Shown here: positions 1 through 64,000 of the stretch, one piece after another | Layout of the letters: every line of letters starts with the position of its first letter | How positions within the stretch are numbered: position 1 is the first letter of the stretch | From: a virus | Virus record (IMG/VR): IMGVR_UViG_3300009506_000002 | Location: 62,001-126,000 of that record | Direction: 5' to 3' (one strand) | DNA: 64,000 nucleotides | The notes under the pieces: model-generated | Database searches by the model: none | Told to the model about the DNA's origin: nothing | The model's input: the letters and a program-made list of their open reading frames with translations, nothing else | Program-made: the position numbers and the translations under genes

Positions 1-3000
1 TGTCATCAATCTTGGTTACGACTGCCTGCGCAGGCTCTGTTCCGCCAGTTGGTGAAACAAAGTTCTGGAACTCACCGGTACCAGCAGTCAGGTAGTAAAC
101 AAACACTTCCTGACCTACAACGATCTGCTCCAGACCAGCGTAAGCGCTCGTTGGAACTAGCCATTCTGCAGCGCCAGCCTGTGACTCGGTGACGTACTTA
201 GGCACGTAGGCAGTTGATGAGTAGAACACGTTGAAGAATGCGTTCTGTGGTGTGTACGCATCAAAGATGACACGCAGGTCATCTGCCGGGTTGATGATCT
301 CAACTGGGATGGTTACGTAGGTACCCAGATCGCGGTCTTCAGCCGCTGAACCCGGCATGTTGACGTTTGCAGTAACGCCAGATGACACGTTACCAGTGAT
401 CTGCTCGTTGTTCTGGAATGCAATGTCATTGTGCCATGCCAGAGTGAGAACAGTTCCGTCATCAGCAACAAGAACGCCGGTTGCGCCAGATGTTCCGCCA
501 GTGATTGTCTCACCAATGATGAACACGCCGCCAGCCAAAGTATCGTAAGGAATCAGCTTACGGTCAGAGTTGTTCACCATCGTTACGCTAGAGCGCTCGA
601 GTGAAATCACAGGTGAGATGTTGCTGTCAGTGGACGCAATGGTCATCTTCACATCTAGTGGGCTGGTGTCTGAGTCGACTGTCTTACGGACATTTGTGTT
701 GATGTTTGTGCTGTTCTCGAAGCTGGTGTATGCCGCGTCACCGGTGAACTTGTATTCTGCGGTGATTGTGGTATCATTCAGCGCAAGCGCATCAATGCCG
801 AAGTTGACTGTTGTTGCCTTTGCATTGACCTCAAGCGGAGTTGTGTATTCCACAGAGTTTGCAGTAGCAACCGACGCGCTGCTCTGACCTGTCAGTCCTT
901 CGCCATTCTGGAACGCAATTGCGTTGCGAGTGCTGAAAGTCAGCGCTGTACCGCTGTCGTTGATGACCACACCGGTTGCACCTGAGGTGTCACCGACCAC
1001 GGTTTCACCTAGCTCGAATGAGTTAGATGGGCTTGTGTAATCAATGAACGAAGCCTTAGTGGTCAGGTCGTAGATACCTGGAGCAGCGGTGTCGAATACA
1101 CATTGCTTGATCTTGAACTTGATGTCTGAGTTCTGGTCAGCAGTCCAAGTAGATGCATTCTGTGAGGTGAACATTACACCTGCGTATGGCTGCTCGGCAA
1201 TACCCTTACCGTCAATCAGGTCAACTGCACCCATCTCTGCGCGGAACACTTTGTAGTTGGTGCTGTTCGTCATGACGACAAACGCATACTCGGTGCCTTC
1301 CTGTAGGTAAACAGGGTCAGAGAAGTCGAACACAGTTGCAGCCGAACCGTTGGTTGAAACGTTTACGTCGACTGGATTTACTGTTACTTTAGAGAATGGC
1401 AAGATTCTCTGAGTTGGGTATCCGTTCTCCATCTCAACGAGGTGGACTGAAACTGGCAGGCTTGCATCCTTTGTCTCAAAGTAGAGAGTGATGCTTGACA
1501 GGAACACGCCGTTCTTGCTTGGTGTGCTGACAAGGAATGACTGCGCAAGTGGGTCAGACCATGTGGTACGTACCCATGGAGTTGTTACAGTCTGGCTCTC
1601 AGAGACAGGTGTACGAGTGACCTTTGAACCGTAGATTGTGGTGATGGTAGCCTGATGTGTCTCAGTAATACCCTCAGCGGTGTAGGTCGCAGTTGCGCGT
1701 GAGATGTCCTCACCCAGCTCGTTGTCGTACAGCAAGAATTCCTTCGCGCCTACTGTGAATGTACCACCCGGGAGGTCGAAGTAGCCGACACATGAACCGA
1801 TGCTGTCTGTGGTCAAGTTGGTGCAGTATCCTGATACGTTCACACCGTCGAACTTAGCTGCCAAGCCGATACCTGGACGCATGTTGACCGCAGAGTACCA
1901 GATTCTACGCGCGCGCATGAATGGAATGACTTCGCGTGAAACGATCTTGTCTGAACGCTCGGTACGAACTGTAGGAATAACGTCAGTACGAACACCAGAA
2001 CGTGTCTGGTTAGAAACGTTGTTCCAAGTCAGTCGGCTGTAGCCGTGATCAGCACTGCCCCAAGGTACGGTAGTAGCCTGGACACCAGACCAAGTTGTCT
2101 GCCATGAGTTCCACTCGGTGAATGTCTGGCGTTCAACTGGCTCACCAATTGTCTTCTGCAATGTTGGCAGAGTGACGATGTCGACCCAGTAGTCGGTAGC
2201 TGGCTTGAGGTCAACTTCACCCAGCCACGAGAACACGGCGTATGGGTTGACGTTGATAGAGCTTGATGCCTTGCCCTGCGTGATGAAGTCAACAACGGTG
2301 TAGTCGAGCGTTACGCTGTTCTTGTGAATCTTGATATTCTTGTTGACTGGGTAGTTCGCATCGTACACGCGGTGAAGCGGTGCATTGTCGATTGTGAACG
2401 GGCAACGTACCAGATTCTTCTTCATGTCAAGCGTTGCGCGGAAGTCTGCGTGCTGTTCCTGTGAACCAGCCCAAGAGCTGAAATCGTCAACAAAGATACC
2501 GTGCTTGAACTTGGTCAGGCCGTTTGCATCAGTGATTGAGAGCTCGTCAGCCGCCTTCTCCAATGCGTTAAGAGAGGTGTAGTATTCCAGACCAGCAATA
2601 CGGGTCTCGAGTTCACCAATATCTCGCATTGTGTAGCGACGGTTGTCAACTGGGGTGATTCCGACATTCACGTCCTTGAATGTGTAAGGAGTGATGTTCA
2701 GAACAAACAGAGTCATCGCATCGTCGACGCCGTTTGGCTTGACAGGGTAACGTGATGGGATACCCTTCTTGACACCGAAGTTGCCTTTTGAGTCGATGTA
2801 GACGTTGTCAATTCGTGAAACGTAGTAGTCGTACTCCAAGGTCATTGGGGTTGTGCCAGAGACGATGATGTCAGTACCAGCGCCTACGTAGTCAGATAGC
2901 TTGCGACGGAAGTCGATGCAGTTACGCAGGTTGTACTCGGTCAGGCCATTCTCAGTCTTGTACTTGTAGATGACCTCATAATCTGGGTATGAGTTCGCAG

Positions 3001-5017
3001 CGAAGTATGAACCCAGCGGAGAAACACCGTGAGAGTAGTAGTTGTAGTTGACCTGATAGGTAACGCCAGATTTCAGGTTGCTTACGACACCCGGGCCATA
3101 GTAGTAATCGCGCTGGCCGTTGTCAAGTGTCACAATGTCAAGGTTGACAGGTGTTGCAGCGCCAGCAGGATCTTCGATGACCGAAGTCAGGCCAATAATG
3201 TCCTCATGGGTCAGTGTGATCTTACCGTTTGCATCAGCGGCAGTCTGTGTCTGTCCGACGGTGACCGCCTTGCTACGCGGGTTACCTGAGCCGTTGTTTC
3301 GACCGATCTTGACGACAACGTCGATTGTTTGACCAACCAGACCAGTCAGACCAGAACCTGAGATTGTTGCTGTGTCGTTTGAACCAGAGTTCGGAGCAGG
3401 TGTGGTGTAAGTCAGTGTTGAAAGGTCGATAGGAGTACCGTCCTGCTTAACAACCGCAACCAGGCCGCCCGCAGAAGCAGGTGTCCAAGTAGAGTCAGTG
3501 TCGTCAGCAGTCAGCACAACATCTGGTGTCGCTGAAACAGTCAGGCCAGTGTAGCTTCTCAGTACCTCAAAGGTTGACTGATTGAGAGTGATCTCCTTAA
3601 CGGCTACGCTTGAATCATCAACCGAGATGATTGGTGTGTTCTTGTTTTTGTTGCCGATAACTGGCAGGCCGTCTGCGTAGGTCTCAATGTTAGCCCATGA
3701 TCCTGATGAAGAACCAACGATTGAACGTGCTGAAACGAGGTAGTCTGTCTTACCTTCAGTGTCAGCCAAGAACACGCGCATTTCGCCAACGCTGTTTCGT
3801 GTGACGCAGGCGATTCGCATGGTGATTGGGTTTGAGTTTTTGTCGAGGATCTGAGTACCAGTTCCGCCAGCGCCAGTGTACAGGGTTACCTGCTCGTGGT
3901 GTGAAACGTCAAGCAGACCAGAGATGTCATCAAGGATACCATTCTGGGCGATGTCAACATAAGGACCGTACTCGACGTAACGGGTTACCTGATTCGCATG
4001 CTGGAAGTCACGACCCTTGTCAGTCTGAATTGTTGTCGACGCAATTTTCTCGTATTCGTAACCCAGGACATAGGCTTTACCCGGTTCGAGCGTTAGATCG
4101 AGTTTGGTGGCGTCTGAGCCATTAGTCTGGATGCGGATTGGGAAGTCGCGAACCGTGTAGTTACCTGACTCGTCATAGGTACGACGTGCCATTGTCTCGA
4201 GGATGTCTGCGTATTGTGGCTTGTCCTGATCAAGGATGATCTTGCCGTTCTTGGTGACAACCAGCGCAAAGAAGTTATCGTCAGCGTTGCCAATATCTGC
4301 ATCGGCGTACGATGAAAGCTCCAGCGTTACACGATAGCGGTCAGCACCTGGAGCGTTGAAGTTGAACGAGCCCTGAGCGGGGTCGAACAGTGTAGAGTCA
4401 TCAGATGAAGTTACGACATCCTCAACAATGGTGTAGCCGATGTGGTGGCTACCGGTGTTACCTTCAGCCTCAACAACGTGAGTCTGCTCGTTAACAATGA
4501 CGAAGTGACCATTTGAGTAGATGATGCCTGGCTCGCAGTTTGCGAATGTTGCTAGGCCAACTGAACCTGCGGTTACAGTAGCACGGAACGGAGTTGGGTC
4601 ATTAGTTGCGATGATGTCTGGTGTAACGTCATCAAACGAACCGCCCTTGTACTCAAAGTAGACGATCTTGTTGATTGTGTCAACATGAACAATCTCTGCG
4701 CTGGCATTTGATGTATCGCCAGTGATGGTCTTACCCAGGAAGTTGTTGAGGTCGATGTCAAGACCAGTGTCTGGGTCTAGTGCATCAACCTTGAGGAACG
4801 CGCGCTGGAAATTGACCTTGATGTTTGCGCCAAGGATCGGTGTGTTGTTTTTGAAGATGTGATTCGCAAACTTCGCGACTTGGTTCTGCAGCATTGTCTG
4901 CAGTTGGGTCAATTCACGCGCTTGAACCGCACGAGAAGGGTTGAACAGAACTCGGAGAAAGTTCTTCGCCTCTTCAAAGTCGTCGTAGTAAGGATCAGAA
5001 TTGTAAGAGTAAGCCAT
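1..5017 (-). CDS. Giant virion structural protein, DUF4815-like N-terminus (C-terminus outside window)
   Basis: One open frame runs from ATG at 5017 to the window edge without a stop (1,672 codons visible), so the gene is partial at its 3' end. The start has an AAGGG-type ribosome site and lies 17 nt after the gp8 stop. The N-terminus (NPSRAVQARELTQLQTMLQN) matches the pattern I know from DUF4815-type structural proteins of cyanophages and other T4-like phages. The rest is beta-rich, Thr/Ser/Asn-rich and low in Cys, as expected of a baseplate-attached fiber or adhesin scaffold. Two copies of a module of about 55 residues (GETxxGxTSGATGVxxxDxG, then AFQNxExxTG) lie near nt 870-1030 and 375-540, and a weaker relative lies near the N-terminus. 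The exact role (fiber, collar or tail sheath accessory) is inferred from its place beside the baseplate wedge genes. Confidence 0.8.
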   Translation of the reverse strand, partial: MAYSYNSDPYYDDFEEAKNFLRVLFNPSRAVQARELTQLQTMLQNQVAKFANHIFKNNTPILGANIKVNFQRAFLKVDALDPDTGLDIDLNNFLGKTITGDTSNASAEIVHVDTINKIVYFEYKGGSFDDVTPDIIATNDPTPFRATVTAGSVGLATFANCEPGIIYSNGHFVIVNEQTHVVEAEGNTGSHHIGYTIVEDVVTSSDDSTLFDPAQGSFNFNAPGADRYRVTLELSSYADADIGNADDNFFALVVTKNGKIILDQDKPQYADILETMARRTYDESGNYTVRDFPIRIQTNGSDATKLDLTLEPGKAYVLGYEYEKIASTTIQTDKGRDFQHANQVTRYVEYGPYVDIAQNGILDDISGLLDVSHHEQVTLYTGAGGTGTQILDKNSNPITMRIACVTRNSVGEMRVFLADTEGKTDYLVSARSIVGSSSGSWANIETYADGLPVIGNKNKNTPIISVDDSSVAVKEITLNQSTFEVLRSYTGLTVSATPDVVLTADDTDSTWTPASAGGLVAVVKQDGTPIDLSTLTYTTPAPNSGSNDTATISGSGLTGLVGQTIDVVVKIGRNNGSGNPRSKAVTVGQTQTAADANGKITLTHEDIIGLTSVIEDPAGAATPVNLDIVTLDNGQRDYYYGPGVVSNLKSGVTYQVNYNYYSHGVSPLGSYFAANSYPDYEVIYKYKTENGLTEYNLRNCIDFRRKLSDYVGAGTDIIVSGTTPMTLEYDYYVSRIDNVYIDSKGNFGVKKGIPSRYPVKPNGVDDAMTLFVLNITPYTFKDVNVGITPVDNRRYTMRDIGELETRIAGLEYYTSLNALEKAADELSITDANGLTKFKHGIFVDDFSSWAGSQEQHADFRATLDMKKNLVRCPFTIDNAPLHRVYDANYPVNKNIKIHKNSVTLDYTVVDFITQGKASSSINVNPYAVFSWLGEVDLKPATDYWVDIVTLPTLQKTIGEPVERQTFTEWNSWQTTWSGVQATTVPWGSADHGYSRLTWNNVSNQTRSGVRTDVIPTVRTERSDKIVSREVIPFMRARRIWYSAVNMRPGIGLAAKFDGVNVSGYCTNLTTDSIGSCVGYFDLPGGTFTVGAKEFLLYDNELGEDISRATATYTAEGITETHQATITTIYGSKVTRTPVSESQTVTTPWVRTTWSDPLAQSFLVSTPSKNGVFLSSITLYFETKDASLPVSVHLVEMENGYPTQRILPFSKVTVNPVDVNVSTNGSAATVFDFSDPVYLQEGTEYAFVVMTNSTNYKVFRAEMGAVDLIDGKGIAEQPYAGVMFTSQNASTWTADQNSDIKFKIKQCVFDTAAPGIYDLTTKASFIDYTSPSNSFELGETVVGDTSGATGVVINDSGTALTFSTRNAIAFQNGEGLTGQSSASVATANSVEYTTPLEVNAKATTVNFGIDALALNDTTITAEYKFTGDAAYTSFENSTNINTNVRKTVDSDTSPLDVKMTIASTDSNISPVISLERSSVTMVNNSDRKLIPYDTLAGGVFIIGETITGGTSGATGVLVADDGTVLTLAWHNDIAFQNNEQITGNVSSGVTANVNMPGSAAEDRDLGTYVTIPVEIINPADDLRVIFDAYTPQNAFFNVFYSSTAYVPKYVTESQAGAAEWLVPTSAYAGLEQIVVGQEVFVYYLTAGTGEFQNFVSPTGGTEPAQAVVTKIDD

Positions 5018-5034
5018 GCGCTATTTGTCCCTTC

Positions 5035-5850
5035 TTAGAATTCCAGAACAGACTTGATTTCTTCAAACTGTCCGGTATTACGTGTAATTGGTGGTCTGTG
5101 TTCCAGGTACAGCAGGTTACCGCTGTTTGCAGTCAGATCGGCTGCAAGATAGTTATCATTCGTGCAAACCGCTGGTACGAGGTCCTCAGGATTTTCAATC
5201 AGTGCGATCTTGCGGTAGGTGACGTCAACTGGAAGATCTGTATCCAGAATCTTCGAACGGACAATCACATACTTCGCATTGAGGCTGTGAACTGCATTTA
5301 TATCGCCATTTGAAATCTGAAGAGCAGATTCCTTCGTGCCCCAGTTGACTGGGAGCCAAGCGCTAGACAGCAGGTTTGTCTGGTCGTATGCTGAGAGATC
5401 ATACATGAAATCCCACAGATAGCCGTCACCGTAGTCTGTGCCTTGACCAGTGCCGTTCGGTTCAGTTGAAACAACGCCACCACCTGCGGTTGCACAGCGG
5501 TAAACGTAGTTGTTTGAAGCCAGAACATAAGTGTCCTGAACCCATGGGTTCTCGAGGATTGTATCCAGAGCGACGTAGGTGGCACCTGACGTCCAGTCGA
5601 TTCTGCGAATGGCAGGGCAGATATCAGTGATGGCAATACGGTGGATGCCAATAAGTTCGGACCAGAAGGATGTTTTCTCATCAAGGGCAGTCGTTGGGAT
5701 AGGAGGATTGACTTCATCGACCCACGCTGTCGTTCCCGAAATACCTACGAATAGGTAGTTGCTGACGCTCGGCACCGCGTCAAATTTGTCAATAAAGTTA
5801 AGCGCATCGACTACTCGAAGGCTGTCATGTACGATTGCTGAAGATGCCAT
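5035..5850 (-). CDS. 8: Baseplate wedge protein gp8
   Basis: 271 residues, homologous to T4 gp8 (334 aa), a subunit of the baseplate wedge that links gp7 and gp10. Shared landmarks are NYLFVGISGTTAWVDE near residue 32, RRIDW near 84, GDGYLWDF near 145 (T4 GDGYVWEYLF) and a C-terminal LYLEHRPPI...EEIKSVLEF (T4 IYMENRPPI...EEINILFTF). It is shorter than T4 gp8, mainly in the middle loops. It sits directly downstream of the gp7-like gene, as 7 and 8 do in T4. A CATAAATA late box lies 28 nt upstream of the ATG, and AGAGGA serves as ribosome site. Confidence 0.9.
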   Translation of the reverse strand: MASSAIVHDSLRVVDALNFIDKFDAVPSVSNYLFVGISGTTAWVDEVNPPIPTTALDEKTSFWSELIGIHRIAITDICPAIRRIDWTSGATYVALDTILENPWVQDTYVLASNNYVYRCATAGGGVVSTEPNGTGQGTDYGDGYLWDFMYDLSAYDQTNLLSSAWLPVNWGTKESALQISNGDINAVHSLNAKYVIVRSKILDTDLPVDVTYRKIALIENPEDLVPAVCTNDNYLAADLTANSGNLLYLEHRPPITRNTGQFEEIKSVLEF

Positions 5851-5877
5851 TTACAAATCCTCTGGAATTATTTTAAT

Positions 5878-5885
5878 TATTTATG
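5878..5885 (-). promoter_or_regulatory. Late promoter (CATAAATA) for gp8
   Basis: On the minus strand the octamer CATAAATA is followed by an A/T-rich stretch. It is a one-base variant of the T4 late consensus TATAAATA recognised by the gp55-type sigma with gp33 and the sliding clamp. The predicted start site near 5872 gives a 20-nt leader containing the gp8 ribosome site. Confidence 0.6.
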
Positions 5886-5889
5886 CGAG

Positions 5890-7092
5890 TTAGACGATAG
5901 TCACTTCGCTTGGGTTAGAGTACGGGAATGACACATTCGCATTCGTTGCAAAGATGTCAACTGCCAGCGCGTCAAAGTGTTCGGCCAAGAACAGAGCGTC
6001 AAACGGGCTAAGTTCGCGATAACGTTCAATGAAGGCGTACGTCCAAGCCGCTGCAATTGCGCTAGATACCCAGCTCTCCAGCCAAAGGTTGTCGTTTGGT
6101 TGCACAAGCGCGCCAGCGCCTTTCTCCCATGAAATCAGCCACTCTTTACCTACTGCGCGAGTGATTGCGCCAGCTTGCGAGAGCAGACCATCAAGGAAGT
6201 CAACCACGCCAAAGAAGATCGTACCCGCTGGGTGAACGTTCTTGCGGATTGTTCTCCAGTAGAAGTCTGATGACAAACCGCATCGTAGCTGGTAAGAATG
6301 CTCTTGGTAGTAGTAGTTGTCCTGCAGGTACTTGTTTGATGACAGGAAGCCATCAGTGTTCGTCCAGTTACCGTCCTTGGTGTCGATGATAGAAGCACCT
6401 GCAGTCGCAACCGCGGTCTTGATAGTAGGTGAGTTCTCATCGTGCAGGTAGCGCAGCGTCTCATTCTCAATGAAGGCGCCTACGTTCTCAGATACGATGA
6501 GTGCCAACACTGGCGGCAGTACCGGATTCAGTGGGTCATCATCTGGGTGAACTGCTTCTGTGATACCTTCAACGTATGCGGTGTCGCCGGATGAAAGTCC
6601 GATGATCTCCTTGAAGAGCCAGTCCGCAGCCAGTTCGTTGATGGTAGGGAAGGTGTCGTCATTCTTGATGACTGTCAGGTGGGTTGGCTTATGCCACTTA
6701 CCGTCCGAACAGCGCAGGATGTCAACTCGAGGGTAGTAGAACTCGATTGGTTCGTCAAAGATGGTACGGAACAGGAACTTGAACGAATTCTCATTACCTT
6801 TCTGCAGGAAGAACTCGCGGATGTGTTTGATGACCAGCTTGAGGTCAGCTCGCACGCTCTCAGGCATGTCTGGAGCGTATTCCTTTCTCCACTCTTCAGC
6901 GAAGTCGTTGATTGAGTTATCAATGTCTCGTGTGTAGACGATCTTGGTCAGCAAGTCATACGGGTTGCCTTCTTGCTCAAGGAACTCGAAATACTTGGTA
7001 ACAAAGGTGACGAATCCGGAGTGGTTTTCCTTGATGAAATCCGGAATCATTCGCTCTGCGAATATTGATAGTTTCTTACTTTCTGCTGTCAT
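5890..7092 (-). CDS. 7: Baseplate wedge protein resembling the C-terminal part of gp7
   Basis: 400 residues. The first 130 (PDFIKENHSGFVTFVTKYFE, DIDNSINDFAEEWRKEY, REFFLQKGNENSFKFLFR, FDEPIEFYYP) align by eye with the region of T4 gp7 that begins MPDSYLLQDSNFEAFCEAYI and contains FYSTKGIEASYKFLFKVLY. Near residue 285, NVHPAGTIFFGVVDFLDGLL matches T4 FVHPVGFGFIAITLL. T4 gp7 is 1,032 aa, so this is a reduced version lacking the long N-terminal beta-propeller/fibronectin part. It lies between the gp6 and gp8 genes, the T4 order. Assignment to gp7 is by motif and synteny; a cyanophage-type wedge protein of the same domain is the alternative name. Confidence 0.75.
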   Translation of the reverse strand: MTAESKKLSIFAERMIPDFIKENHSGFVTFVTKYFEFLEQEGNPYDLLTKIVYTRDIDNSINDFAEEWRKEYAPDMPESVRADLKLVIKHIREFFLQKGNENSFKFLFRTIFDEPIEFYYPRVDILRCSDGKWHKPTHLTVIKNDDTFPTINELAADWLFKEIIGLSSGDTAYVEGITEAVHPDDDPLNPVLPPVLALIVSENVGAFIENETLRYLHDENSPTIKTAVATAGASIIDTKDGNWTNTDGFLSSNKYLQDNYYYQEHSYQLRCGLSSDFYWRTIRKNVHPAGTIFFGVVDFLDGLLSQAGAITRAVGKEWLISWEKGAGALVQPNDNLWLESWVSSAIAAAWTYAFIERYRELSPFDALFLAEHFDALAVDIFATNANVSFPYSNPSEVTIV

Positions 7093-7095
7093 CTA

Positions 7096-8841
7096 TTATC
7101 TCAAGAAGTCTGATGTGATGGTAACTTCACCTTCGGCCAGCAGGATGTTTCGAGCAGAAGCCACGTTGTTAGAAACTGGCTGTGCTGAAAGTGTTACCTT
7201 GTTGCCAATTGTGATGTCGGCATTCCAGTTGTCAAGGATGACCTTACCTGTGTCGTAGTCAATCGTGTGCTTGTTTGATTCACCCAGCACAAGGACGTCG
7301 TCCATGTACAGGTCAACATTGCCAGCAGAGTCATCTTTGAACTGGTATGTTCTGCCAGCAACGGTAGTCCATGGCTTGCTGATAAAGGTGCCTGGAACAA
7401 TAGAGTTCGCAAACTCAAACTCGTAGGTGAAGAAGTCAAGTGTGTTCGGAACGAACTTCTTTGAAATCATCAGTGAGGTTTCGTTGTTCACGATGGCATG
7501 TGCTGCACCGTCAATCGCAGCCAGCAACTTAGAATAGTTGAGGTTTGCATCGAAGTTGCTGGTCAGGTTAGTTGAGAAGTATGCAGTGATCGACGCAGCA
7601 ACAAGCGCTTCCAGCTCTACCTGCGTTTTGGTAGTTGTCTCTTTATCCCAGATGAACTTCGTTGCCGCATCAATGTAGATGTAGTCTGGGTCAATAACCT
7701 CAGGAACAATACCCACAATCTTGAACTTGTCAAGATAGTCGACGACTGATTCCTTGACCGCTGTCGTAGTGGTTTCGCCGTAGTCAGGTTTGATTGAGAT
7801 GAACACCTTACCGAAGATCTTTGGCACATTGCGCTCGCCACCCCAGACGTTGAGACTTTCAATCCAACCGTACTTGTCAAGCAAGATTGCTCTGTAGTCG
7901 TCCTCAGTTACAGCTCGTCCCTGAGCCTGATAAATCTTCGGCGCGATATGGCGGATACTCTCAATTGATTCTTCAGCGCTGCCGCCTGCTGCTTGGCTAA
8001 TTGTCTCGAGGATGAACAGGTTGGTCGCATATCCACCAACCGGGTTAACCAAACTGAATACGTTCGCATAGTTTGCGTCCTTGCCATCAGTCACAAGGTA
8101 ATCGACAATGACCTGATTCTGGTCAGTCAGTTTTGAACCAAGAACGCCATCGCCAAAGTAGATCTCGACCTTGCCATCTGAGGTCTCTTGCATAAAGTAA
8201 GCCTTGCTGGTCGGACCGAGGGATGTGATGTCAGTAGATAGCTTCCACTCAACCGCAGTAGAATCGTCTGCTGCCGCGGTCGCTTTGACTCGGACCGTGA
8301 TGTGATCAAGATCAACGGTGAACTTGTCTGGCAGGATGAATGGCTTAGGAGCAGTCACATCGTAGTTGAAACGGAATGTCTGGTATCGACCTTGCGCAAT
8401 GTCAAAGCTCGCGTTATAATCACCACCGCCTTGATCAGTCAGGCTGTAGGCGTCTGTAGTGACAAACTGGTACGACTGACCGTCAATTGACGATACGAAC
8501 TGGGTGCCCTTTGGCACCTCAATGCTGGCAGGTGATCCTGCAGGGTTGAGAATCTTCAAATTGATATTCGCCACCGCTGCCTGACTCTGACGCGGCATGT
8601 AGCCATGCTCCTTAGCGCGTGACACGATTGAAGAACGAAGCTGTGCAGAATCCATGAAGATTTCTGAGAAGCTCATGTTGCCATAGACGCCCATGTAGTG
8701 GGTCACGTATGTAAGGATGTCCATCAGCACAGTGATACCTGCGCCTTCAAACTCAAAGTCGGTAAACTCAGGCTGTGACTTCAAGAACGTTACGATGTTG
8801 TTCTTGATTCCTTCAAAGTCGAGTTCGGTTGTAGCTGCCAT
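7096..8841 (-). CDS. 6: Baseplate wedge protein gp6
   Basis: 581 residues against 660 in T4. gp6 forms the inner baseplate ring, and its dimer joins wedges. The N-terminal block DFEGIKNNIVTFLKSQPEF, FEGAGITVLMDILTYVTHY and FMDSAQLRSSIVSRAKEHGY is the conserved gp6/J-like signature. The C-terminal half is the variable dimerisation part. The gene ends 3 nt before the gp7-like start and follows gp25 with a 1-nt gap, so the wedge genes form one tightly packed operon. Confidence 0.93.
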   Translation of the reverse strand: MAATTELDFEGIKNNIVTFLKSQPEFTDFEFEGAGITVLMDILTYVTHYMGVYGNMSFSEIFMDSAQLRSSIVSRAKEHGYMPRQSQAAVANINLKILNPAGSPASIEVPKGTQFVSSIDGQSYQFVTTDAYSLTDQGGGDYNASFDIAQGRYQTFRFNYDVTAPKPFILPDKFTVDLDHITVRVKATAAADDSTAVEWKLSTDITSLGPTSKAYFMQETSDGKVEIYFGDGVLGSKLTDQNQVIVDYLVTDGKDANYANVFSLVNPVGGYATNLFILETISQAAGGSAEESIESIRHIAPKIYQAQGRAVTEDDYRAILLDKYGWIESLNVWGGERNVPKIFGKVFISIKPDYGETTTTAVKESVVDYLDKFKIVGIVPEVIDPDYIYIDAATKFIWDKETTTKTQVELEALVAASITAYFSTNLTSNFDANLNYSKLLAAIDGAAHAIVNNETSLMISKKFVPNTLDFFTYEFEFANSIVPGTFISKPWTTVAGRTYQFKDDSAGNVDLYMDDVLVLGESNKHTIDYDTGKVILDNWNADITIGNKVTLSAQPVSNNVASARNILLAEGEVTITSDFLR

Positions 8842-8842
8842 A

Positions 8843-9235
8843 TTATCTTACTCTTTCCAGTATGAATGAAATTTTTACGGGTGTATCCAATCCCAGAACT
8901 CGGAAGTAGATAACAACGTCATAGGCGTTCTGATCTTCGTTGTAGTTCACGTTTATTGAGACGATCTCACCACGAGGTTCGTGCTTCTGAATAACGTCAC
9001 GTATATCTTTGGTCAGCGCATCCTCGATGATCGGGGAAACTGGCTCAAAAAGATAGCCGCGCGCGTTACTACCGAGGTAGTGCTGGAACGGTCTCTCATA
9101 GAAGTTGGTCAGAACCAACGTCTTGATTGACTGCTCGACAGCTCGTTCGTCAGTAACTTTGATGATGTCGCCAGTCACCGGGTGAGCCTTCATGCTCAGA
9201 TCAATGTCGACGTAAACCTTACGAGTGCGCTTCAT
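8843..9235 (-). CDS. 25: Baseplate wedge protein gp25 (GPW_gp25 family)
   Basis: 130 residues, essentially T4 length (132). gp25 is the lysozyme-fold, non-enzymatic core wedge subunit that starts sheath polymerisation. The fold-defining pattern is present: VDIDLSMKAHPVTGDI, AVEQSIKTLVLTNFYERPFQ, GSNARGYLFEPVSPI and the final FRVLGLDTPVKISFILER. The ATG lacks a Shine-Dalgarno; instead an AATAAATA box ends 7 bases upstream, so a leaderless or near-leaderless late transcript is possible as well as operon read-through. Confidence 0.95.
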   Translation of the reverse strand: MKRTRKVYVDIDLSMKAHPVTGDIIKVTDERAVEQSIKTLVLTNFYERPFQHYLGSNARGYLFEPVSPIIEDALTKDIRDVIQKHEPRGEIVSINVNYNEDQNAYDVVIYFRVLGLDTPVKISFILERVR

Positions 9236-9241
9236 AATGAA

Positions 9242-9249
9242 TATTTATT
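9242..9249 (-). promoter_or_regulatory. Possible late promoter box immediately upstream of gp25
   Basis: AATAAATA on the minus strand, with T4-like spacing predicting transcription start at about 9236, one base before the gp25 ATG. No ribosome site fits between, so if functional the mRNA would be practically leaderless. Confidence 0.4.
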
Positions 9250-10216
9250 ACGTCTGTTGCTGGTTAGGTGCGCTGACTGGAACACCTAGGTTACCAATGT
9301 GATCGTGACCGTTGTAGGTATCACGCATTTCTTGCATTGTTCCGTTCGCGTCGTTAACCTGATCAGCCGCCTGAACACTTGCGTCGGTTGAAATATTTTG
9401 GGTTACATGCAGTCTACCCTTGATTGTGTGCAGTGGAGTCTCCTCGGTCACGTTGCCAATGACCTTAAGGTTGCAGTTGCCTGAGATGGTGATATTGCAC
9501 TCACCCTTAATGTGGACATTCTTCTTGCCAGCCACAATCTCATAGCTGTCCTTGACGATCTTATGTACCTCAGTTCCATCCGGATGAACTTCACGGAAGG
9601 TACCTGCTCTATGGTAGTCATGAATACGCTCTGCACCCTCGGTGTCGTCAACTTCAAAGATGTGGCCGCTCTCGCTCTCATGAACGTGATTGAAAGGATA
9701 CTTCGCTGCATACGGAGTTTCTGGCTCGCTCCATTGGCCGCCAGTAGACGTAGGCACATTCTTGTCAGTGCCACTCTTCTTGCCTGGAACAATTGTGCCT
9801 TCAGTTACGCCACGCGCCAAACGGTTGGTGTCTGGCTCACCTTTGTAATCCTGCTTCGGATACTTTTTGTTTGGGTCACCAAAGCCCTCTTCTGTCTGCT
9901 CAGGAACTATTCCTGGAAGCGTGCCAAAGTACACGAGGTTTTGAAGCGCTGAACCGTCACGCGAATAGCCGACAACCCAAGTGCCCTCAACTGGCCCTAG
10001 TGGCGTTTCACCAATTCCGTGCATGTTAGCATTCGTGATAGGACAAACAGGGTGCGCCCAAGGCAGTGAAGCGACAGGGATACCCTCGCCAGTTTTATCA
10101 TCAGGCACGAGTTTTTCGGAGTGGAGACCCACAATGCGCACGCGCACGCGACCCAGCTCTAGCGGATCGTCACGGTCTTCGACAACTCCTTCCCATAGGT
10201 AAAGTCCTTGCATCAT
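9248..10216 (-). CDS. 5: Baseplate hub protein gp5-like, no lysozyme domain
   Basis: 322 residues. An N-terminal OB-fold-like domain (YLWEGVVEDRDDPLELGRVR, WVVGYSRDGSALQNLVYFG) is followed by a linker and a C-terminal needle-type beta-helix (GTEVHKIVKDSYEIVAGKKN, HIKGECNITISGNCNLKVIG). This is the gp5 spike at the tip of the tail tube that punctures the outer membrane. T4 gp5 (575 aa) carries a lysozyme between the two domains; none is visible here, the arrangement known from cyanophages. It lies between the gp27-like and gp25 genes. Two adjacent ATGs start the frame; either is plausible after AAGAAGG. Confidence 0.88.
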   Translation of the reverse strand: MMQGLYLWEGVVEDRDDPLELGRVRVRIVGLHSEKLVPDDKTGEGIPVASLPWAHPVCPITNANMHGIGETPLGPVEGTWVVGYSRDGSALQNLVYFGTLPGIVPEQTEEGFGDPNKKYPKQDYKGEPDTNRLARGVTEGTIVPGKKSGTDKNVPTSTGGQWSEPETPYAAKYPFNHVHESESGHIFEVDDTEGAERIHDYHRAGTFREVHPDGTEVHKIVKDSYEIVAGKKNVHIKGECNITISGNCNLKVIGNVTEETPLHTIKGRLHVTQNISTDASVQAADQVNDANGTMQEMRDTYNGHDHIGNLGVPVSAPNQQQT

Positions 10217-10219
10217 GTG

Positions 10220-11497
10220 TTATACCTTCTTCAGGCTGCCCTTGCGTAGTTCAAGGACCTGTGTGTATGATTCTGCTGTGATGACATGCTTGATCTTTGA
10301 GACCAAAAACTTGCCAGACAGATGGCTGTTCATTCGTGGCTTACCGCTGTTCTCCTTCATGGTAGAAGGGATATCCAAGTTGACCACGTTCGCCAGTACG
10401 TGACTTGTGTTACCTGTCACCTCAGCATAAACGATGTAGTTGTCGAGTTGTTGGATGCGTGAGCGGTGAACCTGTCTCCATGGTGTGTCAGCTTTTGAGT
10501 CGTTCTCGTAGTGATATTCACCTGGGAGAATAACCGTAGCTTCCTTGGGGCTATTTGAGCGTAGTCCAGTGAGTGAGCCAGTATCCACAGTCGCGAACTT
10601 GGCGAAGCTGGCTTCATAGTCAAACTCTTCGATGCGGATGTTCTTGTTGATGATGTCGTGATAGATGTATCTGTTGCCGTACAGGCCAGCAGATGCGTTT
10701 GCCAGTTGATCGAAACAGGTAGGCAAAACGAGCGACAAAATCTGGCGGGGATCAGAACGTCTGATTGATTTTTCCTTGTCAGAGAACTTTGAGAAGTCCG
10801 TCATGGTCAAGCTATTGATGGCCTTATTCTTGTGCAGTGCATCCTCGATGATGGTTGAAAGCGCAACAAACTTGAAGCCGTCCTTGTCCTCATAGAACAA
10901 GAAGGTTGAGTCCTTATCTTTGGTTGGAGAACCACCGTCAAGAATATCTGACTGTGCCAAGTGGTTAATAAGCTGAAACGGTGTCCAGTTCGGGCATACC
11001 ACGTTGCGGTCAAAGCGCGACTTCTCAACATACAGCTTCGACGCTGCAATGTCAAGCATATTCTTGCAGACGTTCTCAACAATCTCTGATGCGCGCACTC
11101 CTTGCTCTTCACTGCCAAACGATCTACGCAGGCGCTTCTGCTGATTGAGAATGAATGGCGCAGATGCGAAGAACAGCTTGTAGGTTACGTACTGCTTTGT
11201 GCCGTTAAGAGCATAGTCCTCGCACTTGTAGATGAGGAACTCCTTCTTGAACTTGGCCTTGCTGTTTGTGCTGATTGTGACCACAATCTTTTCTGATCCG
11301 TCACCAATTATCGGGAGAGTCTCGGGCAGATTGTGAGAGTCAAGGAGCTTGACATATCCACTCATGGCGTTCGCGAAGATGTCCTCGTAGAATACCATTT
11401 CTGTGAATACGTGACGGATGTCCACAGATGTACCGTTACGTTCAATCGTCATAGACTCGATGTGAACGTTATTTTGCTCGAAGCCTGTTTCACTCAT
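10220..11497 (-). CDS. 27: Baseplate hub protein gp27-like
   Basis: 425 residues. Four-barrel hub protein family that adapts the three-fold spike (gp5) to the six-fold tube. Features consistent with gp27-type hubs are the N-terminal HVFTEMVFYEDIFANAMSGY, a tail-hub domain around PNWTPFQLINHLAQ with FLFYEDKDGFKFV, and its position directly upstream of gp5. T4 gp27 has 391 aa. The start overlaps the end of gp53 by 8 nt. Sequence identity to T4 itself is low, so the name rests on domain pattern plus gene order. Confidence 0.75.
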   Translation of the reverse strand: MSETGFEQNNVHIESMTIERNGTSVDIRHVFTEMVFYEDIFANAMSGYVKLLDSHNLPETLPIIGDGSEKIVVTISTNSKAKFKKEFLIYKCEDYALNGTKQYVTYKLFFASAPFILNQQKRLRRSFGSEEQGVRASEIVENVCKNMLDIAASKLYVEKSRFDRNVVCPNWTPFQLINHLAQSDILDGGSPTKDKDSTFLFYEDKDGFKFVALSTIIEDALHKNKAINSLTMTDFSKFSDKEKSIRRSDPRQILSLVLPTCFDQLANASAGLYGNRYIYHDIINKNIRIEEFDYEASFAKFATVDTGSLTGLRSNSPKEATVILPGEYHYENDSKADTPWRQVHRSRIQQLDNYIVYAEVTGNTSHVLANVVNLDIPSTMKENSGKPRMNSHLSGKFLVSKIKHVITAESYTQVLELRKGSLKKV

Positions 11498-11963
11498 TTA
11501 GTATTGTCTCAAGTTCTTGTTTGATCAGGTCAGTGTATTCAGGGCGGAGAATCTTGATCTTGCGCTTTGCTTCGTTGACCAGCTCCTCATAGTTGAGGTT
11601 TGATACGCTGGCAGCGCCTACGGTGAACTCATCTACTACGTTGCCATCTAGCTCGTAGTGATGCACGCCAAAGCGACCACCGTCGTTGACGTACTTCTCA
11701 TCCACGTAGGCGAGAAGCTCTTTTGACGACAGTACCCAATCATAGAATGGGTCGATGATGTCGTTCATGATCATGATGAGGATATGATACTTCGGGTCAC
11801 TGTAATATTTCAGTGCAATGTCCTCAATCTTCTGACCCTCGTTGATGATATGAGTCTCGAAGATGGCGATGTTGTCCTTCAGATATTTGTGAATTGACAA
11901 GCGGCGCGAGATGTCGGTCAGGATACGACCATCATATACGATTGTCGGGAATTTGTCAAACAT
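11490..11963 (-). CDS. 53: Baseplate wedge protein gp53
   Basis: 157 residues from ATG 11963. I chose this over a TTG nine bases upstream because it has GGAGGG at good spacing and overlaps the preceding stop as TAATG. gp53 forms part of the wedge inner ring and carries a LysM-like region. Diagnostic segments are FDKFPTIVYDGRILTDI, HIINEGQKIEDIALKYYSDP (LysM-like) and ILIMIMNDIIDPFYDWVLS. T4 gp53 has 196 aa, so the C-terminus is shorter here. Confidence 0.9.
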   Translation of the reverse strand: MFDKFPTIVYDGRILTDISRRLSIHKYLKDNIAIFETHIINEGQKIEDIALKYYSDPKYHILIMIMNDIIDPFYDWVLSSKELLAYVDEKYVNDGGRFGVHHYELDGNVVDEFTVGAASVSNLNYEELVNEAKRKIKILRPEYTDLIKQELETILNE

Positions 11964-12793
11964 TAGAACCAACCCTCCGAATCAATATTGTCGTAGTCCT
12001 GTGAAGTGATACGCTCCAGTTCTTTGAACGTCAATTCCAGTTTGATGGCAATAGGATCGCCGCCCTCAAACGTAGACCAAATCTGGTTTGGTGTTGAATC
12101 AACATTGACCTGCGTACATGCACACTTCTTGAAGTTGTGAATGATCTTACCACGCGACTTGTGCTCGATCTCCCAATAGTGCGGATACTGAATCCAACCA
12201 TCTGACTGAGAGCGTGGGACAGAGTGATACTTGAACGAGCGGATGATCGCCATTACAGCGCGCAATTCTTCCTCTGATTCTGGCGCAAGTAGGAAGTTGA
12301 AGGTGAACTCGCGGAAGCCAACGCCCTTGAAGAACAGCTCTGTGTTAGGGTTGATGATTTGACCCTGACGCTTTGAGATGATCTGTGCAGTTTTACCACC
12401 CAGCGCGGTTTGGGATGCAACACGAGTTGCGACGTCCTTCAGCTTGTTCATTGAAGTGTCGGTGACTAGGTTGATAAGCGCACCAATGAGGCCAGTCTCA
12501 GTTTCTTCCCAGTTGATCGCAGTGTTCGACAACATCTGATCAGGGTGATATAGGTAGATGGCCTGTCCTGCAGTGAAATTGATTTTTGCTTCTGCATTCT
12601 GGTCAGGTTGGCTCGTCGTAGACGTAGCCTTCGGCGCCTTGTATGAAGAAGGTCTGTATGGTCTGAACATTATCCAGTGATTCTGGGTGTTCTTTTCGGG
12701 GAACACTAGCGGTGAGTCGAATCCAATTCTTCCAGATTTGCTCTGCGCGCTGGCGTGCTCTTTCGCAGCGATAGGATCGTATGATGTTGCCAT
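11963..12793 (-). CDS. Tail tube cap/initiator, gp48/gp54 family
   Basis: 276 residues from ATG 12793 (MATSYDPIAA). The conserved core (WIMFRPYRPSSYKAPK, AIYLYHPDQMLSNTAINWEE, FKGVGFREFTFNFLLAPESE, AVMAIIRSFKYHSVPRS, YPHYWEIEH) is that of T4 gp48/gp54, the paralogous tube-like rings that cap the baseplate and initiate tube polymerisation. An upstream extension of the frame to 12940 would be antisense to the gp4 gene and is rejected. No Shine-Dalgarno precedes the ATG; a perfect TATAAATA late box puts the predicted +1 on the A of the start codon. Which of gp48 or gp54 it represents cannot be decided by eye. Confidence 0.78.
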   Translation of the reverse strand: MATSYDPIAAKEHASAQSKSGRIGFDSPLVFPEKNTQNHWIMFRPYRPSSYKAPKATSTTSQPDQNAEAKINFTAGQAIYLYHPDQMLSNTAINWEETETGLIGALINLVTDTSMNKLKDVATRVASQTALGGKTAQIISKRQGQIINPNTELFFKGVGFREFTFNFLLAPESEEELRAVMAIIRSFKYHSVPRSQSDGWIQYPHYWEIEHKSRGKIIHNFKKCACTQVNVDSTPNQIWSTFEGGDPIAIKLELTFKELERITSQDYDNIDSEGWF

Positions 12794-12798
12794 GACAA

Positions 12799-12806
12799 TA
12801 TTTATA
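12799..12806 (-). promoter_or_regulatory. Late promoter TATAAATA for gp48/54, leaderless geometry
   Basis: Perfect T4 late consensus on the minus strand. Five bases separate it from the ATG at 12793, exactly the T4 spacing from the octamer to +1, so the transcript would begin at the start codon. Confidence 0.65.
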
Positions 12807-12813
12807 CGGCTCC

Positions 12814-12821
12814 CATAAATA
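12814..12821 (+). promoter_or_regulatory. Late promoter CATAAATA for gp4, leaderless geometry
   Basis: The plus-strand late octamer is separated by five bases from the gp4 ATG at 12827, again predicting +1 at the A of ATG. Together with the minus-strand box it makes a back-to-back divergent late promoter pair in 33 bp. Confidence 0.6.
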
Positions 12822-12826
12822 ATGGT

Positions 12827-13276
12827 ATGGCTTATAAGGGTGTGTTTCGTCCATCTAATCCTGAGAAGTACCGTGGTGACATTACAAAGATCATCTACCG
12901 GAGCTCTTGGGAGCGTAAATTCATGGAGTTTTGTGACCATAACTCTAGCATTCTGCTATGGAATTCTGAAGGTGTGGTCATCCCATATATTTCTCCAGTG
13001 GACGGAGAGCGACACAGGTACTTTATTGACTTCTGGATTCGTATGCGTGACAAGCACGGCAACATCGTAGAGAAGTTGATTGAGATCAAGCCAAACGCGC
13101 AACGCCACCCACCAAAAGAACCCCAACGCAAGACCAAGAGATATTTTGGTGCTGTGAAAACATACGCGGTCAATCAGGCCAAGTGGAAAGCGGCTGAACT
13201 GATTGCGGAGCAGAACAACATGCAGTTCGTTGTTCTTGACGAATACGATTTGGGTATCAAGAAGAGGAAAAAGTAA
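12827..13276 (+). CDS. 4: Head completion protein gp4 (TnsA-like nuclease family)
   Basis: 149 residues, matching T4 gp4 (150). The family has a PD-(D/E)XK/TnsA-like fold, and in T4 the protein is needed to finish DNA-filled heads. Candidate active-site residues are present in order: E29 (SSWERKFMEF), D68 (YFIDFWIRM), E86 and K88 (KLIEIKPN). The C-terminus is basic (IKKRKK). It is the first gene of the plus-strand late block and adjoins the next gene with no gap. No ribosome site precedes the ATG. Confidence 0.9.
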   Translation: MAYKGVFRPSNPEKYRGDITKIIYRSSWERKFMEFCDHNSSILLWNSEGVVIPYISPVDGERHRYFIDFWIRMRDKHGNIVEKLIEIKPNAQRHPPKEPQRKTKRYFGAVKTYAVNQAKWKAAELIAEQNNMQFVVLDEYDLGIKKRKK

Positions 13277-13849
13277 TTGGCACGCTTTACAGTACCGCAG
13301 AGATTTCTTGATCGTCTGGGCATTGGCAAAAAGCTAAGCCCAAGCCAGCTCGCGCGCGATGCGATGCAGTGGTTCCAAGGAAAGACTGCCAGAAGCATTA
13401 TGAGTGACAAGGAGAAGACTGCCATCCCGAAGCTTGGCAAGATGTACCTATTCCTCTATGATGCAAAGCACAAAGATACACTTCCATATTGGGACAAGCA
13501 ACCACTAATCATCGTGATCAAGAAGCGCGGCAATTCAGTATGGGGCTTGAACTTGCACTATCTTCCTCCTACGCTGAGAATCAAGCTGCTGTCTCAGCTT
13601 ATGGAATACGCATCGAATGATCGCATGGATGAGACAACAAAGTTGCGCGTGACGTACAGCTTCCTGAAGAGTGCGTCAAAGCTAAAGGAATTCAAGCCAA
13701 CGATTCACCGATACCTGTACAACCACACGAAGTCGCAGTTCGCGCTTATTCCTGCCAATGAGTGGAAGTTCGTCACAATGATGCCAATTGCGAAGTGGCA
13801 AGGTGCCAGCTCTGGCACAGTTTACAACGATTCACGAGGTAAGATCTAA
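13277..13849 (+). CDS. Conserved T4-like assembly protein of unknown role
   Basis: 190 residues, starting at TTG 13277 immediately after the gp4 stop, with AGAGGAA as ribosome site. The conserved core (GKMYLFLYDAKHKDTLPYWD, PLIIVIKKRGNSVWGLNLHY LPP then LRIKLL) recurs in T4-like and cyanophage genomes beside tail/head completion genes. In T4 the gene next to 4 is 2 (DNA end protector), but I cannot see convincing gp2 similarity. It ends overlapping the next start as TAATG, so co-expression with the tube-like protein is likely. Confidence 0.7.
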   Translation: MARFTVPQRFLDRLGIGKKLSPSQLARDAMQWFQGKTARSIMSDKEKTAIPKLGKMYLFLYDAKHKDTLPYWDKQPLIIVIKKRGNSVWGLNLHYLPPTLRIKLLSQLMEYASNDRMDETTKLRVTYSFLKSASKLKEFKPTIHRYLYNHTKSQFALIPANEWKFVTMMPIAKWQGASSGTVYNDSRGKI

Positions 13850-14505
13850 TGTCAAAACTTGGAGATACCAGAAAGCCAACACCTGGAATTGGAACCATTC
13901 TTGACCCCATTCACAACCTCAAGACGATGGCACTTGACTTCGCGCGTCCGAACAAGTACATTGTGCAGCTATTCCCAAACCGACTGAAGATCCCTTTCCG
14001 TTCGGTGCTTGGCATCCCGTTTGATGAGGCGCTCTCGCTGGCGTGCAGCAACGCCGTGCTTCCAGGCAAAAATTACACCACATTCGATGATCGTCGAGGC
14101 TTGCCAAACTCGGCGAAGAAAGCTGGCGACTTGGTCTACAATGATGTGCAGCTAACCTTCCAGGTCTCTTCATTGATGATCGAACACAACGTCATCCAGG
14201 AATGGATGAACTTCATCTATGATGAGAATGGCGAGTTCTACAATTTTCACAAAGATTATAAGACGGATATACATATCATACAACTGAACCAGACACGCCA
14301 TCCGGTCAAGTATGTCAAGCTGATTGACGCTTTCCCGACTCAGATGGGCGACATTGCGCTCGGTTACGATATGAATGACCAGATTGAGACATTCAACGTC
14401 ACCTTCGCTTATCACCATTGGGAGTCAATCGATCTGACAAATGCGCAGGCCACTGTTCCTGACCTAGTCGAGCAGATGGTGAGTAAGATTCCTCAGCTAT
14501 TCTAG
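13849..14505 (+). CDS. Tail-tube-fold protein (gp19/gp48/gp54-like)
   Basis: 218 residues with the tail-tube signature of T4-like phages: FARPNKYIVQLFPNRLKIPF, LACSNAVLPGKNYTTFDDRR, VQLTFQVSSLMIEHNVIQEW and a C-terminal IETFNVTFAYHHWESIDL. Such proteins form the inner tube or its baseplate-proximal rings. It could be the tube initiator gp54, with the divergent gene at 11963 being gp48. Position just before the gp26/frameshift/tape-measure genes mirrors major tail protein, chaperone, tape measure in other tailed phages. Confidence 0.75.
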   Translation: MSKLGDTRKPTPGIGTILDPIHNLKTMALDFARPNKYIVQLFPNRLKIPFRSVLGIPFDEALSLACSNAVLPGKNYTTFDDRRGLPNSAKKAGDLVYNDVQLTFQVSSLMIEHNVIQEWMNFIYDENGEFYNFHKDYKTDIHIIQLNQTRHPVKYVKLIDAFPTQMGDIALGYDMNDQIETFNVTFAYHHWESIDLTNAQATVPDLVEQMVSKIPQLF

Positions 14506-14516
14506 GAGATTATTGA

Positions 14517-15242
14517 ATGACATCATTGCCGCAAATTAGCGCACCCGTAAGTAAGACAACCCTTCCATGCTCAGGCATTGAAGTTGAATTTCGTCCGTTC
14601 TTGGTAAAAGAGGAGAAGATCCTCATCATTGCTGCAGAAAGTGAAGATGAAAAAGCAATCGACGCCGCTGTCCTGCAAGTTGTGACCAACTGCACCTTTG
14701 GCAAGATTGACTTTGAGAAGGTGCCAGCCGTTGATCTTCAGTGGATGATCCTGCAACTGCGCAAACATGCAAAGGGCAACAACATCGAGCTGTTCTTCAA
14801 GTGTGAAGCCACGGACGAAGAAGGCAAGAAGTGCGGTCATACCAACGAGATCGTGAAGAAGATTGACGATGTGAAATACTACGGTCCGACCAGCGGCTCA
14901 AAGCGCATTGAGTTGACCGATCAGATCGGCATCAAGATGAAAGTGCCAACTATGAAGGACGCCAAGGACATTCGCATGAATGACTCGGTCGAAGGCATGT
15001 TTGACACAATCATCTCCGCTATGGAAATGATCTATAACGGAGACGAAGTATGGCAGATCGAGAACGTACCACGCAAAGAGCTTGAGGCGTTCATTGAAGA
15101 GCTGCCACCAACCCAGTTTAACCGTGTGCAAGCATTTATCGACAACCTACCTCGCCTCGTGCTTGAAGTAGATTTCGAGTGCAAGAAGTGCAAGCATACA
15201 GAAAAAATTGAATTGACAGGACTAGACTCTTTTTTCGTGTAA
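14517..15242 (+). CDS. 26: gp26-like baseplate hub/tail assembly protein (frame 0 of frameshift pair)
   Basis: 241 residues, T4_baseplate (gp26) family, 208 aa in T4. Conserved elements are FRPFLVKEEKILIIAAESED, DLQWMILQLRKHAKGNNIEL, a Cys-rich middle (C-x9-C), YNGDEVWQIENVPRKELEAF and a C-terminal CKKCKHTEKIELTGLDSFF. Genetically gp26 acts in hub assembly. The last codons run over an in-phase T TTT TTC heptamer (15230-15236) followed by the stop. A -1 slip would enter the gp51-like frame and yield a 301-residue fusion. The gene lies between a tube-fold protein and the tape measure gene, the usual site of frameshifting tail assembly chaperones. Confidence 0.85.
   Translation: MTSLPQISAPVSKTTLPCSGIEVEFRPFLVKEEKILIIAAESEDEKAIDAAVLQVVTNCTFGKIDFEKVPAVDLQWMILQLRKHAKGNNIELFFKCEATDEEGKKCGHTNEIVKKIDDVKYYGPTSGSKRIELTDQIGIKMKVPTMKDAKDIRMNDSVEGMFDTIISAMEMIYNGDEVWQIENVPRKELEAFIEELPPTQFNRVQAFIDNLPRLVLEVDFECKKCKHTEKIELTGLDSFFV
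15230..15236 (+). other. Candidate -1 ribosomal frameshift site T TTT TTC
   Basis: The heptamer fits X XXY YYZ in the gp26 reading frame (codons TTT TTC, preceded by T of TCT). After a -1 slip the next codon is CGT at 15236, exactly the frame of the downstream gp51-like segment. AGGA lies about 9 nt upstream (15218-15221), a spacing known to stimulate bacterial -1 frameshifting. The frame-0 stop TAA follows two codons later. Confidence 0.7.
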
Positions 15243-15421
15243 TCGTGATTGACGACACCTTGCAGTCGTTCTATAAGCTGAATTTTGAACTAAGACACGA
15301 ACATGGTTACTCACTGACGGAGATTGAAAACATGCTCCCGTGGGAACGTGAAGTCTTTACCTTCATGATTATTAAACGACTCCAAGAGAAGAAAGAGGCA
15401 CTACAAAATGCCAACAGATAA
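15236..15421 (+). CDS. 51: gp51-like hub assembly segment, -1 frame extension of gp26
   Basis: 61 codons read in the -1 frame after the slip site; alternatively an independent 58-residue product from GTG 15245, which has no convincing ribosome site. The segment (YKLNFELRHEHGYSLTEIEN, MLPWEREVFTFMIIKRL) carries the PWERE signature of the small gp51-like hub assembly catalysts of T4-like phages. Upstream in this frame there is no ATG before a TGA at 15209, which favours entry by frameshifting. The end overlaps the tape measure start by 14 nt. Confidence 0.7.
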   Translation, partial: RVIVIDDTLQSFYKLNFELRHEHGYSLTEIENMLPWEREVFTFMIIKRLQEKKEALQNANR

Positions 15422-16877
15422 CACAGTATCGTTCGCAAAAGGCGTCACCGAGCAGCTAAAGCAAAGCAAGTCTCTGGGTGAAATTTCTGACCATTCTCAG
15501 AACATGCTGAAAGAGTTGAAGTCAACGCAGAAGTCATTTGAGATGCTGCAAATTGAACTTGCTCCACAGCGTGAGATTCTCGATGCGGCTGTCAAGGACA
15601 ATTCGTACCTAAAGGATGTGGTTGATCAGCTCGATGGTCTGGTAAAGCTCGATGGTGCAGCGCGCAAGGATCAGAAGATTGGTCTGGCTCGCTTGGCACA
15701 AATCCGCAAGGATCTCGATGGCAATAAGGAAATCAGTGATGAATCACGTGCCATCCTTGACCGCTACATGCAAAGAATCGACGAGGGTTTGACGAAGCAG
15801 TCGAACATTCTGAACTCAATCAAGAAAGCTGCCTATGAGAATATTGACAAGATCACAGGCGGCATTGCCTATGCGCTTGGCGAATCACCGCTTGGAATGA
15901 TGCTGTCTGGCTTCCTGTCAACGAAGATCAAGGAGATCTTCGAGCGCAGACGCGAAGCCAAGAATCAAAAAGCCAACCTTGCCAAGCTGAAGGCGATTGA
16001 AGCTGCAACAAAGGGTGTTGAGAAAGCAGTCAAAGGAAGCAAGCCAACGCGCCTAGATGCTGCACAGGCAGCACCTACACGAACAACTGCTCGTGGAGCA
16101 CCAGTTCGTAGAAAAGCAGGCATTGGCGCTCGTATGACAATGATCATGGTCGCTGGTATGATCAGATTGTTCTCAATGGCAACGAGTGCAGTCACCGGAC
16201 TGGTTAGTGCGGTGTCACTGATTTCGGGCGGTATTCAACTGGCTTGGACTGCCCTGTCTGGCTTTGCATCATTCATCTGGGATATGATCAAGAATCTCGG
16301 TAGCGCACTTGCGCGTCTGATTCCGGGCTTCAGTGGTGACAAGACAACCGCAGGTGGCAAAGCAAGCAAGACAACGAAGCCGGGTGGTAAAGCCACACAG
16401 ATGTCTAAGACTGGCTCTGTGGTGAAGAAGGGTGCTGGCAAAGCGCTCTCAATTGCAGGTCGAGGTGCAGCGCTACTAGGTCCTGCTGCTGCCGTTGCTG
16501 GCGCTGGCTATGCTGGTTGGGAAATCGGATCTTGGCTGAATGATGAACTCAATAGCCTTGTGAAGAACGCAACTGGCGGCAAGTCACAGTCGCTCGGTGA
16601 GTGGATTTACGATAAGACTCATGATGACAAGACACAGAATTTGGTCGCGGCCACTTCTGAAAATGTCAAGGCAGTGAACGGTGCCAAGTCTGGTGCTCTG
16701 GTTCAATCACAGCGCGAACTTGAAGCAATGAGACATCCTACTGCAGAAGGCGCAGGTGGCTCAAGCTCTACTGTGGTTCAAACATCTCAGACAACGAATC
16801 AGGTCATTGCACCACGCATCGATCCTTCGAACCACGACCCATCATTCCTCAAGGCCTCACTCGCAGGCGCAACATAA
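15408..16877 (+). CDS. Probable tape measure protein (gp29 position)
   Basis: 489 residues. The N-terminal 140 residues are charged and helical (coiled coil). A hydrophobic stretch follows around residues 245-305 (MTMIMVAGMIRLFSM, LVSAVSLISGGIQLAWTALS), then a Gly/Lys/Thr-rich linker, and a second hydrophobic Ala/Gly helix near 350-375. This architecture and the place right after the frameshifting chaperone pair are those of tape measures, whose length sets tail length. T4 gp29 has 590 aa, so a somewhat shorter tail than T4 is an inference. Similarity to gp29 itself is not evident by eye. Confidence 0.7.
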   Translation: MPTDNTVSFAKGVTEQLKQSKSLGEISDHSQNMLKELKSTQKSFEMLQIELAPQREILDAAVKDNSYLKDVVDQLDGLVKLDGAARKDQKIGLARLAQIRKDLDGNKEISDESRAILDRYMQRIDEGLTKQSNILNSIKKAAYENIDKITGGIAYALGESPLGMMLSGFLSTKIKEIFERRREAKNQKANLAKLKAIEAATKGVEKAVKGSKPTRLDAAQAAPTRTTARGAPVRRKAGIGARMTMIMVAGMIRLFSMATSAVTGLVSAVSLISGGIQLAWTALSGFASFIWDMIKNLGSALARLIPGFSGDKTTAGGKASKTTKPGGKATQMSKTGSVVKKGAGKALSIAGRGAALLGPAAAVAGAGYAGWEIGSWLNDELNSLVKNATGGKSQSLGEWIYDKTHDDKTQNLVAATSENVKAVNGAKSGALVQSQRELEAMRHPTAEGAGGSSSTVVQTSQTTNQVIAPRIDPSNHDPSFLKASLAGAT

Positions 16878-16881
16878 CGCA

Positions 16882-16909
16882 AAATGGGGAGCCCGAAGGC
16901 TCCCTATTT
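16882..16909. terminator. Bidirectional intrinsic terminator between convergent operons
   Basis: GGGAGCC-CGAA-GGCTCCC (16887-16904), a 7-bp GC-rich stem with a stable CGAA tetraloop, flanked by AAAAT upstream and ATTT downstream that extend the pairing and give U-runs on both strands. It sits 10 nt after the tape measure stop and 20 nt after the convergent gp32 stop. Confidence 0.85.
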
Positions 16910-16929
16910 CGTTTGGCGGAGATGAAGAC

Positions 16930-17844
16930 TTAGTCTTCTGCTGCCAGCTTACGGAAGTAATCCAGCGCTTCGTCCTCTTCACCAGGTTCAGCGCCAACCA
17001 CTGGCTCCTCTTTCGGAGTTGCGGTCTTGCTGCCTGCTGAAATACCAGCACCGTGAGGCAGATCATCTTCCTCTTCAGAAAGGTCTGCTGCGGAGCGGGT
17101 TGTTGCAGCGCTACCCAGTACGCGGTCAAGACGTGCTGAAAGATCGTCCCATGACTTGAAGCGTTCTGGTGATACGAACTCCTTCAGCGGGTGAAGCTGC
17201 TCGTAGATATCGGTGATGGTCTTGTCGTCATCAGCGATTGGTGATACTTCCTCGAACTTGGACTTGTCGTAGTTGACGTTGCCCTCGTACTTACGGATTC
17301 GCAGCATGAAGTTCGCGCCTTCAGTGAAGTCAAACGGGTTGATAGCCGGACCGTCTTCCTCAAACTCAGGGAACATGGCGTCCTTGATCTTGTCGAAGAT
17401 CTTGGCGCCGAACTTGAACAAGAAGACCTTGCCTTCGTTCTCGGGGTTCTTCGGATCCTGAATGACCAGGATGTTTGCGATGTACTGCGTACGACGCTTG
17501 CGCTTACGCGCAATTTCCTTGTCGGATTCGATTCCTGAGTTCCACAGGCGACCGTTGTCCTTACATGCAGGACAGTCATTGCCGATGGTAGTTGGGCACT
17601 CTTCGATGTACCAGCCACCGGTCTCCTTGAAGCCATGAGAGTAGACTTTCACCCAAGGTGCGTCTTCGCCCTCAGCAGGCGGCAGGAAGCGGATGACTGC
17701 AGAGCCATTCTTGTTTTCGTCGAGTTGTGGGTAGTAGAAGCGGTCGTCAGAATTGCCCGACCTTTTTGATTCGTTCTCGATTCGCTTGGCGAGATCGCCG
17801 AAAGACATGCGAGACTTTTTCCATGCTGGTTGTTTTGCTGCCAT
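16930..17844 (-). CDS. 32: Single-stranded DNA-binding protein gp32
   Basis: 304 residues (T4 301). Coats ssDNA at the replication fork and in recombination and organises gp59, gp61 and the polymerase. Basic N-terminus with LAKRIENESKRSG (LAST-like cooperativity motif), the zinc ligands H70, C83, C91 and C94 (HGFKETGGW...CPTTIGNDCPACK) and an acidic C-terminal tail (EEDEALDYFRKLAAED) for protein contacts are all present. It is followed by a terminator and preceded by gp59, as in T4. The 5' leader carries a hairpin and an A/T-rich stretch that may be a translational operator. Confidence 0.96.
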   Translation of the reverse strand: MAAKQPAWKKSRMSFGDLAKRIENESKRSGNSDDRFYYPQLDENKNGSAVIRFLPPAEGEDAPWVKVYSHGFKETGGWYIEECPTTIGNDCPACKDNGRLWNSGIESDKEIARKRKRRTQYIANILVIQDPKNPENEGKVFLFKFGAKIFDKIKDAMFPEFEEDGPAINPFDFTEGANFMLRIRKYEGNVNYDKSKFEEVSPIADDDKTITDIYEQLHPLKEFVSPERFKSWDDLSARLDRVLGSAATTRSAADLSEEEDDLPHGAGISAGSKTATPKEEPVVGAEPGEEDEALDYFRKLAAED

Positions 17845-17904
17845 TGATTTCTCCTGTTCTGTACAGCGCGGATTAACCGCTAGACATTGATATTATTGAT
17901 TTTT

Positions 17905-17921
17905 GTGGTTGTTGAGACCAC
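17905..17921 (-). promoter_or_regulatory. 5' hairpin in the gp32 leader
   Basis: On the minus-strand transcript GTGGT-CTCAACA-ACCAC forms a 5-bp hairpin at the very 5' end, followed by an unstructured A/T-rich stretch and a GCGG-TTAAT-CCGC mini-hairpin before AGGAG. T4 gp32 represses its own translation by nucleating at a 5' structure and spreading over unpaired RNA; the layout here is similar in kind. Confidence 0.4.
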
Positions 17922-17925
17922 TTAC

Positions 17926-17933
17926 TATTTATG
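17926..17933 (-). promoter_or_regulatory. Late-type promoter CATAAATA for gp32
   Basis: CATAAATA followed by GTAAG on the minus strand, within the sequence between gp59 and gp32. Predicted +1 near 17920 leaves a leader of about 76 nt. Confidence 0.55.
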
Positions 17934-17940
17934 CGATCTG

Positions 17941-18552
17941 TCAGGATTTCAGGAAAATTTCTTTAACTTCATCATGGCATTTCGCTTTGTCAAGATTGAG
18001 GAATGGTGCATACTTTTTGATTTTCAGCGACCATTGCTCATAGATGTAATCGTTCTTCAACATGCGGTCAAAGCGTGCTGAAAAGCCGAGTACGGTATCC
18101 ATGATGATATAGGTTTCAAGGGTGATGTAGCGTTGAACCAACAACCTAAAGATGATTGGCTGTGATCCTTCCTTGACAACGAAGAGATCATTAAAGGTCA
18201 GGCTACGGTTTGCAAGAAAGTCCCGGATGTTTTCCATGTCCGATCTTGCAGTTGTGAATAGGCGGGACATACGTTTGCGCCATGCAAAGTAGATCTCTTC
18301 TGACTCTTGGTTGAGGGTCAGATCGCCCACCCACAAATTCTCATTTTCGACAAAATTGGCAACAAGGTACGGTATGATGTAGTCCATGTTGCGGTTTGCC
18401 AAGCGCTCGAAAAATGCCTTATCGTTGCGCTTTTCATAGGAACTGCGCTTGACCGTGGTCTTTGCGCGGTACTTGATATAGTCGTAGGATGGTGTGTTGA
18501 AGTGGCTCTTCAGCGCGACATAATGCTGAAAAACCTCAAATCCTGAAAGCAA
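17941..18552 (-). CDS. 59: Helicase loader gp59
   Basis: 203 residues (T4 217). gp59 loads gp41 helicase onto gp32-coated forks. The N-terminal HMG-like part (FEVFQHYVALKSHFNTPSYD, YIKYRAKTTVKRSSYEKR) and the internal ARSDMENIRDFLANRSLTFN match the family. It lies directly upstream of gp32, the usual pairing. A consensus-like early promoter inside the preceding gene (18587-18615) can drive it. Confidence 0.93.
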   Translation of the reverse strand: MLSGFEVFQHYVALKSHFNTPSYDYIKYRAKTTVKRSSYEKRNDKAFFERLANRNMDYIIPYLVANFVENENLWVGDLTLNQESEEIYFAWRKRMSRLFTTARSDMENIRDFLANRSLTFNDLFVVKEGSQPIIFRLLVQRYITLETYIIMDTVLGFSARFDRMLKNDYIYEQWSLKIKKYAPFLNLDKAKCHDEVKEIFLKS

Positions 18553-18555
18553 CTT

Positions 18556-18996
18556 CTACCCCAATAAGATTATCGGTGTGCGTGTAAATATACCACATTC
18601 GAGTACTCTTGTCAAGTCTTCATTTGAGACCATCGACACGGTATCGATTATGGCAACGTGGAATGTTGCCAAGGCTGGCATGTAGAGACGTGGCAAGCGT
18701 GAACGGAATGATCTGACATTGAACACACGTTCTTGAGAAATGCCGTACTCACGAATGTACTCGCATCTCCGGCGCTCATCGAATGCAAACAGAGCCGCAT
18801 TGTACTTTTGAGCCAGTGCCACGGCTGCGGTGGTGTGACCAGTACGACGAGACATCTGCAATCGCATGACACGGAAGTCTGTCTCGAATGCTGGCAGTGT
18901 TCTGAGGAATTCTTCAGGCAGAGAGTAGTAGCTGTCGATATGCGCTTCTGCAAGAGCAAGCATCTGATCAGTCAGCGTTGGGATTGAGAGGTTCAT
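18556..18996 (-). CDS. Putative P-loop-like protein upstream of gp59
   Basis: 146 residues, not confidently recognised. MSRRTGHTTAAVALAQKYNA near residues 48-67 resembles a Walker A turn (G-H-T-T instead of G-K-T/S), followed by hydrophobic strands (ATFHVAIIDTVSM, TPIILLG) typical of an alpha/beta NTPase core. The canonical lysine is missing, so ATP hydrolysis is doubtful. The gene overlaps gp33 by ATGA and ends 4 nt before gp59, suggesting a role in the same fork-loading/late-transcription operon. Confidence 0.6.
   Translation of the reverse strand: MNLSIPTLTDQMLALAEAHIDSYYSLPEEFLRTLPAFETDFRVMRLQMSRRTGHTTAAVALAQKYNAALFAFDERRRCEYIREYGISQERVFNVRSFRSRLPRLYMPALATFHVAIIDTVSMVSNEDLTRVLECGIFTRTPIILLG
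18587..18615 (-). promoter_or_regulatory. Early-type promoter for gp59
   Basis: TTGACA (18615-18610), 17-bp spacer, TATATT (18592-18587). It lies inside the end of the upstream coding sequence, about 35 nt before the gp59 ATG. Confidence 0.6.
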
Positions 18997-19229
18997 ATCG
19001 GCAGCTCCGCAGTTGTATCTTCGTTGTGTTCTTTCCTGATTAGTTTCAGGCGTCTGGCTTCAATCGTCACTTTCTCGAGCAACGTGCCAGAGATATATGC
19101 CTTTGATGCCTCGACGTCAATGTCGTTTTGCTCACAGACAGCTTGAATGGCGTCCAGATAGGTTGTGCCACGAGCAGCCAGTTTTTCGACCTGTTCTGCG
19201 AAGTGCTGCTTTGAGAACTTAATTGGCAT
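18993..19229 (-). CDS. 33: Late transcription coactivator gp33
   Basis: 78 residues. gp33 bridges RNA polymerase (beta flap) and the sliding clamp to activate late promoters. The family pattern as known from cyanophage and T4-like gp33 is visible: a short N-terminus, YLDAIQAVCEQNDIDVEAS, a helical LLEKVTIEARRLKLI and a polar C-terminus. T4 gp33 has 112 aa; shorter versions are normal in distant relatives. It overlaps neighbours on both sides by one to four bases. Confidence 0.8.
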   Translation of the reverse strand: MPIKFSKQHFAEQVEKLAARGTTYLDAIQAVCEQNDIDVEASKAYISGTLLEKVTIEARRLKLIRKEHNEDTTAELPI

Positions 19230-19456
19230 CAGGACTCTTTCTCTTCGAAATACTTACCGTCCAGGCCGCAGATTGATCTGCGTGCTTCGTCACAGGTCAT
19301 GAAGAGACCTTTACCAGTGACAAGGAACTGGATGTGTGCGTCACTGTACGCATCCTTGTGGATGACTTTTGGTGCAACGCACACATCCAGCCTCTTGAGG
19401 CCGTTCGCCTCTTCTTTATGATGGGTACATTTTCTACAGATTTTTGGTTCACTCAT
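19229..19456 (-). CDS. Small Cys-rich (zinc-binding-like) protein
   Basis: 75 residues from ATG 19456 (MSEPKICRKC), chosen because GGAG precedes it and it overlaps the upstream stop as ATGA. Four to five cysteines (CRKC, VCVAP, TCDEARRSICG) suggest a zinc site or a degenerate iron-sulfur-type fold. No known family recognised. Confidence 0.65.
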   Translation of the reverse strand: MSEPKICRKCTHHKEEANGLKRLDVCVAPKVIHKDAYSDAHIQFLVTGKGLFMTCDEARRSICGLDGKYFEEKES

Positions 19457-19782
19457 CGTAGTGGTTCTCCGAAATAGCGCGTTGCGCATTTGATAGTATG
19501 ATCGACGTTGAAGCCTTCGTCGCGCAGCCCCAGGACAATGGCATAGCGAGCAGCCCGGGCCAGCTCTTCATCATGTGAGTCGAGGTCACCGAGCCACTTC
19601 TCTTCGAAGCGATCTGCCCCAATACTTCCACCATAACCGATCGCCTCACGTGCCTTTTTACCAATGTAGAACCAAGCTGCAAAGAGCTCTCCCCGAGTGT
19701 AGTCACGATAGTTGCGCGGCTCGAAAGCTGTTCCTTCTTTGATGCGTTTGCGCTGGCGCGATGTCATCTTACTGAAATCCAT
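19453..19782 (-). CDS. Hypothetical protein
   Basis: 109 residues, very basic N-terminus (MTSRQRKRIKEG), aromatic middle (YTRGELFAAWFYIGKKAREA) and an Ala/Arg-rich helix with RYAIVLGLRDEGFNVDHTIK. No recognised domain. It lies in the gp33 operon between the exonuclease and the small Cys-rich gene. Confidence 0.6.
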   Translation of the reverse strand: MDFSKMTSRQRKRIKEGTAFEPRNYRDYTRGELFAAWFYIGKKAREAIGYGGSIGADRFEEKWLGDLDSHDEELARAARYAIVLGLRDEGFNVDHTIKCATRYFGEPLR

Positions 19783-19800
19783 AATATACTCCCTTGAGGT

Positions 19801-20340
19801 TTATTCTGCGCCACCCATGAATCGCTGCATGTGCTTAGCCTGTGAGATCGCGTCATCAAGAGCGTTATGGTAGGTACCGATGCGCTCGAATACAATATCT
19901 TCAGGTGCAAGTGCCTTCAGTGTACGGTAGCAGCGGTCGTTCCAGAACTTCCATGGCTGCTCGAGGCCTACTGCGCGGTACGCATGAGACATGATTGCGT
20001 TGTCGAACGCAGCTCCATTGCCCCACAGATAAACAGCCTTGCGGCGGTTGAACCACTCGGTAAATTGCTGCATGCCTGATTTCAGGGAGACATTTGAGTT
20101 CTTGGCTTCAACCAGTACCTTGCGGGCTTCTGGTGCCTGACCCATCCACCACTCGACAGTCTTCGGGTTGATGCTCAGGCCAGCTTCAACGCAGGATTCG
20201 GTGTTGATGGTAATGTAAAAGGTTTCTCCGATCTTGTCGGAAGTCGGGTCGAACTCGACTGCACCAATTGACAGGATCGCCGCAGTGGCAACGGTGTCAA
20301 GGGTTTCCAAGTCGACCATGATATGTTTCAATGGTGGCAT
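19801..20340 (-). CDS. dexA: DnaQ-like 3'-5' exonuclease (DexA/ExoVIII-type)
   Basis: 179 residues. DEDD exonuclease motifs are in order: ExoI MVDLETLDT (D9, E11), ExoII GNGAAFDNAIMSH, ExoIII HNALDDAISQ. The segment KTVEWWMGQAPEARK is strikingly like T4 DexA (STIEWWKNQSPEARK), the oligoribonuclease-like exonuclease A (227 aa). Likely degrades DNA ends or short oligonucleotides during host DNA breakdown. Own early promoter at 20364-20392 with AAGGAG at the start. Confidence 0.88.
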   Translation of the reverse strand: MPPLKHIMVDLETLDTVATAAILSIGAVEFDPTSDKIGETFYITINTESCVEAGLSINPKTVEWWMGQAPEARKVLVEAKNSNVSLKSGMQQFTEWFNRRKAVYLWGNGAAFDNAIMSHAYRAVGLEQPWKFWNDRCYRTLKALAPEDIVFERIGTYHNALDDAISQAKHMQRFMGGAE

Positions 20341-20363
20341 TGATACTCCTTATTCGTTATGAC

Positions 20364-20392
20364 AGTCTACACGAAAGAGGTATAACTGTCAA
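20364..20392 (-). promoter_or_regulatory. Early promoter for dexA
   Basis: TTGACA (20392-20387), 17-bp spacer ending TTTCGTG, TAGACT (20369-20364). The -35 overlaps the stop region of the upstream gene. Confidence 0.8.
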
Positions 20393-20616
20393 GTATTTTC
20401 TGATACCCACCCGATGGTAGTCCATTGGTGAACTGCGGACAAGAACTCGTTGAACTCAATGCTCCACTTTTGTGGTAGGAATTTCAACGGGTAGGCTTCA
20501 TCGTCCACCCTAACGCCATGCTCAACCAAGAAGTCGATTAACTCCTTTTCAGAGTTGAAAATGGCAAACGGCCTGCCCAAGGTTCTGTGCGGGTAAACGA
20601 AAACGTCTTTCGCCAC
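20389..20616 (-). CDS. Hypothetical protein
   Basis: 75 residues (MAKDVFVYPHRTLGRPFAIF). Mixed alpha/beta composition with a W-rich C-terminus. No family recognised. Its 3' end overlaps the dexA promoter. Confidence 0.55.
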   Translation of the reverse strand: MAKDVFVYPHRTLGRPFAIFNSEKELIDFLVEHGVRVDDEAYPLKFLPQKWSIEFNEFLSAVHQWTTIGWVSENT

Positions 20617-20640
20617 AGGCCGATGTCGCGGGGATAAAAC

Positions 20641-20898
20641 TTAATCCTGCGCGGTCGGGAAGATTGCATCGTAGTCGTCGAGCAGGTCGTTGATTTCAGC
20701 TTCGACCTCTTCCTTGTTCTGCTCGAAGTAGATCTTCGCCAGTTTGCGCAGACGTGCTGGCTTCATACCAGTTGCATCCTTCACGCGGTCGCAGATGCCC
20801 TTCTGCAGGTCCTTCTCTGCTGCAACACGAGTCAAGCTCGCATTGAACTCCTGCAGCGCGCGGCCGATGATATCCTTGTCAGCATTACATAGTGCCAT
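20641..20898 (-). CDS. dsbA: dsDNA-binding late transcription regulator DsbA
   Basis: 85 residues (T4 DsbA 89). T4 DsbA binds double-stranded DNA near late promoters. The pattern is a helical N-terminus (GRALQEFNASLTRVAAEKDL), a central MKPARLRKLAKIYFEQN corresponding to T4 KMFNRLLALYHKDN, and an acidic C-terminus ending in DLLDDYDAIF (T4 VVELYDTVF). Confidence 0.88.
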   Translation of the reverse strand: MALCNADKDIIGRALQEFNASLTRVAAEKDLQKGICDRVKDATGMKPARLRKLAKIYFEQNKEEVEAEINDLLDDYDAIFPTAQD

Positions 20899-21288
20899 TT
20901 AACACTCCTTTTCTTTGATGAGTTTGTATTCGTATTTGTCAAGCTGTCCTCCCCATCCAGAGAAGCAGGTCAACACCGGTATGCCGTATGACTCGACAGC
21001 TTCAATTGCAGCCCTACGCGGAGGGAGGTCGAAGCCATTTGGTAGTTTTGCAGAAGCCGGGACAACAATTTTGCAATCCCATACTCGGAACTCGCTATGA
21101 TCTATTGGCTCCTCTCCCTCTCGGAGATGTGATGCCAGATAATTGAGGATGCGAGAAGCGGGTTTCAGCCATCGGTCGAAGTTACGGTCAACAGCATTTT
21201 CGAGCCATTCACCATTTGCTCCGGTAGCTTTGTAGTGCTCGTAGGCTAGTTCACGAGCGAGACATTCTTCTTGAGTGCGATCACACAT
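20899..21288 (-). CDS. Hypothetical protein
   Basis: 129 residues from ATG 21288 (MCDRTQEECLARELAYEHYK), selected because GGAG lies 7 nt upstream and the start overlaps the previous stop. Contains NGFDLPPRRAAIEAVESYGI and FSGWGGQLDKYEYKL near the end. No function recognised. The dsbA ATG follows the stop directly. Confidence 0.65.
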   Translation of the reverse strand: MCDRTQEECLARELAYEHYKATGANGEWLENAVDRNFDRWLKPASRILNYLASHLREGEEPIDHSEFRVWDCKIVVPASAKLPNGFDLPPRRAAIEAVESYGIPVLTCFSGWGGQLDKYEYKLIKEKEC

Positions 21289-21706
21289 ATCTAAACTCCA
21301 GACCTGGTACCCAGGTTTTCTTGAACGCAAGGCAGCGCTCTTCGTATGGCACAAGTCCTTCTTTGCGAATTCGGACAATCACGTCCTTCTCGCCTTCAAA
21401 GTTTTCCAGCCAGTCCCAGAAGTCGCTGACTTTGCCATGATACATTGGGAGCAGGTCAACAAACGAACCGGCCTCGCGCTTGCCAGCATGGAACTCTTCC
21501 CAATATTGATCAGTCAGCTCCCAGGCTGTGATTGATGCGCTATTGAGGAACTCGTGATCCTTGTTGTTTTCAGGGTCGAGGATTTTTGATTCGATCTCGC
21601 GCTCGTCATCATTTGAGAACACTGATTTGGTGACAGTGTATCCGTACCAGATCAGGAATGTGAGTAGCGCAAGCGCGTAGATGTCATAAGGATTAGGTGC
21701 GTTCAT
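21281..21706 (-). CDS. Hypothetical protein with N-terminal membrane segment
   Basis: 141 residues. Residues 10-24 (ALALLTFLIWYGYTV) form a likely membrane anchor; the rest is acidic and soluble, suggesting a cytoplasmic domain tethered to the inner membrane. No family recognised. A full-consensus promoter is embedded upstream in the preceding gene. Confidence 0.6.
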   Translation of the reverse strand: MNAPNPYDIYALALLTFLIWYGYTVTKSVFSNDDEREIESKILDPENNKDHEFLNSASITAWELTDQYWEEFHAGKREAGSFVDLLPMYHGKVSDFWDWLENFEGEKDVIVRIRKEGLVPYEERCLAFKKTWVPGLEFRYV

Positions 21707-22088
21707 CTTTAACTTGCTCCAAAGGGTAGTACACGCCAGAAGGTCCGGTCATGTAAAAGTCTTTCCGCTGTATGCGTAAACGAAACGTATTATACAGCAT
21801 TTCTTCGGCTTTGTCAATAGCCGCCATGTGGTGATCACCTGTCTGACAATGCAGGTCATGGGTTTCATCATCCCACTCGATCAGGGTCACTGGCATGTTG
21901 CACTGCCAGTCCTCACTCCACACCTGGAAGAGTTCTATTTCTGTCCTATTCTGCGCTGTCATTCTGTCCACAGATGCATTGTGAGGGAAGGCGCCCACAG
22001 TCCCTACAGAAACCAGTAGGAGTTTCTTCGCGTTGTCTATAACCGTATGGCTCTGCACCTCGTGCAATGCGCATCTGGTTGATTGCAT
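21693..22088 (-). CDS. Hypothetical protein
   Basis: 131 residues from ATG 22088; an internal ATG at 21962 (MTAQNRTEIELF) would give 89 residues and cannot be excluded. Contains HCQTGDHHMAAIDKAEEMLY. The codons for IDKAEEMLYN spell a perfect sigma70 promoter on the coding strand. No function recognised. Confidence 0.5.
   Translation of the reverse strand: MQSTRCALHEVQSHTVIDNAKKLLLVSVGTVGAFPHNASVDRMTAQNRTEIELFQVWSEDWQCNMPVTLIEWDDETHDLHCQTGDHHMAAIDKAEEMLYNTFRLRIQRKDFYMTGPSGVYYPLEQVKDERT
21789..21817 (-). promoter_or_regulatory. Consensus sigma70 promoter inside coding sequence
   Basis: TTGACA (21817-21812), 17 bp, TATAAT (21794-21789): both boxes are perfect. It would drive the membrane-anchored gene starting at 21706 and those after it. 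Confidence 0.6.
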
Positions 22089-22089
22089 C

Positions 22090-22269
22090 CTAGGTTGCTT
22101 CCAGCGCTTCTGGAGGAACGTCGGTCATTGGTTGAACACTTACCAACTCATCTGCTATCATCTGTGGGATAGCTTTTCGTAGACGTGCGATCTCCTCAGG
22201 ATCGATTTTGCCGTGAGGATCGAAATGGCTATATCCGCCATTGATACGATCTTCGTGGTTGTCAGCCAT
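22090..22269 (-). CDS. Small hypothetical protein
   Basis: 59 residues from ATG 22269 (MADNHEDRINGGYSHFDPHG), overlapping the preceding stop by 8 nt. Acidic/helical (KIDPEEIARLRKAIPQMIAD). An upstream extension to 22350 would overlap the preceding gene by 89 nt and is less likely. No family recognised. Confidence 0.55.
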   Translation of the reverse strand: MADNHEDRINGGYSHFDPHGKIDPEEIARLRKAIPQMIADELVSVQPMTDVPPEALEAT

Positions 22270-22606
22270 TGAGGATCTGCACTTCGCCTTCGCGAACGTC
22301 TTCTTGATCAGTGACAACTTTCTTGCCATCAGACTCGCCGACAACTTCACGCTCGACCACCGACTTCGGACCCTTGTAGTCCTTCAGGTCTTTTGTGGTG
22401 ATGATGCCTGAACCGTGTACCATTGCGTCATCCATGTCTTTCTCCTTTTCCGTAACTTCAATCCTGAATGTTGCTCCAGGGTGAGGGTGTGGCATTGGCT
22501 CAACTCCCTCAATAATCTCCGCAAAGCTGAAAGGTTGCAGAGGAGGCATGACCCATAAATTGACAGGAGGGAAGCGTAGGTCAGGCCAGTTGATCCTTAA
22601 TCCCAC
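22262..22606 (-). CDS. Hypothetical protein
   Basis: 114 residues, overlapping the previous gene by 10 nt. Proline-rich N-terminus (FPPVNLWVMPPLQPFSF), then a polar Lys/Asp/Glu-rich C-terminal half. Looks weakly folded. An internal ATG in MDDAMVHGSGIITTKDLKDY, close to an AAGGAG, could give a short form. No family recognised. Confidence 0.5.
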   Translation of the reverse strand: MGLRINWPDLRFPPVNLWVMPPLQPFSFAEIIEGVEPMPHPHPGATFRIEVTEKEKDMDDAMVHGSGIITTKDLKDYKGPKSVVEREVVGESDGKKVVTDQEDVREGEVQILNG

Positions 22607-22830
22607 CCCTTCTCCTTTGCCAGTTTGTCAACCATATCCTGCAGGTTCTGAACCCACGAGCTTCTCATTGTGAGAATCACACCTTGAGTGCAATCCTCGA
22701 CAACTGGTTCCCATTCGAACTCCAGACCGTCTTGATCATAGCACTCTTTGAGGACTTTTGCAAGTTGTTTCTTGTCGCGTACTTTGAGCGACAGTTCCCA
22801 TCTAACCGGGCTTTCAGTGACGGGTGTCAT
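22597..22830 (-). CDS. Small hypothetical protein
   Basis: 77 residues from ATG 22830 (MTPVTESPVRWELSLKVRDK), supported by GGAGAGG 7 nt upstream. Alternating beta/alpha pattern with FEWEPVVEDCTQGVILTM; resembles a small ferredoxin-like or ACT-like alpha/beta fold but no family is assigned. Confidence 0.6.
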   Translation of the reverse strand: MTPVTESPVRWELSLKVRDKKQLAKVLKECYDQDGLEFEWEPVVEDCTQGVILTMRSSWVQNLQDMVDKLAKEKGWD

Positions 22831-23137
22831 ATCCGAACCTCTCCAGAACTGTACGCGCACGCGCACGAACGGAATCGTCAGCGCTCTTGAGATAATGCGT
22901 CCACCACATTTCGTTCTTCATGTACTGCTCGAACTCCTTGGAGTCAATTGGGAACATCATTTGGAGCTTGGTTGGTGTCAGGTCATGGAGAGTACCCTCA
23001 CGCGCAATATCCCGAAGCATCTCGACCATTGCGTCATGCTCTTCCAGAATGTCAGAGACGATGCCGTCAAAGTCGTCTGCGTTTGCAGTCAAACGATCAC
23101 GGAACTTCTGTGATGGCTTAGTCGTTTGCGATGACAA
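22814..23137 (-). CDS. Hypothetical protein, start uncertain
   Basis: About 107 residues if it starts at TTG 23137, which has AAGGGG 6 nt upstream; a longer version from 23227 would overlap the upstream gene by 110 nt. Helical and acidic (ADDFDGIVSDILEEHDAMVE, FPIDSKEFEQYMKNEMWW). No family recognised. Confidence 0.45.
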   Translation of the reverse strand: MSSQTTKPSQKFRDRLTANADDFDGIVSDILEEHDAMVEMLRDIAREGTLHDLTPTKLQMMFPIDSKEFEQYMKNEMWWTHYLKSADDSVRARARTVLERFGYDTRH

Positions 23138-23324
23138 GTTGCACCCCTTCGATCTTTCTGTTCTCTTCGAGACGCCAAACAATAGCGGTTGAGATGTGGA
23201 ACTCTTCGAGTAGCTGTATGTATTCATCCTTGGTCAACTCGATGAACTCAAGGTTCTCTGCGCCGTGGCGCTGAATCAGCTCGATGACGCGATCATAGAT
23301 GCTGTGCTTAAATCTAACTCTCAT
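23118..23324 (-). CDS. Small hypothetical protein
   Basis: 68 residues from ATG 23324 (MRVRFKHSIYDRVIELIQRH) with AGGAG 6 nt upstream. Single alpha/beta domain with LEFIELTKDEYIQLLEEFHI; no recognised function. Overlaps the upstream gene by 11 nt. Confidence 0.6.
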   Translation of the reverse strand: MRVRFKHSIYDRVIELIQRHGAENLEFIELTKDEYIQLLEEFHISTAIVWRLEENRKIEGVQLVIAND

Positions 23325-23640
23325 CTTGTTCTCCTGCTTTGGCTGGGATAGAAAAGTTGTCAGCATTACGGTACACGATGACCTTGGTTATACGAATTTC
23401 CTTCTCGCGAGGTGTAAGGTTTATCTCCTCGAGTACGTAGCCATGAAAGGTTTCCATGTCCTCACATCTATGGGCTTGCGCTTCACAGCTAAAGTCCTTC
23501 TCCTGTGGATCGGTACCCAGCAAGTTGGTGACTGTCAGCGTGCCTGGGTTCCAATACTTGACATTGAAGTCGTGCGCAGTCCTACCGTTGCCATAGCGAA
23601 TTGGCAACGACAGGAACTCAGAAATATGCAAGCATGGCAT
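23314..23640 (-). CDS. Hypothetical protein downstream of ThyA
   Basis: 108 residues, starting in a TGATG overlap with the thyA stop, so translationally coupled to it. Contains a Cys/His-bearing stretch (CEAQAHRCEDMETFHGYV) and a beta-rich C-terminus. No family recognised; coupling suggests, but does not show, a link to nucleotide metabolism. Confidence 0.55.
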   Translation of the reverse strand: MPCLHISEFLSLPIRYGNGRTAHDFNVKYWNPGTLTVTNLLGTDPQEKDFSCEAQAHRCEDMETFHGYVLEEINLTPREKEIRITKVIVYRNADNFSIPAKAGEQDES

Positions 23641-24485
23641 CAGACGGCCACCTTGCCTGTCAGCTTCGGATGCGAATGGTAGTTGATCAGTTGGATGTCG
23701 TCGAACTTGAAGTCGTCGATCTCCTTGCAGTCCGGGTTGAGTGCAACCAGAGGGAAGTGGTGCGGCTTTCTGGTCAACTGTTCATTGATCTGCTCAATGT
23801 GGTTCTCGTAGATGTGAGTATCGCCACCTGTCCAGATCAGCTCGTGTGCTTCCAGTCCTGTAACGTGAGCCACCATCTGCAGAAGCAGAGCGTAGCTGGC
23901 AATGTTGAACGGAAGCCCTAAGAAGCTGTCTACGCTTCGCTGGTACATTTGAAGTGAAAGTTTACCATTGATGTGGAAAAACTGGTAGAACGCATGACAG
24001 GGCGGCAGAGCACACTTTCCGTTGGCGACATTGACCGAGAAGGAATCTTCATCCACTGGCAACACTTTTGGATTCCAGGCCGAGCAGATCAAACGGCGGT
24101 CGTTCGGATTTGTGCGCAGCTTGTCAATGATGTTCTGTAGCTGGTCGATGCCAGAACCATCAAAGTTGCGCCATTGCGCGCCATACACAGGACCGAGGTC
24201 GCCGTTTTCATTGGCCCACTCATTCCAGATGCGGACGCCGTTGTCCTGCAGGTACTTGATGTTCGTATTGCCCGAAATGAACCATAGCAGCTCGTGAGCA
24301 ATCGACGGGAAGTGGGTGAACTTGGTTGTCAGCAGCGGGAATCCCTCTCTGAGGTTAAACCTCATCTGGGTTCCGAAAATTGCGTAGGTGCCAACGCCAG
24401 TGCGGTTGTCTTTGTATTCACCTTCATCAAGAATTCGTCTCACGAGATTGAGGTATTGGTACTCTGGGTGTTCCTTCTGATGCAT
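23640..24485 (-). CDS. td: Thymidylate synthase ThyA
   Basis: 281 residues, full-length. Converts dUMP to dTMP with methylenetetrahydrofolate. The catalytic loop [11 protein letters not shown], the folate/substrate segments [39 protein letters not shown] and the C-terminal [13 protein letters not shown] are intact. No intron interrupts it, unlike T4 td. It belongs to the phage dNTP supply set together with the split ribonucleotide reductase. Confidence 0.97.
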
Positions 24486-24496
24486 CTAGGCGCTCC

Positions 24497-24820
24497 TTAC
24501 TTGCAGTCCATTTCGTCTTTGCTGGTTGGCACGAAGCCGATCTTGTCGTATGACGCAATTCGACCCATGCCAAAGAAGCCCGACACGGAGCCTACTGCAT
24601 CAGAGTAGACCACATAGCCACCGTCTGCGGTGCGGCAACCAATTTCAACCATCTGGAAGGTCTTGTCGCCGCCGCCGGTTGAGTATTCACTCGAGACGAT
24701 CTGCTTGCAGGTTGGTGGCTGGGTGCAGGTCAGTGTGCTGGCGTGGGCCTGTGGTGCAACTGCAACCGCCATGATTGCAACGATGGAGAATGCGGCTGCT
24801 GATATGATCATTTTCTTCAT
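24497..24820 (-). CDS. Secreted/periplasmic small protein
   Basis: 107 residues from ATG 24820 with AAGGAG upstream. N-terminus MKKMIISAAAFSIVAIMAVA plus VAPQAHA-S is a classic Sec signal peptide with a cleavable AxA site. The mature part has five cysteines (TCTQPPTCK, IGC, DCK), likely disulfide-bonded in the periplasm, and a Gly/Ser-rich middle. Unknown family; an exported early protein suggests envelope modification, for example superinfection exclusion (inference). Confidence 0.7.
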   Translation of the reverse strand: MKKMIISAAAFSIVAIMAVAVAPQAHASTLTCTQPPTCKQIVSSEYSTGGGDKTFQMVEIGCRTADGGYVVYSDAVGSVSGFFGMGRIASYDKIGFVPTSKDEMDCK

Positions 24821-24854
24821 CTTTTCTCTCCTTAGAGTGTGGTTTCGATGGCCT

Positions 24855-25061
24855 TCATGAAAATGTATAAAAGCAATCGAGATCTTCATCAACGTAGAAC
24901 CCTAAGCTGTCAAGCAGGGCAATCTCCTCAGATGAATATTGGTTCGGGTTACCGACGTACATGACATCGTGCTCGAAGCTGTAATCACACTTGCCTTCTT
25001 TCTCGGCGATGATTGCCAGCGCGGCGACAAGTCTTTGAATGAGTGAAAGTTCTGCACTCAT
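24855..25061 (-). CDS. Small hypothetical protein
   Basis: 68 residues from ATG 25061 (MSAELSLIQRLVAALAIIAE), overlapping the RNA ligase stop as ATGA. Amphipathic N-terminal helix and acidic C-terminus (FYVDEDLDCFYTFS). No family recognised. Confidence 0.6.
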   Translation of the reverse strand: MSAELSLIQRLVAALAIIAEKEGKCDYSFEHDVMYVGNPNQYSSEEIALLDSLGFYVDEDLDCFYTFS

Positions 25062-26077
25062 AGCTTGTCGGTCTCCGCGAACCAAAATACACGCGCAGAG
25101 TTGGAGATGTGCTTGCCGACATCAGCCGCTGTAAAGCCATTCTCCTCCATCAGGGCCTGCTCTTCGTCAAGGATGTCGTTGACAACCCAACGCAGGAAAT
25201 CACCTGTGTTCTTACGCTCGATCTCGATACCATGCTGGCGCATGACATCAAGACCCTGATTCAGACGATTCTTGGTGACAGTAGCAGCCACAAACTCATG
25301 GATAGAGTTCATCTTCTCTACGTCAACCGCAGCAAGCGTCTTGACCTTTGAGGAAGAGTGGCGCTCGTCCTTGACCTTGAACCAGAACTGTGGGTCACGG
25401 TAGCCGTAGGACTCACACTTCCAGACGATGCCTTCGCCGGCGCCTTCCTTGTTGAAGTGCGCGCCGACAGGGCACTGGTCACCGACCTTTTGAGTCAACT
25501 CTGCAAGCTGGGCAGTAGCCAGCTCTGGACGATTGAAGTCAATCTCAATCTTGAATGTAGGGAACTGGCGGATGTGGTAGATGCCCATATCGTTGATCTT
25601 CTGAGTCCACTCAGGATCAGAAGTGACATCCTCAATTGAAGGGTTGCTCCAAGTGTCATCATCCAGGTCGCGGTAGGCGAAGATGACGAACATCTTGTCG
25701 AGGCCTGTGATTGCCACACCCTTCTGAATGTTGCCACCGCACCACTCACCGTAGACTGCCGTGCTGTATGATGCGCCATCCTTCAGCTCTGCAGGGAGAG
25801 CATCAATGAAAGCAGCAAAGCCAGCATTGTCGTCCTCTGGAGTGATGACACGCTCACGCGACTGTGCGTGAAGGTGGCCGCCAGCATCGAAGACTACCGC
25901 AGCGTTCGTGCCGTGCAGCTTGACGCTACCCTCAAAGACGAGAGTAGGATAGTCAGATGTATGTTCGTAGATTGGATTACCTGCGGCGTCTTTGCCTTTG
26001 AAGTCATGATGGAGCTGAACAGATCTTACAACGTCACGGAACTGACGGATTTTGGGGAATTTAATCATTTGGGTCAT
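25058..26077 (-). CDS. rnlB: RNA ligase, Rnl2 family
   Basis: 339 residues from ATG 26077 (MTQMIKFPKI), preferred because AGAGGTG sits at the right distance. Seals 3'-OH/5'-phosphate nicks in double-stranded RNA. Nucleotidyltransferase motif I is K53-L-H-G-T-N (T4 Rnl2 KIHGTN). Also seen: VYGEWCGGNIQKGV (T4 VFGEFAGPGIQKNV), motif III MFVIFAYRD, motif IV EGIVWK and motif V FKVKDERH. A helical C-terminal domain (NRLNQGLDVMRQHG) matches Rnl2. Just upstream is a cyclic-phosphate-processing receiver-like gene overlapping by 17 nt, pointing to a joint RNA-repair role. Confidence 0.93.
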   Translation of the reverse strand: MTQMIKFPKIRQFRDVVRSVQLHHDFKGKDAAGNPIYEHTSDYPTLVFEGSVKLHGTNAAVVFDAGGHLHAQSRERVITPEDDNAGFAAFIDALPAELKDGASYSTAVYGEWCGGNIQKGVAITGLDKMFVIFAYRDLDDDTWSNPSIEDVTSDPEWTQKINDMGIYHIRQFPTFKIEIDFNRPELATAQLAELTQKVGDQCPVGAHFNKEGAGEGIVWKCESYGYRDPQFWFKVKDERHSSSKVKTLAAVDVEKMNSIHEFVAATVTKNRLNQGLDVMRQHGIEIERKNTGDFLRWVVNDILDEEQALMEENGFTAADVGKHISNSARVFWFAETDKL

Positions 26078-26378
26078 AATCACCTCTGGTTAAGATAACA
26101 GTCAAGTTTTTGGCGATGTTCAATGCGCCAACAGGGTTCGCTGAATGAACACCGAAGCTAAAGCACTTTGGGATGAAATTTCCCATTTCGAGATCAGTTT
26201 CGATCATCCAGTTTACCACAATCATAGCGGTGTCATCTCCGCCCAGGTCATGGTCAAAACTGATATAGTCAGGGCAGCCTTCACTAAGCATGTAGGAAAT
26301 GGCTTCTGCAGAACTACGCAATATAGCGTCGAACACACCCTTTGGGTCACGATCATCGTCAATGTAAATTCGAATCAT
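26061..26378 (-). CDS. Cyclic-phosphate-processing receiver-like domain (cPP-Rec type)
   Basis: 105 residues from ATG 26378 (RBS CAGGAG). MIRIYIDDDRDPKG, YISFDHDLGGDDTA and FGVHSANPVGALNI form the acidic-pocket pattern of the receiver-like family that comparative genomics has linked to cyclic phosphate processing in RNA repair. The DDD and DHDLG aspartates would bind metal. The overlap with the Rnl2 gene supports end-healing before ligation. Activity is not demonstrable from sequence. Confidence 0.75.
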   Translation of the reverse strand: MIRIYIDDDRDPKGVFDAILRSSAEAISYMLSEGCPDYISFDHDLGGDDTAMIVVNWMIETDLEMGNFIPKCFSFGVHSANPVGALNIAKNLTVILTRGDYDPND

Positions 26379-26382
26379 GATC

Positions 26383-26423
26383 AACTCCTGCGTGCTGCAA
26401 TACTACACGAACACGCAGGAGTT
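26383..26423. repeat. 12-bp perfect inverted repeat spanning RBS and promoter
   Basis: AACTCCTGCGTG (26383-26394) and CACGCAGGAGTT (26412-26423) are separated by 17 bp. One arm holds the ribosome-binding site of the receiver-like gene, the other abuts the -35 box; the -10 lies in the loop. Confidence 0.7.
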
Positions 26424-26428
26424 GTCAA
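26400..26428 (-). promoter_or_regulatory. Early promoter for receiver-like gene and Rnl2
   Basis: TTGACA (26428-26423), 17-bp spacer ending TTCGTG, TAGTAT (26405-26400). It overlaps the 12-bp inverted repeat. Confidence 0.75.
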
Positions 26429-26432
26429 GTTT

Positions 26433-26735
26433 TTATTCGTCGTAGATGAACAGAACATCATCTTCAGTGATGACGGTACACTCCTTGTCGTCCCACGGTC
26501 CTGTCTTGCCAGCGTAGCCAGTGAACAGGATCCGGTCACCAACCTTGACAGACATCTCCTTGCGGGTAGTGCCATCAGGAAGGAAAGCGCCCGGGCCAAC
26601 TGCTACGATGGTGCCGGACTTTGGTGGATGCTCATGCTTCGGGGTATCCGGAAGGATGATACCGCCATCAGAGACGGTCTGCACCGGATCGAGAATCAGA
26701 GCAATACGGTCGAGGATGGGTCTTACGCGCGCCAT
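26433..26735 (-). CDS. GroES-type co-chaperonin
   Basis: 100 residues with direct GroES sequence similarity: RPILDRIALIL, a mobile-loop region GGIILPDTPKHEHPP, GTIVAVGPGAF, VKVGDRILFTGYAG, EDDVLFI. T4 gp31 is a structural but not sequence-level GroES analogue, so this phage carries a more canonical version. It would cap host GroEL to fold the major capsid protein. Overlaps the upstream gene by one base. Confidence 0.93.
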   Translation of the reverse strand: MARVRPILDRIALILDPVQTVSDGGIILPDTPKHEHPPKSGTIVAVGPGAFLPDGTTRKEMSVKVGDRILFTGYAGKTGPWDDKECTVITEDDVLFIYDE

Positions 26736-27022
26736 CAGACAGTAAGTACCTTACCGAAATGCTTGGCATAGGCGTCTTCGATGAACTTCATCTCATTGAT
26801 GATCGTTGCATGGAACATCACCTGCGCAGACTTGAGCGGCAGGATGCGGGTTTCGCCCTTGGTCAGGTTGAAGTATGGCGCATAAGGAACCAGCTCCATT
26901 CCGCCCTTGCCATCAGGCATGCCGACAACCGGGTTCTCGATGACTACCTGTTCAGCAGTCTCTTCGACCAGGTACCCGACGAACTCTTCGCCGGTGATCA
27001 GTTTGAAAATTCGAATACTCAT
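26735..27022 (-). CDS. Small conserved phage protein, possible Sm-like barrel
   Basis: 95 residues. FKLITGEEFVGYLVEETAEQ with VIENPVVGM and LVPYAPYF follows a strand pattern common in small T4-like/cyanophage proteins that resemble Sm/LSm barrels. No catalytic motif. Coupled to groES by overlap. Function unknown. Confidence 0.6.
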   Translation of the reverse strand: MSIRIFKLITGEEFVGYLVEETAEQVVIENPVVGMPDGKGGMELVPYAPYFNLTKGETRILPLKSAQVMFHATIINEMKFIEDAYAKHFGKVLTV

Positions 27023-27051
27023 TCGTTCTCCTTGTGGATGTAAAGGTACTA

Positions 27052-27080
27052 ATTGTACAGGTTTTGGGTTAGCTTGTCAA
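27052..27080 (-). promoter_or_regulatory. Early promoter upstream of the Sm-like/groES pair
   Basis: TTGACA (27080-27075), 17 bp, TACAAT (27057-27052). Confidence 0.7.
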
Positions 27081-27087
27081 GCTCTTT

Positions 27088-27300
27088 TTAGCTGGCAGCA
27101 ATCCAAGCCCAACCGATAAAGGCAACAATGAACCAGCGCCACGGGCGATAGACTCGCTGATAGCCCTTGCACATATCGCTGATCTGCTTCGGGCTGCCCT
27201 CATAGCCCCAGCCGAGTGTGGAATGAAGCATGAACGCAATAGAGCCGAATACAGCCAAGCCCCAGGCGATGATGTTCAGAAATGTGTTAAGCGTTTCCAT
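27088..27300 (-). CDS. Small membrane protein
   Basis: 70 residues with two hydrophobic segments (FLNIIAWGLAVFGSIAFML and WRWFIVAFIGWAWIAAS) around a short polar loop. Likely inserted in the inner membrane. No family recognised. It overlaps the upstream gene by 14 nt. Confidence 0.6.
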   Translation of the reverse strand: METLNTFLNIIAWGLAVFGSIAFMLHSTLGWGYEGSPKQISDMCKGYQRVYRPWRWFIVAFIGWAWIAAS

Positions 27301-27757
27301 GATAATCCTCCTTCATGATAACAATAGGGTCACCGCCATTGGAATCAAGAATGGCGTCGTTCTGTCCGTCACGCTGAATCGGGATACCCGCAGTTTGCAG
27401 CATATCGAGTTTGATGATTGCCACGCGATCCTGTTCTGACAGGAGAGGCGCGCCACACTCAGGGCAGCGATCATAGAGGTGATCAGCCATGTTCGCAAGC
27501 GTATCAGTCTGATAGCCGCATCCCTCGGTGTCACAGTAGAGCAATCCCTGCAGTGCCGGCGGCGTGAACAGCTCTTCGAGATATGAGCCAGTGATGTCGT
27601 TATCCCAGCCTAGCTCCTCATCGATCTCTGCGCCAGTTACAGCGTCGAACTTCCATGGGCCACAATAGATGAAGCCGTTGGCAATTTCAGACACCTTAAG
27701 GCGCATCTTTGTGCCAGCCAGGTTTCGTGTTACTTGTTGACCTACTTCGATAGTCAT
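27287..27757 (-). CDS. Hypothetical protein with zinc ribbon
   Basis: 156 residues. CDTEGCGYQTDTLANMADHL followed by YDRCPECGAPLL gives paired C-x4-C and C-x2-C ligands of a zinc ribbon near residues 85-120. N-terminal half is beta-rich (VGQQVTRNLAGTKMRLKVSE). Possibly nucleic-acid or protein binding; no family assigned. Confidence 0.6.
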   Translation of the reverse strand: MTIEVGQQVTRNLAGTKMRLKVSEIANGFIYCGPWKFDAVTGAEIDEELGWDNDITGSYLEELFTPPALQGLLYCDTEGCGYQTDTLANMADHLYDRCPECGAPLLSEQDRVAIIKLDMLQTAGIPIQRDGQNDAILDSNGGDPIVIMKEDYHGNA

Positions 27758-27759
27758 GA

Positions 27760-27984
27760 TTATTTGCTCCTACGCGGTTGATTGCAATCTGATGATACCC
27801 ACAGCAAAAAGCCTGGAAGCATGAAACCCCAACCAAACAAGGTATCGGTATGGTAACCTCCGCCAGTGATGGCAGAGTAGACGGCGTTGGCTCCTGCTAT
27901 GATGAAGCCAAAGAAACACCACACAAGGAGCAAACGCTCAAAGTATGAGGTCTCGTCATTGTAGCGCTTGAAAGGATTCTTCAT
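27760..27984 (-). CDS. Small membrane protein
   Basis: 74 residues, two probable membrane helices (LLLVWCFFGFIIAGANAVY and FGWGFMLPGFLLWVS). Start overlaps the stop of the small upstream gene. No function recognised. Confidence 0.6.
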   Translation of the reverse strand: MKNPFKRYNDETSYFERLLLVWCFFGFIIAGANAVYSAITGGGYHTDTLFGWGFMLPGFLLWVSSDCNQPRRSK

Positions 27985-28133
27985 GAGAAGGACTTCACAA
28001 TGATATAGCCTAGAACACCGGAAGTGGTCACGCTAGATGCGAGAAACGATTTCAATGTTGGGGCTCCACTAAACAGACACCAGGTTGTGTAACCTGAGCC
28101 TGTGAGAATAAATCCTAATGCGACTGCGTCCAT
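27981..28133 (-). CDS. 50-residue membrane protein
   Basis: MDAVALGFILTGSGYTTWCL... ending VKSFS; mostly hydrophobic with two short membrane-type stretches. Start ATG 28133 has AAAGGAG upstream and a strong early promoter at 28168-28196; the stop overlaps the next ATG. First of three consecutive small membrane-protein genes. Confidence 0.65.
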   Translation of the reverse strand: MDAVALGFILTGSGYTTWCLFSGAPTLKSFLASSVTTSGVLGYIIVKSFS

Positions 28134-28167
28134 TACTTATAACTCCTTTCACTCACAGATTAACGTA

Positions 28168-28196
28168 AGTCTACACGAAAACGGGGCCGTTGTCAA
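28168..28196 (-). promoter_or_regulatory. Early promoter for the membrane-protein cluster
   Basis: TTGACA (28196-28191), 17-bp spacer with ACGGCCCCGT, TAGACT (28173-28168). Confidence 0.8.
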
Positions 28197-28546
28197 GTCC
28201 TGTTCCCATCAAGGGCTTTGTCTACAATGTCAGCGATTGCAGCCATGCCGCGCACAGAGTCGCCGTTGTACAGCATCAGAGTCTCTTCAATGCGGATGAG
28301 GGCTCGAAGGTTCTTGTCACGGTTTCTGGTGAAAGCATGTGCCTTCGCGTGCGCTTCAATGATATGCTTGCCCTTACGGCGGTCGCTGGTATAGTCGAGT
28401 ATCTTATCTCCCCACTTCACAGTCCAGTCGCCGTCAACCAGCTCCCCAAACTCCACGGAGACAACGATGTCATCCACCACACCAAACAGGTCGATGGTCG
28501 AGTTCTGACTTGCCTCTTCCCAGTTTGTCCAGATTACGTTCATCAT
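28193..28546 (-). CDS. Hypothetical protein
   Basis: 117 residues, start at tandem ATGs after AGAGGAG. Beta-rich first half (DIVVSVEFGELVDGDWTVKW), then a basic, helical second half (KGKHIIEAHAKAHAFTRNRD). No family recognised. Its stop runs into the next early promoter. Confidence 0.6.
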   Translation of the reverse strand: MMNVIWTNWEEASQNSTIDLFGVVDDIVVSVEFGELVDGDWTVKWGDKILDYTSDRRKGKHIIEAHAKAHAFTRNRDKNLRALIRIEETLMLYNGDSVRGMAAIADIVDKALDGNRT

Positions 28547-28710
28547 GTTTTCTTCTCCTCTTGTCTGCGCATGGTGTCAACGTGCGAGAACCACAACCCA
28601 TATCGATGCCACGTACAAAGCGGGTAAGGTTGCGCGCGTATGTGTTCATCTCGGGCATATACCATGCCTGTTTTGCCATGCGTGAGGCTGCTGCCGCGAG
28701 ACTAATTAGA

Positions 28711-28794
28711 GTTTGTCCTTATTGTGGTAAACGCGGCAAAGGTGGCAACATGACTAGGTATCATTTTGAGAACTGCTCTTTAGTCCAAGTTTAA
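28711..28794 (+). pseudogene. Remnant of homing endonuclease C-terminal zinc finger (antisense)
   Basis: The plus strand encodes VCPYCGKRGKGGNMTRYHFE-NC then a stop, the CPxCGKxGxxxxMxRYHFxxC tail found on many free-standing phage homing endonucleases. Nothing upstream on this strand looks like the catalytic domain, so it is a remnant. It lies against the truncated end of the CCA-type nucleotidyltransferase gene on the other strand. The roughly 165 bp between it and the gene at 28546 hold no convincing gene; a 69-residue minus frame (28470-28679) overlaps the next gene and is doubtful. Confidence 0.65.
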
Positions 28795-28996
28795 TTCGCT
28801 TGACTTTGAAGCCACCCTCTTCGAACAGCACAACGAGCTGCTCCATTGGGATGTCAGTCACGACGTCGTAGTCATTAGGAACCTTGCCACTCAGAAGGTC
28901 GCGAACTGCGCCACCGACAATGAAGTTGTTGTCGGAGTGGGCATTCAGCACCATCAAGAAGGGCAGCAATTTGAAAGGGGCATGGTTTTCGAACAT
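28754..28996 (-). pseudogene. Truncated CCA-adding/poly(A) polymerase-type nucleotidyltransferase head
   Basis: 80 residues from ATG 28996. FIVGGAVRDLLSGKVPNDYD with VVTDIPMEQLVVLFEEGG is the GG(x)VRDxLLGxxxxDxD head of class II CCA-adding enzymes and poly(A) polymerases, which add nucleotides to RNA 3' ends. Full enzymes have 400 or so residues; here only the first helix-strand block and one metal-binding DxD pair remain, and the frame ends in KSSSQNDT where the antisense homing endonuclease remnant begins. Probably inactive, though it retains a good promoter and AGGAG. Deletion after endonuclease insertion is the likely cause (inference). Confidence 0.7.
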
Positions 28997-29028
28997 AATC
29001 AACTCCTGTTCACTCACTCAATAGTGAA

Positions 29029-29057
29029 AGTCTACACGAAACGGAACCTTTTGTCAA
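29029..29057 (-). promoter_or_regulatory. Early promoter with start-site palindrome
   Basis: TTGACA (29057-29052), 17 bp ending TTTCGTG, TAGACT (29034-29029), followed by TTCACTATTGAGTGAGTGAA before AGGAG. Confidence 0.85.
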
Positions 29058-29257
29058 ACGATTTTTCTCAAATACTGGTAGGCTTCGAGCAGCTTCTTCT
29101 CAGAGAGATCGGTAAGCACTCGCAGGTTCCATTCCCAGCCAGATTTGCTGAAACTGCCAAGATCGCAGATAAGTGGGTTTATTGATTGGGTATAGGACGG
29201 AGAGCACGACTTGACCAGCTTTAGCAGGTCGCCCTTGTCGAGCTCTACCGGCACCAT
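29054..29257 (-). CDS. Small hypothetical protein
   Basis: 67 residues (MVPVELDKGDLLKLVKSCSP). Possible helix-turn content with LTDLSEKKLLEAYQYLRKIV. No family recognised. Its end overlaps the promoter of the next gene. Confidence 0.55.
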   Translation of the reverse strand: MVPVELDKGDLLKLVKSCSPSYTQSINPLICDLGSFSKSGWEWNLRVLTDLSEKKLLEAYQYLRKIV

Positions 29258-29258
29258 T

Positions 29259-29564
29259 TTACAGTGCGAACTTCTCGTTCAGGATGGCGATGACTTCTGG
29301 AGTAAGATCGCTCTTACCATAGTCACCAACACGATAGCTCGGGGTCTCTGTGCCATAAGAAAGGATGACTGACTTCACGACATCATCGATCTGGCGCTTG
29401 CCAAACTCTTTGATATAGTCGGTGATCTGGTTGTCATCGAGGTGGCAAACGTCACAGATCAAGAAGACTGCAATGTCTTCGACAGTGAAATACTGCTCGG
29501 GGAAGCGAATTTGGAAGCCCTGCTTCACCTGATCGTTTGCTGTTTTAACTTTAGTTGGTTTCAT
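29259..29564 (-). CDS. Hypothetical protein
   Basis: 101 residues from ATG 29564 (MKPTKVKTANDQ) after AGGAG. An in-frame upstream GTG would add MSEQELF, but that part is the conserved promoter leader including the Shine-Dalgarno. Helical, acidic (ITDYIKEFGKRQIDDVVKSV). No family recognised. Confidence 0.6.
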   Translation of the reverse strand: MKPTKVKTANDQVKQGFQIRFPEQYFTVEDIAVFLICDVCHLDDNQITDYIKEFGKRQIDDVVKSVILSYGTETPSYRVGDYGKSDLTPEVIAILNEKFAL

Positions 29565-29596
29565 GAATAACTCCTGTTCACTCACTCAATGGTGAT

Positions 29597-29625
29597 ATTC
29601 TAGCACAAAAGGTGCCGTTTGTCAA
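29597..29625 (-). promoter_or_regulatory. Early promoter
   Basis: TTGACA (29625-29620), 17 bp with AACGGCACC, TAGAAT (29602-29597), then TCACCATTGAGTGAGTGAAC and AGGAG. Confidence 0.85.
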
Positions 29626-29882
29626 GCGGTATCTTTCATCAGCTCCAGGCATTGGTCAATCAGTGCAGGTACGGCAGCAATAGCAAGAACATCGCCTTCA
29701 ATGCCCTCATAGCTGTCGGTCACCTGAATCATGCGATCACCTAGTGATGAACACTCGGGCACATAGAAGTACCCGTCCTCGTCAGGCGTGGTGTCAATAG
29801 GTCCTCTATTGCCTACCCACTCCCAGCGCCCTTCCGTAATACCGTCACGTAGGGCTTCGAGCTGCTCGCGCGTGAATGTCAC
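29622..29882 (-). CDS. Small hypothetical protein
   Basis: 86 residues from GTG 29882 (MTFTREQLEALRDGITEGRW), which overlaps the stop of the preceding small gene as GTGA. Contains WEWVGNRGPIDTTPDEDGYF. Similar short phage proteins are common but no function is known to me. Confidence 0.55.
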   Translation of the reverse strand: MTFTREQLEALRDGITEGRWEWVGNRGPIDTTPDEDGYFYVPECSSLGDRMIQVTDSYEGIEGDVLAIAAVPALIDQCLELMKDTA

Positions 29883-30055
29883 TTCTGTTCTGCCTTCCTG
29901 CGCGCGCGTGCCATTTTGCGGCGGCAGTGTGAACAGTATCCAGCATCGAAACGTTTCTTGTTGTCCTTGATGTACTGGCGCAGGATCTCGGTCTCGCAAC
30001 CTTCAGTCTTGCACATAACGAATCCTGGCATTGGAACGGGAATCTTGTTGATCAT
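29879..30055 (-). CDS. 58-residue zinc-finger-like protein
   Basis: MINKIPVPMPGFVMCKTEGC, then helix, then YCSHCRRKMARARRKAEQK: C-x4-C and C-x2-C pairs with a strongly basic C-terminus, a likely zinc-stabilised nucleic-acid binder. Good AGGAG upstream and ATGA overlap with the preceding gene. Confidence 0.6.
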   Translation of the reverse strand: MINKIPVPMPGFVMCKTEGCETEILRQYIKDNKKRFDAGYCSHCRRKMARARRKAEQK

Positions 30056-30210
30056 TCAGAATCTCCTAATACTTGGTTGACAATGTGGCACGGATTGTCC
30101 TTGCCAGCACGAATATCTTTCAGAGCTTGTACGAGCTTTTCGTTGCGCTCATCAAGAGCGACTATCGCACCATTCAGCGCGCGGATGATGACGTCCTTAT
30201 CGTATTCCAT
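30052..30210 (-). CDS. 52-residue coiled-coil-like protein
   Basis: MEYDKDVIIRALNGAIVALD then ERNEKLVQALKDIRAG: heptad-like helix. Starts in a TGATG overlap with the gene before and ends in an ATGA overlap with the gene after, the best evidence that it is real. No function recognised. Confidence 0.55.
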   Translation of the reverse strand: MEYDKDVIIRALNGAIVALDERNEKLVQALKDIRAGKDNPCHIVNQVLGDSE

Positions 30211-30437
30211 CAGTCCTCCATGTACTTGAGGAACTGGCGTGGGACCTCGATCATCTTGTTGTCACTTGGGATGTTACCGCCTGCACCAATGCGCAGGTCC
30301 TGCAGGAACAGGTCAAGGTTTTCACGCAGACGGCTTGCTCCGCCATCGTTTGATGAACCAGAGTATCCTGCGTCTGATTCCAGCTTATCCGCTGCACGCA
30401 AGACCCTGATCTTTATTCCATATACCGATTGAATCAT
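30210..30437 (-). CDS. Small hypothetical protein
   Basis: 75 residues from ATG 30437 (MIQSVYGIKIRVLRAADKLE) after AGGAG. Gly/Ser-rich centre (DAGYSGSSNDGGASRLRENL). No family recognised. Confidence 0.6.
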   Translation of the reverse strand: MIQSVYGIKIRVLRAADKLESDAGYSGSSNDGGASRLRENLDLFLQDLRIGAGGNIPSDNKMIEVPRQFLKYMED

Positions 30438-30456
30438 AATGTACTCTCCTATTGTT

Positions 30457-30690
30457 CTACTGAATGTTGCTCTCGGGCAGTCTCTCGATGTCGATGAACT
30501 CGATCTGCTCGGGGTTGAATACACGGGTGATGGTGCTATCACCCATCTCAACCTCAAAGGAAATGCTTGGCAGGTCACGCATCGAAGCGATCCGAGCCAG
30601 GTACTTCTCTTTGTAGTATTTCTCGGACACTGGCGCAACCGTATGAGATTCACCTGCCAGTGTGACGACGGTAATCAAGATCATGCTCAC
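30457..30690 (-). CDS. Small hypothetical protein
   Basis: 77 residues from GTG 30690, or 75 from ATG 30684; GGGGTG fits GTG better. Beta-rich (ISFEVEMGDSTITRVFNPEQ). Starts directly after the preceding stop. No family recognised. Confidence 0.5.
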   Translation of the reverse strand: MSMILITVVTLAGESHTVAPVSEKYYKEKYLARIASMRDLPSISFEVEMGDSTITRVFNPEQIEFIDIERLPESNIQ

Positions 30691-30924
30691 TTATTCACCC
30701 CACTGCAGGCGACGCTTGCGAACAAGCTCGATTGACGCAATTGATGGGATGTAGAAGATGTAGTTGCTGCCATGCTTCTGAAAGCGCATGTAGTCCAGTG
30801 ATCCTGGGTCGAGCATCTTCTGATACATCGCATCTGCGTGATCTTCTTCCTGCAACTGTGAACGGAAAGTCTTTCCGTCAACTGTGCGAACTACGATTTG
30901 AAACTTTTTGACGATACGAACCAT
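30691..30924 (-). CDS. Small basic hypothetical protein
   Basis: 77 residues from ATG 30924 (MVRIVKKFQIVVRTVDGKTF), overlapping the upstream TAA as TAATG. Basic ends and a central acidic turn (QLQEEDHADAMYQKMLDPGS). No family recognised. Confidence 0.55.
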   Translation of the reverse strand: MVRIVKKFQIVVRTVDGKTFRSQLQEEDHADAMYQKMLDPGSLDYMRFQKHGSNYIFYIPSIASIELVRKRRLQWGE

Positions 30925-31475
30925 TATTGGTTGTCCTCCTTCTTGATCAGGTCGTCGACACTTTCCCACTTGCTTTCAGTCTCATTCCAGACCTGTCGCA
31001 GGTACCTTGCGCCGTTTGTGGTGATGTACTCACCTTCACTCCAGGTGTCACCGCGATCGATCAGCTCGATGCCGCGGATTGAAGTATTTTCCCCGCTTTC
31101 ACCTGGGTGCTTGTGTTTGATTTCCAGTACACATCGGATGCGCAGGCCCCCTCGTCCAGTGAATCGGACAATGCTGCCTACCTTCAGGTTCTCGCGTGCC
31201 CAACGTTCACGGCGCTGGTCAGCATCCTGCTTCTTCTGGCGAGTCTCTTTGCGGATACGGTCGTCATCAGGACGAAGCATTATTGCCAGAGCGCCAACAT
31301 CGAGGTTGATCTCCAGAATGCGCTTCTCGAGCTTGCGCTTTTCCTCAAGAAGAGTCTTTTGTTGCGCACGCCAATCGGTTACGTTACGACCAAGTCTGCC
31401 AGTGGCAATGACTTCTGCGCAGCGCTCTTCTTTCAGGCGCTTCTCGCGCTCGTATGGTGATTCCCAACGTCTCAT
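30924..31475 (-). CDS. Hypothetical protein, coiled coil plus beta domain
   Basis: 183 residues. The N-terminal 95 are highly charged helix (WESPYEREKRLKEERCAEVI, EEKRKLEKRILEINLDVGAL, probable coiled coil); the C-terminal part is a small beta domain (VGSIVRFTGRGGLRIRCVLE, WSEGEYITTNGARYLRQVWN) resembling SH3/KOW-type barrels. Function unknown; the arrangement suggests an oligomeric nucleic-acid or protein-binding factor. Confidence 0.6.
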   Translation of the reverse strand: MRRWESPYEREKRLKEERCAEVIATGRLGRNVTDWRAQQKTLLEEKRKLEKRILEINLDVGALAIMLRPDDDRIRKETRQKKQDADQRRERWARENLKVGSIVRFTGRGGLRIRCVLEIKHKHPGESGENTSIRGIELIDRGDTWSEGEYITTNGARYLRQVWNETESKWESVDDLIKKEDNQ

Positions 31476-31478
31476 GAT

Positions 31479-31856
31479 TTACTCTACCTCTCCGGTGTAG
31501 AATCCAATGCCTACAATTTTCTGAATCTCGACGACACTGTCGTTCAATTTGCCAATGCTCGAAAGGCCAGTGAACATAGACTTGTCGTTTTCAATGATTG
31601 ATTTAATCAATGCTCCCGCAGGGGTATCGAGAATTTTGATACTTGCGATGATATTGCCATCGTCATCCATGCGCATCGACTCAACGATGTGAGATGCTCT
31701 TGATGGATCATCTGTTAAACCATCAAAGGTGCAGACAGCCGGACCCTTGAACTCTTCGACTGCTTTGCGCAGTGTCTCCTCAGGATAAATGCGACCATAC
31801 GTTGACGTTGGAACGCCTGCCTTTGGAAGATCAATATTGTATTCTTTTGTCATCAT
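31479..31856 (-). CDS. Small protein related to prohead proteases
   Basis: 125 residues. TYGRIYPEETLRKAVEEFKG, then DDPSRASHIVESMRMDDDGN, then IKILDTPAGALIKSIIENDK and FTGLSSIGKLNDS track the gp21/S78 prohead protease pattern (NGRxYPxExLxKAV, SHxI, xxLDTPxG, xxSSRG), including candidate catalytic His and Ser. gp21 has 212 aa, so this is a compact version placed in the early region next to Acb1 rather than with capsid genes. It may be a second protease, a regulator, or a repurposed fold. Overlaps the Acb1 stop as ATGA. Confidence 0.6.
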   Translation of the reverse strand: MMTKEYNIDLPKAGVPTSTYGRIYPEETLRKAVEEFKGPAVCTFDGLTDDPSRASHIVESMRMDDDGNIIASIKILDTPAGALIKSIIENDKSMFTGLSSIGKLNDSVVEIQKIVGIGFYTGEVE

Positions 31857-32293
31857 TTACCCCAGTCGAGTTTCAGTGGTTCAACATAAACCAGATTTGC
31901 TTCCAAAGCAGGAATATTTATTGGCTTGCCATCAGGCCGCCAGTCTCCAACATCGTAACTCAAGGTCACGTGCGGGACGAAGTTGTCATACGCATGAGGG
32001 TAGCCTCTGCTTAACCATTCCTCATGGCGGCGCTGAATTCCAGGACTATCGAGTACCAGCACAAGGACATTGCCCGATTCAGTAGGCCATACCTCAAGAT
32101 ACCACGGCAGCGCAGTGAAATTGACTACTTCCCGGATATGTGGCGCTTCCGTGCGCTCCGTACAGTAAAGTACAGTGCTATGAAGCATTCCTTTAGGAAC
32201 CGGGTTAGGAACCTGAATTTCTCGCGCAAAGCGATGTAAGTTACCCATGGATCGGCCATTGTATTTCACTCCTACGTAGACGCCGTCAGTCAT
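31853..32293 (-). CDS. acb1: Anti-CBASS 2H phosphoesterase Acb1
   Basis: 146 residues (T4 Acb1, formerly 57B, 152). Two HxT motifs of the 2H superfamily are present: H38-S-T40 (MLHSTVLYC) and H108-V-T110 (FVPHVTLSYD). The framework VPNPVPKGMLHST and WLSRGYPHAYDNFVPH fits T4 Acb1, which hydrolyses the cyclic oligonucleotide signals of CBASS immunity. Early promoter 22 nt upstream fits expression at the start of infection. Substrate range is not deducible. Confidence 0.82.
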   Translation of the reverse strand: MTDGVYVGVKYNGRSMGNLHRFAREIQVPNPVPKGMLHSTVLYCTERTEAPHIREVVNFTALPWYLEVWPTESGNVLVLVLDSPGIQRRHEEWLSRGYPHAYDNFVPHVTLSYDVGDWRPDGKPINIPALEANLVYVEPLKLDWGK

Positions 32294-32314
32294 GACGCGC
32301 TCTCAACATTGTTG

Positions 32315-32343
32315 ATTCTAGCACGAACGGCTCCTTTTGTCAA
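32315..32343 (-). promoter_or_regulatory. Early promoter for acb1
   Basis: TTGACA (32343-32338), 17 bp with AGCCGTTCGTGC, TAGAAT (32320-32315). Confidence 0.8.
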
Positions 32344-32353
32344 GTCTTTTTCT

Positions 32354-32587
32354 TCATCTGCCAGCTTGTAGCCACCGATAACCTGCGCATAACTCACAGA
32401 GAGCGGGAGCGGTTTGACCCCATATCAGTCTCACCGCAGAAGTGCCCCATCCACGGATGCGAGCAACAAAAGCATCCCGATCATCGTCGGCGACCATCTC
32501 GTTGTTCGCATCCCAGATGTAGCCACATTCATACCGAAACGGTGGCTTGTAAAGGGCAAGTGCTGCCGCTCGAAGTTCGTTTGTCAT
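32354..32587 (-). CDS. Small hypothetical protein
   Basis: 77 residues (MTNELRAAALALYKPPFRYE) overlapping the Rnl1 stop as ATGA. Contains YIWDANNEMVADDDRDAFVA, also seen in other small phage proteins, and a CELC pair near the end. Function unknown. Confidence 0.6.
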   Translation of the reverse strand: MTNELRAAALALYKPPFRYECGYIWDANNEMVADDDRDAFVARIRGWGTSAVRLIWGQTAPALCELCAGYRWLQAGR

Positions 32588-33723
32588 ACCAGCTCTCCTG
32601 CTTTAACCTTCCAGTCCTCGAACTTAGACTGCTTGCCGAGGTGGTTCTTCAGTTGGTCAACCACAAAGAGGAACACGTCCTCATCTGGGCGATCAAACAG
32701 ACGGAACACGATGTTGCTGAAGGCAGCAGCACGATACTCGGACAGAGCAAAGTCCTTCTTGGTAGAGAACTTGGCCTTGGTAGCCACAGCCCAGGCACCT
32801 ACTGCATCAATCAGCACATGCAGGTCACGGGCAAACTCGCCAAAGTAGACACGGTCAGACTCTTCGATGTATGGCATGATGTCATCAATCGAAGCAGTCG
32901 CGTGGCAGTCAAGAACGAGCTGCGCGGTGATGTGTGGGTGGTTGAACATCTCCTTGATCTTGTGGCGCTTGACGTACCACGGAGACTTGATCTTAACCGG
33001 GCCAGTCTCAACCAGCTCGACTACGACACCCTCATCGTTAGACATGTTCTCAACAACCTTCATGATGTCAACCAGAGTGGTAGACGGACCGAAAGCGAAG
33101 TGAGGAACAGTCTCTACGCCGTACTCGACGGCCTTGCGGAATACAGAACCCTTCTTGTGCTCGTATGCGCCAGTCTTGTTATCGCGTACAGCAATCAGAC
33201 GCAGGAATGCGCGGTCATACTGCACCACGATCTTAGACGGGATGAAGTTCGGGTCGTGGAACTCAAAGATTGGAGTCAGGCCAGCGAAGATGCACTCCGC
33301 AACAAACGCCTTCATGCCAGTGGTCTGAGTCAGTGGGTGATGCTCGAGGTAGCGCTCAAACTCCTCTGCGACACGCTTAGTGCCCCAGATGATCTTACCA
33401 TTGCACAGGAATGGTGCAACCATTGCGCCGTCGAGCTTAGTGGTCACAGACACGATGCCCTCGTTGACGAGGTCGCCAATCTGGGTGTGCTCCTTCTCGT
33501 TGACGTTGAAGAACTTGTGCAGCGGACGACGGATGACCTTGCCAGTTACGTTGTCGAAGATGATACCACGGCACTCGAGCGCCTCTGGTGAATCAAACGT
33601 ATCTGGGAAGGCAACGTTGTAGGCTACGACAGTGTAACCATCGCGCACGTTGACGCCGATCTCATCCTTGTGAGCGACAGCAGCCAGAAACTCGTCTTTG
33701 TTAGTGATGTATGGCAGAATCAT
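32584..33723 (-). CDS. rnlA: RNA ligase 1 (T4 RnlA type)
   Basis: 379 residues (T4 374). Seals broken tRNA anticodon loops. Motif I K96-L-D-G-A-M corresponds to T4 K99-E-D-G. Other anchors: ECRGIIFDNVTGKVIRRPLH with KFFNVNE (T4 family upstream motif), FEFHDPNFIPSKIVVQYDRA (motif III region), DEGVVVEL (motif IV) and PVKIKSPWYVKRHK (motif V). Together with the HD-Pnk gene at 44298 it gives the classical heal-and-seal pair that in T4 defeats anticodon nucleases. Confidence 0.95.
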   Translation of the reverse strand: MILPYITNKDEFLAAVAHKDEIGVNVRDGYTVVAYNVAFPDTFDSPEALECRGIIFDNVTGKVIRRPLHKFFNVNEKEHTQIGDLVNEGIVSVTTKLDGAMVAPFLCNGKIIWGTKRVAEEFERYLEHHPLTQTTGMKAFVAECIFAGLTPIFEFHDPNFIPSKIVVQYDRAFLRLIAVRDNKTGAYEHKKGSVFRKAVEYGVETVPHFAFGPSTTLVDIMKVVENMSNDEGVVVELVETGPVKIKSPWYVKRHKIKEMFNHPHITAQLVLDCHATASIDDIMPYIEESDRVYFGEFARDLHVLIDAVGAWAVATKAKFSTKKDFALSEYRAAAFSNIVFRLFDRPDEDVFLFVVDQLKNHLGKQSKFEDWKVKAGELV

Positions 33724-33836
33724 TTAGAAGCCTCCGGGCACAGAACCAGAATAATACCGAACAGAAGCGCGCCACCGTAGAGGATACCTACTACAGCAAA
33801 CGTGGAAAGCTTCTTTTTATCTTTGTTGTTTTGCAT
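33720..33836 (-). CDS. 38-residue membrane peptide
   Basis: MQNNKDKKKLSTFAVVGILY-GGALLFGIILVLCPEASK (shown in two parts): a basic cytoplasmic start and one membrane helix. AAAGGAG upstream, ATGA overlap with rnlA, and an early promoter directly upstream make it credible despite its size. Confidence 0.65.
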   Translation of the reverse strand: MQNNKDKKKLSTFAVVGILYGGALLFGIILVLCPEASK

Positions 33837-33863
33837 CAAAAACTCCTTTCACTCAATAACGCG

Positions 33864-33892
33864 ATTCTACACTAAAACGGTGCCGTTGTCAA
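33864..33892 (-). promoter_or_regulatory. Early promoter for membrane peptide and rnlA
   Basis: TTGACA (33892-33887), 17-bp spacer with palindrome AACGG-CA-CCGTT, TAGAAT (33869-33864), then TTATTGAGTGAAAGGAG. Confidence 0.85.
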
Positions 33893-34365
33893 GCACTTTC
33901 TGGCGCGTCGAGGTTCCAAGGATATTTGACGATCTCGTCGGTGATGACGTTGTGGAAATAGTCAGGAATGAAATCTGACTTGGCTCGCAGGTCAATGGTT
34001 GCGGTGTATGTTTTGACGCCGTGGCCTTCAAGTGCTTTGACCAGTTGGCAGAGTGTATTGCCAGTGTCTGAGATGTCGTCGATGATCAACATGCACAGGT
34101 CTTCTGGGTTTGGTGCTTTGTCACAGTCAGGCGCGTGGATGTGGAGCTCTTTGGTTGGCATCATCCCACGACCTGCAGGAGAGGAGTAGAACGTGATTGT
34201 CAGTGGGAGGTCGAAGTAGTAGGCGACCATCGTAGCGGGAACAAGGCCACCACGCGCCACACCCAGGACATGAGTGATGCCAGAGTAACGGAAGCGGTTA
34301 AAGACGTTCCGCGTGAACTTGTCAATATCTTCGTGGGTACGGGATAGGATCGTTCTGCTCGTCAT
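33889..34365 (-). CDS. Phosphoribosyltransferase (Gpt/xanthine-guanine-like), copy 1
   Basis: 158 residues from ATG 34365 after GGTGGAG. Type I PRTase: VLGVARGGLVPATMVAYYFD, and the PRPP loop MLIIDDISDTGNTLCQLVKA. Would make purine nucleotides from PRPP and a base. A paralogue lies at 39083 (ISRGGLVPAVYISHFLHLPL, VLIVDDISDTGSTLRAAV); the hood regions differ, so substrates may differ. The start overlaps the preceding gene by 44 nt. Confidence 0.85.
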   Translation of the reverse strand: MTSRTILSRTHEDIDKFTRNVFNRFRYSGITHVLGVARGGLVPATMVAYYFDLPLTITFYSSPAGRGMMPTKELHIHAPDCDKAPNPEDLCMLIIDDISDTGNTLCQLVKALEGHGVKTYTATIDLRAKSDFIPDYFHNVITDEIVKYPWNLDAPESA

Positions 34366-34648
34366 GTTTTCTCCACCATTCATTTATCAGCTCCGCACGT
34401 TCGGGCGTGCAGAAGTAGTCATCAAGGCATCCGCCATCTTCACAGACGGGGCAAACTGGCACATCGAAGTAGCCTGTCTCCCAGTCTCCGTCTTGCTCCA
34501 TAGGGCAGTCAGCAATCAGGAACTCACCGCCACAGTCAGAGCAGCGCGCCATGTCACATGAAGGTAGACGCTTTGATTCCTGAATCTGATCGAAGATCTT
34601 CATCAGATCAGGATGACCTGATTCAGTCAACGGCATATCATCCGACAT
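34322..34648 (-). CDS. Hypothetical protein with two zinc knuckles
   Basis: 108 residues from ATG 34648 (MSDDMPLTESGHPDLMKIFD) after GGGAAG; a TTG start at 34696 is possible. CSDCGGEFLIADC and VCPVCEDGGC supply paired Cys ligands. No family recognised; overlaps the PRTase start. Confidence 0.55.
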   Translation of the reverse strand: MSDDMPLTESGHPDLMKIFDQIQESKRLPSCDMARCSDCGGEFLIADCPMEQDGDWETGYFDVPVCPVCEDGGCLDDYFCTPERAELINEWWRKHDEQNDPIPYPRRY

Positions 34649-34724
34649 CAGGAACTTCCCAAAGTGAAAGCAGGCGCAGACCTTCTTTGAAGTCAACCTT
34701 GGGTTGTGTCAGTGTCTCCCATTG

Positions 34725-34793
34725 CTAACGACGCTCTTCAGCACATGAAGGAGGGCAGCAAAGGTGACCACAATAAGGGCATGATTTTGGCAT
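34725..34793 (-). CDS. 22-residue Cys-rich micropeptide (tentative)
   Basis: MPKSCPYCGHLCCPPSCAEE-RR. Six residues of 22 are Cys or His-adjacent Cys, with CPYCGHLCC resembling a treble-clef knuckle. It is the first frame after the promoter at 34822 and follows AAGGAG by 12 nt. The 76 bp between it and the next gene hold nothing else I can see. Could instead be an untranslated leader. Confidence 0.35.
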   Translation of the reverse strand: MPKSCPYCGHLCCPPSCAEERR

Positions 34794-34821
34794 AGGTATA
34801 ATAAACTCCTTCTGAGTGCTA

Positions 34822-34850
34822 AGTCTACTTGCCTTTCTTGGTCTTGTCAA
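34822..34850 (-). promoter_or_regulatory. Early promoter
   Basis: TTGACA (34850-34845), 17 bp, TAGACT (34827-34822). It overlaps the last codons of the HAD gene. Confidence 0.75.
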
Positions 34851-35286
34851 GTTTTTTCTGGGCGCGCTTCTGCGCATTGCGGCGCTGCGTCCTACTTGAC
34901 TGATCGAGTCGAGCTTGCAGATTGACGAGTTGCTTCTGGAGATCCTGCACATACTCCCAGACTGTTTGACCAGTGTTTGGGATGACTTGCTCGGCTCTGT
35001 CATCAAAGCAGGTGACCATCTGGTAGTCTTTGCAGCAGACGACCTTTGGTCTGCCTATCCCGTGGCTTTCACACCAATCCTGGATGGCTTTGGTTGCTGC
35101 ATCTTTCTGCTCTGGCACAGATACGCGCGCAGTAAAGATGCGGATTTCATATCCTTGTTCGATGATAGACTTGGCCTTGTTAATCATGGCATCAACGGGT
35201 TCACCGATGTGGTCAGGTGATACCCAACCATCATATCGGGCAAGCGTGCCGTCAAGGTCAAATCCGTACCAGGGTGTTCTAGTCAC
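34825..35286 (-). CDS. HAD-superfamily hydrolase
   Basis: 153 residues from GTG 35286 (AGAGGGAAG upstream). HAD motif I GFDLDGTLA, motif II FTAR, and the downstream acidic CFDDRAEQVIPNTG. Small cap-less phosphatase of the phage 5'-nucleotidase/polynucleotide 3'-phosphatase-like size class; the C-terminus is a basic coil (QRRNAQKRAQKKLDKTKKGK). It may supply a phosphatase for nucleotide or RNA-end processing, but the substrate is unknown. Confidence 0.8.
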   Translation of the reverse strand: MTRTPWYGFDLDGTLARYDGWVSPDHIGEPVDAMINKAKSIIEQGYEIRIFTARVSVPEQKDAATKAIQDWCESHGIGRPKVVCCKDYQMVTCFDDRAEQVIPNTGQTVWEYVQDLQKQLVNLQARLDQSSRTQRRNAQKRAQKKLDKTKKGK

Positions 35287-35483
35287 GGTTATCTTCCCTC
35301 TCGAGAATTCTTTTTATTTCCTCAAAGGTCAACTCGTCCCACGTTACGTGAAACCGATTGTCCTCGCACTTCACGCGCGCGCATGAGACCAAGGATGAAG
35401 GTGCATTTTGATTTGTCGATGTAAGGCACTTCGGCACGACCGCCGTTGCCATACTCAAGAATCAGTGGATTTGGTGTTATCAT
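35279..35483 (-). pseudogene. Frameshifted small gene, break in a (CG)n run
   Basis: Two overlapping frames each look half real. The first starts at ATG 35483 (NPLILEYGNGGRAEVPYIDK, then CTFILGLMRA); the second contains VKCEDNRFHVTWDELTFEEI and KRILEREDNRD and stops at 35279. Adding one CG unit to the CGCGCGCG run near 35376-35384 would join them as ...LMRARVKCEDN.... A 2-bp contraction, real or a sequencing error, is the simplest explanation. Read individually the frames give 53 and 57 residues. Confidence 0.55.
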
Positions 35484-35754
35484 GTGGATTGAATCGTCCC
35501 GTCATCCAAGTCTCATCCATGTGTCCGTTGTCAATGTTGCGCTTGCGCTGATGACGGATAGACATTTTCAGGTTGAAATTCGGATACCAGATTTTGTGAA
35601 AGATATCGAAGGTGCCGAGCGGTACTTTGCTTAGGTCAAATTTACTCACCCCAGAGCTCCCATTCAATTTCAGCAACGGTGACCCGTGATCAAACGCAAT
35701 ATCTGCAAGCGTCTGATCAGCGGCAGCAGCAATCTTTGCATCCAGAGATTTCAT
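35455..35754 (-). CDS. Hypothetical protein, start uncertain
   Basis: 99 residues from ATG 35754 (MKSLDAKIAAAADQTLADIA); an upstream start at 35805 is possible but overlaps more of the preceding gene. Contains FDLSKVPLGTFDIFHKIWYP. No family recognised and no strong ribosome site. Confidence 0.45.
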   Translation of the reverse strand: MKSLDAKIAAAADQTLADIAFDHGSPLLKLNGSSGVSKFDLSKVPLGTFDIFHKIWYPNFNLKMSIRHQRKRNIDNGHMDETWMTGRFNPHDNTKSTDS

Positions 35755-36151
35755 GATCAGCCGGGAGGACACCGTATGCAAGCTGCCCGAAGCGGTGGTC
35801 GTCATCCATGTCGGCCTTCTTTAGGGTCTCCGAGCCATCAATGCAGCGCACGCGCACATCGTCAGCAAGGAACGGGAACAGCCACAACGGAATGAGGCGC
35901 ATCGGGTCATCTTCTGACCAACGACCAAAGCGCAGTGTATCCATCTGCTCGCTGGTCAATTCAGAAGGCTGAATCTGGTAGTAGTCAGGAGAGTTCTTCT
36001 TCTGCTTCTCTACAAACGCCGTCATCTGCTCAAAGCAGAATTCGGGACTCCATGATCCCTTGCCACCATACACGATGACCTCAGCCGCACGGTTCATGAT
36101 AAACTGGCGGATGTTCATACATTTTTCAAAGGTTGAGTTTGATTCACTCAT
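35717..36151 (-). CDS. Conserved phage protein
   Basis: 144 residues with AGGAG upstream. FGRWSEDDPMRLIPLWLFPF and LADDVRVRCIDGSE form a block I know from hypothetical proteins of several myophages. Ends in a Cys cluster (GCKDCCCR). Function unknown. Confidence 0.65.
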   Translation of the reverse strand: MSESNSTFEKCMNIRQFIMNRAAEVIVYGGKGSWSPEFCFEQMTAFVEKQKKNSPDYYQIQPSELTSEQMDTLRFGRWSEDDPMRLIPLWLFPFLADDVRVRCIDGSETLKKADMDDDHRFGQLAYGVLPADHEISGCKDCCCR

Positions 36152-36160
36152 TATCTACTC

Positions 36161-36259
36161 CTAATATTCGATCTTGCCGCGCATGATGGCAACCAGACGT
36201 GATAGCTCCTGCATTGATGCACAGAATCTGTCCCATAATTCACAGATGAGTTCTGTCAT
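36161..36259 (-). CDS. 32-residue peptide coupled to DNA ligase
   Basis: MTELICELWDRFCASMQELS then RLVAIMRGKIEY; amphipathic helix. Start overlaps the ligase stop as ATGA and it ends just before AGGAG of the next gene. Real translation plausible, function unknown. Confidence 0.45.
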   Translation of the reverse strand: MTELICELWDRFCASMQELSRLVAIMRGKIEY

Positions 36260-37587
36260 GAGTGAGTAAACTTCTCAATGATTTCGAGGATTGTTTCAGC
36301 TTCATCCTTATCCTCACGGATCTCTACGAAACGTGGTAGGAACAAAGCCTTGGTCTTGCGTCCTTCTGCATCGATCACGTCATTCGCTTTGACTGTCACC
36401 ACTTTGCCAATGATGTCGTCGCCCCAGAATTCGACGCGCTGCTTGTCGGAGAGACCGGAGCCCACGTTGACCCTCAACAGTCCATCGCTCGATTCGCAGA
36501 CCAAGGCTCCCAGTTTTCCCTGGTTCTTACCAGATCCTTCTTCGCGGTCTACAACGAGCAGCTCGACTTCGTTTTCGACCTTCATCTTGACCTGCTGCTT
36601 GCTGCGAGCATTCTCCCAAGGTGACTTGAGGTTCTTGATGACAGCGCCTTCCTTGCCCTGCTTGAGCATACCGGTGTAGAAGCGAGCAGCCTCTTTGTAG
36701 CCAGAGACGCGCTCGGTTTCAGGCCAGCCGATCATCTCACGAGTGCCAGTATCACGGATGCGTTCCTGCAGGTAGTCGAATCTCTCGACGTATGGTGTTG
36801 CGTAGAAGCCTGTCTTCCATGCTGACACCGGGATGATGTCCCATGCAATGACGCGCACACGACTCGCCTCTTCTGGCGAGATGGTGCCTTTGTTGGCCTT
36901 GTTCAGAATGCCATTTCCTGCTTTGCGCGGAAGGATCTTGCCCGCTTTGTCAACAACGAGCAGCTCGCCATCGATGACGACTTCCTGACCACCTGCAATG
37001 GCAAACAGTTCCTTCTCAAGCGCTCCGAGCAGCTCGAGTGGCTTGCCATTACGTGAGAACACGTCGATGCGCTTCTTGCGCACAACGAAGTTTACTCGCA
37101 TGCCGTCACACTTCTCCTGAATGATGGCAGGATAGTTGATGGCCTGGAGGTTCTTCTCAGAGTAGGACTGGCAAAGCATGACAAGGAACTCCGGAAGGAA
37201 GTCGTCGCCCCATGCTTTGTTACAGGTTGAAGCGGCTACGCCACAACGCATGTCCTTAAGGACAACGCGCTTGAGGGTTTCGCGCTCTTCAGGCAGAAGC
37301 CCTTCAAGCAAACGCTGAAGGTGTGCCTGCGCCGCGTTGCCAGTGACAACACGCTCGGACAGCTTTGACAGCTCTTTGAGGGCGGTGTTGAAAGTAATGG
37401 TGCCCTTCGCATTCTTTGCGATCTCAGGTACCTTTTTGGTATAGAACTGGAGCTGGTTGTCCAGTGCCATCTTGAAAACAAGCTGGAGCAGTGTGTTGCG
37501 TCCCTCTCGCTGCAGAATGGCTACTTTGTCATTCTTGCTGGAGGTTGCTGCCAGCTCGTCGATAATTTCATGTACGTTGCGTTTCAT
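36256..37587 (-). CDS. 30: ATP-dependent DNA ligase gp30
   Basis: 443 residues (T4 487). Motif I is K159-C-D-G-M-R, at the same position as T4 K159. Also present: FSRNGKPLELLGALEKELFA, VIDGELLVVD (motif III region), KEGAVIKN (motif IV) and QQVKMKVENEVELLVVDREE (motif V). An N-terminal helical domain with AWGDDFLPEFLVMLCQSYSE and a C-terminal OB domain complete it. Joins Okazaki fragments. Clear GAGGAG start and own promoter. Confidence 0.96.
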   Translation of the reverse strand: MKRNVHEIIDELAATSSKNDKVAILQREGRNTLLQLVFKMALDNQLQFYTKKVPEIAKNAKGTITFNTALKELSKLSERVVTGNAAQAHLQRLLEGLLPEERETLKRVVLKDMRCGVAASTCNKAWGDDFLPEFLVMLCQSYSEKNLQAINYPAIIQEKCDGMRVNFVVRKKRIDVFSRNGKPLELLGALEKELFAIAGGQEVVIDGELLVVDKAGKILPRKAGNGILNKANKGTISPEEASRVRVIAWDIIPVSAWKTGFYATPYVERFDYLQERIRDTGTREMIGWPETERVSGYKEAARFYTGMLKQGKEGAVIKNLKSPWENARSKQQVKMKVENEVELLVVDREEGSGKNQGKLGALVCESSDGLLRVNVGSGLSDKQRVEFWGDDIIGKVVTVKANDVIDAEGRKTKALFLPRFVEIREDKDEAETILEIIEKFTHS

Positions 37588-37606
37588 ATATCTCCTCTGT
37601 GACGCA

Positions 37607-37635
37607 AGTCTAACTTATTTTTGGCCGTTTGTCAA
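37607..37635 (-). promoter_or_regulatory. Early promoter for DNA ligase
   Basis: TTGACA (37635-37630), 17 bp with AACGGCC, TAGACT (37612-37607). Confidence 0.8.
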
Positions 37636-37639
37636 GAGC

Positions 37640-38497
37640 CTAGAATTCGTGAAGGTACTCTGACAGATGACGCAGCCGGTGCTTCATGAAATAGGCCATG
37701 ATCTTGGCACGCGGAGCAACTTCTGCCTCGTCAAACTCGGTGGCGATAGCCTGCTTGATCTCTGACGGAGTACAGGTAAGGTCAACGAGTTGCTTGTTGA
37801 GGTTGTAGCGCTCAATGGTGCATCCTGCATCCTTGCAGATGTCCTCTGGCTTCATGCCAAGCCAACGCTCGAGCTTCTTCGATAATACGCTCTTCTGCTT
37901 CTTGTCAGCCACCATGAAGGTGTCCTCGTCAGACAGAATGTTTGGCACGCCATCGCCAGCATCTCCTCTGATTGTGTGCTCTTTCAGGTAAAGCATTGGG
38001 TCAGCACATTTCAGAAGCTTCTTGGTTTTTGGTGAGAACTGCATGACGCCGGGATAGCGCTGCAATTGCTGAAAGTCTTTGTCCGCGCTGACGATCATGA
38101 TCGGCTCGTGTGCAGCGTACTTGGCAGCAAGGAATCCGATAACGTCATCAGCTTCCGCGCCCTTGACTTCAATCACCTTGTAAGGGAAGTTCTCGCGCAG
38201 ATCGTCCTTGATCTGGTTGATCCATCCGTAGATCATATCCCAATCGAGCGCTGACTTTTCACGTCCCTCTTTGCGCTTGCCCTTGTAGTGTTTGAAGATG
38301 TTCTTGCGCCAGTAACCGCGACCGTCACAGCAGAGAACCACCTCACCATATTCGTCCTTGAACTTGGTGCGGTAGCCACGGATTGAATTGAGAACCATGT
38401 GGCGGAAGAAGTCCTCTGTGAACTCTCCTCGGCGCATGTGGTTTACATCTGCGTGGATGTTTGAGATTACGATCTGTGAAAAGTCAATTAGAATCAA
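37640..38497 (-). CDS. rnh: RNase H (FEN-1-like 5' nuclease)
   Basis: 285 residues (T4 Rnh 305). Removes RNA primers from Okazaki fragments. Metal-binding acidic motifs: LIDFSQ (D5), LCCDGRGYWRK, GAEADDVIGFLAA, SADKDFQQLQR, RGDAGDGVPNI (helix-hairpin-helix-type). Lies immediately upstream of DNA ligase, so primer removal and sealing are encoded together. Overlaps the preceding gene by ATGA. Confidence 0.95.
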   Translation of the reverse strand: MILIDFSQIVISNIHADVNHMRRGEFTEDFFRHMVLNSIRGYRTKFKDEYGEVVLCCDGRGYWRKNIFKHYKGKRKEGREKSALDWDMIYGWINQIKDDLRENFPYKVIEVKGAEADDVIGFLAAKYAAHEPIMIVSADKDFQQLQRYPGVMQFSPKTKKLLKCADPMLYLKEHTIRGDAGDGVPNILSDEDTFMVADKKQKSVLSKKLERWLGMKPEDICKDAGCTIERYNLNKQLVDLTCTPSEIKQAIATEFDEAEVAPRAKIMAYFMKHRLRHLSEYLHEF

Positions 38498-38898
38498 ATT
38501 CTTGCTCCTTCAATTTCAGGCATGCCGGCATCCGTTGCCATTTCGTGGGTGACGAAGTTGAATTGCTCTTCTTCGCAGAGTTGATCATTCAGCATTTCCT
38601 GCCTCATGACTTCATCGAGCTCTTCAGGAGTCATGACTTTTATCTCGCCAGCTTTGACCAGCTCCACAAAGTCGTTCCATGTGATATACTTATCGTTGTG
38701 GTAGGTCATCAGGTTCTTGACCCAAGGCGCTACGTCCTCACCGCACGTTTCATAGGTGAAGATGAACATACCGAGATCATCAGCACCAACGCGCAGGCAG
38801 GTTTCACAGTAGGCGAAGCTGATAGCGCCCAGAATGCTTGACGCTACTCCGAGTGCTTTGTTCTTCTTGCATACTTGGCAGGTTAGTTCTTCACTCAT
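38494..38898 (-). CDS. Hypothetical protein with N-terminal zinc-binding Cys pairs
   Basis: 134 residues. TCQVCKKNKALG and YCETCLRV form a C-x2-C / C-x2-C zinc module in the first 40 residues; the rest is acidic and helical (TPEELDEVMRQEMLNDQLCE). Similar proteins occur in plasmids and phages with unknown role. Confidence 0.6.
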   Translation of the reverse strand: MSEELTCQVCKKNKALGVASSILGAISFAYCETCLRVGADDLGMFIFTYETCGEDVAPWVKNLMTYHNDKYITWNDFVELVKAGEIKVMTPEELDEVMRQEMLNDQLCEEEQFNFVTHEMATDAGMPEIEGARI

Positions 38899-39086
38899 GC
38901 GATGTACGGCCCTCCGGTTTTTCTTGTTTTGAAGAAGTGGTCTCTAAGTGCTTCCACATTTTTCAGAATTTGCTTTGCCAACAGTTCTGCCGCATCAGGA
39001 TCGAGCGTGGCGGTGATAGACGCAATACCAGATTGTGCTCGTACGAATATCTGTTCCTTTTCGAGGTCGATGCCTGATTCAATCAT
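38895..39086 (-). CDS. Small hypothetical protein
   Basis: 63 residues (MIESGIDLEKEQIFVRAQSG), overlapping neighbours at both ends by four bases. Helix ATLDPDAAELLAKQILKNVE. No family recognised. Confidence 0.55.
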   Translation of the reverse strand: MIESGIDLEKEQIFVRAQSGIASITATLDPDAAELLAKQILKNVEALRDHFFKTRKTGGPYIA

Positions 39087-39574
39087 ACTTCCACCTGTAC
39101 GTGATCAGCTTCCCACGGATAGACAACCCATGGGTCATCTTTGGTGAGGTGAACAGCATAAAAGTCGGGCTCGTAGCTTGATCCGTTACGATAATGGAGA
39201 GCAGCAGTGTAGACGCTTTCTACTTGGTGCGTGAGGTGCCCTACAGCAGCCCTGAGCGTGCTTCCAGTGTCGGAAATGTCATCAACTATCAAAACGCGCG
39301 AATTGATGTCTATGCTCGAATGCTTGTCATCAATCCAATTCATGTAGGATTCATGATGCCCGTATGCGATGTCTCTCGCGCTTGGTGTGCGCACTTGCGC
39401 CACTGCCAACGGGAGATGCAGGAAGTGAGAAATGTAGACAGCAGGAACAAGCCCGCCGCGTGAAATACCCATGATATGGGTGAATGGGATATTTGAGTCA
39501 TCAATCTGCTTGAGGAGATTCTCCATCTCCACAGAGTTGATTTCAACTTTCGGGCCGCCTTCAAACGTCGTCAT
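39083..39574 (-). CDS. Phosphoribosyltransferase, copy 2
   Basis: 163 residues. IMGISRGGLVPAVYISHFLH and PRPP loop VLIVDDISDTGSTLRAAV. Paralogue of the gene at 33889 with a similar C-terminus (DPWVVYPWEADH against IVKYPWNLDAPE), a feature of xanthine-guanine PRTases. The pair may salvage bases from degraded host DNA, or act on a modified base or defence signal; only the PRTase fold is supported by sequence. Confidence 0.85.
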   Translation of the reverse strand: MTTFEGGPKVEINSVEMENLLKQIDDSNIPFTHIMGISRGGLVPAVYISHFLHLPLAVAQVRTPSARDIAYGHHESYMNWIDDKHSSIDINSRVLIVDDISDTGSTLRAAVGHLTHQVESVYTAALHYRNGSSYEPDFYAVHLTKDDPWVVYPWEADHVQVEV

Positions 39575-39576
39575 GT

Positions 39577-39987
39577 TTATACTCCTGAATCTTCCAGAGG
39601 AACGTATTTGATGCCATAGTTCTGGCCTTTCTTCACAAAGGTAAAGTGGCCTTTCAGCATAAGAGGACCTTGGCTGGTAACTGCAGACTCACCGAGGTAG
39701 TTCTGCAGGATGCCTGTCATATCCGACATGAACATCTGTACCTGTGCGTTGAACTTGTTTGAATGGAAATAGAACACAGCAGATGAGCGACCGCGACCAT
39801 AGCCCTTGAATGTCAGCACATCTGAGAACACGGTGTTCTTGAAGATGACAACTTCACGCTCTCTGGGCGCGCTCCACCAGTAGGTATTCCAGTAGTCTTG
39901 GAACTGGCCGTCAAGGAAAACCACGTTGCCAATGCCGCCCTTCCAGGTCATATCAATGGCTTTGATTTGTTCAGGCGTCATTTTCAT
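39577..39987 (-). CDS. Hypothetical protein
   Basis: 136 residues starting in an ATGA overlap with gp52. Beta-rich with many aromatics (FQDYWNTYWWSAPREREVVI, GYGRGRSSAVFYFHSNKFNA). No family recognised; coupling to topoisomerase may be only operon packing. Confidence 0.6.
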   Translation of the reverse strand: MKMTPEQIKAIDMTWKGGIGNVVFLDGQFQDYWNTYWWSAPREREVVIFKNTVFSDVLTFKGYGRGRSSAVFYFHSNKFNAQVQMFMSDMTGILQNYLGESAVTSQGPLMLKGHFTFVKKGQNYGIKYVPLEDSGV

Positions 39988-41294
39988 AGATCAGCGAGTT
40001 CCTCTGTATATTGTTTTCTGTGGTTGATATTCTGCCACATTTCGATCGCCTTGTCAAGCTCGTAGATTTCAGCCTTCAGCTTGGCAGAATACTCCTGCGT
40101 GACGTTGTAGATCGGCATCTCGAGCAATGAGTTCTGATGCTCACGGCTGAACTTCAAACGACGCATGTCTGCCTGAATGTCAGCCTTGTTCTTGCGTCCT
40201 TGCAAGTCAAGCTCGCCATCAAGAACAGCCTCAACGAAGCGGCGCTTCTCTGACAGGTTGTGCATCTTGTCCTTGTCACGCTTTGTCCATGACTTGTAGC
40301 GGACATTGTACATGCTCAGACGATAGTCACAGAACTGCGCAATCAGGTCGCCTACGTTGTCAAACGTCTTCAGCTTTCCTGTCTCGTCAATCAGTGTGAG
40401 GTTCTCGGTACGGCGTTTGACCAGCTTCAACTTCTTCAGCAGTTCTGCCTCATCGCTATCTTTCAGCTTGCGCGGCAGTGTGACTTCGAAGTGGAAGCCA
40501 TCCTTTGAGCATTTGTCGATGTAGTTGACCAGCGTACCCGCATCTACCATCTTGTCCAGCTCTTTGATGTAGCCTGCGCGGTCATAGCCAATTGGCAGCT
40601 CTACAATGCTGGCCTTAGTCGGGCTCTTGCGCGTGACTTTGCCATAGATGACCCAGCTATCTCCATCAGCCACAACCTTGCCCTTGAAGTCAGGGAACGT
40701 AGGCTTGATTGACTTAGGTTTCTTGCCAGATACCAGATAGCGGCAGCAGTGATCAGCCACATCTGATGGGTCACGCGGCAGAATGTCAGTTGCAAAGCCT
40801 GTCGCAATGCCCTTTGCACCGTTGACCAGTACCCACGGAATGAGCGGCAGATAGAACAGCGGCTCAGGGTTCTCTGGGTCTGGGTGTGACGGTAGGATGT
40901 CCTGATCAGGGAAGAACTTCTCAAAGTTCTTGCTCAGGGAGATGTCCGTGTATCGTGGTGATGCAGCAGACGTGACCATGCGGGTACCGAAAGTACCGTC
41001 ACCCTCGAGCAATGGGATGTTATTGTCAAACGTGCGCGCGAGGCGGATGATCGTGTCGACCATCGAGCTATCGCCGTGGTGATACTTGGCAATCGGGAAG
41101 GTGTAACCCATCAGCGCCAGCGTCTTGATGAACTTGTTCTTGGCTTCCTTCGTAGCAGTGAAGATGGCCTTACGCTGGCCTGGCTTCAATCCGTCAATCA
41201 GTGAAGGGATGGCTCGATTGTAGATTGTGTAGAGCGCATAGTCGCGTAGGTCGGTGTTAGTATGTTGGGAAACTGTGATTGTTCCTTTTTTCAC
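39984..41294 (-). CDS. 52: DNA topoisomerase II medium subunit gp52
   Basis: 436 residues (T4 442) from GTG 41294, AGGAG upstream. GyrA/ParC-type breakage-rejoining subunit. DGLKPGQRKAIFTATKE, ALMGYTFPIAKYHHGDSSMV and ASPRYTDISLSKN include the catalytic Tyr115 (T4 Tyr116). Works with the gp39-type ATPase subunit encoded just upstream. Confidence 0.96.
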   Translation of the reverse strand: MKKGTITVSQHTNTDLRDYALYTIYNRAIPSLIDGLKPGQRKAIFTATKEAKNKFIKTLALMGYTFPIAKYHHGDSSMVDTIIRLARTFDNNIPLLEGDGTFGTRMVTSAASPRYTDISLSKNFEKFFPDQDILPSHPDPENPEPLFYLPLIPWVLVNGAKGIATGFATDILPRDPSDVADHCCRYLVSGKKPKSIKPTFPDFKGKVVADGDSWVIYGKVTRKSPTKASIVELPIGYDRAGYIKELDKMVDAGTLVNYIDKCSKDGFHFEVTLPRKLKDSDEAELLKKLKLVKRRTENLTLIDETGKLKTFDNVGDLIAQFCDYRLSMYNVRYKSWTKRDKDKMHNLSEKRRFVEAVLDGELDLQGRKNKADIQADMRRLKFSREHQNSLLEMPIYNVTQEYSAKLKAEIYELDKAIEMWQNINHRKQYTEELADL

Positions 41295-41408
41295 TTAATC
41301 TCCTATTGCAGATGTCAGCGCAAGGCTAACACAGATACAGATAATTGTCAAGATAATGTAGAATCGAGTCTGTGCGCGCCTGCGCACGCGATCAAGAAAC
41401 ATACTCAT
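41295..41408 (-). CDS. 37-residue membrane peptide between topoisomerase genes
   Basis: MSMFLDRVRRRAQTRFYIIL then TIICICVSLALTSAIGD: basic start plus one membrane helix. ATG overlaps the gp39 stop as ATGA and the stop precedes the gp52 GTG directly. It contains a promoter-like sequence; coding status is moderate because no strong ribosome site is seen. Confidence 0.45.
   Translation of the reverse strand: MSMFLDRVRRRAQTRFYIILTIICICVSLALTSAIGD
41323..41351 (-). promoter_or_regulatory. Weak early-type promoter for gp52
   Basis: TTGACA (41351-41346), 17 bp, TAGCCT (41328-41323), inside the small membrane-peptide frame. Confidence 0.5.
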
Positions 41409-43237
41409 GACAGCCACTTCTTACGCTTTGAGACATCGTCACCAAAGGCCATCTCGAGTGCTGCCTGACCATGATCATCCATAATAACCGTGTCGATAAC
41501 AGGGTCATTGATCATCTGGTCGTAGACGTCATCTTTCAGTGAGCCGAGACCCTTGGCATACGTGAAGCGCCAAGAAGAATATTGGTCAGAGACCTTGTTC
41601 CACTCCTCAAGTGAGTAGAAGCCCTTAACGTCCTTGCCCTTGCGTACCACGATGATCGGGCTGCGCAAGATTTCAATACGCTTCTCCTCGAACAACTCAG
41701 GCCACATTGAGAACAGGTTCAGCAGTAGACCCTGAATGTTCGCGCCGTCAGTATCCGCGTCGGTGGTGATACGGATTTTGCCGTAGTTGAGGTTTTTGGC
41801 TGGCTTGCCAAACTCAAGGCCAACAATCGCCATGATGTCAGATACGATGACGTTGTTCGCAACCTTACTTAGCTCGTCCTTGTTTCTCCAGTTGAGGGGC
41901 TTACCAGTGAGCGGATAGGCACCGTGGAAGTTGTTGTCACGGACATTGATGAAGTTATTGATCGCTGAATCTCCCTCCATCAGATGCAGGATGCACTTGT
42001 CACGCGCGCGGCTATTGGCCTTGATCTCGTCAGCAACCTTCTTGTTCTTGTTCGCTTTCTGTGCAGCGCGAACCTTCGCCAATTCAGCCTGTCGCTGCTT
42101 GGCTTCAACCCAGTCGACCACTGACTGCACGACCCCACTCTTCAGAACGCCAGCAACCATCTTGTCGCTGACTGTGAAGCAGGTACCGTAGTCACGGACT
42201 TCTGTGATCAGGTTGTCCTTGGTCTGTGAGTCATAACGCGGGTTCATGATTCGCGCATTGATGAAGAGCATCATGTGACTACGGATGACCGCTGGCTTCA
42301 CGTCGATCTTGTTCTTCTTCTTGATGTGCGCCCTGATCTTGTCAATAAGCTGCCACGCGATGTAGTCGATGTGTGAACCACCAACCGATGTCTGATTACT
42401 GTTCACGAAGGATACGTGCTGGAAGCCGTCATCTGATGCAGCAACAGCAATCTTCCAGTCCTCATTTTCATCGTACACGAACTCCTCGCAGTACATTTCG
42501 ATGTACCTCTTGAAGTTGGCAAAGCGGACACGGCATCCGTTCAGGTAGATTTTCAGGTGAGGGTTACATGCTGCCACGTCGGTGACGCGCTTTGTCAGCA
42601 TCTCGATATCACCTGGAGTAAACTTAGTACGACCGAAACGCTTGTAGTCAGGCAACCAAGATACCTCGGTGAAGTTCTGGTGTGACTTTTTGGTCTTGCC
42701 GCCAGAGGTCTCGCCCATATTGTCAGACCATGTCTGTGTGAACTGCATCTTGCCGTCAGCCGTGGTGACTGTGAACTCCTTAGAGAAGATGTTCGTCAGT
42801 GATGCACCCTCACCGTTCTGTCCGGTGAGGTCATTGGTATCCTCGTCGTCGAAGTTCGACCCAGCCTTCAGCTCTGAGAAGATCATCTCAGGAATCCATT
42901 GCTGGTGCTCTTTGTGAACAGCAACCGGGATGCCGCCATTGTCGAACACGGTGATCTGTCCTGTTTGGTGATCAAAGTTGACCTTGATTGTATCCAGATG
43001 CTGTCCCTCAGGACGTTTGGAATGGTCAACAGAGTTGTCGAGAATCTCCTCAAACATCTTGAGTAGTGCAGGGTTCCAGGTTACTTCCTTTTTGACCATC
43101 TGCATCTTGTGATCATGTACGATACACCAGGTGATTGCAGTGTGGTCAACAATGGAACCAAGGTAGCGTCCAGGGCGCTTAAGGACGTGCTCGACGTCCG
43201 AAAGCTTCTGATACTTTTCCTCAAGTGCAACTGTCAT
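41405..43237 (-). CDS. 39: DNA topoisomerase II large (ATPase) subunit gp39, unsplit
   Basis: 610 residues. GHKL ATPase: FEEILDNSVDHSKRPEG (Asn/Asp for Mg-ATP), VFDNGGIPV, LTGQNGEGASLTNIFSKEFT; transducer region; Toprim: LHLMEGDSAINNF and TDADTDGANIQGLLLN. In T4 this polypeptide is divided between genes 39 and 60; here it is one gene. Together with gp52 it forms the phage topoisomerase. Confidence 0.96.
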   Translation of the reverse strand: MTVALEEKYQKLSDVEHVLKRPGRYLGSIVDHTAITWCIVHDHKMQMVKKEVTWNPALLKMFEEILDNSVDHSKRPEGQHLDTIKVNFDHQTGQITVFDNGGIPVAVHKEHQQWIPEMIFSELKAGSNFDDEDTNDLTGQNGEGASLTNIFSKEFTVTTADGKMQFTQTWSDNMGETSGGKTKKSHQNFTEVSWLPDYKRFGRTKFTPGDIEMLTKRVTDVAACNPHLKIYLNGCRVRFANFKRYIEMYCEEFVYDENEDWKIAVAASDDGFQHVSFVNSNQTSVGGSHIDYIAWQLIDKIRAHIKKKNKIDVKPAVIRSHMMLFINARIMNPRYDSQTKDNLITEVRDYGTCFTVSDKMVAGVLKSGVVQSVVDWVEAKQRQAELAKVRAAQKANKNKKVADEIKANSRARDKCILHLMEGDSAINNFINVRDNNFHGAYPLTGKPLNWRNKDELSKVANNVIVSDIMAIVGLEFGKPAKNLNYGKIRITTDADTDGANIQGLLLNLFSMWPELFEEKRIEILRSPIIVVRKGKDVKGFYSLEEWNKVSDQYSSWRFTYAKGLGSLKDDVYDQMINDPVIDTVIMDDHGQAALEMAFGDDVSKRKKWLS

Positions 43238-43239
43238 GC

Positions 43240-43881
43240 TTACCTCGTAATTACGTTATAGAGATTGTCGTGGCGATAGACGCGCTTACCAAACCCGTTG
43301 ATCTGCAGAGCAACGCTCTCCTCAACCAGTATTGAGCGAGGCTTCTCGGAGACCGGACGCTCATACTCATCTGGTGCAGATGATCCGTATTGAGAATTCA
43401 TCCTGCGCCAGTAGGATGCGATGTACTTGGCAGCGTCATCTTTCGTCTTATGTATGGAGATTCCATCAGGGCGAGTTCCCCAGCCACGCTCTGACTCTTC
43501 CCACGCAATGACAAAGACCTCTACCTTTGTCTTGGTGAACAGCTCAGGGAAGTCCTCTTGCAGCTTGGCGAGAGTGCGCTTTGCGTCTTCAGTCACTCGC
43601 TCTGTGCGCTTGCGCTCCTGCTCCTGCTCTCGTAGCGCTTCTGCGTTCTCCATCTCATAGAAGATCTGGTCAAGTGACTTGGCAGGACGAACCTCTTGCA
43701 GCTCGTAGCCAACAATCTCACAGCCTTCATAGGCTTTGCGCGGGTTGCGTACCTGACCGAGGTGGCATTTTACGTGTGAAAGCTGCTTCCACATCTTGCC
43801 CTTTTTGGTGAAGTCGGGATCCATGTCACCTGTAGAGAACAGGCCATCAGTGTTTTTGATTTTGAAGATTGTGTCTGTCAT
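43240..43881 (-). CDS. Hypothetical protein upstream of gp39
   Basis: 213 residues. N-terminal beta part with TDGLFSTGDMDPDFTKKGKM and WKQLSHVKCHLGQ, a central charged helix (REQEQERKRTERVTEDAKRT) and a C-terminal alpha/beta segment. The N-terminal pattern is seen in several phage hypothetical proteins. Function unknown. Confidence 0.6.
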   Translation of the reverse strand: MTDTIFKIKNTDGLFSTGDMDPDFTKKGKMWKQLSHVKCHLGQVRNPRKAYEGCEIVGYELQEVRPAKSLDQIFYEMENAEALREQEQERKRTERVTEDAKRTLAKLQEDFPELFTKTKVEVFVIAWEESERGWGTRPDGISIHKTKDDAAKYIASYWRRMNSQYGSSAPDEYERPVSEKPRSILVEESVALQINGFGKRVYRHDNLYNVITR

Positions 43882-43915
43882 AGCGAACCTCTCATGATGA
43901 AATATTGAAAAGGAT

Positions 43916-43942
43916 GCGGCAGGACTGTGAAAGTCCCGCCGC
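43916..43942 (-). ncRNA. Strong hairpin in intercistronic spacer (I)
   Basis: GCGGC-a-GGACT, loop GTGAA, AGTCC-c-GCCGC: ten base pairs with one A/C mismatch, readable on both strands. On the minus transcript it is followed by ATCCTTTTC, so it might act as a partial terminator or RNA-processing/stability element. Confidence 0.5.
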
Positions 43943-43947
43943 GTAGT

Positions 43948-43985
43948 GTGCCGCTTTTGGAGGTGAGTGATGAGGAGAGCGGCAC
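43948..43985 (-). ncRNA. Strong hairpin in intercistronic spacer (II)
   Basis: Perfect 8-bp arms GTGCCGCT (43948-43955) and AGCGGCAC (43978-43985) with a 22-nt loop. The loop on the minus transcript carries CACCTCC, complementary to a Shine-Dalgarno. With hairpin I it fills the 111-bp spacer between the genes at 43240 and 43993. Confidence 0.5.
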
Positions 43986-43992
43986 GTGTAAC

Positions 43993-44229
43993 TTACCCGA
44001 TCTTGGTGACTCGACCTTCGTAGTCAGTGAAGCCGATATCGAACGGCACGTAAATCTTTGTACGCGCACCCTTAGGATACAGGGTGTCTTCAGTCACCAG
44101 AATCATAAAACCATTTTCCAGCTTGTCGACGACCTCACCAACGACGTACTTGTCATCCCTACCCTCACATGGCATGAAATCAAGTGCCTTGATGCTATCG
44201 CCGATATTTGCAACTTTCTCGAAACTCAT
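43993..44229 (-). CDS. Small hypothetical protein, beta-barrel-like
   Basis: 78 residues. GDSIKALDFMPCEGRDDKYV, VVDKLENGFMILVTED, KIYVPFDIGFTDYEGR: strand-turn pattern of a small SH3-like barrel found in many phage early proteins. Preceded by AGGAG and an early promoter. Confidence 0.6.
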   Translation of the reverse strand: MSFEKVANIGDSIKALDFMPCEGRDDKYVVGEVVDKLENGFMILVTEDTLYPKGARTKIYVPFDIGFTDYEGRVTKIG

Positions 44230-44259
44230 AATTAACTCCTTTGCTCACTCAATAATGAA

Positions 44260-44288
44260 AGTCTACACGAAGCAGGAGGGGATGTCAA
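44260..44288 (-). promoter_or_regulatory. Early promoter with start-site palindrome
   Basis: TTGACA (44288-44283), 17 bp ending TTCGTG, TAGACT (44265-44260), then TTCATTATTGAGTGAGC and AGGAG. Confidence 0.85.
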
Positions 44289-44297
44289 GAACTATTT

Positions 44298-45413
44298 CTA
44301 GCCCTCGACATTCACAACCATGTCTACTTCGTCAAGAGTAGGCCAGACGAATCCGCCCATCTTCTCAACCAGCAGGTGTGACAGGTCCTTACCTTCTTCA
44401 GCGCGACCACGGTTACGCTCGAAGATAGTTGGTGCGCCAGTGTGGAACACAGTAGCCACAACCTTGTAGCCCTTACGGCGTGCTGGGTTGATGAAAGCAC
44501 GGCGGGCCTTCTTGCTCAGGTTCATCATGTCGATGATGACGCTCTTGCCAGTGTTCAGGGACAACTGGAACAGGTCATTCATCATCTTGTTGATAACGTC
44601 CTGATCAACGGTCTTCCAGTTCTTGCCGTAGTCCTTGTAACCGCCAGCCTTACGAACCAGCTCGTCACGGGACAGAACGATGTCACACTTCACGTTCAGG
44701 TCGTTGACCAAAACTTTCTCGCCTGGGTCTGCCAGACGGTTCTGAATGAAGGTTGACTTGCCACAACCCATCGGGCCAACCAACAGGATCAGCCAAGGCT
44801 CATCGTCACTAACTTCTGGCTCAGAGAGAGTCACGAAGTCCATGTAGCGGGTGTAGTCGCCCTTTGAGCCAGCGTGCTCGGCAGCGTAGATGCGGCCTTC
44901 AACGTCAGCAGCGGCAGTCTGTGCCAGCAGGTTGAGGAAGTCTGACTCGCCAGCGAATGCAGCAGCAACGCCAGCATCCTTCTGCTCCTGAGTCTGGTTC
45001 CGGTTGCCCTGCCAGGTGTAGAGCGCCGAGTGCTGTGCGCACAGACGTGCAACAGTGAACATCTGATCCTGGGTAAGCAGGTCGCTGTACGCTTTGCGCA
45101 GAATCTCTACAGCGTAGTAGAAAGACACACCATCATGACCACGGAACGAAACGTAGTTTGTCTCAAGGTTAACCCGGCGAGTGAACGCTTTGCCTACGTC
45201 ATGCAGCAGAGCGGCCAACTGTACTTCGATCGGAGAGCCATTGATGCGCGCCTGATTGACGACCATCATGGTATGCGTCCAGACGTCGCCTTCCGTGTGA
45301 TACGGATTGGTGTCGAGGTCTGAGAAGTTATGGTCAGCATTCTTCATCGCCATTACGAGCTCTGGGAAGTTGCGCATAAAGCGCGCGATCAAATCTTGTG
45401 TGTCTACAGTCAT
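44298..45413 (-). CDS. HD-Pnk: HD phosphohydrolase fused to polynucleotide 5'-kinase
   Basis: 371 residues. Residues 38-190 are an HD domain (YHTEGDVWTHTMM, AALLHDVGKAF with H71-D72, ARLCAQHSAL, D170). Residues 205-371 are a P-loop kinase (LLVGPMGCGKSTFIQNRLAD, VIIDMMNLSKKARRAFINPA, VVATVFHTGAPTIFERNRGR). This is the architecture of bacterial HD-Pnk end-healing enzymes, in which HD removes 2',3'-cyclic or 3'-phosphates and the kinase phosphorylates 5'-OH ends. It replaces the T4 Pnkp kinase-HAD phosphatase and should prepare broken RNA for the RNA ligases of this phage. Confidence 0.88.
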   Translation of the reverse strand: MTVDTQDLIARFMRNFPELVMAMKNADHNFSDLDTNPYHTEGDVWTHTMMVVNQARINGSPIEVQLAALLHDVGKAFTRRVNLETNYVSFRGHDGVSFYYAVEILRKAYSDLLTQDQMFTVARLCAQHSALYTWQGNRNQTQEQKDAGVAAAFAGESDFLNLLAQTAAADVEGRIYAAEHAGSKGDYTRYMDFVTLSEPEVSDDEPWLILLVGPMGCGKSTFIQNRLADPGEKVLVNDLNVKCDIVLSRDELVRKAGGYKDYGKNWKTVDQDVINKMMNDLFQLSLNTGKSVIIDMMNLSKKARRAFINPARRKGYKVVATVFHTGAPTIFERNRGRAEEGKDLSHLLVEKMGGFVWPTLDEVDMVVNVEG

Positions 45414-45415
45414 TC

Positions 45416-45604
45416 TTACATTACCTTCGTTGAATATGCAGCGCCAGCAGCGGCAAGCGCATCAGTCAGTTCGCCAGCGTCACGCGAGTTAACGGAAATA
45501 GCCAGCTCTTGGTCATCGGCCTCCCAGTTGATGCCGAGGTCGCCGGTGGCCGGGCCAACCTTTTCAGCGTCACTTGCAGTAGGGAAACTAATTTTGATTC
45601 TCAT
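45416..45604 (-). CDS. Small hypothetical protein
   Basis: 62 residues (MRIKISFPTASDAEKVGPAT), with strand-helix pattern and an Ala-rich C-terminal helix (AGELTDALAAAGAAYST). AAAGGAG upstream, leads the HD-Pnk operon. No family recognised. Confidence 0.6.
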   Translation of the reverse strand: MRIKISFPTASDAEKVGPATGDLGINWEADDQELAISVNSRDAGELTDALAAAGAAYSTKVM

Positions 45605-45634
45605 GATAAACTCCTTTGCTCACTCAATAAGTGA

Positions 45635-45663
45635 AGTCTACACGAAACGGAACCGTTTGTCAA
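45635..45663 (-). promoter_or_regulatory. Early promoter with spacer and start-site palindromes
   Basis: TTGACA (45663-45658), 17-bp spacer containing AAACGGTTCCGTTT (shared with -35), TAGACT (45640-45635), then TCACTTATTGAGTGAGC and AAAGGAG. Nearly identical to the promoter at 48035. Confidence 0.9.
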
Positions 45664-45877
45664 GACTTTTTCTGCATCGTTGCGTAGATCTCATAGAAGC
45701 CTTCAGTCACACCCGGCCATTCCTCCTGTTGCGATGCCGCAGTTGCCTTTTTTATCTTCGGAGCGCATCTGTGACAATAGATTGGCTTGTGAATATACTC
45801 CTCTGATATCTTGCGGGATGGAGCATGGTGTTGCCAACATCGAGCATTTCCTTTAGTTGTTCGAGTGTGTGGTTCAT
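45660..45877 (-). pseudogene. Frameshifted small gene
   Basis: ATG 45877 after TAAGGAGGAAGTGAG opens MNHTLEQLKEMLDVGNTMLH, which runs into stop at 45752. In the -1-related frame the sequence reads on as a more natural protein (APSRKISEEYIHKPIYCHRC, APKIKKATAAS, EEWPGVTEGFYEIYATMQKK) ending at 45660, but that frame lacks a start. A single-base indel around 45820-45845 would join them. Either a decayed gene, a sequencing error, or frameshifting. The Cys pair YCHRC hints at a zinc site. Confidence 0.5.
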
Positions 45878-45889
45878 CTCACTTCCTCC

Positions 45890-46585
45890 TTAATCTAATC
45901 CCATTTCTGCCAGTACATCCATGAACATAGTGGCTGCCCCTGCTGCCCCTGCTGCTGCCTCTGCTGCCTCTGCTGCTGCCCTTGCTGCCCTTGCTGCTGC
46001 CCATGCTTCTGCCCTTTCTGCTGGCCCTGCTGCCCATGCTGCTGCCCCTGCTGCCCATGCTGCTGCCTCTACTGCTGCCCCTGCTGCCCCTGCTGCTGCC
46101 CCTGCTGCAGTCCCTGCTGCTGCCCATGCTTCTGCTGCCCATGCTTCTGCCCCTGCTGACCTTGCTGCTGCCCATGCTTCTGCCCTTTCGGATCGATCTG
46201 ACCCGTCAAGCCACCCGGTTGCCCAAGTGGTAAACGCATCATCCTTGTAGACGCGCATGGTCACCCTGATAGCAAACTCGACCCGCTGCTCGGTAGTGAT
46301 AGCCGGCAATGGCATCTCGCGGACAAGCCTTTGTTTTTTCGTACCAGCTTTTAACCCGTCAAAAGCAACCTCCCCACTATGCTCTATTTCCCACAACTTC
46401 GGATTTATGAAACGTGCGTGTATCAGGTTAAAGATCACCGCAAGCACTGGGTGGCGATACTGGTGCAGTACCCCATCGGTGCATAATTTGTTGCCCTTAC
46501 CCTTTGCGACCCGCCAGCGATTCATGCGGAACTTAAAGCCGCCATGTGTTGTCATCTTCTGCGTGGTCAGTTTGTAAGCAATCAT
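45890..46585 (-). CDS. Phage protein with Ala-rich repetitive C-terminal tail
   Basis: 231 residues from the last of four in-frame ATGs, each with its own ribosome site (46675, 46645, 46615, 46585). The N-terminal 140 residues (MTTHGGFKFRMNRWRVAKGK, VLHQYRHPVLAVIFNLIHAR, NPKLWEIEHSGEVAFDGLKA, MPLPAITTEQRVEFAIRVTM, YKDDAFTTWATGWLDGSDRS) belong to a family I know from many phages. As in that family a long Ala/Trp/Glu tail follows (WAAARSAGAEAWAAEAWAAA and similar). Function unknown. The tail DNA is low-complexity (CTGCTGCCC-type repeats, 45930-46190). Confidence 0.75.
   Translation of the reverse strand: MIAYKLTTQKMTTHGGFKFRMNRWRVAKGKGNKLCTDGVLHQYRHPVLAVIFNLIHARFINPKLWEIEHSGEVAFDGLKAGTKKQRLVREMPLPAITTEQRVEFAIRVTMRVYKDDAFTTWATGWLDGSDRSERAEAWAAARSAGAEAWAAEAWAAAGTAAGAAAGAAGAAVEAAAWAAGAAAWAAGPAERAEAWAAARAARAAAEAAEAAAGAAGAATMFMDVLAEMGLD
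45930..46190. repeat. Low-complexity Ala-codon repeat tract
   Basis: Imperfect 6-15 bp repeats of the GCAGCAGGG/GCAGCATGG type encode the Ala-rich helix; long spurious frames appear on both strands here. Likely expands and contracts by slippage. Confidence 0.8.
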
Positions 46586-46698
46586 CTCACTTCCTCCTTT
46601 CGTATAACCAATCATCTCACTTCCTCCTTTCGTATAACCAATCATCTCACTTCCTCCTTTCGTATAACCAATCATCTCACTTCCTCCTTTCGTATAAC
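46581..46698 (-). repeat. Four tandem 30-bp repeats, each a ribosome-binding site plus ATG
   Basis: Unit (minus strand): TTATACGAAAGGAGGAAGTG followed by AGATGATTGG. Copies begin at 46581, 46611, 46641 and 46671; the three internal copies are identical and the outermost diverges at its edge. Every copy carries AAAGGAGG and an ATG at ideal spacing, all in one frame, so initiation could occur at four places, adding YTKGGSEMIG per copy. A fifth partial copy (GGAGGAAGTGAGATG) starts the next gene at 45877. Confidence 0.9.
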
Positions 46699-47240
46699 GC
46701 CGCAGGCATGGTCGGCATGCGCATGGCTTCTCGATGTGCAATCCTATCATGATTAGACGCCGTTGTCAAGTAATTTCCTGACCAAGGTCGAACAAGACCC
46801 TTGTCCTCAATGATGACTGTGCCGAGGAACGGTTTGTCGATGACGCCTTCCTCAATGCCACCCCAGCCAGTTGGTGCAACACGGATCTTCCGAATCACCT
46901 TGCGCGCGTTAGGATACACCGCAGCCCACAAGAACATGCGGCCATCCTGCATACCAACGGACAGAATCTTCGCGTCAAGTGCCATCTCGATGTTCGGTGC
47001 GACTTCGTACTTGAAAATCTTCATGCCTTCTTCTAGACGAACCACCTTATAGTCACCGTTGAGCAGGCCACCCATTACGTGGGAGAGGTTCCAGCCCTCG
47101 CGCCATGAATCACCATTCTGGCCTGTGACTTCAACCTGCACGTTGTTCTCCTCGTCCTCGATGATCAGGACGGTGGCGTACAGATAGCCAGGTGATCCGA
47201 AGTGTAGGTGAATCTGGTCACCTGATTGTAGAATGCTCAT
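46677..47240 (-). CDS. Hypothetical protein
   Basis: 187 residues from ATG 47240 (MSILQSGDQIHLHFGSPGYL) after GGAGG. Beta-rich; contains IRKIRVAPTGWGGIEEGVID and FLGTVIIEDKGLVRPWSGNY. The C-terminal 10 codons run into the first 30-bp repeat, so its original end may have been altered by the repeat insertion, and a promoter for the next gene is embedded near its end. Confidence 0.6.
   Translation of the reverse strand: MSILQSGDQIHLHFGSPGYLYATVLIIEDEENNVQVEVTGQNGDSWREGWNLSHVMGGLLNGDYKVVRLEEGMKIFKYEVAPNIEMALDAKILSVGMQDGRMFLWAAVYPNARKVIRKIRVAPTGWGGIEEGVIDKPFLGTVIIEDKGLVRPWSGNYLTTASNHDRIAHREAMRMPTMPAALYERRK
46741..46769 (-). promoter_or_regulatory. Early promoter for the repeat-led gene
   Basis: TTGACA (46769-46764), 17 bp starting ACGGCG, TAGGAT (46746-46741). 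Start near 46734 places all four tandem ribosome sites in the leader. Confidence 0.7.
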
Positions 47241-47569
47241 GAAAGGTCCTCCATAACAAGATATCTGCATCCAGCTTCCTGGGCAAATTCGATTGCTTCC
47301 CAGCGGAAGAAGTCTTCACGCGAGCGAGCGTAGTAGAACACGCCGAACTTCTTGCACCATGCCTGGAAGTACTCGTATGATCCATCATCGTAGGGACCCA
47401 TGCCCTCTGGGTAGATCTTTGAGTTGTCAAGCAGGCCGACGTCGATCGAAATCAGGGAAGTCCCTTCAATGGCTTGCGGATTCTTTGGCCCGAAGTCCAT
47501 TGGATACCCGTTCTGCTTTTCATACTGCTCCGGGTCAGTTATCAGGTAGGAATAGATGGATTCGGACAT
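47237..47569 (-). CDS. Hypothetical protein
   Basis: 110 residues from ATG 47569 (MSESIYSYLITDPEQYEKQN) in a TAATG overlap. Aromatic-rich (YEYFQAWCKKFGVFYYARSR). No family recognised; ends overlapping the next start. Confidence 0.55.
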   Translation of the reverse strand: MSESIYSYLITDPEQYEKQNGYPMDFGPKNPQAIEGTSLISIDVGLLDNSKIYPEGMGPYDDGSYEYFQAWCKKFGVFYYARSREDFFRWEAIEFAQEAGCRYLVMEDLS

Positions 47570-47997
47570 TATGCAGTCACCTCGTAAGGCTTGTCCCACT
47601 GGCCGACGTTGATGTCGATGTACCAACCAACGTGGAAGTAGTCAGACTGGATGTCGGAGTGGTCGAAGTTCTCGATGTCCGAGCCCTTGCCATTCATGGC
47701 ATCTTTCAGCTCTTCCAGGAACTGGCGAACAACACCCGAGTAGCTGTCATGAATCCAGTAGGTGTTCACGTCGATGTAGGTAAGGTCGCTAAAGTCACGC
47801 GGGTTGCCATCAAAGCTAGGCTTGTCTGCGTTGGTCTTGGCATAGTTGCCGATGATGTCGAGCTTGCCGCTCTTGATGTTGACAACAAGGGATGAATGAT
47901 GGCGCACGGCGATAGACGCCTTCATGCCATACTTCTTGAGGACCGCCTTGATCTGCGGTGCCAGTTCTTTCTTCTTCTCTTGGTTCATGTAAGCCAT
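47569..47997 (-). CDS. LPD29-like domain protein
   Basis: 142 residues. MAYMNQEKKKELAPQIKAVL, KKYGMKASIAVRHHSSLVVN, DLTYIDVNTYWIH and the C-terminal HSDIQSDYFHVGWYIDINVG match the small domain found both alone in phages/plasmids and inside large polyvalent proteins (LPD29-type). Biochemical role unknown; often associated with conflict or transfer elements. Confidence 0.7.
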   Translation of the reverse strand: MAYMNQEKKKELAPQIKAVLKKYGMKASIAVRHHSSLVVNIKSGKLDIIGNYAKTNADKPSFDGNPRDFSDLTYIDVNTYWIHDSYSGVVRQFLEELKDAMNGKGSDIENFDHSDIQSDYFHVGWYIDINVGQWDKPYEVTA

Positions 47998-48034
47998 AAT
48001 AAATCTCCTCTTTGTTCACTCACTCAATAAGTGA

Positions 48035-48063
48035 AGTCTACACGAAACGGAACCGTTTGTCAA
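48035..48063 (-). promoter_or_regulatory. Early promoter with spacer and start-site palindromes
   Basis: TTGACA (48063-48058), spacer with AAACGGTTCCGTTT, TAGACT (48040-48035), then TCACTTATTGAGTGAGTGAA and GAGGAG. Identical core to the promoter at 45635. Confidence 0.9.
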
Positions 48064-48081
48064 GAAAAAGATTGCACGAGA

Positions 48082-48104
48082 AAGGCGCCCGTAAGGACGC
48101 CCTT
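48082..48104 (-). terminator. Intrinsic terminator after the 48122 gene
   Basis: Minus strand AAGGGCGTCC-TTAC-GGGCGCCTT pairs over about nine positions (two G-U), followed by a T-rich TCTTTTTC further down. It lies 18 nt after the stop of the acidic/basic protein gene and insulates the next early promoter. Confidence 0.7.
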
Positions 48105-48121
48105 CAATGTGGATGTGTGGA

Positions 48122-48472
48122 TTACTTGCCGAGGTTGAACGCCACTTCTGCGACGTCTTTTGCGCTTGGCTTTTCATCGCCGAACTTGTCAACAATTGCT
48201 TCGTTGACGTCCTGCACAGAAAGCTCGCTGGCATCATTGCCTGCTTTGAGGGCTTTTGCGATCAGCGTCTTACGTGAAACGTCTTTCTTGACGATCTTCA
48301 GACCAACTGTCTCCCACCACTCTTCGAAGCTGCCGGCTTCAACAGCAACCTTTTCCTCAACCTGAGTTTCATCGTTGGTTTCAGTCTCCACCTGTTCGGT
48401 TTCTACGACCTCGGTTACTGCCTCTTCGACGACTTCATCCTTTTTCTTCTTGCCACGCTTCAATAGAGCCAT
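48122..48472 (-). CDS. Charged hypothetical protein under late control
   Basis: 116 residues: basic start (MALLKRGKKKKDE), a long Glu/Val/Thr-rich disordered stretch (VVEEAVTEVVETEQVETETN), then a folded helical C-terminus (FEEWWETVGLKIVKKDVSRK, DVNEAIVDKFGDEKPSAKDV). Late box CATAAATA 28 nt upstream, CAGGAG start, and a terminator after it: a stand-alone late unit in the early region. A scaffold-like or nucleoid-associated role is speculation. Confidence 0.65.
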   Translation of the reverse strand: MALLKRGKKKKDEVVEEAVTEVVETEQVETETNDETQVEEKVAVEAGSFEEWWETVGLKIVKKDVSRKTLIAKALKAGNDASELSVQDVNEAIVDKFGDEKPSAKDVAEVAFNLGK

Positions 48473-48488
48473 TTTCGTCTCCTGGAAC

Positions 48489-49067
48489 TTATTGTGTTTT
48501 ATTTATGCTTTCGTGAAGGTACTTCGCGATGTAGTACGCATCAATGAGGTCGTCTACTGGCGAAGGAAGCTTCTTGGTATGCTTCAATCCCATTTCATCG
48601 ATGAGGTTGATGCCAGTCTCTACCACGAATGCAGCAAAGATCTCGTCCTTATCAGCGCGACCGTTGCCAGTGGCGAACTTCTTTGCGGTTGGTGGCGCAA
48701 TGGTGTCAATTTGGATATTCTGACGGTAGAGCTTGTGTTTGAGCAATCCGCAGTTTTCGCCAAGATGAAACACGCGCCCGCGCGCTGCAAAAGCATAGTC
48801 TTCGATAAGTACATGCTCGACGTTGTACTGAATGGCGAAGTTCTCAAAGTTCTGAGATAGCTTGTCAAAGCGCTCCTCAGGTGAAGAGCAAGTTGGTGCT
48901 GGGTTTTGGAATATGGCGATTCGACCATTGAGGTAATATTGGTCGAGCTTCTTATTGTTTGGTACTGCCAAGAAGTAGCAGTTCTCAATGCTGAAAGGCT
49001 TGTCCGCGTCACATACGCACATTGCCGGACTGGTCAGCGAATAGTCAATACCTGCGATCAGCTTCAT
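48489..49067 (-). CDS. RuvC-like Holliday junction resolvase
   Basis: 192 residues. RNase H-fold acidic motifs in order: AGIDYSLTSPAMCV (D8), VEHVLIEDYAFAARG (E), GNGRADKDEI (K/D), SPVDDLIDAYYIAKYL (paired D). The pattern is that of RuvC-type resolvases in phages. T4 uses the unrelated endonuclease VII (gp49), so this may take over junction resolution before packaging. Its stop lies within the late box of the downstream gene. Confidence 0.8.
   Translation of the reverse strand: MKLIAGIDYSLTSPAMCVCDADKPFSIENCYFLAVPNNKKLDQYYLNGRIAIFQNPAPTCSSPEERFDKLSQNFENFAIQYNVEHVLIEDYAFAARGRVFHLGENCGLLKHKLYRQNIQIDTIAPPTAKKFATGNGRADKDEIFAAFVVETGINLIDEMGLKHTKKLPSPVDDLIDAYYIAKYLHESINKTQ
48500..48507 (-). promoter_or_regulatory. 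Late promoter CATAAATA for the 48122 gene
   Basis: CATAAATA plus AAAC on the minus strand, overlapping the last codons of the RuvC-like gene; predicted start near 48494 gives a 22-nt leader with CAGGAG. Confidence 0.65.
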
Positions 49068-49222
49068 TATTCAGTGGCTTCCTCTTCGTAGGTCTCTATG
49101 TCATCTGAGCCACAAAGAGAGCAGTATTCGACCGAGTAACGGTCATCGTCCAAGTTGTTGAAGACTGAATAGGCTCCTCCGCAATCTACGCACTCAACTC
49201 TGGTAAATTGTTCTACAAACAT
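49067..49222 (-). CDS. 51-residue zinc-ribbon protein
   Basis: MFVEQFTRVECVDCGGAYSV then YCSLCGSDDIETYEEEATE: C-x2-C ... C-x2-C zinc ribbon with an acidic tail, typical of small phage transcription or DNA-binding accessory proteins. TAATG overlap with the RuvC-like gene and AGGAG upstream. Confidence 0.65.
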   Translation of the reverse strand: MFVEQFTRVECVDCGGAYSVFNNLDDDRYSVEYCSLCGSDDIETYEEEATE

Positions 49223-49270
49223 TCGAACTCCTAGTGGTGTTGTTTGCAGTATTTAGCAGAGGAGCCTATT
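49168..49270. repeat. Long-range 12-bp perfect inverted repeat
   Basis: AATAGGCTCCTC (49168-49179) inside the zinc-ribbon coding sequence and GAGGAGCCTATT (49259-49270) in its upstream spacer. In the transcript pairing would place the ribosome site and start codon in a 79-nt loop. Confidence 0.6.
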
Positions 49271-49278
49271 TGATCAGC

Positions 49279-49548
49279 TTACTCCCAGTTGATGTTCTGG
49301 ACGCTTGAAACTCGGAAGCGGCGCCATCCGTTTACGTCCAGGTCATAGACAGGGACGATGTTTGGATTTGGCTTGCGACCAGAGATTTCAGCGACCTCGT
49401 TGACGACATCAACAGGCTCTGGAAGCAGTTCGGCTTTCAGTGTGCAGCGCATGACGCGCTCTGAACCGTCAACCTTGGTGAACGTTACTTCCGCCACGCC
49501 CTCTTGGAGCTTGGCAATCAGGTCTTCGCGTTTTAGTGGTGTATTCAT
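49279..49548 (-). CDS. Conserved small phage protein (SH3-like, DUF2693-type)
   Basis: 89 residues from ATG 49548 (MNTPLKREDLIAKLQEGVAE). VTFTKVDGSERVMRCTLKAE, NPNIVPVYDLDVNGWRRFRV and SSVQNI are the hallmark of a short family widespread in T4-like phages; function unknown, beta-barrel predicted. Confidence 0.75.
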   Translation of the reverse strand: MNTPLKREDLIAKLQEGVAEVTFTKVDGSERVMRCTLKAELLPEPVDVVNEVAEISGRKPNPNIVPVYDLDVNGWRRFRVSSVQNINWE

Positions 49549-49579
49549 TAGAACTCCTGTTCGATCAATAGAGATATGA

Positions 49580-49608
49580 AGTCTACCACACGAAGACCTT
49601 CTTGTCAA
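49580..49608 (-). promoter_or_regulatory. Early promoter
   Basis: TTGACA (49608-49603), 17 bp ending CGTGTGG, TAGACT (49585-49580), then CAGGAG before the ATG. Confidence 0.8.
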
Positions 49609-50024
49609 GACATCTTTGCTCGAGCATAGTCGAATGTGATGGTGAACGTAATCTCGTCGTCATCCATGCTTCTGCTTGAACGATAGCCCGACGTGAACGC
49701 ACCCACAATCTCAATATCGATGAGTAGCGCGAACGGTACATGAAGAACCGGATAGTAGCGCAGTGATGCAGAGAACTTCCAGTCAGTCATGACCTTGGCA
49801 TTCTCAAATGAGCGTACCAGTGCCTCAGACAGAAGCGATCCCTTCTTGGCTTTCAGCTCGAGAGTCGTATTGTCGAGGAATCTTGCCACGACCATTTCTG
49901 ACTGTCCGATCTTGTCACCAAAAAGACACTTCTCCCATGGGCGATCTTTCAGCTCGAGCTCTTTGCTCAGGCTTTCAAGTTTCTTGGATATTTCGCCAAG
50001 CTCTTCAGATACTTTGATGGTCAT
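49605..50024 (-). CDS. Hypothetical protein
   Basis: 139 residues from ATG 50024 (MTIKVSEELGEISKKLESLS) after AGGAG. N-terminal coiled coil, then a beta domain (LRYYPVLHVPFALLIDIEIV, DDDEITFTITFDYARAK). No family recognised. Confidence 0.6.
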   Translation of the reverse strand: MTIKVSEELGEISKKLESLSKELELKDRPWEKCLFGDKIGQSEMVVARFLDNTTLELKAKKGSLLSEALVRSFENAKVMTDWKFSASLRYYPVLHVPFALLIDIEIVGAFTSGYRSSRSMDDDEITFTITFDYARAKMS

Positions 50025-50035
50025 ATATTCTCCTG

Positions 50036-50314
50036 TCAATCATTCCACTTCACAAAGAAGTCTGTGTCCGGATCTTCTATTGTTTCAACATCGAGATTTT
50101 CGATCGTGCATGAGAAGTCATCGTCGGTGGCCTCAATGTTGAGGGTTTCAGGCGTCTGGCTGTGCTCCGGGTGATCGAGTTCAATGTGTGCGGTCAAGAA
50201 CGTAACGTTTGCTCCACAGATAGGACACTTCGTGCAGCATGGAACGCAGTGAATAGCGCCTGATCGATGACAGTCACAGGTGCATTCGAATGACCGTGTT
50301 GCGCAATTCAACAT
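50036..50314 (-). CDS. Zinc-finger protein
   Basis: 92 residues from ATG 50314 (MLNCATRSFECTCDCHRSGA), overlapping the preceding stop. ECTCDCH, CVPCC and CTKCPICGANVTFLTAHIEL-DH give multiple zinc ligands including a C2H2-like CPIC...H...H; acidic tail. Probably nucleic-acid or protein binding. Confidence 0.6.
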   Translation of the reverse strand: MLNCATRSFECTCDCHRSGAIHCVPCCTKCPICGANVTFLTAHIELDHPEHSQTPETLNIEATDDDFSCTIENLDVETIEDPDTDFFVKWND

Positions 50315-50718
50315 ACGACGATCGGGTATCCTGGGAACCAGCGGTCGCCAGTGTTCGGCTCTCTCCATAACGGGACTACAGGCGAACCCGGGAACGGAGA
50401 TGGTTGCCAAGGATTGATTGTGTCCTTTGGCAGATCTTCGATCAGTTTGCGAATATGCTCTTCTGCATCCTTCTCGTCATCCTGCTCTTCTGCATCAGGC
50501 TCAATTTCGTCCTCGACAAGAATCTCTTGCGTCTCGTCGTTTGTGGTGGTCAGTGTATAGTCCGGGGTCAGCTTCATGAATACCAGCCCAAGGTGTTCTT
50601 TGATCATACGAACTTGCTTCTTTGACAAGCTGTCCGCATCTGTCATCTCAAAGAACCCTTGCAGCCAGTAAACAAACTGCTCCGGAGACATTCTCGGTAA
50701 TTTAGTTTGAATCATCAT
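50308..50718 (-). CDS. Conserved phage hypothetical protein
   Basis: 136 residues. MSPEQFVYWLQGFFEMTDAD and KQVRMIKEHLGLVF match a short family found in many myophages (EFxYWLQGxFE...QxxxIxxHL). Acidic C-terminal part and a Pro/Gly/Trp-rich end (NPWQPSPFPGSPVVPLW). Starts at ATGATG after AGGAG, 7 nt after the NrdJ-C stop. Confidence 0.65.
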   Translation of the reverse strand: MMIQTKLPRMSPEQFVYWLQGFFEMTDADSLSKKQVRMIKEHLGLVFMKLTPDYTLTTTNDETQEILVEDEIEPDAEEQDDEKDAEEHIRKLIEDLPKDTINPWQPSPFPGSPVVPLWREPNTGDRWFPGYPIVVC

Positions 50719-50724
50719 CTCTCC

Positions 50725-51384
50725 TTAGATTTCACATACTCCGTTGGTGCAGGCAAGTGTCTGCATACCTTCGGTGTTGTCTTCGAACTCGTAGTCCTTC
50801 AGTGCTTCCCAATTGATCTTTGGGAACTCTCTGACGAGGCGCTTGTATGTTGCCTCATCGATATCTTGGTACGGGGCCTGCTGGTAGCTGTGCTCGCTGA
50901 ACGGCAGGAATGATACGCCGGAGACCTTGTCAAAGTTATCCCATACCCATGCACCAACTTCCATCCACTCGTGATCTTTCACGTAGACGGTGATTGATGG
51001 CTTATGCTCGCACCAATGGGTCTGGTAGATCATCCACATCTCAAGCTGCTCGATGGCTGTGCGATCAGTTCTCATGACTGCACCTTCTGGTGACTTCATT
51101 GGGAACGAGAACACGGTTGTCGAGTCAGGCTTGGTGATGTCTGGCTCATGCGGGATACCCTGATCCTTCATGAACTGGGTCATCGGATCCTTGTTGTCAG
51201 CGCGCACGGTACGAACGTAGTGTGGCGCGAAGCGGTCGTGCATACCAGACGCAGAGTCGACAAGCTGAGATACTGTGTTGTGTGACACTATACCATTCGA
51301 CAGTTGGTATGAGTGTGTATTTTCAACCTCAATATCAACAGTGAATTGCGGCTCTTCTAATTTTGTTATTCTTTTTAATTTCAT
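50725..51384 (-). CDS. nrdJ-c: Class II ribonucleotide reductase NrdJ, C-terminal half with split-intein C-fragment
   Basis: 219 residues. Residues 1-36 are IntC: KLEEPQFTVDIEVENTHSYQ and LSNGIVSHN carry intein blocks F and G with the terminal Asn. The C-extein begins T37-VSQLVDSASG and runs to the end, including SFPMKSPEGAVMRTDRTAIE and the C-terminal redox pair CTNGVC that regenerates the active site. Trans-splicing with the 51509 product would restore KPSG-TVSQLVD. AAAGGAG for this gene lies in the homing-endonuclease remnant just upstream. Confidence 0.93.
   Translation of the reverse strand: MKLKRITKLEEPQFTVDIEVENTHSYQLSNGIVSHNTVSQLVDSASGMHDRFAPHYVRTVRADNKDPMTQFMKDQGIPHEPDITKPDSTTVFSFPMKSPEGAVMRTDRTAIEQLEMWMIYQTHWCEHKPSITVYVKDHEWMEVGAWVWDNFDKVSGVSFLPFSEHSYQQAPYQDIDEATYKRLVREFPKINWEALKDYEFEDNTEGMQTLACTNGVCEI
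51277..51384 (-). other. Split intein C-fragment (IntC, 36 aa)
   Basis: Encodes the 36 residues ending GIVSHN, followed by Thr as +1 nucleophile. The size matches naturally split inteins (about 36 aa IntC). Confidence 0.92.
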
Positions 51385-51513
51385 TTAGACTCCTTTATTA
51401 CAGCGGTCGAAGTGATGTCTTTTCATTGCTGGAAGAGACTTTCCGTTTTTACCGCACTTTGGACAAATTATATTTGTTCTGGGTATTCTTCCCGACTTAA
51501 ATATATAATCAGA
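51385..51513 (-). pseudogene. Homing endonuclease remnant between the NrdJ halves
   Basis: In a frame shifted relative to the NrdJ-N stop, the spacer encodes YIFKSGRIPRTNIICPKCGK then NGKSLPAMKRHHFDRCNKGV and a stop directly before the NrdJ-C ATG. CPKCGKxGxxxxAMKRxHFDxC is the zinc-finger tail of free-standing phage homing endonucleases; a second example lies at 28711. No catalytic domain remains. Confidence 0.8.
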
Positions 51514-53428
51514 AATTTACAATTTCGTCATCCGGCGTAAGCTCGTCTACACGCACGTAGCCGTTTGTGGTTTTGAGTTTGTGATTGCCGGTGAAACGAT
51601 AAATTTTACCGTCGTCGGACTCAATCTCATACACGTCTTCGATACCATTGACAAACAGCTTAGTTACGCGCTGCAATTCATCATTCTCGTCATAGACGCG
51701 CAATTCGTCATTTGGTTCAATCCACGTACCTGGCGCACACTCGAATATGTTCAAGTCCTCAGGAGCAAGTCTTGAGAATATTTCAGACATCGACATTACA
51801 CCAGAATCCGTTTTCACTTCTGTTTCCATTGTTGTGCAACCAGATGGCTTGACGCAGGTAATCGAGCGTGATACGTTCACGCCAATCTTGTTCGCCCATT
51901 CGACGTTGGTTTCAATCGCTGTGCGACGCAGGATTTTCAGGATGGTTGGCAAGCGCAGTGCCTTGTTGCCTTCACCACAGAACTCTGCCAGCTCTTCAGC
52001 GGACACCTTCTGGGCACCCATGATCGGGTGATCCATGATGCCAGTGAGGGACACGCCCAGCAGGCACTCTTCCTCTGTGTTGAACTGCCACACCTCATCC
52101 AGGTAGCGGAAGTTAGACAGTGATGACTGCAACGTTCCCAGGATGGTAGCAATGCGCACCTTGTCCTTCAGTGTGTCGAGTGTATCGTTACGACGAACAA
52201 CAACTTCTGACAGGTTACAGAACTGCTTCGGACGCAGGATGATTTCAGAGCACGGGTTTGTGCCAAACGGATGACGGTGGTCACGGCGCGGAATGTCGAG
52301 GCCAGACCAATGTGGTTTGTTGCGCATCTCTTCGCGGAACTTGCCAGCATTGAGAACCTGTGTCTCAGAAGCTACGCGGCTGAAAATACCACGCTCGCCC
52401 GACTGTGACTGATAGAGCGCCATCCACTCTTCCATGAACGCACCCATGTCTGGCTTTTCAGTGTAGCAGACAGAGTTGTTTGCCAGCGCGCGCTGACCTT
52501 CGTTGATCCACCATTGACCCATCTTCGCTCTGCGCATACGGTCATCTGTCAGGTTTGACAGTGAGATCAGGGCTGAACGACGTACGCCGCCAACTACAAC
52601 GATCTCGGCGATCTTGCACATGAGGTCATGGCACTCGATTGATGTCAGCTTGCGGCCATCAGCGTTCTTGAAGATCTCTACGCTGAATCGGAACAGGTTC
52701 TCCAGAGGATCTGGGCCTGATGCACGACCACCAAACGTCTTGAGGCGAGCGCCAGCAGGACGAATCTTTGACAGGTCCCACTTGACACCGAAGTTGCGGT
52801 TGTACAACTCGACCAACAGGATACGGTAAGCAGAAGCCCAGCCGATCTTTGAGTCAGTCACGTGGATGGTGTTGGTCTTGGTGTTGATGGTTGAGATTTC
52901 TTCAACCGGGCAGTTGACGAACGCTTCTGGCAAGCATGACTCGCGCAGTTCTGGGTTCGATTGAATCAGTGGCAGCAATTCAGGGTCTGACTCTGCCAGC
53001 AACTCCTTGAGGATTGAAACGTTTTCTTCATCCGTCTTTACTTCGGGTAGACGCGTGATGTCCTGACGTTCAACAGAGAATCCAAAGCCAGTTCCGCACA
53101 TGAGAATGTACATGGCTTGGTCGAAGAATGTGATGTCATCGCAACGGTTGTAAGAACAGTTGAACGCTGCCACATTGTCACGACTAAGCGCTTCACCTGC
53201 CGTCATCAGACAGCGCATTGAAGGCATCGCTTTCAGCGTCTCGATGTACGAACGGACTGTCGTATCGAGGTAACTCAGGTCAGCCTCAGATAGCTTGCCT
53301 GCAGGGTACTCCTTTTCCATGAAGAAACGGATGTAGCGATCCACGGTCTCAGGGAACGTTTCGCGTCGATCGCCATTCCATCTCGCATAACGCGAAAGCG
53401 CTATGTAATTCTGATAGTCATTGAGCAT
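51509..53428 (-). CDS. nrdJ-n: Class II ribonucleotide reductase NrdJ, N-terminal half with split-intein N-fragment
   Basis: 639 residues from ATG 53428 (MLNDYQNYIALSRYARWNGD, AAAGGAAAAGG upstream). Residues 1-530 are the N-extein of an adenosylcobalamin-dependent reductase of the monomeric RTPR type: AAFNCSYNRCD (redox Cys), SGERGIFSRV, GTNPCSEIILRP (thiyl radical Cys), FCNLSEVVV (redox partner), ITCVKPSG at the junction. Residues 531-639 are IntN. Makes dNTPs from ribonucleotides using B12, so it needs cobalamin from host or medium. No class I subunits are visible in the window. Confidence 0.94.
   Translation of the reverse strand: MLNDYQNYIALSRYARWNGDRRETFPETVDRYIRFFMEKEYPAGKLSEADLSYLDTTVRSYIETLKAMPSMRCLMTAGEALSRDNVAAFNCSYNRCDDITFFDQAMYILMCGTGFGFSVERQDITRLPEVKTDEENVSILKELLAESDPELLPLIQSNPELRESCLPEAFVNCPVEEISTINTKTNTIHVTDSKIGWASAYRILLVELYNRNFGVKWDLSKIRPAGARLKTFGGRASGPDPLENLFRFSVEIFKNADGRKLTSIECHDLMCKIAEIVVVGGVRRSALISLSNLTDDRMRRAKMGQWWINEGQRALANNSVCYTEKPDMGAFMEEWMALYQSQSGERGIFSRVASETQVLNAGKFREEMRNKPHWSGLDIPRRDHRHPFGTNPCSEIILRPKQFCNLSEVVVRRNDTLDTLKDKVRIATILGTLQSSLSNFRYLDEVWQFNTEEECLLGVSLTGIMDHPIMGAQKVSAEELAEFCGEGNKALRLPTILKILRRTAIETNVEWANKIGVNVSRSITCVKPSGCTTMETEVKTDSGVMSMSEIFSRLAPEDLNIFECAPGTWIEPNDELRVYDENDELQRVTKLFVNGIEDVYEIESDDGKIYRFTGNHKLKTTNGYVRVDELTPDDEIVNF
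51512..51838 (-). other. Split intein N-fragment (IntN, 109 aa)
   Basis: Begins at Cys1 (CTTMETEVKTDSGVMSM, block A) and contains block B (YRFTGNHKLKTTNGYVRVDE, with the T-x-x-H motif as TGNH). The frame stops eight residues after TPDDEIVNF begins. It lies at a conserved extein site, KPSG/T. Confidence 0.92.
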
Positions 53429-53445
53429 GTTTTTCCTTTTCCTTT

Positions 53446-54477
53446 TTAGCATTTTGCCCACCTGGTCATTGCCATCTTTGCCGCTAAGCCTTCATAGACA
53501 TTTTCGGAAATCACATGCTGAACATCTAGTCCGGCAATAACCATATCATTGATATCTTTCTTTTTGATCGAGGACGGGAATATTACGACAGATTTCCCTG
53601 CCTCAATTGCTTTATTCATCTTGTCAACGGTTTGTGGTGAACGTGGCTCGTTGTCAAAGGCGAATATTTCTTTCTTGGGTCTGACTCTTCCTGAGATTGC
53701 CAGTAGATCGCCACCGGAAGCGGCGAGACAGTTCTGTAGGAATAACGAATCAACCGGACCCTCTACTATGTAAATTGGTTTGTTTCTATCGACTCTATCA
53801 AGTCCGAACACTTTTGGTGCATCGCCGTCTAACTTGATGGTGATGTATTTAGCGCCGGAGTTACGTCCTGGGAGCTCTCGCCCTTGGAACGCGAAGATCT
53901 TTCCTTCTTCATCATAGAATGGAATGATGAAACGCGGATGATCATAGCGCAGCGCTTGTTCCTTGAACACCTTTTTCTTTGCCACGAGGTTTGAGAAAGC
54001 GTAGAACGCAGGTGTGTAGAAGATGTACTTGCGCGCGCTGGCTGGCAACTTGCGAGAGCCCCAATAGTTCTGGTGTTCAATTGGCATGTCCTCAAAGCGC
54101 TTGAGGTAGCCAGTGACCTGCACGTTGTCCTTCACTGATTTGATAGAGCTAAGGTCGAACTTCATCTTGGTAGGATCTGGCTCATCCGACTTGTTCTTGT
54201 TGCCAAACTTTGAGCCAATGCGCTCTGCCAGATATTCTTTGTACAGGTTAGGATCAAACTTCTTGAGGAAGTTCTGGAATGATGTGGCTTCGCCGCAGTT
54301 GTGGCACTTGTACCACAGACGTTCCTTGTGAGCGAAGAAGTAGCCGCGCGCTTTGCGTGAGTCCTTCTGGCTATCGCCACAGAGCGGACATGAACAGTTC
54401 CACAGCCTATTTGACTTCTTGGTATAGTTGCGCAGTCTAAGACTGATCAACCCCAGGTACTTGGTGTCAATTATCAT
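53446..54477 (-). CDS. 61: DNA primase gp61
   Basis: 343 residues (T4 342). CHC2-type zinc-binding N-terminus (CSCPLCGDSQ, WYKCHNCGEATSFQNFLKKF) and a Toprim core (IYIVEGPVDSLFLQNCLAAS, AFDNEPRSPQTVDKMNKAIE). Makes pentaribonucleotide primers with gp41 helicase, whose gene ends the window. The NrdJ-N start overlaps neither coding end; the stop precedes it by 17 nt. Confidence 0.95.
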   Translation of the reverse strand: MIIDTKYLGLISLRLRNYTKKSNRLWNCSCPLCGDSQKDSRKARGYFFAHKERLWYKCHNCGEATSFQNFLKKFDPNLYKEYLAERIGSKFGNKNKSDEPDPTKMKFDLSSIKSVKDNVQVTGYLKRFEDMPIEHQNYWGSRKLPASARKYIFYTPAFYAFSNLVAKKKVFKEQALRYDHPRFIIPFYDEEGKIFAFQGRELPGRNSGAKYITIKLDGDAPKVFGLDRVDRNKPIYIVEGPVDSLFLQNCLAASGGDLLAISGRVRPKKEIFAFDNEPRSPQTVDKMNKAIEAGKSVVIFPSSIKKKDINDMVIAGLDVQHVISENVYEGLAAKMAMTRWAKC

Positions 54478-54685
54478 TCTTCAGTTTATCTTTATGCCTC
54501 TGGGACTTAACTCGGAAAGCCCACTTAGAATGCTTTGTGCTGAAATAGATAGACGAACGCGCCTTACCTATTGAGTCAGCCAATTTCTCAAGATGATGTC
54601 GATGGTCACAGATGGCATAGACGTTTCCGCCAATGCCAGTTAGTACGATAGGGCGTTCTGCTTCAAGCGCCTTTATTCTCGTCAT
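54467..54685 (-). CDS. Small hypothetical protein upstream of primase
   Basis: 72 residues from ATG 54685 (MTRIKALEAERPIVLTGIGG), overlapping the HD gene by 23 nt and primase by 11 nt. Basic C-terminus (FRVKSQRHKDKLKNDN). No family recognised. Confidence 0.55.
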   Translation of the reverse strand: MTRIKALEAERPIVLTGIGGNVYAICDHRHHLEKLADSIGKARSSIYFSTKHSKWAFRVKSQRHKDKLKNDN

Positions 54686-55280
54686 GGATGCTCTCAAGTT
54701 CGCGCGTCATATTTGCGCGCGCTTTCTCCTCGTACTTGAATTGGAAGTACGGCGTCAGGAAGATCTTGCCACGGTTCAGCATATCACATAAGAACCGTGA
54801 GCGACCTGCATCCCAATACTGGCGCTCGAAGTAGAATGTGTACTCATGACGGATGCCAGCCGTGCAGAGACTATAGACGTCCCAATCAGTGCCCAAGTAG
54901 GCACAATCGAGATCGTAGATGTAGTTGTATGCAACCACGTCGGATTCATTGTGACTTTCCGTCCCGATTATTCCGCGTACTACATATTCAATGTCGTCAC
55001 GCCCATAGCCAGCGGTTTCCATGTACTGCTCGGCCAGCGTTGCAGATTCATCTTCATTGAAGTCTCTGTTCGCTTCGTAGACGGCATCATGGAACAGAAT
55101 GATCAGTATGTCGAGTTCGTTGTACGGAAGGTGTTGGTTGTCAACCAAACGGTTATACCCTTCAATCATTTTGTAGACGTGGTGCATCGTGTGATACAGG
55201 CGCACGCCTCTCGAATAGCACGTTGCACAAAGATCGATTGCATCTAGGTGCTTTCTATAAAACTCAGGACGTATCAACAC
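54663..55280 (-). CDS. HD-superfamily phosphohydrolase
   Basis: 205 residues from GTG 55280. VRLYHTMHHVYKMIEGYN, LIILFHDAVYEANRDFNEDE (with SA following) and a C-terminal acidic helix are typical of the small predicted HD hydrolases often seen in phages (metal-binding H...HD...D). Substrate could be a nucleotide or cyclic nucleotide; not determined. No ribosome site; only 17 bp separate it from the divergent gene at 55298. Confidence 0.75.
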   Translation of the reverse strand: MLIRPEFYRKHLDAIDLCATCYSRGVRLYHTMHHVYKMIEGYNRLVDNQHLPYNELDILIILFHDAVYEANRDFNEDESATLAEQYMETAGYGRDDIEYVVRGIIGTESHNESDVVAYNYIYDLDCAYLGTDWDVYSLCTAGIRHEYTFYFERQYWDAGRSRFLCDMLNRGKIFLTPYFQFKYEEKARANMTRELESIHDENKGA

Positions 55281-55288
55281 ACTAAATA
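55281..55288 (+). promoter_or_regulatory. Possible late promoter ACTAAATA
   Basis: Variant late octamer in the 17-bp divergent spacer; predicted start at 55294, four bases before the ATG of the plus-strand gene, which has no Shine-Dalgarno. Confidence 0.4.
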
Positions 55289-55297
55289 CCTACACGT

Positions 55298-55678
55298 ATG
55301 GAATTCATCAAACTTACCCCAAAGAACTTTACACTTTACGCGACAAAGATGTACGAAAATCCTCAATGCTCATCCATGGACGAGTTCAATGAGGACTTGC
55401 GCCGTTTTTCATCAGTGAAGCGCCTACTGCTAAGGCTATCACGAAAAGATGATTCTGTCAACATAAGAATGCTCCTCAATCACATTATCATCCTGGACAA
55501 CCTTTTTGGGAATGAAGCTGCCACGCGCATGTTGTTCTTTTACTGTGACGAATGCACATATCCCTATCTTAAGAGCTTCCTTCTGTTCCTCAACATTCTA
55601 CCACAATACATTGCCGAAGTCAACATCCAAGAATTGCCCGCTGATCAGGCGACCATAAATAAGTTAAAGAACCTATAA
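55298..55678 (+). CDS. Conserved T4-like/cyanophage protein of unknown function
   Basis: 126 residues, almost all helical. FTLYATKMYENPQCSSMDEF, FSSVKRLLLRLS, RMLLNHIIILDNLFGNEAAT and FLLFLNILPQYIAEV match a conserved family that I associate with late/structural regions of T4-like phages and cyanophages. Role unknown. Confidence 0.7.
   Translation: MEFIKLTPKNFTLYATKMYENPQCSSMDEFNEDLRRFSSVKRLLLRLSRKDDSVNIRMLLNHIIILDNLFGNEAATRMLFFYCDECTYPYLKSFLLFLNILPQYIAEVNIQELPADQATINKLKNL
55654..55661 (+). promoter_or_regulatory. Late promoter CATAAATA
   Basis: CATAAATAAG on the plus strand near the end of the upstream gene; predicted start near 55667, leader with GAGGG before GTG 55693. Confidence 0.6.
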
Positions 55679-55692
55679 CGATTGAGGGTACC

Positions 55693-56226
55693 GTGGCTTC
55701 ACCATTAGAGCTGTTCCTTGCATACAAATTTGTCCGCATCATGTCTACTCCGTTTGAAGAGTGGGACGCGTACAAGCTCGGACTGATCGACAAGAAGGGA
55801 ACTAAGCTGAAAGCTGCCAGCACGTCGGATGAGAAGAACGCAATGTCACTCGTCCACATTTTGGCGCGCAACTTGAAGCGCGTGCTCCAGAAGCTTCCGT
55901 TTGGTCAGTCAAAACTTGCGAGCTTTTCTGCCGCACTTTTCCTCCTAAAAGAAGCTCAGGAGCTCGGCGACCCAGAAAAGCTGCTGGAAGGGCTTGTGGG
56001 GCCATCAGACATGGTTTCTGAAAGCATCTCTACCCTACCACCAGGACTGTACAAGACAGACCCCTCAATATTTGAGGATCTAATTATATCATCAGGCGCG
56101 TTCATTGTCAAGGAAGAACTTTTGCCAGTGCGCACCATGTTCGGTGAGAACATCTTTGAAGTGCGCGACCTCGTACATCGCACAACCGTCCTGATGCCAG
56201 CATCTCTATTGGAGCCACTACAATGA
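55693..56226 (+). CDS. Conserved late protein of unknown function
   Basis: 177 residues from GTG 55693 (GAGGG upstream). LELFLAYKFVRIMSTPFEEW with DAYKLGLIDKKG and RNLKRVLQKLPF is a block shared with cyanophage hypothetical proteins located near terminase/structural genes. Internal-virion or DNA-packaging role possible but unproven. Ends in an ATGA overlap with the next gene. Confidence 0.7.
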   Translation: MASPLELFLAYKFVRIMSTPFEEWDAYKLGLIDKKGTKLKAASTSDEKNAMSLVHILARNLKRVLQKLPFGQSKLASFSAALFLLKEAQELGDPEKLLEGLVGPSDMVSESISTLPPGLYKTDPSIFEDLIISSGAFIVKEELLPVRTMFGENIFEVRDLVHRTTVLMPASLLEPLQ

Positions 56227-57242
56227 AAGAAAAGATTGATGAAATGGTAACGACTGGCGGAGCACTTGCCAGCCATTCACCTACCGATGCGCGCCGCAAG
56301 GCACAGGTACTGCCAGATGGTAACTTTGGCGGTAAGCCATATTTCGACTGCTCTCCAGACATTTTTGCCAAGTGCTACAAAGGACGCAAGAAAGGCCAGC
56401 GCTGGTCAACCTATCTCGAGGCTGACAATGAATGGGCGCGCGGCGTGCGTACATGGGCTCGTCAAACTGGCAACCCTGACTTTTTGTTCCGCAATACCGC
56501 GGACAACTCGTTCATGTATGCCCAGTATGGTATCATGAAGGAAGAGACGCAGATCGATGAGGCGACTATTAAGGGCTGGCTCAAGACGTTCATGAAGAAA
56601 GGTCAGAACCGCTCTCCGATGGAGCAGGAATACGTGAAGGCTCAGAAGGCCCTGAAGAAGGAGAACCCGAAGGCTAAGATTGGCGCGATTGGCGTTGATC
56701 AGAATGGCGATATTCGCTTCATGACACTGACCGGAGACGAGTTTGTGTTGCGTAAGGACGGTAGCCTTGAGTTGATGAATGAATCACTCGATGAGGCAAT
56801 GAACATGAAGACCGTCAAGATCGGTTTTCCAAGCAATGAATTGGCAGCAGAAGTGGCCGCTAACCTCAAGAGAGAAAACTTCCTCGAGCTGAAAGTATCT
56901 GGGAAGGTGGTGGAAATCACATACAGACAGGGCACCGCTTATGGTGCGTGGTCGCTCAAGGACCTAAAGCACGCGGTCAAGATGGCCGGAAGAGCCGCTG
57001 GCATGAATGAGAGTGTGGAGATTGATGAGGCAATGAGAATGTCTCTGGCTCCTGCCATTGCCAAAGACTTGAAGGCGAAGGGCGTCACCAAAACAAAGAA
57101 CTCTGAGAAGGAAATCATCTCAATGATCTTCCAGGAGCTCGAGAACTATCCTGCGTTCAAGGGTAACAAGAAGAGAAAGCAGGCCCAGATGCAAGATGAT
57201 GACTTCATCATGGACGTACTAGCAGAGCTTCCAGTTCGTTAA
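56223..57242 (+). CDS. Putative processed virion polyprotein
   Basis: 339 residues with four copies of a short acidic motif: KIDEM (residues 4-8), QIDEA (110-114), SLDEA (188-192), EIDEA (266-270). Each fits the T4 prohead protease rule of cleaving after Glu with Ile/Leu two residues before. The segments between look like independent small domains (FDCSPDIFAKCYKGRKKGQR; KTVKIGFPSNELAAEVAANL with KREN; SLAPAIAKDLKAKGVTKTKN). I infer an internal head protein cut into three or four pieces. No enzymatic motif seen. Followed by a strong terminator. Confidence 0.6.
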   Translation: MKEKIDEMVTTGGALASHSPTDARRKAQVLPDGNFGGKPYFDCSPDIFAKCYKGRKKGQRWSTYLEADNEWARGVRTWARQTGNPDFLFRNTADNSFMYAQYGIMKEETQIDEATIKGWLKTFMKKGQNRSPMEQEYVKAQKALKKENPKAKIGAIGVDQNGDIRFMTLTGDEFVLRKDGSLELMNESLDEAMNMKTVKIGFPSNELAAEVAANLKRENFLELKVSGKVVEITYRQGTAYGAWSLKDLKHAVKMAGRAAGMNESVEIDEAMRMSLAPAIAKDLKAKGVTKTKNSEKEIISMIFQELENYPAFKGNKKRKQAQMQDDDFIMDVLAELPVR

Positions 57243-57481
57243 CAGTCCATCCCGTCAATCAACTGAAAAGAACCACCTAATTCAACGTAGGTGGTTTTTT
57301 CTTTTGTTGCGTTGTCAACCACTTTCACAGATGAAAACTTGCCAATCTTGTCCTTGAGCCAAGCATCGAGATCAGCCTTGTTGATCTGCTCCTCCGGACC
57401 AAGACCACCTACGCCGCGTTTCAATTCCGCGACAGTCAGTTCCTTGCGCTTGAGGAATGTGGTGAAGCGAGGGATTGCCAT
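57239..57481 (-). CDS. Small late protein, last of the tagged operon
   Basis: 80 residues (MAIPRFTTFLKRKELTVAEL). A short N-terminal F-x2-F-L segment resembles the tags of upstream operon members. The codons for KTTYVELGGSF form the stem of a plus-strand terminator. Convergent and overlapping by 4 nt with the plus-strand gene before it. Function unknown. Confidence 0.55.
   Translation of the reverse strand: MAIPRFTTFLKRKELTVAELKRGVGGLGPEEQINKADLDAWLKDKIGKFSSVKVVDNATKEKTTYVELGGSFQLIDGMDC
57271..57302 (+). terminator. Intrinsic terminator embedded in opposite coding sequence
   Basis: AACCACCTA (57271-57279), 8-nt loop, TAGGTGGTT (57288-57296), then a T-run. Ends the 55.3-57.2 kb plus-strand operon, and is simultaneously coding sequence on the minus strand. 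Confidence 0.85.
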
Positions 57482-58035
57482 TAGGCTTTCAACTTCTTCT
57501 GTAGGAATCCGAACTCACTGTGGAGCTCTTTTGGCATCAGCTTCTTGAAAGCTGCTTCGTCACCTGCTCTGATCAGTTCACGGACTTTGGTTGCGCTGGT
57601 AAAGCGTTCTGTCATCTTAAAGCGGGTCTTGAATTGCTTGGCAGTGTCGAGCTTCTTGTTCACGCCATCGATCTGAGCCTTGTAGCCTTTGATGCGATCT
57701 TCACCTGCATAGATTGCACCGATCTCGAGACCGAGCAATCGAAGGTTTGCCATGATCTCTGGCAAGTATCCCGGAGCCACCTCAACAACCTTCAGGCCAG
57801 GCATTGCTTTTTGCAGCAAGCGCATCTGATCAGATGAGGATAGCGGATTGCGGTTCTTATCGAGCGAGCTCTTTGCTCCCTTGACCAGTGCCACAACAGG
57901 ATTCTTCATCTTCTTGATGATCTTCAGGTGACCCAGATGAATTGGCTGCATACGTCCAAGGAATAGCTCGGCAGGCTTGCTTGCCTTGTTAGGCACCTGC
58001 TCAATGTCAAATGCTTCTTCGAGCTCGATTGTCAT
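57481..58035 (-). CDS. Cytidylyltransferase-like nucleotidylyltransferase
   Basis: 184 residues. LFLGRMQPIHLGHLKIIKKM carries the H-x-G-H active-site motif (HLGH), SSLDKNRNPLSSSDQMRLLQ and TSATKVRELIRAGDEAAFKK the ISSTxxR-like motif. Family members transfer AMP or CMP to NMN, pantetheine phosphate and similar. The N-terminus MTIELEEAFDIEQVP adds a short acidic L-E-E/A segment like the tags of its operon neighbours, so it may be packaged in the head. Substrate not determinable by eye. Confidence 0.8.
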   Translation of the reverse strand: MTIELEEAFDIEQVPNKASKPAELFLGRMQPIHLGHLKIIKKMKNPVVALVKGAKSSLDKNRNPLSSSDQMRLLQKAMPGLKVVEVAPGYLPEIMANLRLLGLEIGAIYAGEDRIKGYKAQIDGVNKKLDTAKQFKTRFKMTERFTSATKVRELIRAGDEAAFKKLMPKELHSEFGFLQKKLKA

Positions 58036-58487
58036 ACCTTTAACTCCGGGTTGGGTGTTTTGAAGTCAGCTTTTCGCATGACCGTTTTTGCGACCAATTC
58101 GATCATGCCCTTCTTGTTGAGGTTGAGGACGAATGGCACGTTGATATTCGAGGATACGCTCTTAATCACCGCCTGAAAGTCATCTGGCTTTGTGGTCAGT
58201 GTGCGGCCATGCAGAGAGTATGCTTTGCGGAACAGTTCCTCAAGCTCTGCAACAGTGATGTCCTTCTTGTTGCGCGCATCATTCACACGATCAAGGAAGT
58301 GGCGCGTGAACTCAATGTCGATGTTCAATCCCTTGAACAGGTTGTCGAGCATCTTCTCGAGATGATTCAAGTCCTGCTGGGTTACCTTCTTGGCAGCTTC
58401 GGGATTGTTCTTCGCGCACAGAGCCATCAGCTTTGCTTGTGCGTTGACCGACTCATCGAGCCACTGTAGGAAACGCATTACCTTCAT
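58032..58487 (-). CDS. Hypothetical protein with capsid-tag-like N-terminus
   Basis: 151 residues. MKVMRFLQWLDESVNAQAKL resembles a T4 internal-protein targeting tag with a predicted cut after E12 (LDE/S). The rest is helical (HLEKMLDNLFKGLNIDIEFT, RHFLDRVNDARNKKDITVAE) and the segment TRHFLDRVNxxR is known from phage proteins of unknown role. Coupled to both neighbours by ATGA overlaps. Confidence 0.6.
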   Translation of the reverse strand: MKVMRFLQWLDESVNAQAKLMALCAKNNPEAAKKVTQQDLNHLEKMLDNLFKGLNIDIEFTRHFLDRVNDARNKKDITVAELEELFRKAYSLHGRTLTTKPDDFQAVIKSVSSNINVPFVLNLNKKGMIELVAKTVMRKADFKTPNPELKV

Positions 58488-58816
58488 GCGTCAAATCCGT
58501 ACCACGTAATGCCGCCAGCACGAGCAGGTGAATAGATCTCCTGGATCTTCTTCATCTTGTGCTTTTTCAGCACAGCAACCACCTTGTCCTTGTCCTCTTT
58601 CGACATGATCTTCGTAGGCATTGTGACTGATACGCGCAGGATGTCTCCAGGCATACCGTGGTAGATCACATAAGGACGGGTTGAAATGCTACGTCGCAGC
58701 GAGCGAAGTGCCTGTGAGACAGCGTCGTCACCTTTGATCTCCTTCTCAGGGAAAGCGGCGAGCATGTCTTTCTTGATTGCTTCGTACTTTGCGAGTTGCT
58801 TGTTTGATAGTGCCAT
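58484..58816 (-). CDS. Hypothetical protein
   Basis: 110 residues (MALSNKQLAKYEAIKKDMLA), alpha/beta with PYVIYHGMPGDILRVSVTMP and VVAVLKKHKMKKIQEIYSPA. Lysine-rich; could bind DNA. No family recognised. In the late tagged operon. Confidence 0.6.
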   Translation of the reverse strand: MALSNKQLAKYEAIKKDMLAAFPEKEIKGDDAVSQALRSLRRSISTRPYVIYHGMPGDILRVSVTMPTKIMSKEDKDKVVAVLKKHKMKKIQEIYSPARAGGITWYGFDA

Positions 58817-58818
58817 TC

Positions 58819-59103
58819 TTATTTCCTCTTCATCATCGTAAGTTTACGCTTCGTCGCAGGTTTGTCAAGCAATTCTTCTGCATCCAGTAGCGCACGCGCG
58901 AGGAACCAGTCGTTGCGACCAAACTCGTATTTCAGATTGGCAGAATTACCACTCTTCACCTGATCAGCGATGGTCGACAGCTTGCGCGCAACCATTGAGC
59001 GGAGACCCTTGAGAGTGAGAACACCGTAGCCAGTGATCGCTAGTGTCGGATCATCGGGGTTGAAGTTCTCATACTCATAATAGACAGATACTCTTGATGT
59101 CAT
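58819..59103 (-). CDS. Hypothetical protein
   Basis: 94 residues (MTSRVSVYYEYENFNPDDPT). LKGLRSMVARKLSTIADQVK and FGRNDWFLARALLDAEELLD suggest a helical bundle with a beta N-terminus; very basic C-terminal end. The 53 bp upstream hold only a 15-codon frame without a ribosome site. Confidence 0.6.
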   Translation of the reverse strand: MTSRVSVYYEYENFNPDDPTLAITGYGVLTLKGLRSMVARKLSTIADQVKSGNSANLKYEFGRNDWFLARALLDAEELLDKPATKRKLTMMKRK

Positions 59104-59156
59104 ACGCCCGCCTTCAGTCGGTTAAAGATGTTGCCTTCGTTGATCATGTGGACGAC

Positions 59157-59879
59157 TTAGCCGAGCTGACTTACGGCAAAGCTAACGATTTGTGGTGAGT
59201 ATCCCAGTTTCTTACCAAAGGCCTGCATGTTCTTCTTGACCTTGGCGACATCCCACTTGGCAATATCCTTTCCATACTCCATCTCGAAGTCAGAAATCAA
59301 CTGCGCAGCATCGCTCATCTTGCCCTCATCGAGCATGATTTCAGCTTCTGCTTCGGTCAGCTTCTTCTGGAATGCATCGAGCTTCCAGTAGCTTGTGGTC
59401 TTGCCATTGATCATTGAGGATGTCTTGATTGGCTTGCCATTGTTGAGGTCACTCAGATACAGGTTGGCATCCTTCAGGAACTTGCTCACCTGAGGGCCGA
59501 GCTTGGCAGCATCCTTCTCACTGGCAAACGTGATGCCAACGGATACAAGACCGAACTTGTTCTTTGGTCCGAGCGTTACGCGGGTACCTGGGAACTTGCT
59601 GGCGACAGTCTTGGCAATGCCAGCCAGTGGGTGACCTGATGGTGTACCCTCATCCAGCCGATCTGCGAGGTATTCAGAGAAGCCGATCACATCGCCCTCG
59701 TCAACACCGGCCATCTTCTTGAAGATAGTCATGACGATTGCGTAGAATCGGTCACTCTCGTGATCCATATCGGGATATTGTTTTGCTGCGGCAGCTTTGG
59801 CATCTTGCCACTTCTTTTCGAGTGTGGCAACAGAGCCCTTGCCCATGTCAGCGAGCTTCTTAACGTATGCGGTAGGCAT
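59157..59879 (-). CDS. Putative processed internal virion protein
   Basis: 240 residues. The first 60 (AYVKKLADMGKGSVATLEKK, FYAIVMTIFKKMAG) form a small module common in phage structural-region proteins. Then comes GFSEYLADRLDEGTPSGHPL, which looks like an internal copy of the capsid tag with LDE/G, and later KLTEAEAEIMLDEGKMSDAA with LTE/A and LDE/G. Three or four predicted prohead-protease sites suggest cutting into separate products. Late-box variant and AAGGAG upstream. Confidence 0.6.
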   Translation of the reverse strand: MPTAYVKKLADMGKGSVATLEKKWQDAKAAAAKQYPDMDHESDRFYAIVMTIFKKMAGVDEGDVIGFSEYLADRLDEGTPSGHPLAGIAKTVASKFPGTRVTLGPKNKFGLVSVGITFASEKDAAKLGPQVSKFLKDANLYLSDLNNGKPIKTSSMINGKTTSYWKLDAFQKKLTEAEAEIMLDEGKMSDAAQLISDFEMEYGKDIAKWDVAKVKKNMQAFGKKLGYSPQIVSFAVSQLG

Positions 59880-59906
59880 GGTGATCTCCTTAGAAACGCT
59901 TTTTAC

Positions 59907-59914
59907 TATTTAGT
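59907..59914 (-). promoter_or_regulatory. Possible late promoter ACTAAATA
   Basis: Variant late octamer followed by GTAAAAA on the minus strand; predicted start near 59901, leader of 22 nt with AAGGAG. Confidence 0.45.
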
Positions 59915-59916
59915 TT

Positions 59917-60240
59917 CTAGGAAACTGTGACCTTGACCACTTTGCCAGTGTCGGTGACTGATACAGACGCGCCGCCCATTGGCATTGAATACGCGCCAGA
60001 CAGATTGCCCTTCTTGAATTCGGTCACCTTTTCACCACGATTCTTCGCGATGTCAGACAGCGCCTTCATTGCTTCTTCAGCAACGCCCTTGCCTGAGTCC
60101 TTCATAGCGATAGCACCGCCAGAATTTGAAACGTCCCAGCCCTTGTTGCCCAGACGGCGCTTCAATGCCATGAACAGTGAGCGCGACAAATCCTTTGCAG
60201 CTTCCTCGGTGAGGTATTCAGAAAACTTCTTTACTTCCAC
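59917..60240 (-). CDS. Small late protein with capsid-tag-like N-terminus
   Basis: 107 residues from GTG 60240 with AAAGGAG. MEVKKFSEYLTEEAAKDLSR closely resembles the T4 internal-protein tag (MKTYQEFIAEA); predicted cut after E12 (LTE/E). The mature part is a basic, Gly/Lys-rich alpha/beta domain (AIAMKDSGKGVAEEAMKALS, GGASVSVTDTGKVVKVTVS). Likely packaged and injected (inference). Confidence 0.6.
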   Translation of the reverse strand: MEVKKFSEYLTEEAAKDLSRSLFMALKRRLGNKGWDVSNSGGAIAMKDSGKGVAEEAMKALSDIAKNRGEKVTEFKKGNLSGAYSMPMGGASVSVTDTGKVVKVTVS

Positions 60241-60251
60241 TTCTTTCTCCT

Positions 60252-61499
60252 TTACATGAACGTCAGACCGACTTTGTCTGCCGCTCTGCTATATCCATTC
60301 TTTGTTCTTAGTACCACTTTCGGTATCTTTGCAGCTTTGCCCGATATCGGCTTGATGTCGAAATTTGGTGCGCCATCAGGTCTGAATCGGTTCATAATCA
60401 AATAATGAACTCTGCTAATGATAGCAGCTTTGAACATGCTTGTAAAGTCCAAAGTTCCATTCTTTGACTGTTCAACGAGCAGCTTCTCAAGCTCGTATCT
60501 AATATAGCCGTAGTCGGTGATTCCTTCCTTCTTTGGCTTGACCTTGTTCTTGTTGATCAGGTCGGTGAACAGGTGGAGCTGTGACCACCCGTCGATATCT
60601 CTTGATGACTTCACGCCAGCGATTGAGTCGAGGTGCTTCTTGGTAAAGCCAGGTACCTTTGCTGCCATTGCGGCATAGAACGCGCCAGTGTTGACGCTGT
60701 TATCGGTTAGTGCCTGCAGGACTTCATACTCTTGGGTCTTCTTGTAGTGTTGCAGCATCTTATCTGTGCCAATGATCTTGATCAGGTCAGAACCCTTGAC
60801 GGTGTTCGATGCTGATCCACCAGCCTTTGACGACACGCGCACAACTGACTTCTCATCCTTTGAGTAGACGTAGAAGTCAACCAGTGGCTCGTTACCTGAC
60901 ACAGGGAAGAATGCTTTCCAAGACATGTCAATCATGCCAATGTGCAGCAAGTAGAACGGGCCTAGCAGTTCACCAAAGTTCTTCTGGATTTCGTTGATTG
61001 GCATGGTCTTGACTTCAACACTCTTTGGGAGCATCTTTGTGCCTCCCATGTAGTAATCAGTCAAAAGGTGTAGGAAATCACGGATTGACTCTGACAGATC
61101 AGTTCGCTTATCAATCGCAACTTTCACTGCCTTGTGATAGTCCTTAAGGCCATATTTCTTACCAACGAGGTTGTAGAAATCTTGAGGCTTCAACTTATGT
61201 GCTTTTGCGCCCTTAGCCCACGAAAGTCCATACTGTGCAGGGCTTACCATACTTGCAACAGGAGCACCATACTTGAGAAATTGAAGAGTCTTGCTGCCTG
61301 CTTGGATAACTGCAAAGTGGCCTCTATTTTCAAGTTTACCTTTGACCACGCCAGTTCCATTAACCTTATACGGCTTGAGGTCTTTCTCTAGGTCGCGTGA
61401 GTAGCCAATTCCCAAGACCTCGTAGACACCTCCCTTGTACTTGACAAGGTCGCCGATGTGAGACGGGTCAAACAGTCCGCCGACGCTACGCGCTGACAC
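60252..61499 (-). CDS. Large hypothetical protein of the late tagged operon
   Basis: 415 residues from GTG 61499, directly after the stop of the ligase-like gene. Begins with a small beta domain (HIGDLVKYKGGVYEVLGIGY), then helical segments (NEIQKNFGELLGPFYLLHIG, DFTSMFKAAIISRVHYLIMN). The NFGELLGP block recurs in large phage proteins of unknown role. No enzymatic motif certain. The adjacency to a ligase-fold protein suggests a functional pair. Confidence 0.6.
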   Translation of the reverse strand: MSARSVGGLFDPSHIGDLVKYKGGVYEVLGIGYSRDLEKDLKPYKVNGTGVVKGKLENRGHFAVIQAGSKTLQFLKYGAPVASMVSPAQYGLSWAKGAKAHKLKPQDFYNLVGKKYGLKDYHKAVKVAIDKRTDLSESIRDFLHLLTDYYMGGTKMLPKSVEVKTMPINEIQKNFGELLGPFYLLHIGMIDMSWKAFFPVSGNEPLVDFYVYSKDEKSVVRVSSKAGGSASNTVKGSDLIKIIGTDKMLQHYKKTQEYEVLQALTDNSVNTGAFYAAMAAKVPGFTKKHLDSIAGVKSSRDIDGWSQLHLFTDLINKNKVKPKKEGITDYGYIRYELEKLLVEQSKNGTLDFTSMFKAAIISRVHYLIMNRFRPDGAPNFDIKPISGKAAKIPKVVLRTKNGYSRAADKVGLTFM

Positions 61500-62765
61500 T
61501 TAGAGTCTCCAGAGCATGCCTGAGATTTGGTTGAGAGGAGCGAACAGGCCAGTGAGTTTCAGCAACTCGCCCTTATAGAAGAACGTGATGCCTTCGGTCG
61601 GAACCAGCTTTTCAATGCCGCCAATCTTGTTGATGCGGTCGAGCTCCAGACGCAGCTTGGCAATGACATCTGGGTCAGTTGACTTCTCAAGCGTCTTGAC
61701 TGTAGAGTGGAACTTCTGTCGCATGTTGTCAAGGGTGTGATCAGGGTTGACTGCAATCAAGGTATCGATTCCCTGTAGCACTTCAACACCTACGCGCAGG
61801 AACAGAACCTCGAATGGCAAGTGCATTCGCTTGCTCTCGTTCTTGGCTTCTCTCTTGTCGAAGTTCTTGACCTTCTGCGCCAGTGCTTTGTCGAGACCCT
61901 TGGCGATAGTATTGATATTTGGGGTTTTGATGCCATGCGCCCAACGATTGACCAGTGCCTTCTTGGTTGCTTCATCAACTGCTGCAAAGTTCTTCGCCAC
62001 GTAAGATGTCCAGTATGAGGTTGTGTAGTCCTTGATCGTGTTGTTCCAGCTTAGACGCTGGCCCTTCATGATCTTGCCAAGCTCTGCAATGTGCTTCGCG
62101 CGTAGGGTATCGTAGTTTGGCATCTTCTGCAGACGCAGCTTATCGATCTCCTTGATTGTGAAGGTTGACTGTTTGTGAGCCTGCACTTTTTGGAGCATTT
62201 TTGCCAGCGCTGCACCATCGGCCTTGTTTAGCTGGCTGATAGGCTCGCCCGCTTCATTGTACTCGAGTGTACCGTGGAAGCGCAGTTCATCGACGCCGTA
62301 GTGAATGACGTTTGGGTTAGATGAGTACAACACCTCAACAGACATGAAGCGCTTGCCGTTCATGAAAATCTTGTCGCGTTGATCAGCAGACAGTTCCTTG
62401 ACCGCAGTCTCTAGGTCGCGTGCAGCTTCAACAAAGGCTGTTTCGATTGTGCCACGTCCTGCGAACATTGCCTTGACACCATCAACACCCATTGCATTTT
62501 CGCCTGCGTTCTTGAGGTGACTCTTGTTGCGTGCAGCAATCAGTCGTCCGCCACGCCATGAAACCAGAAGGTTCTGGCCGTCAGTCTTTTCGCGTGACCA
62601 TTCAAGTTCGCCCGAGAGTGACTTGTCGATGATGTCGCGTAGATCTTTGAAAGTGAAGGTCTCGATGTCAAATGGATGAGCGAGGTGACCGAAGCCACCA
62701 CCCTCATCTAGACGTTCTGATTCCTTGAGATAGGTCGAAAATCGCTTAATTGCAGGAGATGCCAT
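61500..62765 (-). CDS. Ligase-superfamily nucleotidyltransferase with N-terminal capsid tag
   Basis: 421 residues from ATG 62765 (GAGGAAT upstream). MASPAIKRFSTYLKESERLD-EGGG is a tag-like N-terminus with predicted cut after E21. The body carries K60-T-D-G (REKTDGQNLLVSWRGGRLIA, motif I), MSVEVLYSSNPNVIHYG (motif III-like), TEGITFFYKGELLKLTGLFA (motifs IV and V, with Lys). This is the core of ATP/NAD ligases and capping enzymes; similar proteins with EGIxFxYxGxxxKLTGxFAPxNQ occur in other large phages. Activity untested; a virion-delivered RNA or DNA ligase is the attractive reading. Confidence 0.72.
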   Translation of the reverse strand: MASPAIKRFSTYLKESERLDEGGGFGHLAHPFDIETFTFKDLRDIIDKSLSGELEWSREKTDGQNLLVSWRGGRLIAARNKSHLKNAGENAMGVDGVKAMFAGRGTIETAFVEAARDLETAVKELSADQRDKIFMNGKRFMSVEVLYSSNPNVIHYGVDELRFHGTLEYNEAGEPISQLNKADGAALAKMLQKVQAHKQSTFTIKEIDKLRLQKMPNYDTLRAKHIAELGKIMKGQRLSWNNTIKDYTTSYWTSYVAKNFAAVDEATKKALVNRWAHGIKTPNINTIAKGLDKALAQKVKNFDKREAKNESKRMHLPFEVLFLRVGVEVLQGIDTLIAVNPDHTLDNMRQKFHSTVKTLEKSTDPDVIAKLRLELDRINKIGGIEKLVPTEGITFFYKGELLKLTGLFAPLNQISGMLWRL

Positions 62766-62793
62766 GTATTCCTCATAGTTGAAAGATATACCA

Positions 62794-62973
62794 CTATTTA
62801 TTAGATGACTCGCCACGTATCAAATTGACTGCGGGCGACATCGTCATGTGGAAAATATCATCTCCTTCGGCTTCACTGGCAGGCAGCCCCACCAGATCAT
62901 TGCCGCGTCTGGCAATCACGACGTAATCGTCAGGCACTTCATACAGTTTTCCTTCATATTCAAGAACAATCAT
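62794..62973 (-). CDS. 59-residue protein coupled to helicase
   Basis: MIVLEYEGKLYEVPDDYVVI continues ARRGNDLVGLPASEAEGDD; a short beta-hairpin protein. ATG follows the helicase stop by one base with GAGGTG as ribosome site. No family recognised. Its stop overlaps the late box of the next operon. Confidence 0.6.
   Translation of the reverse strand: MIVLEYEGKLYEVPDDYVVIARRGNDLVGLPASEAEGDDIFHMTMSPAVNLIRGESSNK
62795..62802 (-). promoter_or_regulatory. Late promoter AATAAATA for the tagged operon
   Basis: TAATAAATAG on the minus strand overlapping the end of the small upstream gene; predicted start near 62789 with GAGGAAT in a 24-nt leader. Confidence 0.55.
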
Positions 62974-62974
62974 G

Positions 62975-64000
62975 TTACACCTCAAATCCTGCAAATGGGT
63001 CTGCGCTGTACTTGCCTGGAGCATCCTTCGTTGGGTGAGGGAAGCCCTTTGGCAGTTCTCCTGCTGGCTCATGTGTCTGACCAGCACCTGGGTGGGTCTT
63101 GGTAGGATCCTCACATTCTGACAAGCGCATCTGTGCTCGGTCAATATTGAGGATTTCTGCAACGTTGCGCGTAACATCAGAGAATCTGTTCTTCAGTTGC
63201 TTCAACTTCATCTGACCCATCTGCGTAAGCTGATCGGTTACAATGATACCGATCATAAGGTCAGCCGTTGCTGGCAAGCCTGCTGATTCAGAAGTGTTGC
63301 TCAATTCAAGGTCAGAGCTTCCCCAACCGTCTCTGTTCGTCTGAGTAGATGAAATGATTGCAACATCCTGCTCTACAGCCAAGCCGCGCAGTTCTTCTGC
63401 AATTGACTTGACCAGCACGTAGGTGTTCTCACCATTTCTGATTCTGCTTGACGCGCAGATGTTCAGGTAGTCGATGAAGATGACATCTGGAATAAAGCGC
63501 TTCTTGATACGAAGCTCGCGCAGCAGGTGTCGGATATGGCCTACGTGCGCGCTGGCAGTAGGATACTCCTTTACCATCAGTTTGCCTGTGGTCTTTGCTC
63601 TTATTTGCTCCAGGCGACTGTCAAACGTTTCCTTAGGCAAACTCCTCAGATCAGCAATGTCAACACCCATAAGGTTTGCGTCGATACGCTCAGAGATGCG
63701 CTCTTCCGCCATTTCCATCGTGATATACAGGACATTCTTGCCCTGCATGAGGAAGTCTGCTGCCAGATGACACTTGACCAGTGTCTTACCTGCGTTGGTT
63801 GGCGCAAGCAGGATTGTCAGCGTTTTCTTTGGCAGTCCGCCGCCAGTGATCAGGTTGAGCCACTCAATCAGGAAGCGTAGGCGCTTCTCTTTCTTGTGGT
63901 AGAATTCCCAACGTGCGTCTGCGTTGTCAAGGTAGTCGTGACCGATGTTTGAATCGAACGAGACAGAGAGTGCATCTGCCAGCAACTCTGGAATCATGTT
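62975..64000 (-). CDS. 41: Replicative DNA helicase gp41 (N-terminus outside window)
   Basis: At least 341 codons; the frame is still open at the window edge and T4 gp41 has 475 aa, so roughly the first 100-130 residues are missing. RecA-type core: LLAPTNAGKTLVKCHLAADF (Walker A), VLYITMEMAEERISERIDAN, DVIFIDYLNICASSRIRNGE (Walker B; T4 IIIVDYLGICKSCRIR), STQTNRDGWGSSDLELS, SESAGLPATADLMIGIIVT. Hexameric 5'-3' helicase of the replication fork, partner of gp59 and gp61. Confidence 0.95.
   Translation of the reverse strand, partial: NMIPELLADALSVSFDSNIGHDYLDNADARWEFYHKKEKRLRFLIEWLNLITGGGLPKKTLTILLAPTNAGKTLVKCHLAADFLMQGKNVLYITMEMAEERISERIDANLMGVDIADLRSLPKETFDSRLEQIRAKTTGKLMVKEYPTASAHVGHIRHLLRELRIKKRFIPDVIFIDYLNICASSRIRNGENTYVLVKSIAEELRGLAVEQDVAIISSTQTNRDGWGSSDLELSNTSESAGLPATADLMIGIIVTDQLTQMGQMKLKQLKNRFSDVTRNVAEILNIDRAQMRLSECEDPTKTHPGAGQTHEPAGELPKGFPHPTKDAPGKYSADPFAGFEV

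Follow-up and report, generated by a model that had tools for sequence, protein, structure and literature searches.

A probable T4-like tail assembly chaperone pair, gp26 and gp26-51, very probably produced by −1 programmed frameshifting in an uncultured virus

Introduction

Long-tailed phages make a short and a long tail assembly chaperone by G-T frameshifting, a feature that a 2016 review called conserved "except T4" (PMC5009743). In an uncultured environmental T4-like virus, known from an IMG/VR record of 142,377 bases (IMGVR_UViG_3300009506_000002), a gene of the gp26 family ends over a run of T residues, precisely where a gp51-like frame opens in the −1 register. Are these two genes, or one gene with two products? 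A first-pass annotation, made from the letters of a 64,000-nucleotide stretch of that record (positions 62,001 to 126,000, here called the window), had proposed a programmed −1 frameshift and a chaperone pair. We have followed up this proposal by comparing the locus with its relatives in IMG/VR, with annotated phages and with genes 26 and 51 of T4.

Organization of the locus

The relevant features of the window are as follows.

12827-13276, plus strand: head closure protein gp4, in the gene run upstream of gp26
13277-13849, plus strand: DNA end protector gp2, in the same gene run
13849-14505, plus strand: tail-tube-fold protein, probably gp54 / baseplate tail tube initiator (phrog_45, tail tube, E 2.7e-36)
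14517-15242, plus strand: gp26-family open reading frame, putative TAC-N, 241 aa, stop TAA at 15240-15242 (PF12322, phrog_150)
15218-15221, plus strand: AGGA, candidate Shine-Dalgarno (SD)-like stimulator 8 nt 5' of the heptamer, weak by itself in the window
15230-15236, plus strand: candidate slippery heptamer T TTT TTC in −1 phase (T TTT TTN in 80 of 80 loci)
15236-15421, plus strand: −1 frame extension (TAC-C, gp51-like), 61 codons (15236-15418) and stop TAA at 15419-15421 (phrog_634, pN/pS)
15245-15247, plus strand: GTG, the sole codon near the front of the −1 frame at which translation could begin independently, with no SD at the usual spacing
15408-16877, plus strand: downstream open reading frame, 489 aa, probable tape measure protein by position

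The records of Mosig, ValKK3, S13, OLIVR5 and AF3 name the gene at the place of the tail-tube-fold protein a tube initiator. Elsewhere in the window, a gp5-like hub protein (9248-10216, minus strand) is just 322 aa long and corresponds to parts of far longer hub-lysozyme profiles; it may be without a tail lysozyme domain.

The gp26 open reading frame matches PF12322 over its full length (Pfam, E 5.6e-51, profile positions 5-218 of 219), and a PHROG profile search places it at positions 5-232 of 282 in phrog_150. We folded the gp26 part and the C-terminal part separately. The AlphaFold2 model of gp26 is confident (pLDDT 91.5), and its top matches among predicted viral folds are gp26 or baseplate hub assembly chaperone proteins. 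Among the solved structures, the match listed with the highest Foldseek probability was the HK97 tail assembly chaperone (2ob9), which is not significant (E 1.7, probability 0.23, TM 0.45 by target); at the level of the predicted model, this is a mere hint of a likeness to the HK97 fold. The C-terminal piece is predicted to form three helices (pLDDT 73.5), and a fold search with it gave no significant match. A sequence search of solved structures found no match for either part.

The first-pass annotation placed the end of the gp26 frame (14517-15242) over T TTT TTC (15230-15236) in the right phase, and these coordinates are correct. The last codons are GAC TCT TTT TTC GTG TAA, so that the heptamer stands in X XXY YYZ phase with the frame-0 stop two codons later. 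It also held that a −1 slip would lead without interruption into a gp51-like frame. This, too, is what we find: no stop interrupts the −1 frame between a point 28 nt 5' of the frame-0 stop and the TAA at 15419-15421, and the part of this frame that begins at the GTG matches the gp51 family phrog_634 (E 9.5e-20, positions 60-115 of 121). The same part matches the C-terminus of the gp26 family phrog_150 (238-280 of 282). As gp26 occupies positions 5-232, a single phrog_150 profile spans both pieces. The product of the shifted frame would read RVIVIDDTLQSFYKLNFELRHEHGYSLTEIENMLPWEREVFTFMIIKRLQEKKEALQNANR.

The window has 184 open reading frames of at least 80 aa, with 28 in-frame X XXY YYZ heptamers among them. 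The gp26 gene is the sole one of the 184 with a −1 frame that runs at least 30 codons beyond the stop.

Conservation of the candidate slippery site

Searching IMG/VR with gp26, we obtained 80 relatives of 31-40% identity; 79 of them continue beyond the gp26 stop and, with the window added, make up 80 readable loci. The first-pass annotation had proposed an alignment of the junction in relatives as a check. All 80 loci have T TTT TTN and an open −1 frame at the homologous place. The heptamer lies zero to four codons 5' of the frame-0 stop, mostly two, and its last position is C in 56 loci, T in 22 and A in 2. Where the contig is long enough, the −1 frame of the relatives has about 55-69 codons. 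The two-frame arrangement is not due to chance.

We considered a conserved Phe-Phe pair as the only cause of the heptamer. We reject this, since the heptamer includes the wobble base of the preceding codon, which is always T although the codon itself varies (AGT, TCT, AAT, GAT, GCT, CAT or GGT), and since it is intact in the two loci in which the second codon is TTA (Leu). The preceding codon ends in T in 80 of 80 loci, never in C, while its amino acid changes. Under the genes' own codon use, the log10 P is about −39 for the preceding codon to end in T throughout, and about −14 for the first Phe codon to be TTT in all loci; both figures overstate the strength of the evidence, because they ignore the relatedness of the loci. 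The remaining 18,338 codons of these genes contain T TTT TTN 21 times. The site is thus conserved beyond what the protein requires.

Selection on the −1 frame

We tested for selection in 58 non-redundant loci. In codons 3-17 of the −1 frame, past the frame-0 stop, pN/pS is 0.40, whereas the other two frames of the same stretch give 0.95 and 1.38; in codons 20-40 of the −1 frame it is 0.25. Entropies over the three codon positions of the −1 frame are 1.05, 0.80 and 1.49, third positions being the most variable, and Leu9, Asn11, Asn16 and Phe17 are nearly invariant. Just past the stop, purifying selection acts on the −1 frame at the level of the protein.

An SD-like element upstream of the heptamer

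The AGGA that the first-pass annotation saw about 9 nt upstream of the heptamer is present at 15218-15221, with a spacing of 8 nt. In the window, the element is a weak member of its class, as 12% of synonymous shuffles pair equally well. In the relatives as a set, the energy of anti-SD pairing, followed along the end of the gene, falls to a sharp minimum between −18 and −12 relative to the heptamer, with a mean of −6.5 kcal/mol at −15 versus roughly 0 elsewhere, and the peak is stronger than in synonymous shuffles (Wilcoxon P 3e-5). Codon choice is in line with this: where codon −4 encodes Glu, it is GAG in 22 of 38 loci, versus 274 of 1,316 Glu codons elsewhere (Fisher P 1e-6). The peak lies 8-15 nt 5' of the heptamer and overlaps the spacing of published SD-like −1 stimulators, which are found 9-14 nt upstream of the slip site (PMC5009743).

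A downstream stem-loop, a stimulator that not all −1 sites have, was considered too; folding of 50 and 80 nt gave no convincing signal for it: mean z was −0.3 and −1.1, respectively, against mononucleotide shuffles, and was not specific for the site.

Comparison with T4 genes 26 and 51

In T4, genes 26 and 51 are separate, the former on the minus strand and the latter on the plus strand. We used hhalign to align their products with a profile built from the fusions. T4 gp26 matches the short form (E 4e-17), its end falling at the shared Phe-Phe. In T4 gp51 (249 aa), the aligned part comprises residues 13-244, crosses the junction and reaches into the C-terminal domain (E 2e-9). Coverage of phrog_150 agrees, with 13-280 for T4 gp51 and 14-235 for T4 gp26. 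T4 gp26 is therefore collinear with TAC-N and T4 gp51 with the whole of TAC-NC, like the two forms of the present virus, which indicates that T4 keeps the two products on two genes. The difference is that the T4 genes lie on opposite strands and that gene 26, ending in GAG TTC TTT GAG TTA CTA TAA, is without a slippery run. It has TTC TTT where the relatives have TTT TTC, so the run is lost and Phe-Phe is kept. The two-gene reading agrees with what PMC10885494 says in its summary of Vladimirov et al. (2022).

Annotated phages and deviant sites

T TTT TTN is also found in the cyanophages S-H68, P-SSM2, B23 and BUCT-ZZ01, in Pelagibacter phage Mosig, Methylophilales phage Melnitz-3 and Stenotrophomonas phage DLP6, in Vibrio phage ValKK3, Cronobacter phage S13 and Pseudomonas phage Milchi, and in Agrobacterium phage OLIVR5 and Rhizobium phage AF3. 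The Ackermannviridae JA15, Bue1, PM10 and KNP4 deviate, as do further loci of this family. Their junction reads xTT TTC AT(T/C) T(A/G)A, with four T only and no tandem heptamer. The open stretch of the −1 frame ahead of the stop can be as short as 10 nt. Expression of the −1 frame would here call for single-tRNA slippage or coupling; JA15 has TAATG at the gp26 stop. Two Vibrio phages deviate as well, SUMAE with CTT TTC and GR28A with GCT TTC followed by TAATG.

We tentatively suggest, as an idea that is possible and somewhat short of probable, that the gp26 shift across the T4-like superfamily is driven by an internal SD-like element and not by downstream RNA structure, and that two groups have left T TTT TTN, the T4 group through separate short and fused genes and the Ackermannviridae through a reduced xTT TTC AT site without tandem slippage.

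The downstream open reading frame

The first-pass annotation placed the extension just before the tape measure gene. A 489-aa open reading frame does follow at once, its ATG at 15408 lying inside the −1 frame with an overlap of 14 nt, and it is the probable tape measure gene, an assignment made by position only. We tried to identify it by sequence, and comparisons with T4 gp29 and with the P-SSM2 open reading frame gave nothing: similarity to T4 gp29 was not detectable, and searches of Pfam and PHROG found no significant family match. The match to the ValKK3 open reading frame is weak and of low-complexity type; that frame, in the same place, has a weak match to a tape measure PHROG (E 1.6e-6). 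Open reading frames in this place in the relatives range from about 380 to more than 930 aa, some ended by the contig edge, and in a few relatives a small open reading frame comes first, ahead of the large one.

Discussion

We read the locus as a T4-like tail assembly chaperone pair, gp26 (TAC-N) and gp26-51 (TAC-NC), that would arise by −1 programmed frameshifting, and put the probability of this reading at about 0.9. It builds on the anatomy of the site, its conservation, the selection on the −1 frame, and the collinearity with T4 gp26 and gp51, all read directly in the sequences. A −1 frameshift at the locus is very likely; a chaperone role of gp26 and gp26-51 is likely, judging by homology, gene position and the comparison with T4.

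Together, these data suggest a model for the expression of the locus, in which we infer translation, the occurrence and frequency of slippage, the action of the stimulator and the stoichiometry of the products from sequence. Most ribosomes would stop at the end of gp26 and release the short form. A minority would slip by −1 on T TTT TTC, where two Phe-tRNAs could re-pair from TTT TTC to TTT TTT, probably aided by the SD-like sequence upstream. Slipped ribosomes would read on into the gp51-like frame and complete a 301-aa TAC-NC. By analogy with lambda gpG and gpGT, many short and few long copies may then coat the tape measure protein, with the C-terminal helices of the long form recruiting tail tube subunits.

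The most serious alternative is the one that annotations assume, namely two separate genes, with a gp51-like protein that starts by itself through translational coupling at GTG 15245. The GTG is two nt past the gp26 stop, and ribosomes might reinitiate there by coupling and make just the C-terminal part; TAATG or TGATG is found at the stop in ValKK3, JA15, GR28A and AF3, and an SD near a gene end can serve coupling, too (PMC5009743). The first-pass annotation had noted that the −1 frame has no good start of its own, and we agree: the GTG is the only candidate nearby, has no normally spaced SD before it and is not shared by the relatives. Moreover, ATG, GTG and TTG are all absent from the −1 frame ahead of its codon 18 in 23 of 58 loci, and ATG is absent in 35 of 58, yet the protein is conserved in this stretch. 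Read-through from gp26 is the simplest source, because a start inside the −1 frame would lose the conserved block. A separate start would also leave unexplained why the heptamer and the preceding wobble T are invariant beyond protein need, and why T4 gp51 is collinear with the fusion and not with the tail alone. We therefore consider separate initiation quite unlikely.

Alternatively, RNA polymerase could slip on the T run, gaining or losing one T, so that mixed mRNAs encode the fusion. Every close relative has six to eight T at the site. However, the bacterial polymerase is documented to slip where some nine A or T stand in a row (PMC5009743), and here the run often has six; the Ackermannviridae have only four at the junction; and the SD-like peak upstream suits a ribosomal event. 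This explanation seems very improbable. That sequencing error or gene decay has split a continuous gene, through an indel among the T residues, is hardly credible even though the homopolymer sits exactly at the frame change, as the conservation data refute it: all 80 independent loci retain the two-frame arrangement with T TTT TTN, which excludes a base-calling error, and purifying selection acts on the −1 frame.

Ribosomal frameshifting from gp26 into the gp51-like frame would have consequences for the databases. In all public records that we examined, from cyanophages to Vibrio phages, gp51 is a separate CDS or unannotated and never joined to gp26, a practice that agrees with the two-gene view. 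Because the frames are never joined in them, the putative long chaperone form would be missing from these proteomes, and gp51 would be entered as a truncated or mis-started gene. A simple rule, to look for T TTT TTN some two codons 5' of the gp26 stop, could serve to correct many phage records. The locus also supports the view that the T4 "baseplate hub" proteins gp26 and gp51 are tape measure chaperones.

The abstract of the 2022 study by Vladimirov and colleagues reportedly names genes 26 and 51 and describes frameshifting as conserved in several T4-like groups. The chaperone pair that the first-pass annotation proposed for a T4-like phage is well supported by the heptamer, the conservation of the −1 frame and the collinearity with T4, but the idea itself had already been published, in an article that identified the tail assembly chaperone genes of T4-like phages (Vladimirov, Gautam and Davidson, Virology 2022, 566:9-15, 10.1016/j.virol.2021.11.003). 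As reported in papers citing it, some T4-like groups have polyT slippery sites in their TAC-N genes (PMC12846349, PMC10885494), and other T4-like phages have a short gene and a separate, fused long gene. As far as these papers describe the published system, the proteins are the same and so is their place before the probable tape measure gene; the present virus differs in that it comes from an uncultured IMG/VR record and in that the SD-like peak was computed here. As the principle has been published, our locus confirms and extends a known pattern. Three points may go beyond the published work: the counts that show T TTT TTN to be universal among the uncultured relatives, the SD-like peak, and the reduced site of the Ackermannviridae.

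In lambda gpG/gpGT, one gene yields a short product and a −1-shifted long product just upstream of the tape measure gene (PMC5009743), as gp26 would do here ahead of the probable tape measure gene. The heptamers differ, and the likeness meant is one of arrangement. The first-pass annotation saw the lambda V-G/GT-H layout; the comparison is only approximate, because the tube-fold protein upstream is, by the annotation of its relatives, of the gp54 or tube-initiator kind. Lambda has its major tail protein there, whereas this contractile-tail T4-like virus has a gp54-type protein. The locus of Vandenendeviridae and Andersonviridae, as in phage Adele (PMC12846349), is alike in having a conserved −1 shift at the end of TAC-N, on a GTTTTT motif, and in that the downstream frame is routinely annotated as a separate hypothetical gene; it belongs to another phage lineage and uses another slippery motif.

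What the first reader, a model, noticed from the sequence alone, without database searches (positions are those of the whole stretch)
56223..62765. A set of late proteins with capsid-targeting tags and prohead-protease cleavage motifs
Several neighbouring proteins begin with a short amphipathic tag resembling T4 internal-protein targeting sequences (MKTYQEFIAEA): KKFSEYLTEEA, MRFLQWLDESV, IKRFSTYLKES with RLDEG. They carry I/L-x-E followed by A/G/S, the T4 gp21 cleavage rule. Two proteins repeat the motif internally (four sites at 56223, at least three at 59157), implying polyproteins. The set is under late-type promoters and includes a nucleotidylyltransferase and a ligase-fold enzyme. I infer a battery of proteins packaged in the head, trimmed on maturation, and injected with DNA to act on host defences or RNA/DNA ends.
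Basis: partly seen in the sequence, partly recalled or inferred. Interest (0 to 1): 0.78.

Follow-up and report, generated by a model that had tools for sequence, protein, structure and literature searches.

The report
Phage enzymes tagged for head packaging

Summary
The tags are real. Three unrelated proteins in the block begin with [FY]xx[FYW][IL]xE, the spacing of the residues mapped in the T4 IPIII capsid-targeting sequence, and a fourth carries it internally. Glu-site motifs are in excess (11 against 4.1 expected). The record encodes an S77 (gp21-type) prohead protease, and three late-type promoter sites lie in the block.

(1) The tag recurs on at least 36 unrelated proteins in viral contigs (at least 120 pattern hits, permuted control 0); tagged cargo includes RNA ligase, cytidylyltransferase, Acb1 and SAM lyase families. 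(2) In relatives the cytidylyltransferase and the ligase are parts of single giant polyproteins, with Glu sites just upstream of many domain starts. (3) In published virion mass spectrometry, tagged proteins of cyanophage S-CREM2 are virion proteins (3 of 3 by the strict rule). In S-SCSM1 the tagged NMNAT and six neighbours in the same helicase-primase slot are virion proteins.

Best reading: T4-type internal proteins, packaged in the prohead, trimmed and probably ejected. Targeting and trimming are indicated by homology; ejection and targets are inferred. NMNAT packaging in cyanophages was already published; I found no paper linking it to tags or polyproteins.

The parts
61500..62765 (-). RNA-ligase-fold protein (421 aa) with N-terminal tag
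   Evidence: Invariant K60xDG, E144, E391G, K403 in 15 sequences; model pLDDT 75, 47 best VIA rows are all ligases/capping enzymes, Z up to 7.1
62718..62741 (-). Tag FSTYLKE|S
62700..62714 (-). Predicted site RLDE|G directly before the ligase domain
   Evidence: [LIV]xEGG kept in all 15 aligned sequences, stand-alone or inside polyproteins
60252..61499 (-). 415-aa protein of unknown fold; no tag here, but the L009 counterpart starts MISFRSYLEEN
59917..60240 (-). 107-aa tagged protein
   Evidence: L009 orthologue 46% identical, starts MKSFEEYLKEN
60199..60225 (-). Tag FSEYLTEEA
59157..59879 (-). 240-aa protein with segments separated by predicted sites and an internal tag
   Evidence: 3 strict sites against 0.39 expected; L009 orthologue 52% identical keeps an internal tag MISFNEYVDILQE
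59646..59705 (-). Internal tag with sites VDE|GDVIGFSEYLADRLDE|G
59322..59360 (-). Predicted sites LTE|A and LDE|G before the C-terminal segment
58032..58487 (-). 151-aa tagged protein; the same domain lies inside polyproteins of relatives and at the C-terminus of a 602-aa Sinorhizobium phage phiM12 protein
58449..58472 (-). Tag FLQWLDE|S
   Evidence: L009 orthologue starts MRTFCQYLEES
57481..58035 (-). Cytidylyltransferase/NMNAT-like enzyme; LEE|A at residue 7, no aromatic tag
   Evidence: PF01467 E=1.3e-8; best NCBIfam matches are NMN adenylyltransferases, below cut-off
58484..58816 (-). 110-aa untagged protein
58819..59103 (-). 94-aa untagged protein
57239..57481 (-). 80-aa untagged protein
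56223..57242 (+). 339-aa protein with internal sites IDE|A, LDE|A, IDE|A
   Evidence: L009 orthologue shares only the first domain
62795..62800 (-). Late-type promoter site (AATAAATA) before the ligase gene
59907..59912 (-). Late-type promoter site (CTAAATA) before the 59157 gene
55656..55661 (+). Late-type promoter site (CATAAATA) before the 55693/56223 pair
53446..54477 (-). gp61-type DNA primase, one flank of the slot
   Evidence: Syntenic with annotated primases
62975..64000 (-). DnaB/gp41-type helicase, other flank (runs past the window end)
   Evidence: 77% identical to L009; annotated in Melnitz and P-SSM2

Best explanation
The block is a cargo locus of a T4-superfamily phage. Its tagged proteins are internal head proteins: the N-terminal (in one case internal) peptide [FY]xx[FYW][IL]xE binds the prohead core, as the T4 capsid-targeting sequence does. 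The S77 prohead protease encoded 20 kb left of the window then cuts after the Glu of IxE/LxE, removing the tag and separating multi-domain precursors. The mature enzymes stay in the head with the DNA and most likely enter the host with it. The cargo includes an RNA-ligase-fold enzyme and a cytidylyltransferase/NMNAT-like enzyme, most likely for nucleic-acid-end or NAD/nucleotide repair before phage genes are expressed. Indicated by sequence and homologues: tag, sites, protease, late promoters, virion presence of tagged homologues. Inferred: packaging and cutting in this phage, ejection, substrates.
For: Own genome: S77 protease over cut-off; tags and sites enriched; late promoters. T4 mapping: targeting depends on residues 4 and 7, processing on 8 and 10 of IPIII (PMC9026906). 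Tag pattern: at least 120 hits in IMG/VR, permuted control 0; 34 hits in 23 contigs, reversed control 0; 76 tagged proteins fall in 36 unrelated clusters; beyond the searched pattern 34 of 1038 neighbouring genes carry the motif against 1.0 in shuffles, next residue A/G/S in 21 of 34 against 17% background. S77 in 12 of 12 isolate relatives. Positive control: the pattern finds T4 IPII and IPIII. Polyproteins: a site within 30 aa upstream of 13/23, 11/14 and 7/10 domain starts in three families against 2.7, 2.2 and 1.0 expected; two polyprotein genes lie beside terminase, portal/capsid and protease genes. Virion data: S-CREM2 tagged gp6 (SAM hydrolase), gp14 (kinase) and gp154 (cytidylyltransferase, MKNFSSFLTE|A) all detected, 3 of 3, p=0.013, or 0.003 among non-structural proteins; S-SCSM1 NMNAT MKSFLQFLKE|A and six other proteins of the gp41-gp61 slot are virion proteins, p=0.009.
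Against: No virion or expression data for this phage. Only 3-4 of about 10 block proteins carry a tag, and the cytidylyltransferase lacks the aromatic residues. The virion test rests on three strictly tagged proteins in one phage plus one slot in another, and carry-over in CsCl preparations is possible. Only 10 of 23 tagged contigs carry the protease, though these are fragments. The S-CREM2 and window cytidylyltransferases are only distantly alike. LxEGG before the ligase could be part of the fold. Polyproteins within a family are not independent.
Confidence: 0.78

Rival explanations
1. The proteins are prohead core (scaffold-like) components that are cut to pieces and leave the head, like T4 gp22, gp67 and gp68, rather than ejected cargo.
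For: They share sites and late expression with the gp22-like scaffold, which has 8 sites against 1.9 expected.
Against: The scaffold gene is separate and intact beside gp21; the block encodes folded enzymes with kept catalytic motifs; the S-CREM2 and S-SCSM1 homologues remain in mature virions.
Confidence: 0.1
2. The block encodes ordinary replication or RNA-repair proteins made in the cell; the N-terminal resemblance is accidental or serves another purpose.
For: The block lies between primase and helicase genes, and ligase and nucleotidyltransferase functions fit replication.
Against: Late, not early, promoter class; the tag recurs on unrelated proteins far beyond chance; polyprotein relatives sit in the head module; the same slot yields virion proteins in S-SCSM1.
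Confidence: 0.06
3. The proteins are packaged and trimmed but act in head assembly or DNA condensation and are not delivered into the host.
For: T4 IPIII affects head morphogenesis (PMC9026906); ejection has not been shown for any protein discussed here apart from the T4 ones.
Against: T4 Alt and IPs are ejected; tagged families include Acb1, SAM lyase and ADP-ribosyltransferase, which act on host molecules.
Confidence: 0.12

Closest known systems
T4 internal proteins IPI, IPII, IPIII and Alt (capsid-targeting sequence, gp21 cleavage)
   Same: Tag with the same spacing of aromatic, hydrophobic and Glu residues, S77 protease, late-type promoters, non-homologous cargo
   Different: Cargo here is an RNA-ligase-fold enzyme, a cytidylyltransferase and unknown proteins, encoded between helicase and primase genes; one tag is internal; relatives encode cargo as polyproteins
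NMNAT/cytidylyltransferase in virions of cyanophages S-SCSM1, S-CREM2 and S-CBWM1 (PMC9602691, PMC10665884)
   Same: Cytidylyltransferase superfamily; the S-SCSM1 and S-CREM2 genes lie near the gp61 primase gene, and both proteins carry the tag
   Different: Only distant sequence similarity to the window enzyme; in the passages read the authors mention neither a tag nor polyproteins
Polyvalent proteins (Iyer et al. 2017, PMC5512222)
   Same: Multi-domain proteins mixing unrelated enzyme domains, predicted to be packaged and injected
   Different: Here cutting would be by the prohead protease at sites before the domains; Pfam showed no peptidase domain in the seven polyproteins scanned
phiKZ/SPN3US ejection proteins with long propeptides (PMC5694885)
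   Same: Head proteins with propeptides removed by a distant relative of gp21
   Different: Several propeptides there exceed 100 residues; here they are about 12-22

Membership tests
T4-type internal protein (CTS cargo) | Short N-terminal propeptide with determinants at T4 positions 4 and 7 (targeting), 8 and 10 (processing) | tested here: met
   58032, 59917 and 61500 proteins: F..WL.E, F..YL.E, F..YL.E (mapping from PMC9026906)
T4-type internal protein (CTS cargo) | gp21-type protease in the same phage | tested here: met
   PF03420 158.7 bits, E 8.8e-48
T4-type internal protein (CTS cargo) | Late expression | tested here: inconclusive
   Promoter class only: 3 late-type sites, no early-type sites in the block; expression itself not measured
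T4-type internal protein (CTS cargo) | Present in the mature virion and trimmed | not testable with these tools
   Only homologues: tagged S-CREM2 and S-SCSM1 proteins are in virions; trimming not shown there
T4-type internal protein (CTS cargo) | Ejected into the host | not testable with these tools
   No infection data for this phage
Covalent nucleotidyltransferase (RNA ligase) superfamily, 61500 protein | KxDG plus motifs III, IV and V | tested here: met
   K60xDG, E144, E391G, K403 invariant in 15 sequences
Covalent nucleotidyltransferase (RNA ligase) superfamily, 61500 protein | Nucleotidyltransferase fold | tested here: met
   VIA-align: 47 best rows all ligases or capping enzymes, Z up to 7.1; weak one by one (Foldseek E above 1; no PDB sequence hit), consistent as a set
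Polyvalent protein | Unrelated enzyme domains in one polypeptide with virion context | tested here: met
   For relatives only: cytidylyltransferase + ligase, in some with HD, AAA_33/zeta-like kinase or DUF5661; two such genes lie in the head module. Window proteins are separate.

The most novel reading that the evidence does not exclude
T4-superfamily phages use a head-protease polyprotein strategy for cargo: a multi-enzyme chain is packaged through one tag, cut inside the prohead at IxE/LxE sites just before the domains into separate repair and counter-defence enzymes, and ejected. Some lineages keep the chain, others split it into separately tagged genes. The gp41-gp61 interval is a conserved cargo slot, and a ten-residue tag predicts the cargo, including Acb1 and SAM lyase delivered as protein.
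Probability: 0.5. Interest if true: 0.88.

Novelty: new variant of a known kind. Interest (0 to 1): 0.72.

Why it matters
Which proteins a phage delivers with its DNA decides the first minutes of infection, before any phage gene is read, yet this set is hard to find. If a ten-residue tag predicts it across T4-superfamily phages, hidden delivered proteins become a text search, testable in virions already analysed. It would also show known counter-defence families (Acb1, SAM lyase, RNA ligase) shipped ready-made, and a polyprotein strategy for loading several enzymes with one address.

Tried and rejected
AlphaFold of a whole polyprotein (L018) to place sites against pLDDT linkers failed (mean pLDDT 34.5); the domain-start test replaced it. 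Relatives of the 59157, 60252 and 56223 proteins were not found by IMG/VR peptide scans; L009 supplied counterparts instead. PDB sequence search for the ligase gave nothing relevant. The exact T4 late box TATAAATA occurs once in the window; the broader TAAATA class gave the signal. 56223 protein compared with the own major capsid protein: no similarity. Considered LxEGG before the ligase as only a fold element: not excluded, but the huge-phage homologue LR756508 lacks EGG and has an LDE|S site upstream instead. Vi01-like virion proteomics (PMC10892097) and CBB (PMC5259590) were looked at; neither could be tied to tagged proteins. Supplementary tables (S-CREM1) were not available.

Full report
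What is there. The window is bases 62001-126000 of a 142,377-base virus record. Gene calling on the record gave 191 genes with a T4-superfamily order of head genes left of the window: major capsid, gp22-like scaffold, S77 protease (E 8.8e-48), core proteins and portal (names other than the protease from sequence resemblance and order). The finding's block lies at the other end, between a gp61-type primase (53446-54477) and a gp41-type helicase (from 62975).

The observation. The three N-terminal tags exist. With [FYW]xx[FYW][ILM]x[ED] within the first 20 residues, three of the four matching genes in the record (of 191) are in this block (p = 2.5e-4 for three of three in a 13-gene block, 9.6e-4 counting four tags). 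Sites of the form [IL]xE[AGS] number 11 in the block against 4.1 in composition shuffles; the scaffold (8 against 1.9) and the protease (4 against 0.55) show the same excess, which calibrates the rule inside this genome. The own major capsid protein has ALEE|G close to the place aligned with the T4 gp23 cleavage site FLTE|A. Late-type promoter sites precede 14 of 43 structural-region genes, 3 of 13 block genes and 6 of 135 others; early-type motifs occur at 0, 0 and 17. Corrections are listed in the observation check.

Why the tag is a capsid-targeting sequence and not an accident. Work on T4 IPIII showed that ten N-terminal residues suffice, that residues 4 and 7 carry targeting and residues 8 and 10 processing (PMC9026906). 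The tags here keep that spacing. A DNA pattern for M-K-[TS]-F-x-E-[FY]-[IL]-x-E-[AS] hit at least 120 stretches of IMG/VR; the same codons permuted hit none. The 76 hit proteins of 60 aa or more fall into 36 clusters without detectable similarity beyond the tag. In the surrounding genes, leaving out the searched pattern itself, 34 of 1038 proteins carry the motif at the start against a mean of 1.0 in shuffles and 0-2 at inner positions of the same proteins; the next residue is A, G or S in 21 of 34 against 17%. The pattern finds T4 IPII and IPIII. All twelve isolate phages tested carry the S77 protease.

Polyproteins. Relatives of the ligase (about 36-44% identical) carry it as the C-terminal part of chains of up to about 1440 aa that also hold a cytidylyltransferase and, in one group, the domain of the 58032-58487 protein, with DUF5661, HD or P-loop kinase domains in some. 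A site [ILVM]xE[AGS] lies within 30 residues upstream of 13 of 23, 11 of 14 and 7 of 10 domain starts in three families, against 2.7, 2.2 and 1.0 expected from site density (members of a family are related, so the counts are not independent). In L010 and in Microcystis phage Mel-JY01 (a cytidylyltransferase-ligase fusion) the gene sits beside the terminase, portal/capsid and protease genes. So two or three of the window's separate enzymes are one head-module chain elsewhere.

Virion evidence from published data. Mass spectrometry of cyanophage S-CREM2 listed 52 virion proteins (PMC10665884). Applying the motif rule to its 216 translated genes picks three proteins, SAM hydrolase gp6 (MKDFDSFLEE), kinase gp14 (MKRFDAFLTE) and cytidylyltransferase gp154 (MKNFSSFLTE|A); all three are virion proteins (p = 0.013; 0.003 among non-structural genes). 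A looser rule picks seven, of which five are virion proteins (p = 0.0097). In S-SCSM1 the authors detected an NMNAT in virions and noted that such enzymes recur in cyanophage virions (PMC9602691). That protein begins MKSFLQFLKE|A, and it and six other virion proteins lie between the gp41 and gp61 genes, the slot of this block (7 of 17 genes against 38 of 265, p = 0.009). I did not find the tag mentioned in the passages read, and a full-text search for four tag strings found no paper.

What the cargo does. The ligase protein keeps KxDG and the other nucleotidyltransferase motifs in all 15 aligned sequences, and its model ranks RNA ligases first among known folds, with modest scores. The 57481 protein is a cytidylyltransferase/NMNAT-like enzyme. 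Tagged cargo elsewhere includes families named RNA ligase, cytidylyltransferase, Acb1 (anti-CBASS), SAM lyase, ADP-ribosyltransferase and DnaJ. The mechanism I consider most likely is delivery of ready-made repair and counter-defence enzymes. Substrates are inferred from family names only.

Limits. Nothing here shows packaging, cutting or ejection in this phage. Tags are absent from several block proteins, including the cytidylyltransferase, so the block is a mixed locus. The virion tests are small. The huge-phage case (LR756508) both supports a movable site and warns that EGG before the ligase may be partly a fold feature.

Noticed in passing
NC_000866 18966-19130 (L175), T4 gp61.1: T4's own 54-aa gp61.1, next to the primase gene, begins MKTFKEFIKE and aligns with T4 gp23 residues 57-93 across the gp23 cleavage site (local score 82, best of 500 shuffles 46). 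It looks like a tagged mimic of the capsid-protein cleavage region.
   Followed up: partly
T4 gp23 around residue 65 (L186): The end of the gp23 propeptide, FGSFLTE|A, itself fits the tag rule, so tags may copy the capsid propeptide.
   Followed up: partly
window 50700-53461 (-): The ribonucleotide reductase gene is broken by an apparent split intein: the first part ends in ...GNHKLKTTNGYVRVDELTPDDEIVNF-stop, and a second reading frame resumes with MKLKRITKLEEPQFTVDIEVENTHSYQLSNGIVSHN|T before the rest of the reductase.
   Followed up: partly
G000:C1:5652-6965 and 7397-8467 (L003, outside the window): A nicotinate/nicotinamide phosphoribosyltransferase and a bifunctional NMN adenylyltransferase/Nudix enzyme lie almost side by side, resembling an NAD salvage pair.
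   Followed up: partly
L029-L037: One marine polyprotein family keeps the ligase C-terminal part but lacks the stretch with the catalytic KxDG lysine.
   Followed up: no
L183 (LR756500, 462 kb phage): Several neighbouring genes of a huge phage start with similar tags (MKFLKSYEEFLNE, MEFVKTYLEFINE, MEYVKLFEEFVND); its S77-like protease is divergent.
   Followed up: no
L068:2104-2574 and L110:12395-13411: An Acb1 anti-CBASS homologue (MKTFREYLAEAE) and a SAM lyase homologue (MKSFKEYIKESG) carry the tag, suggesting these counter-defence proteins are delivered in the virion.
   Followed up: partly
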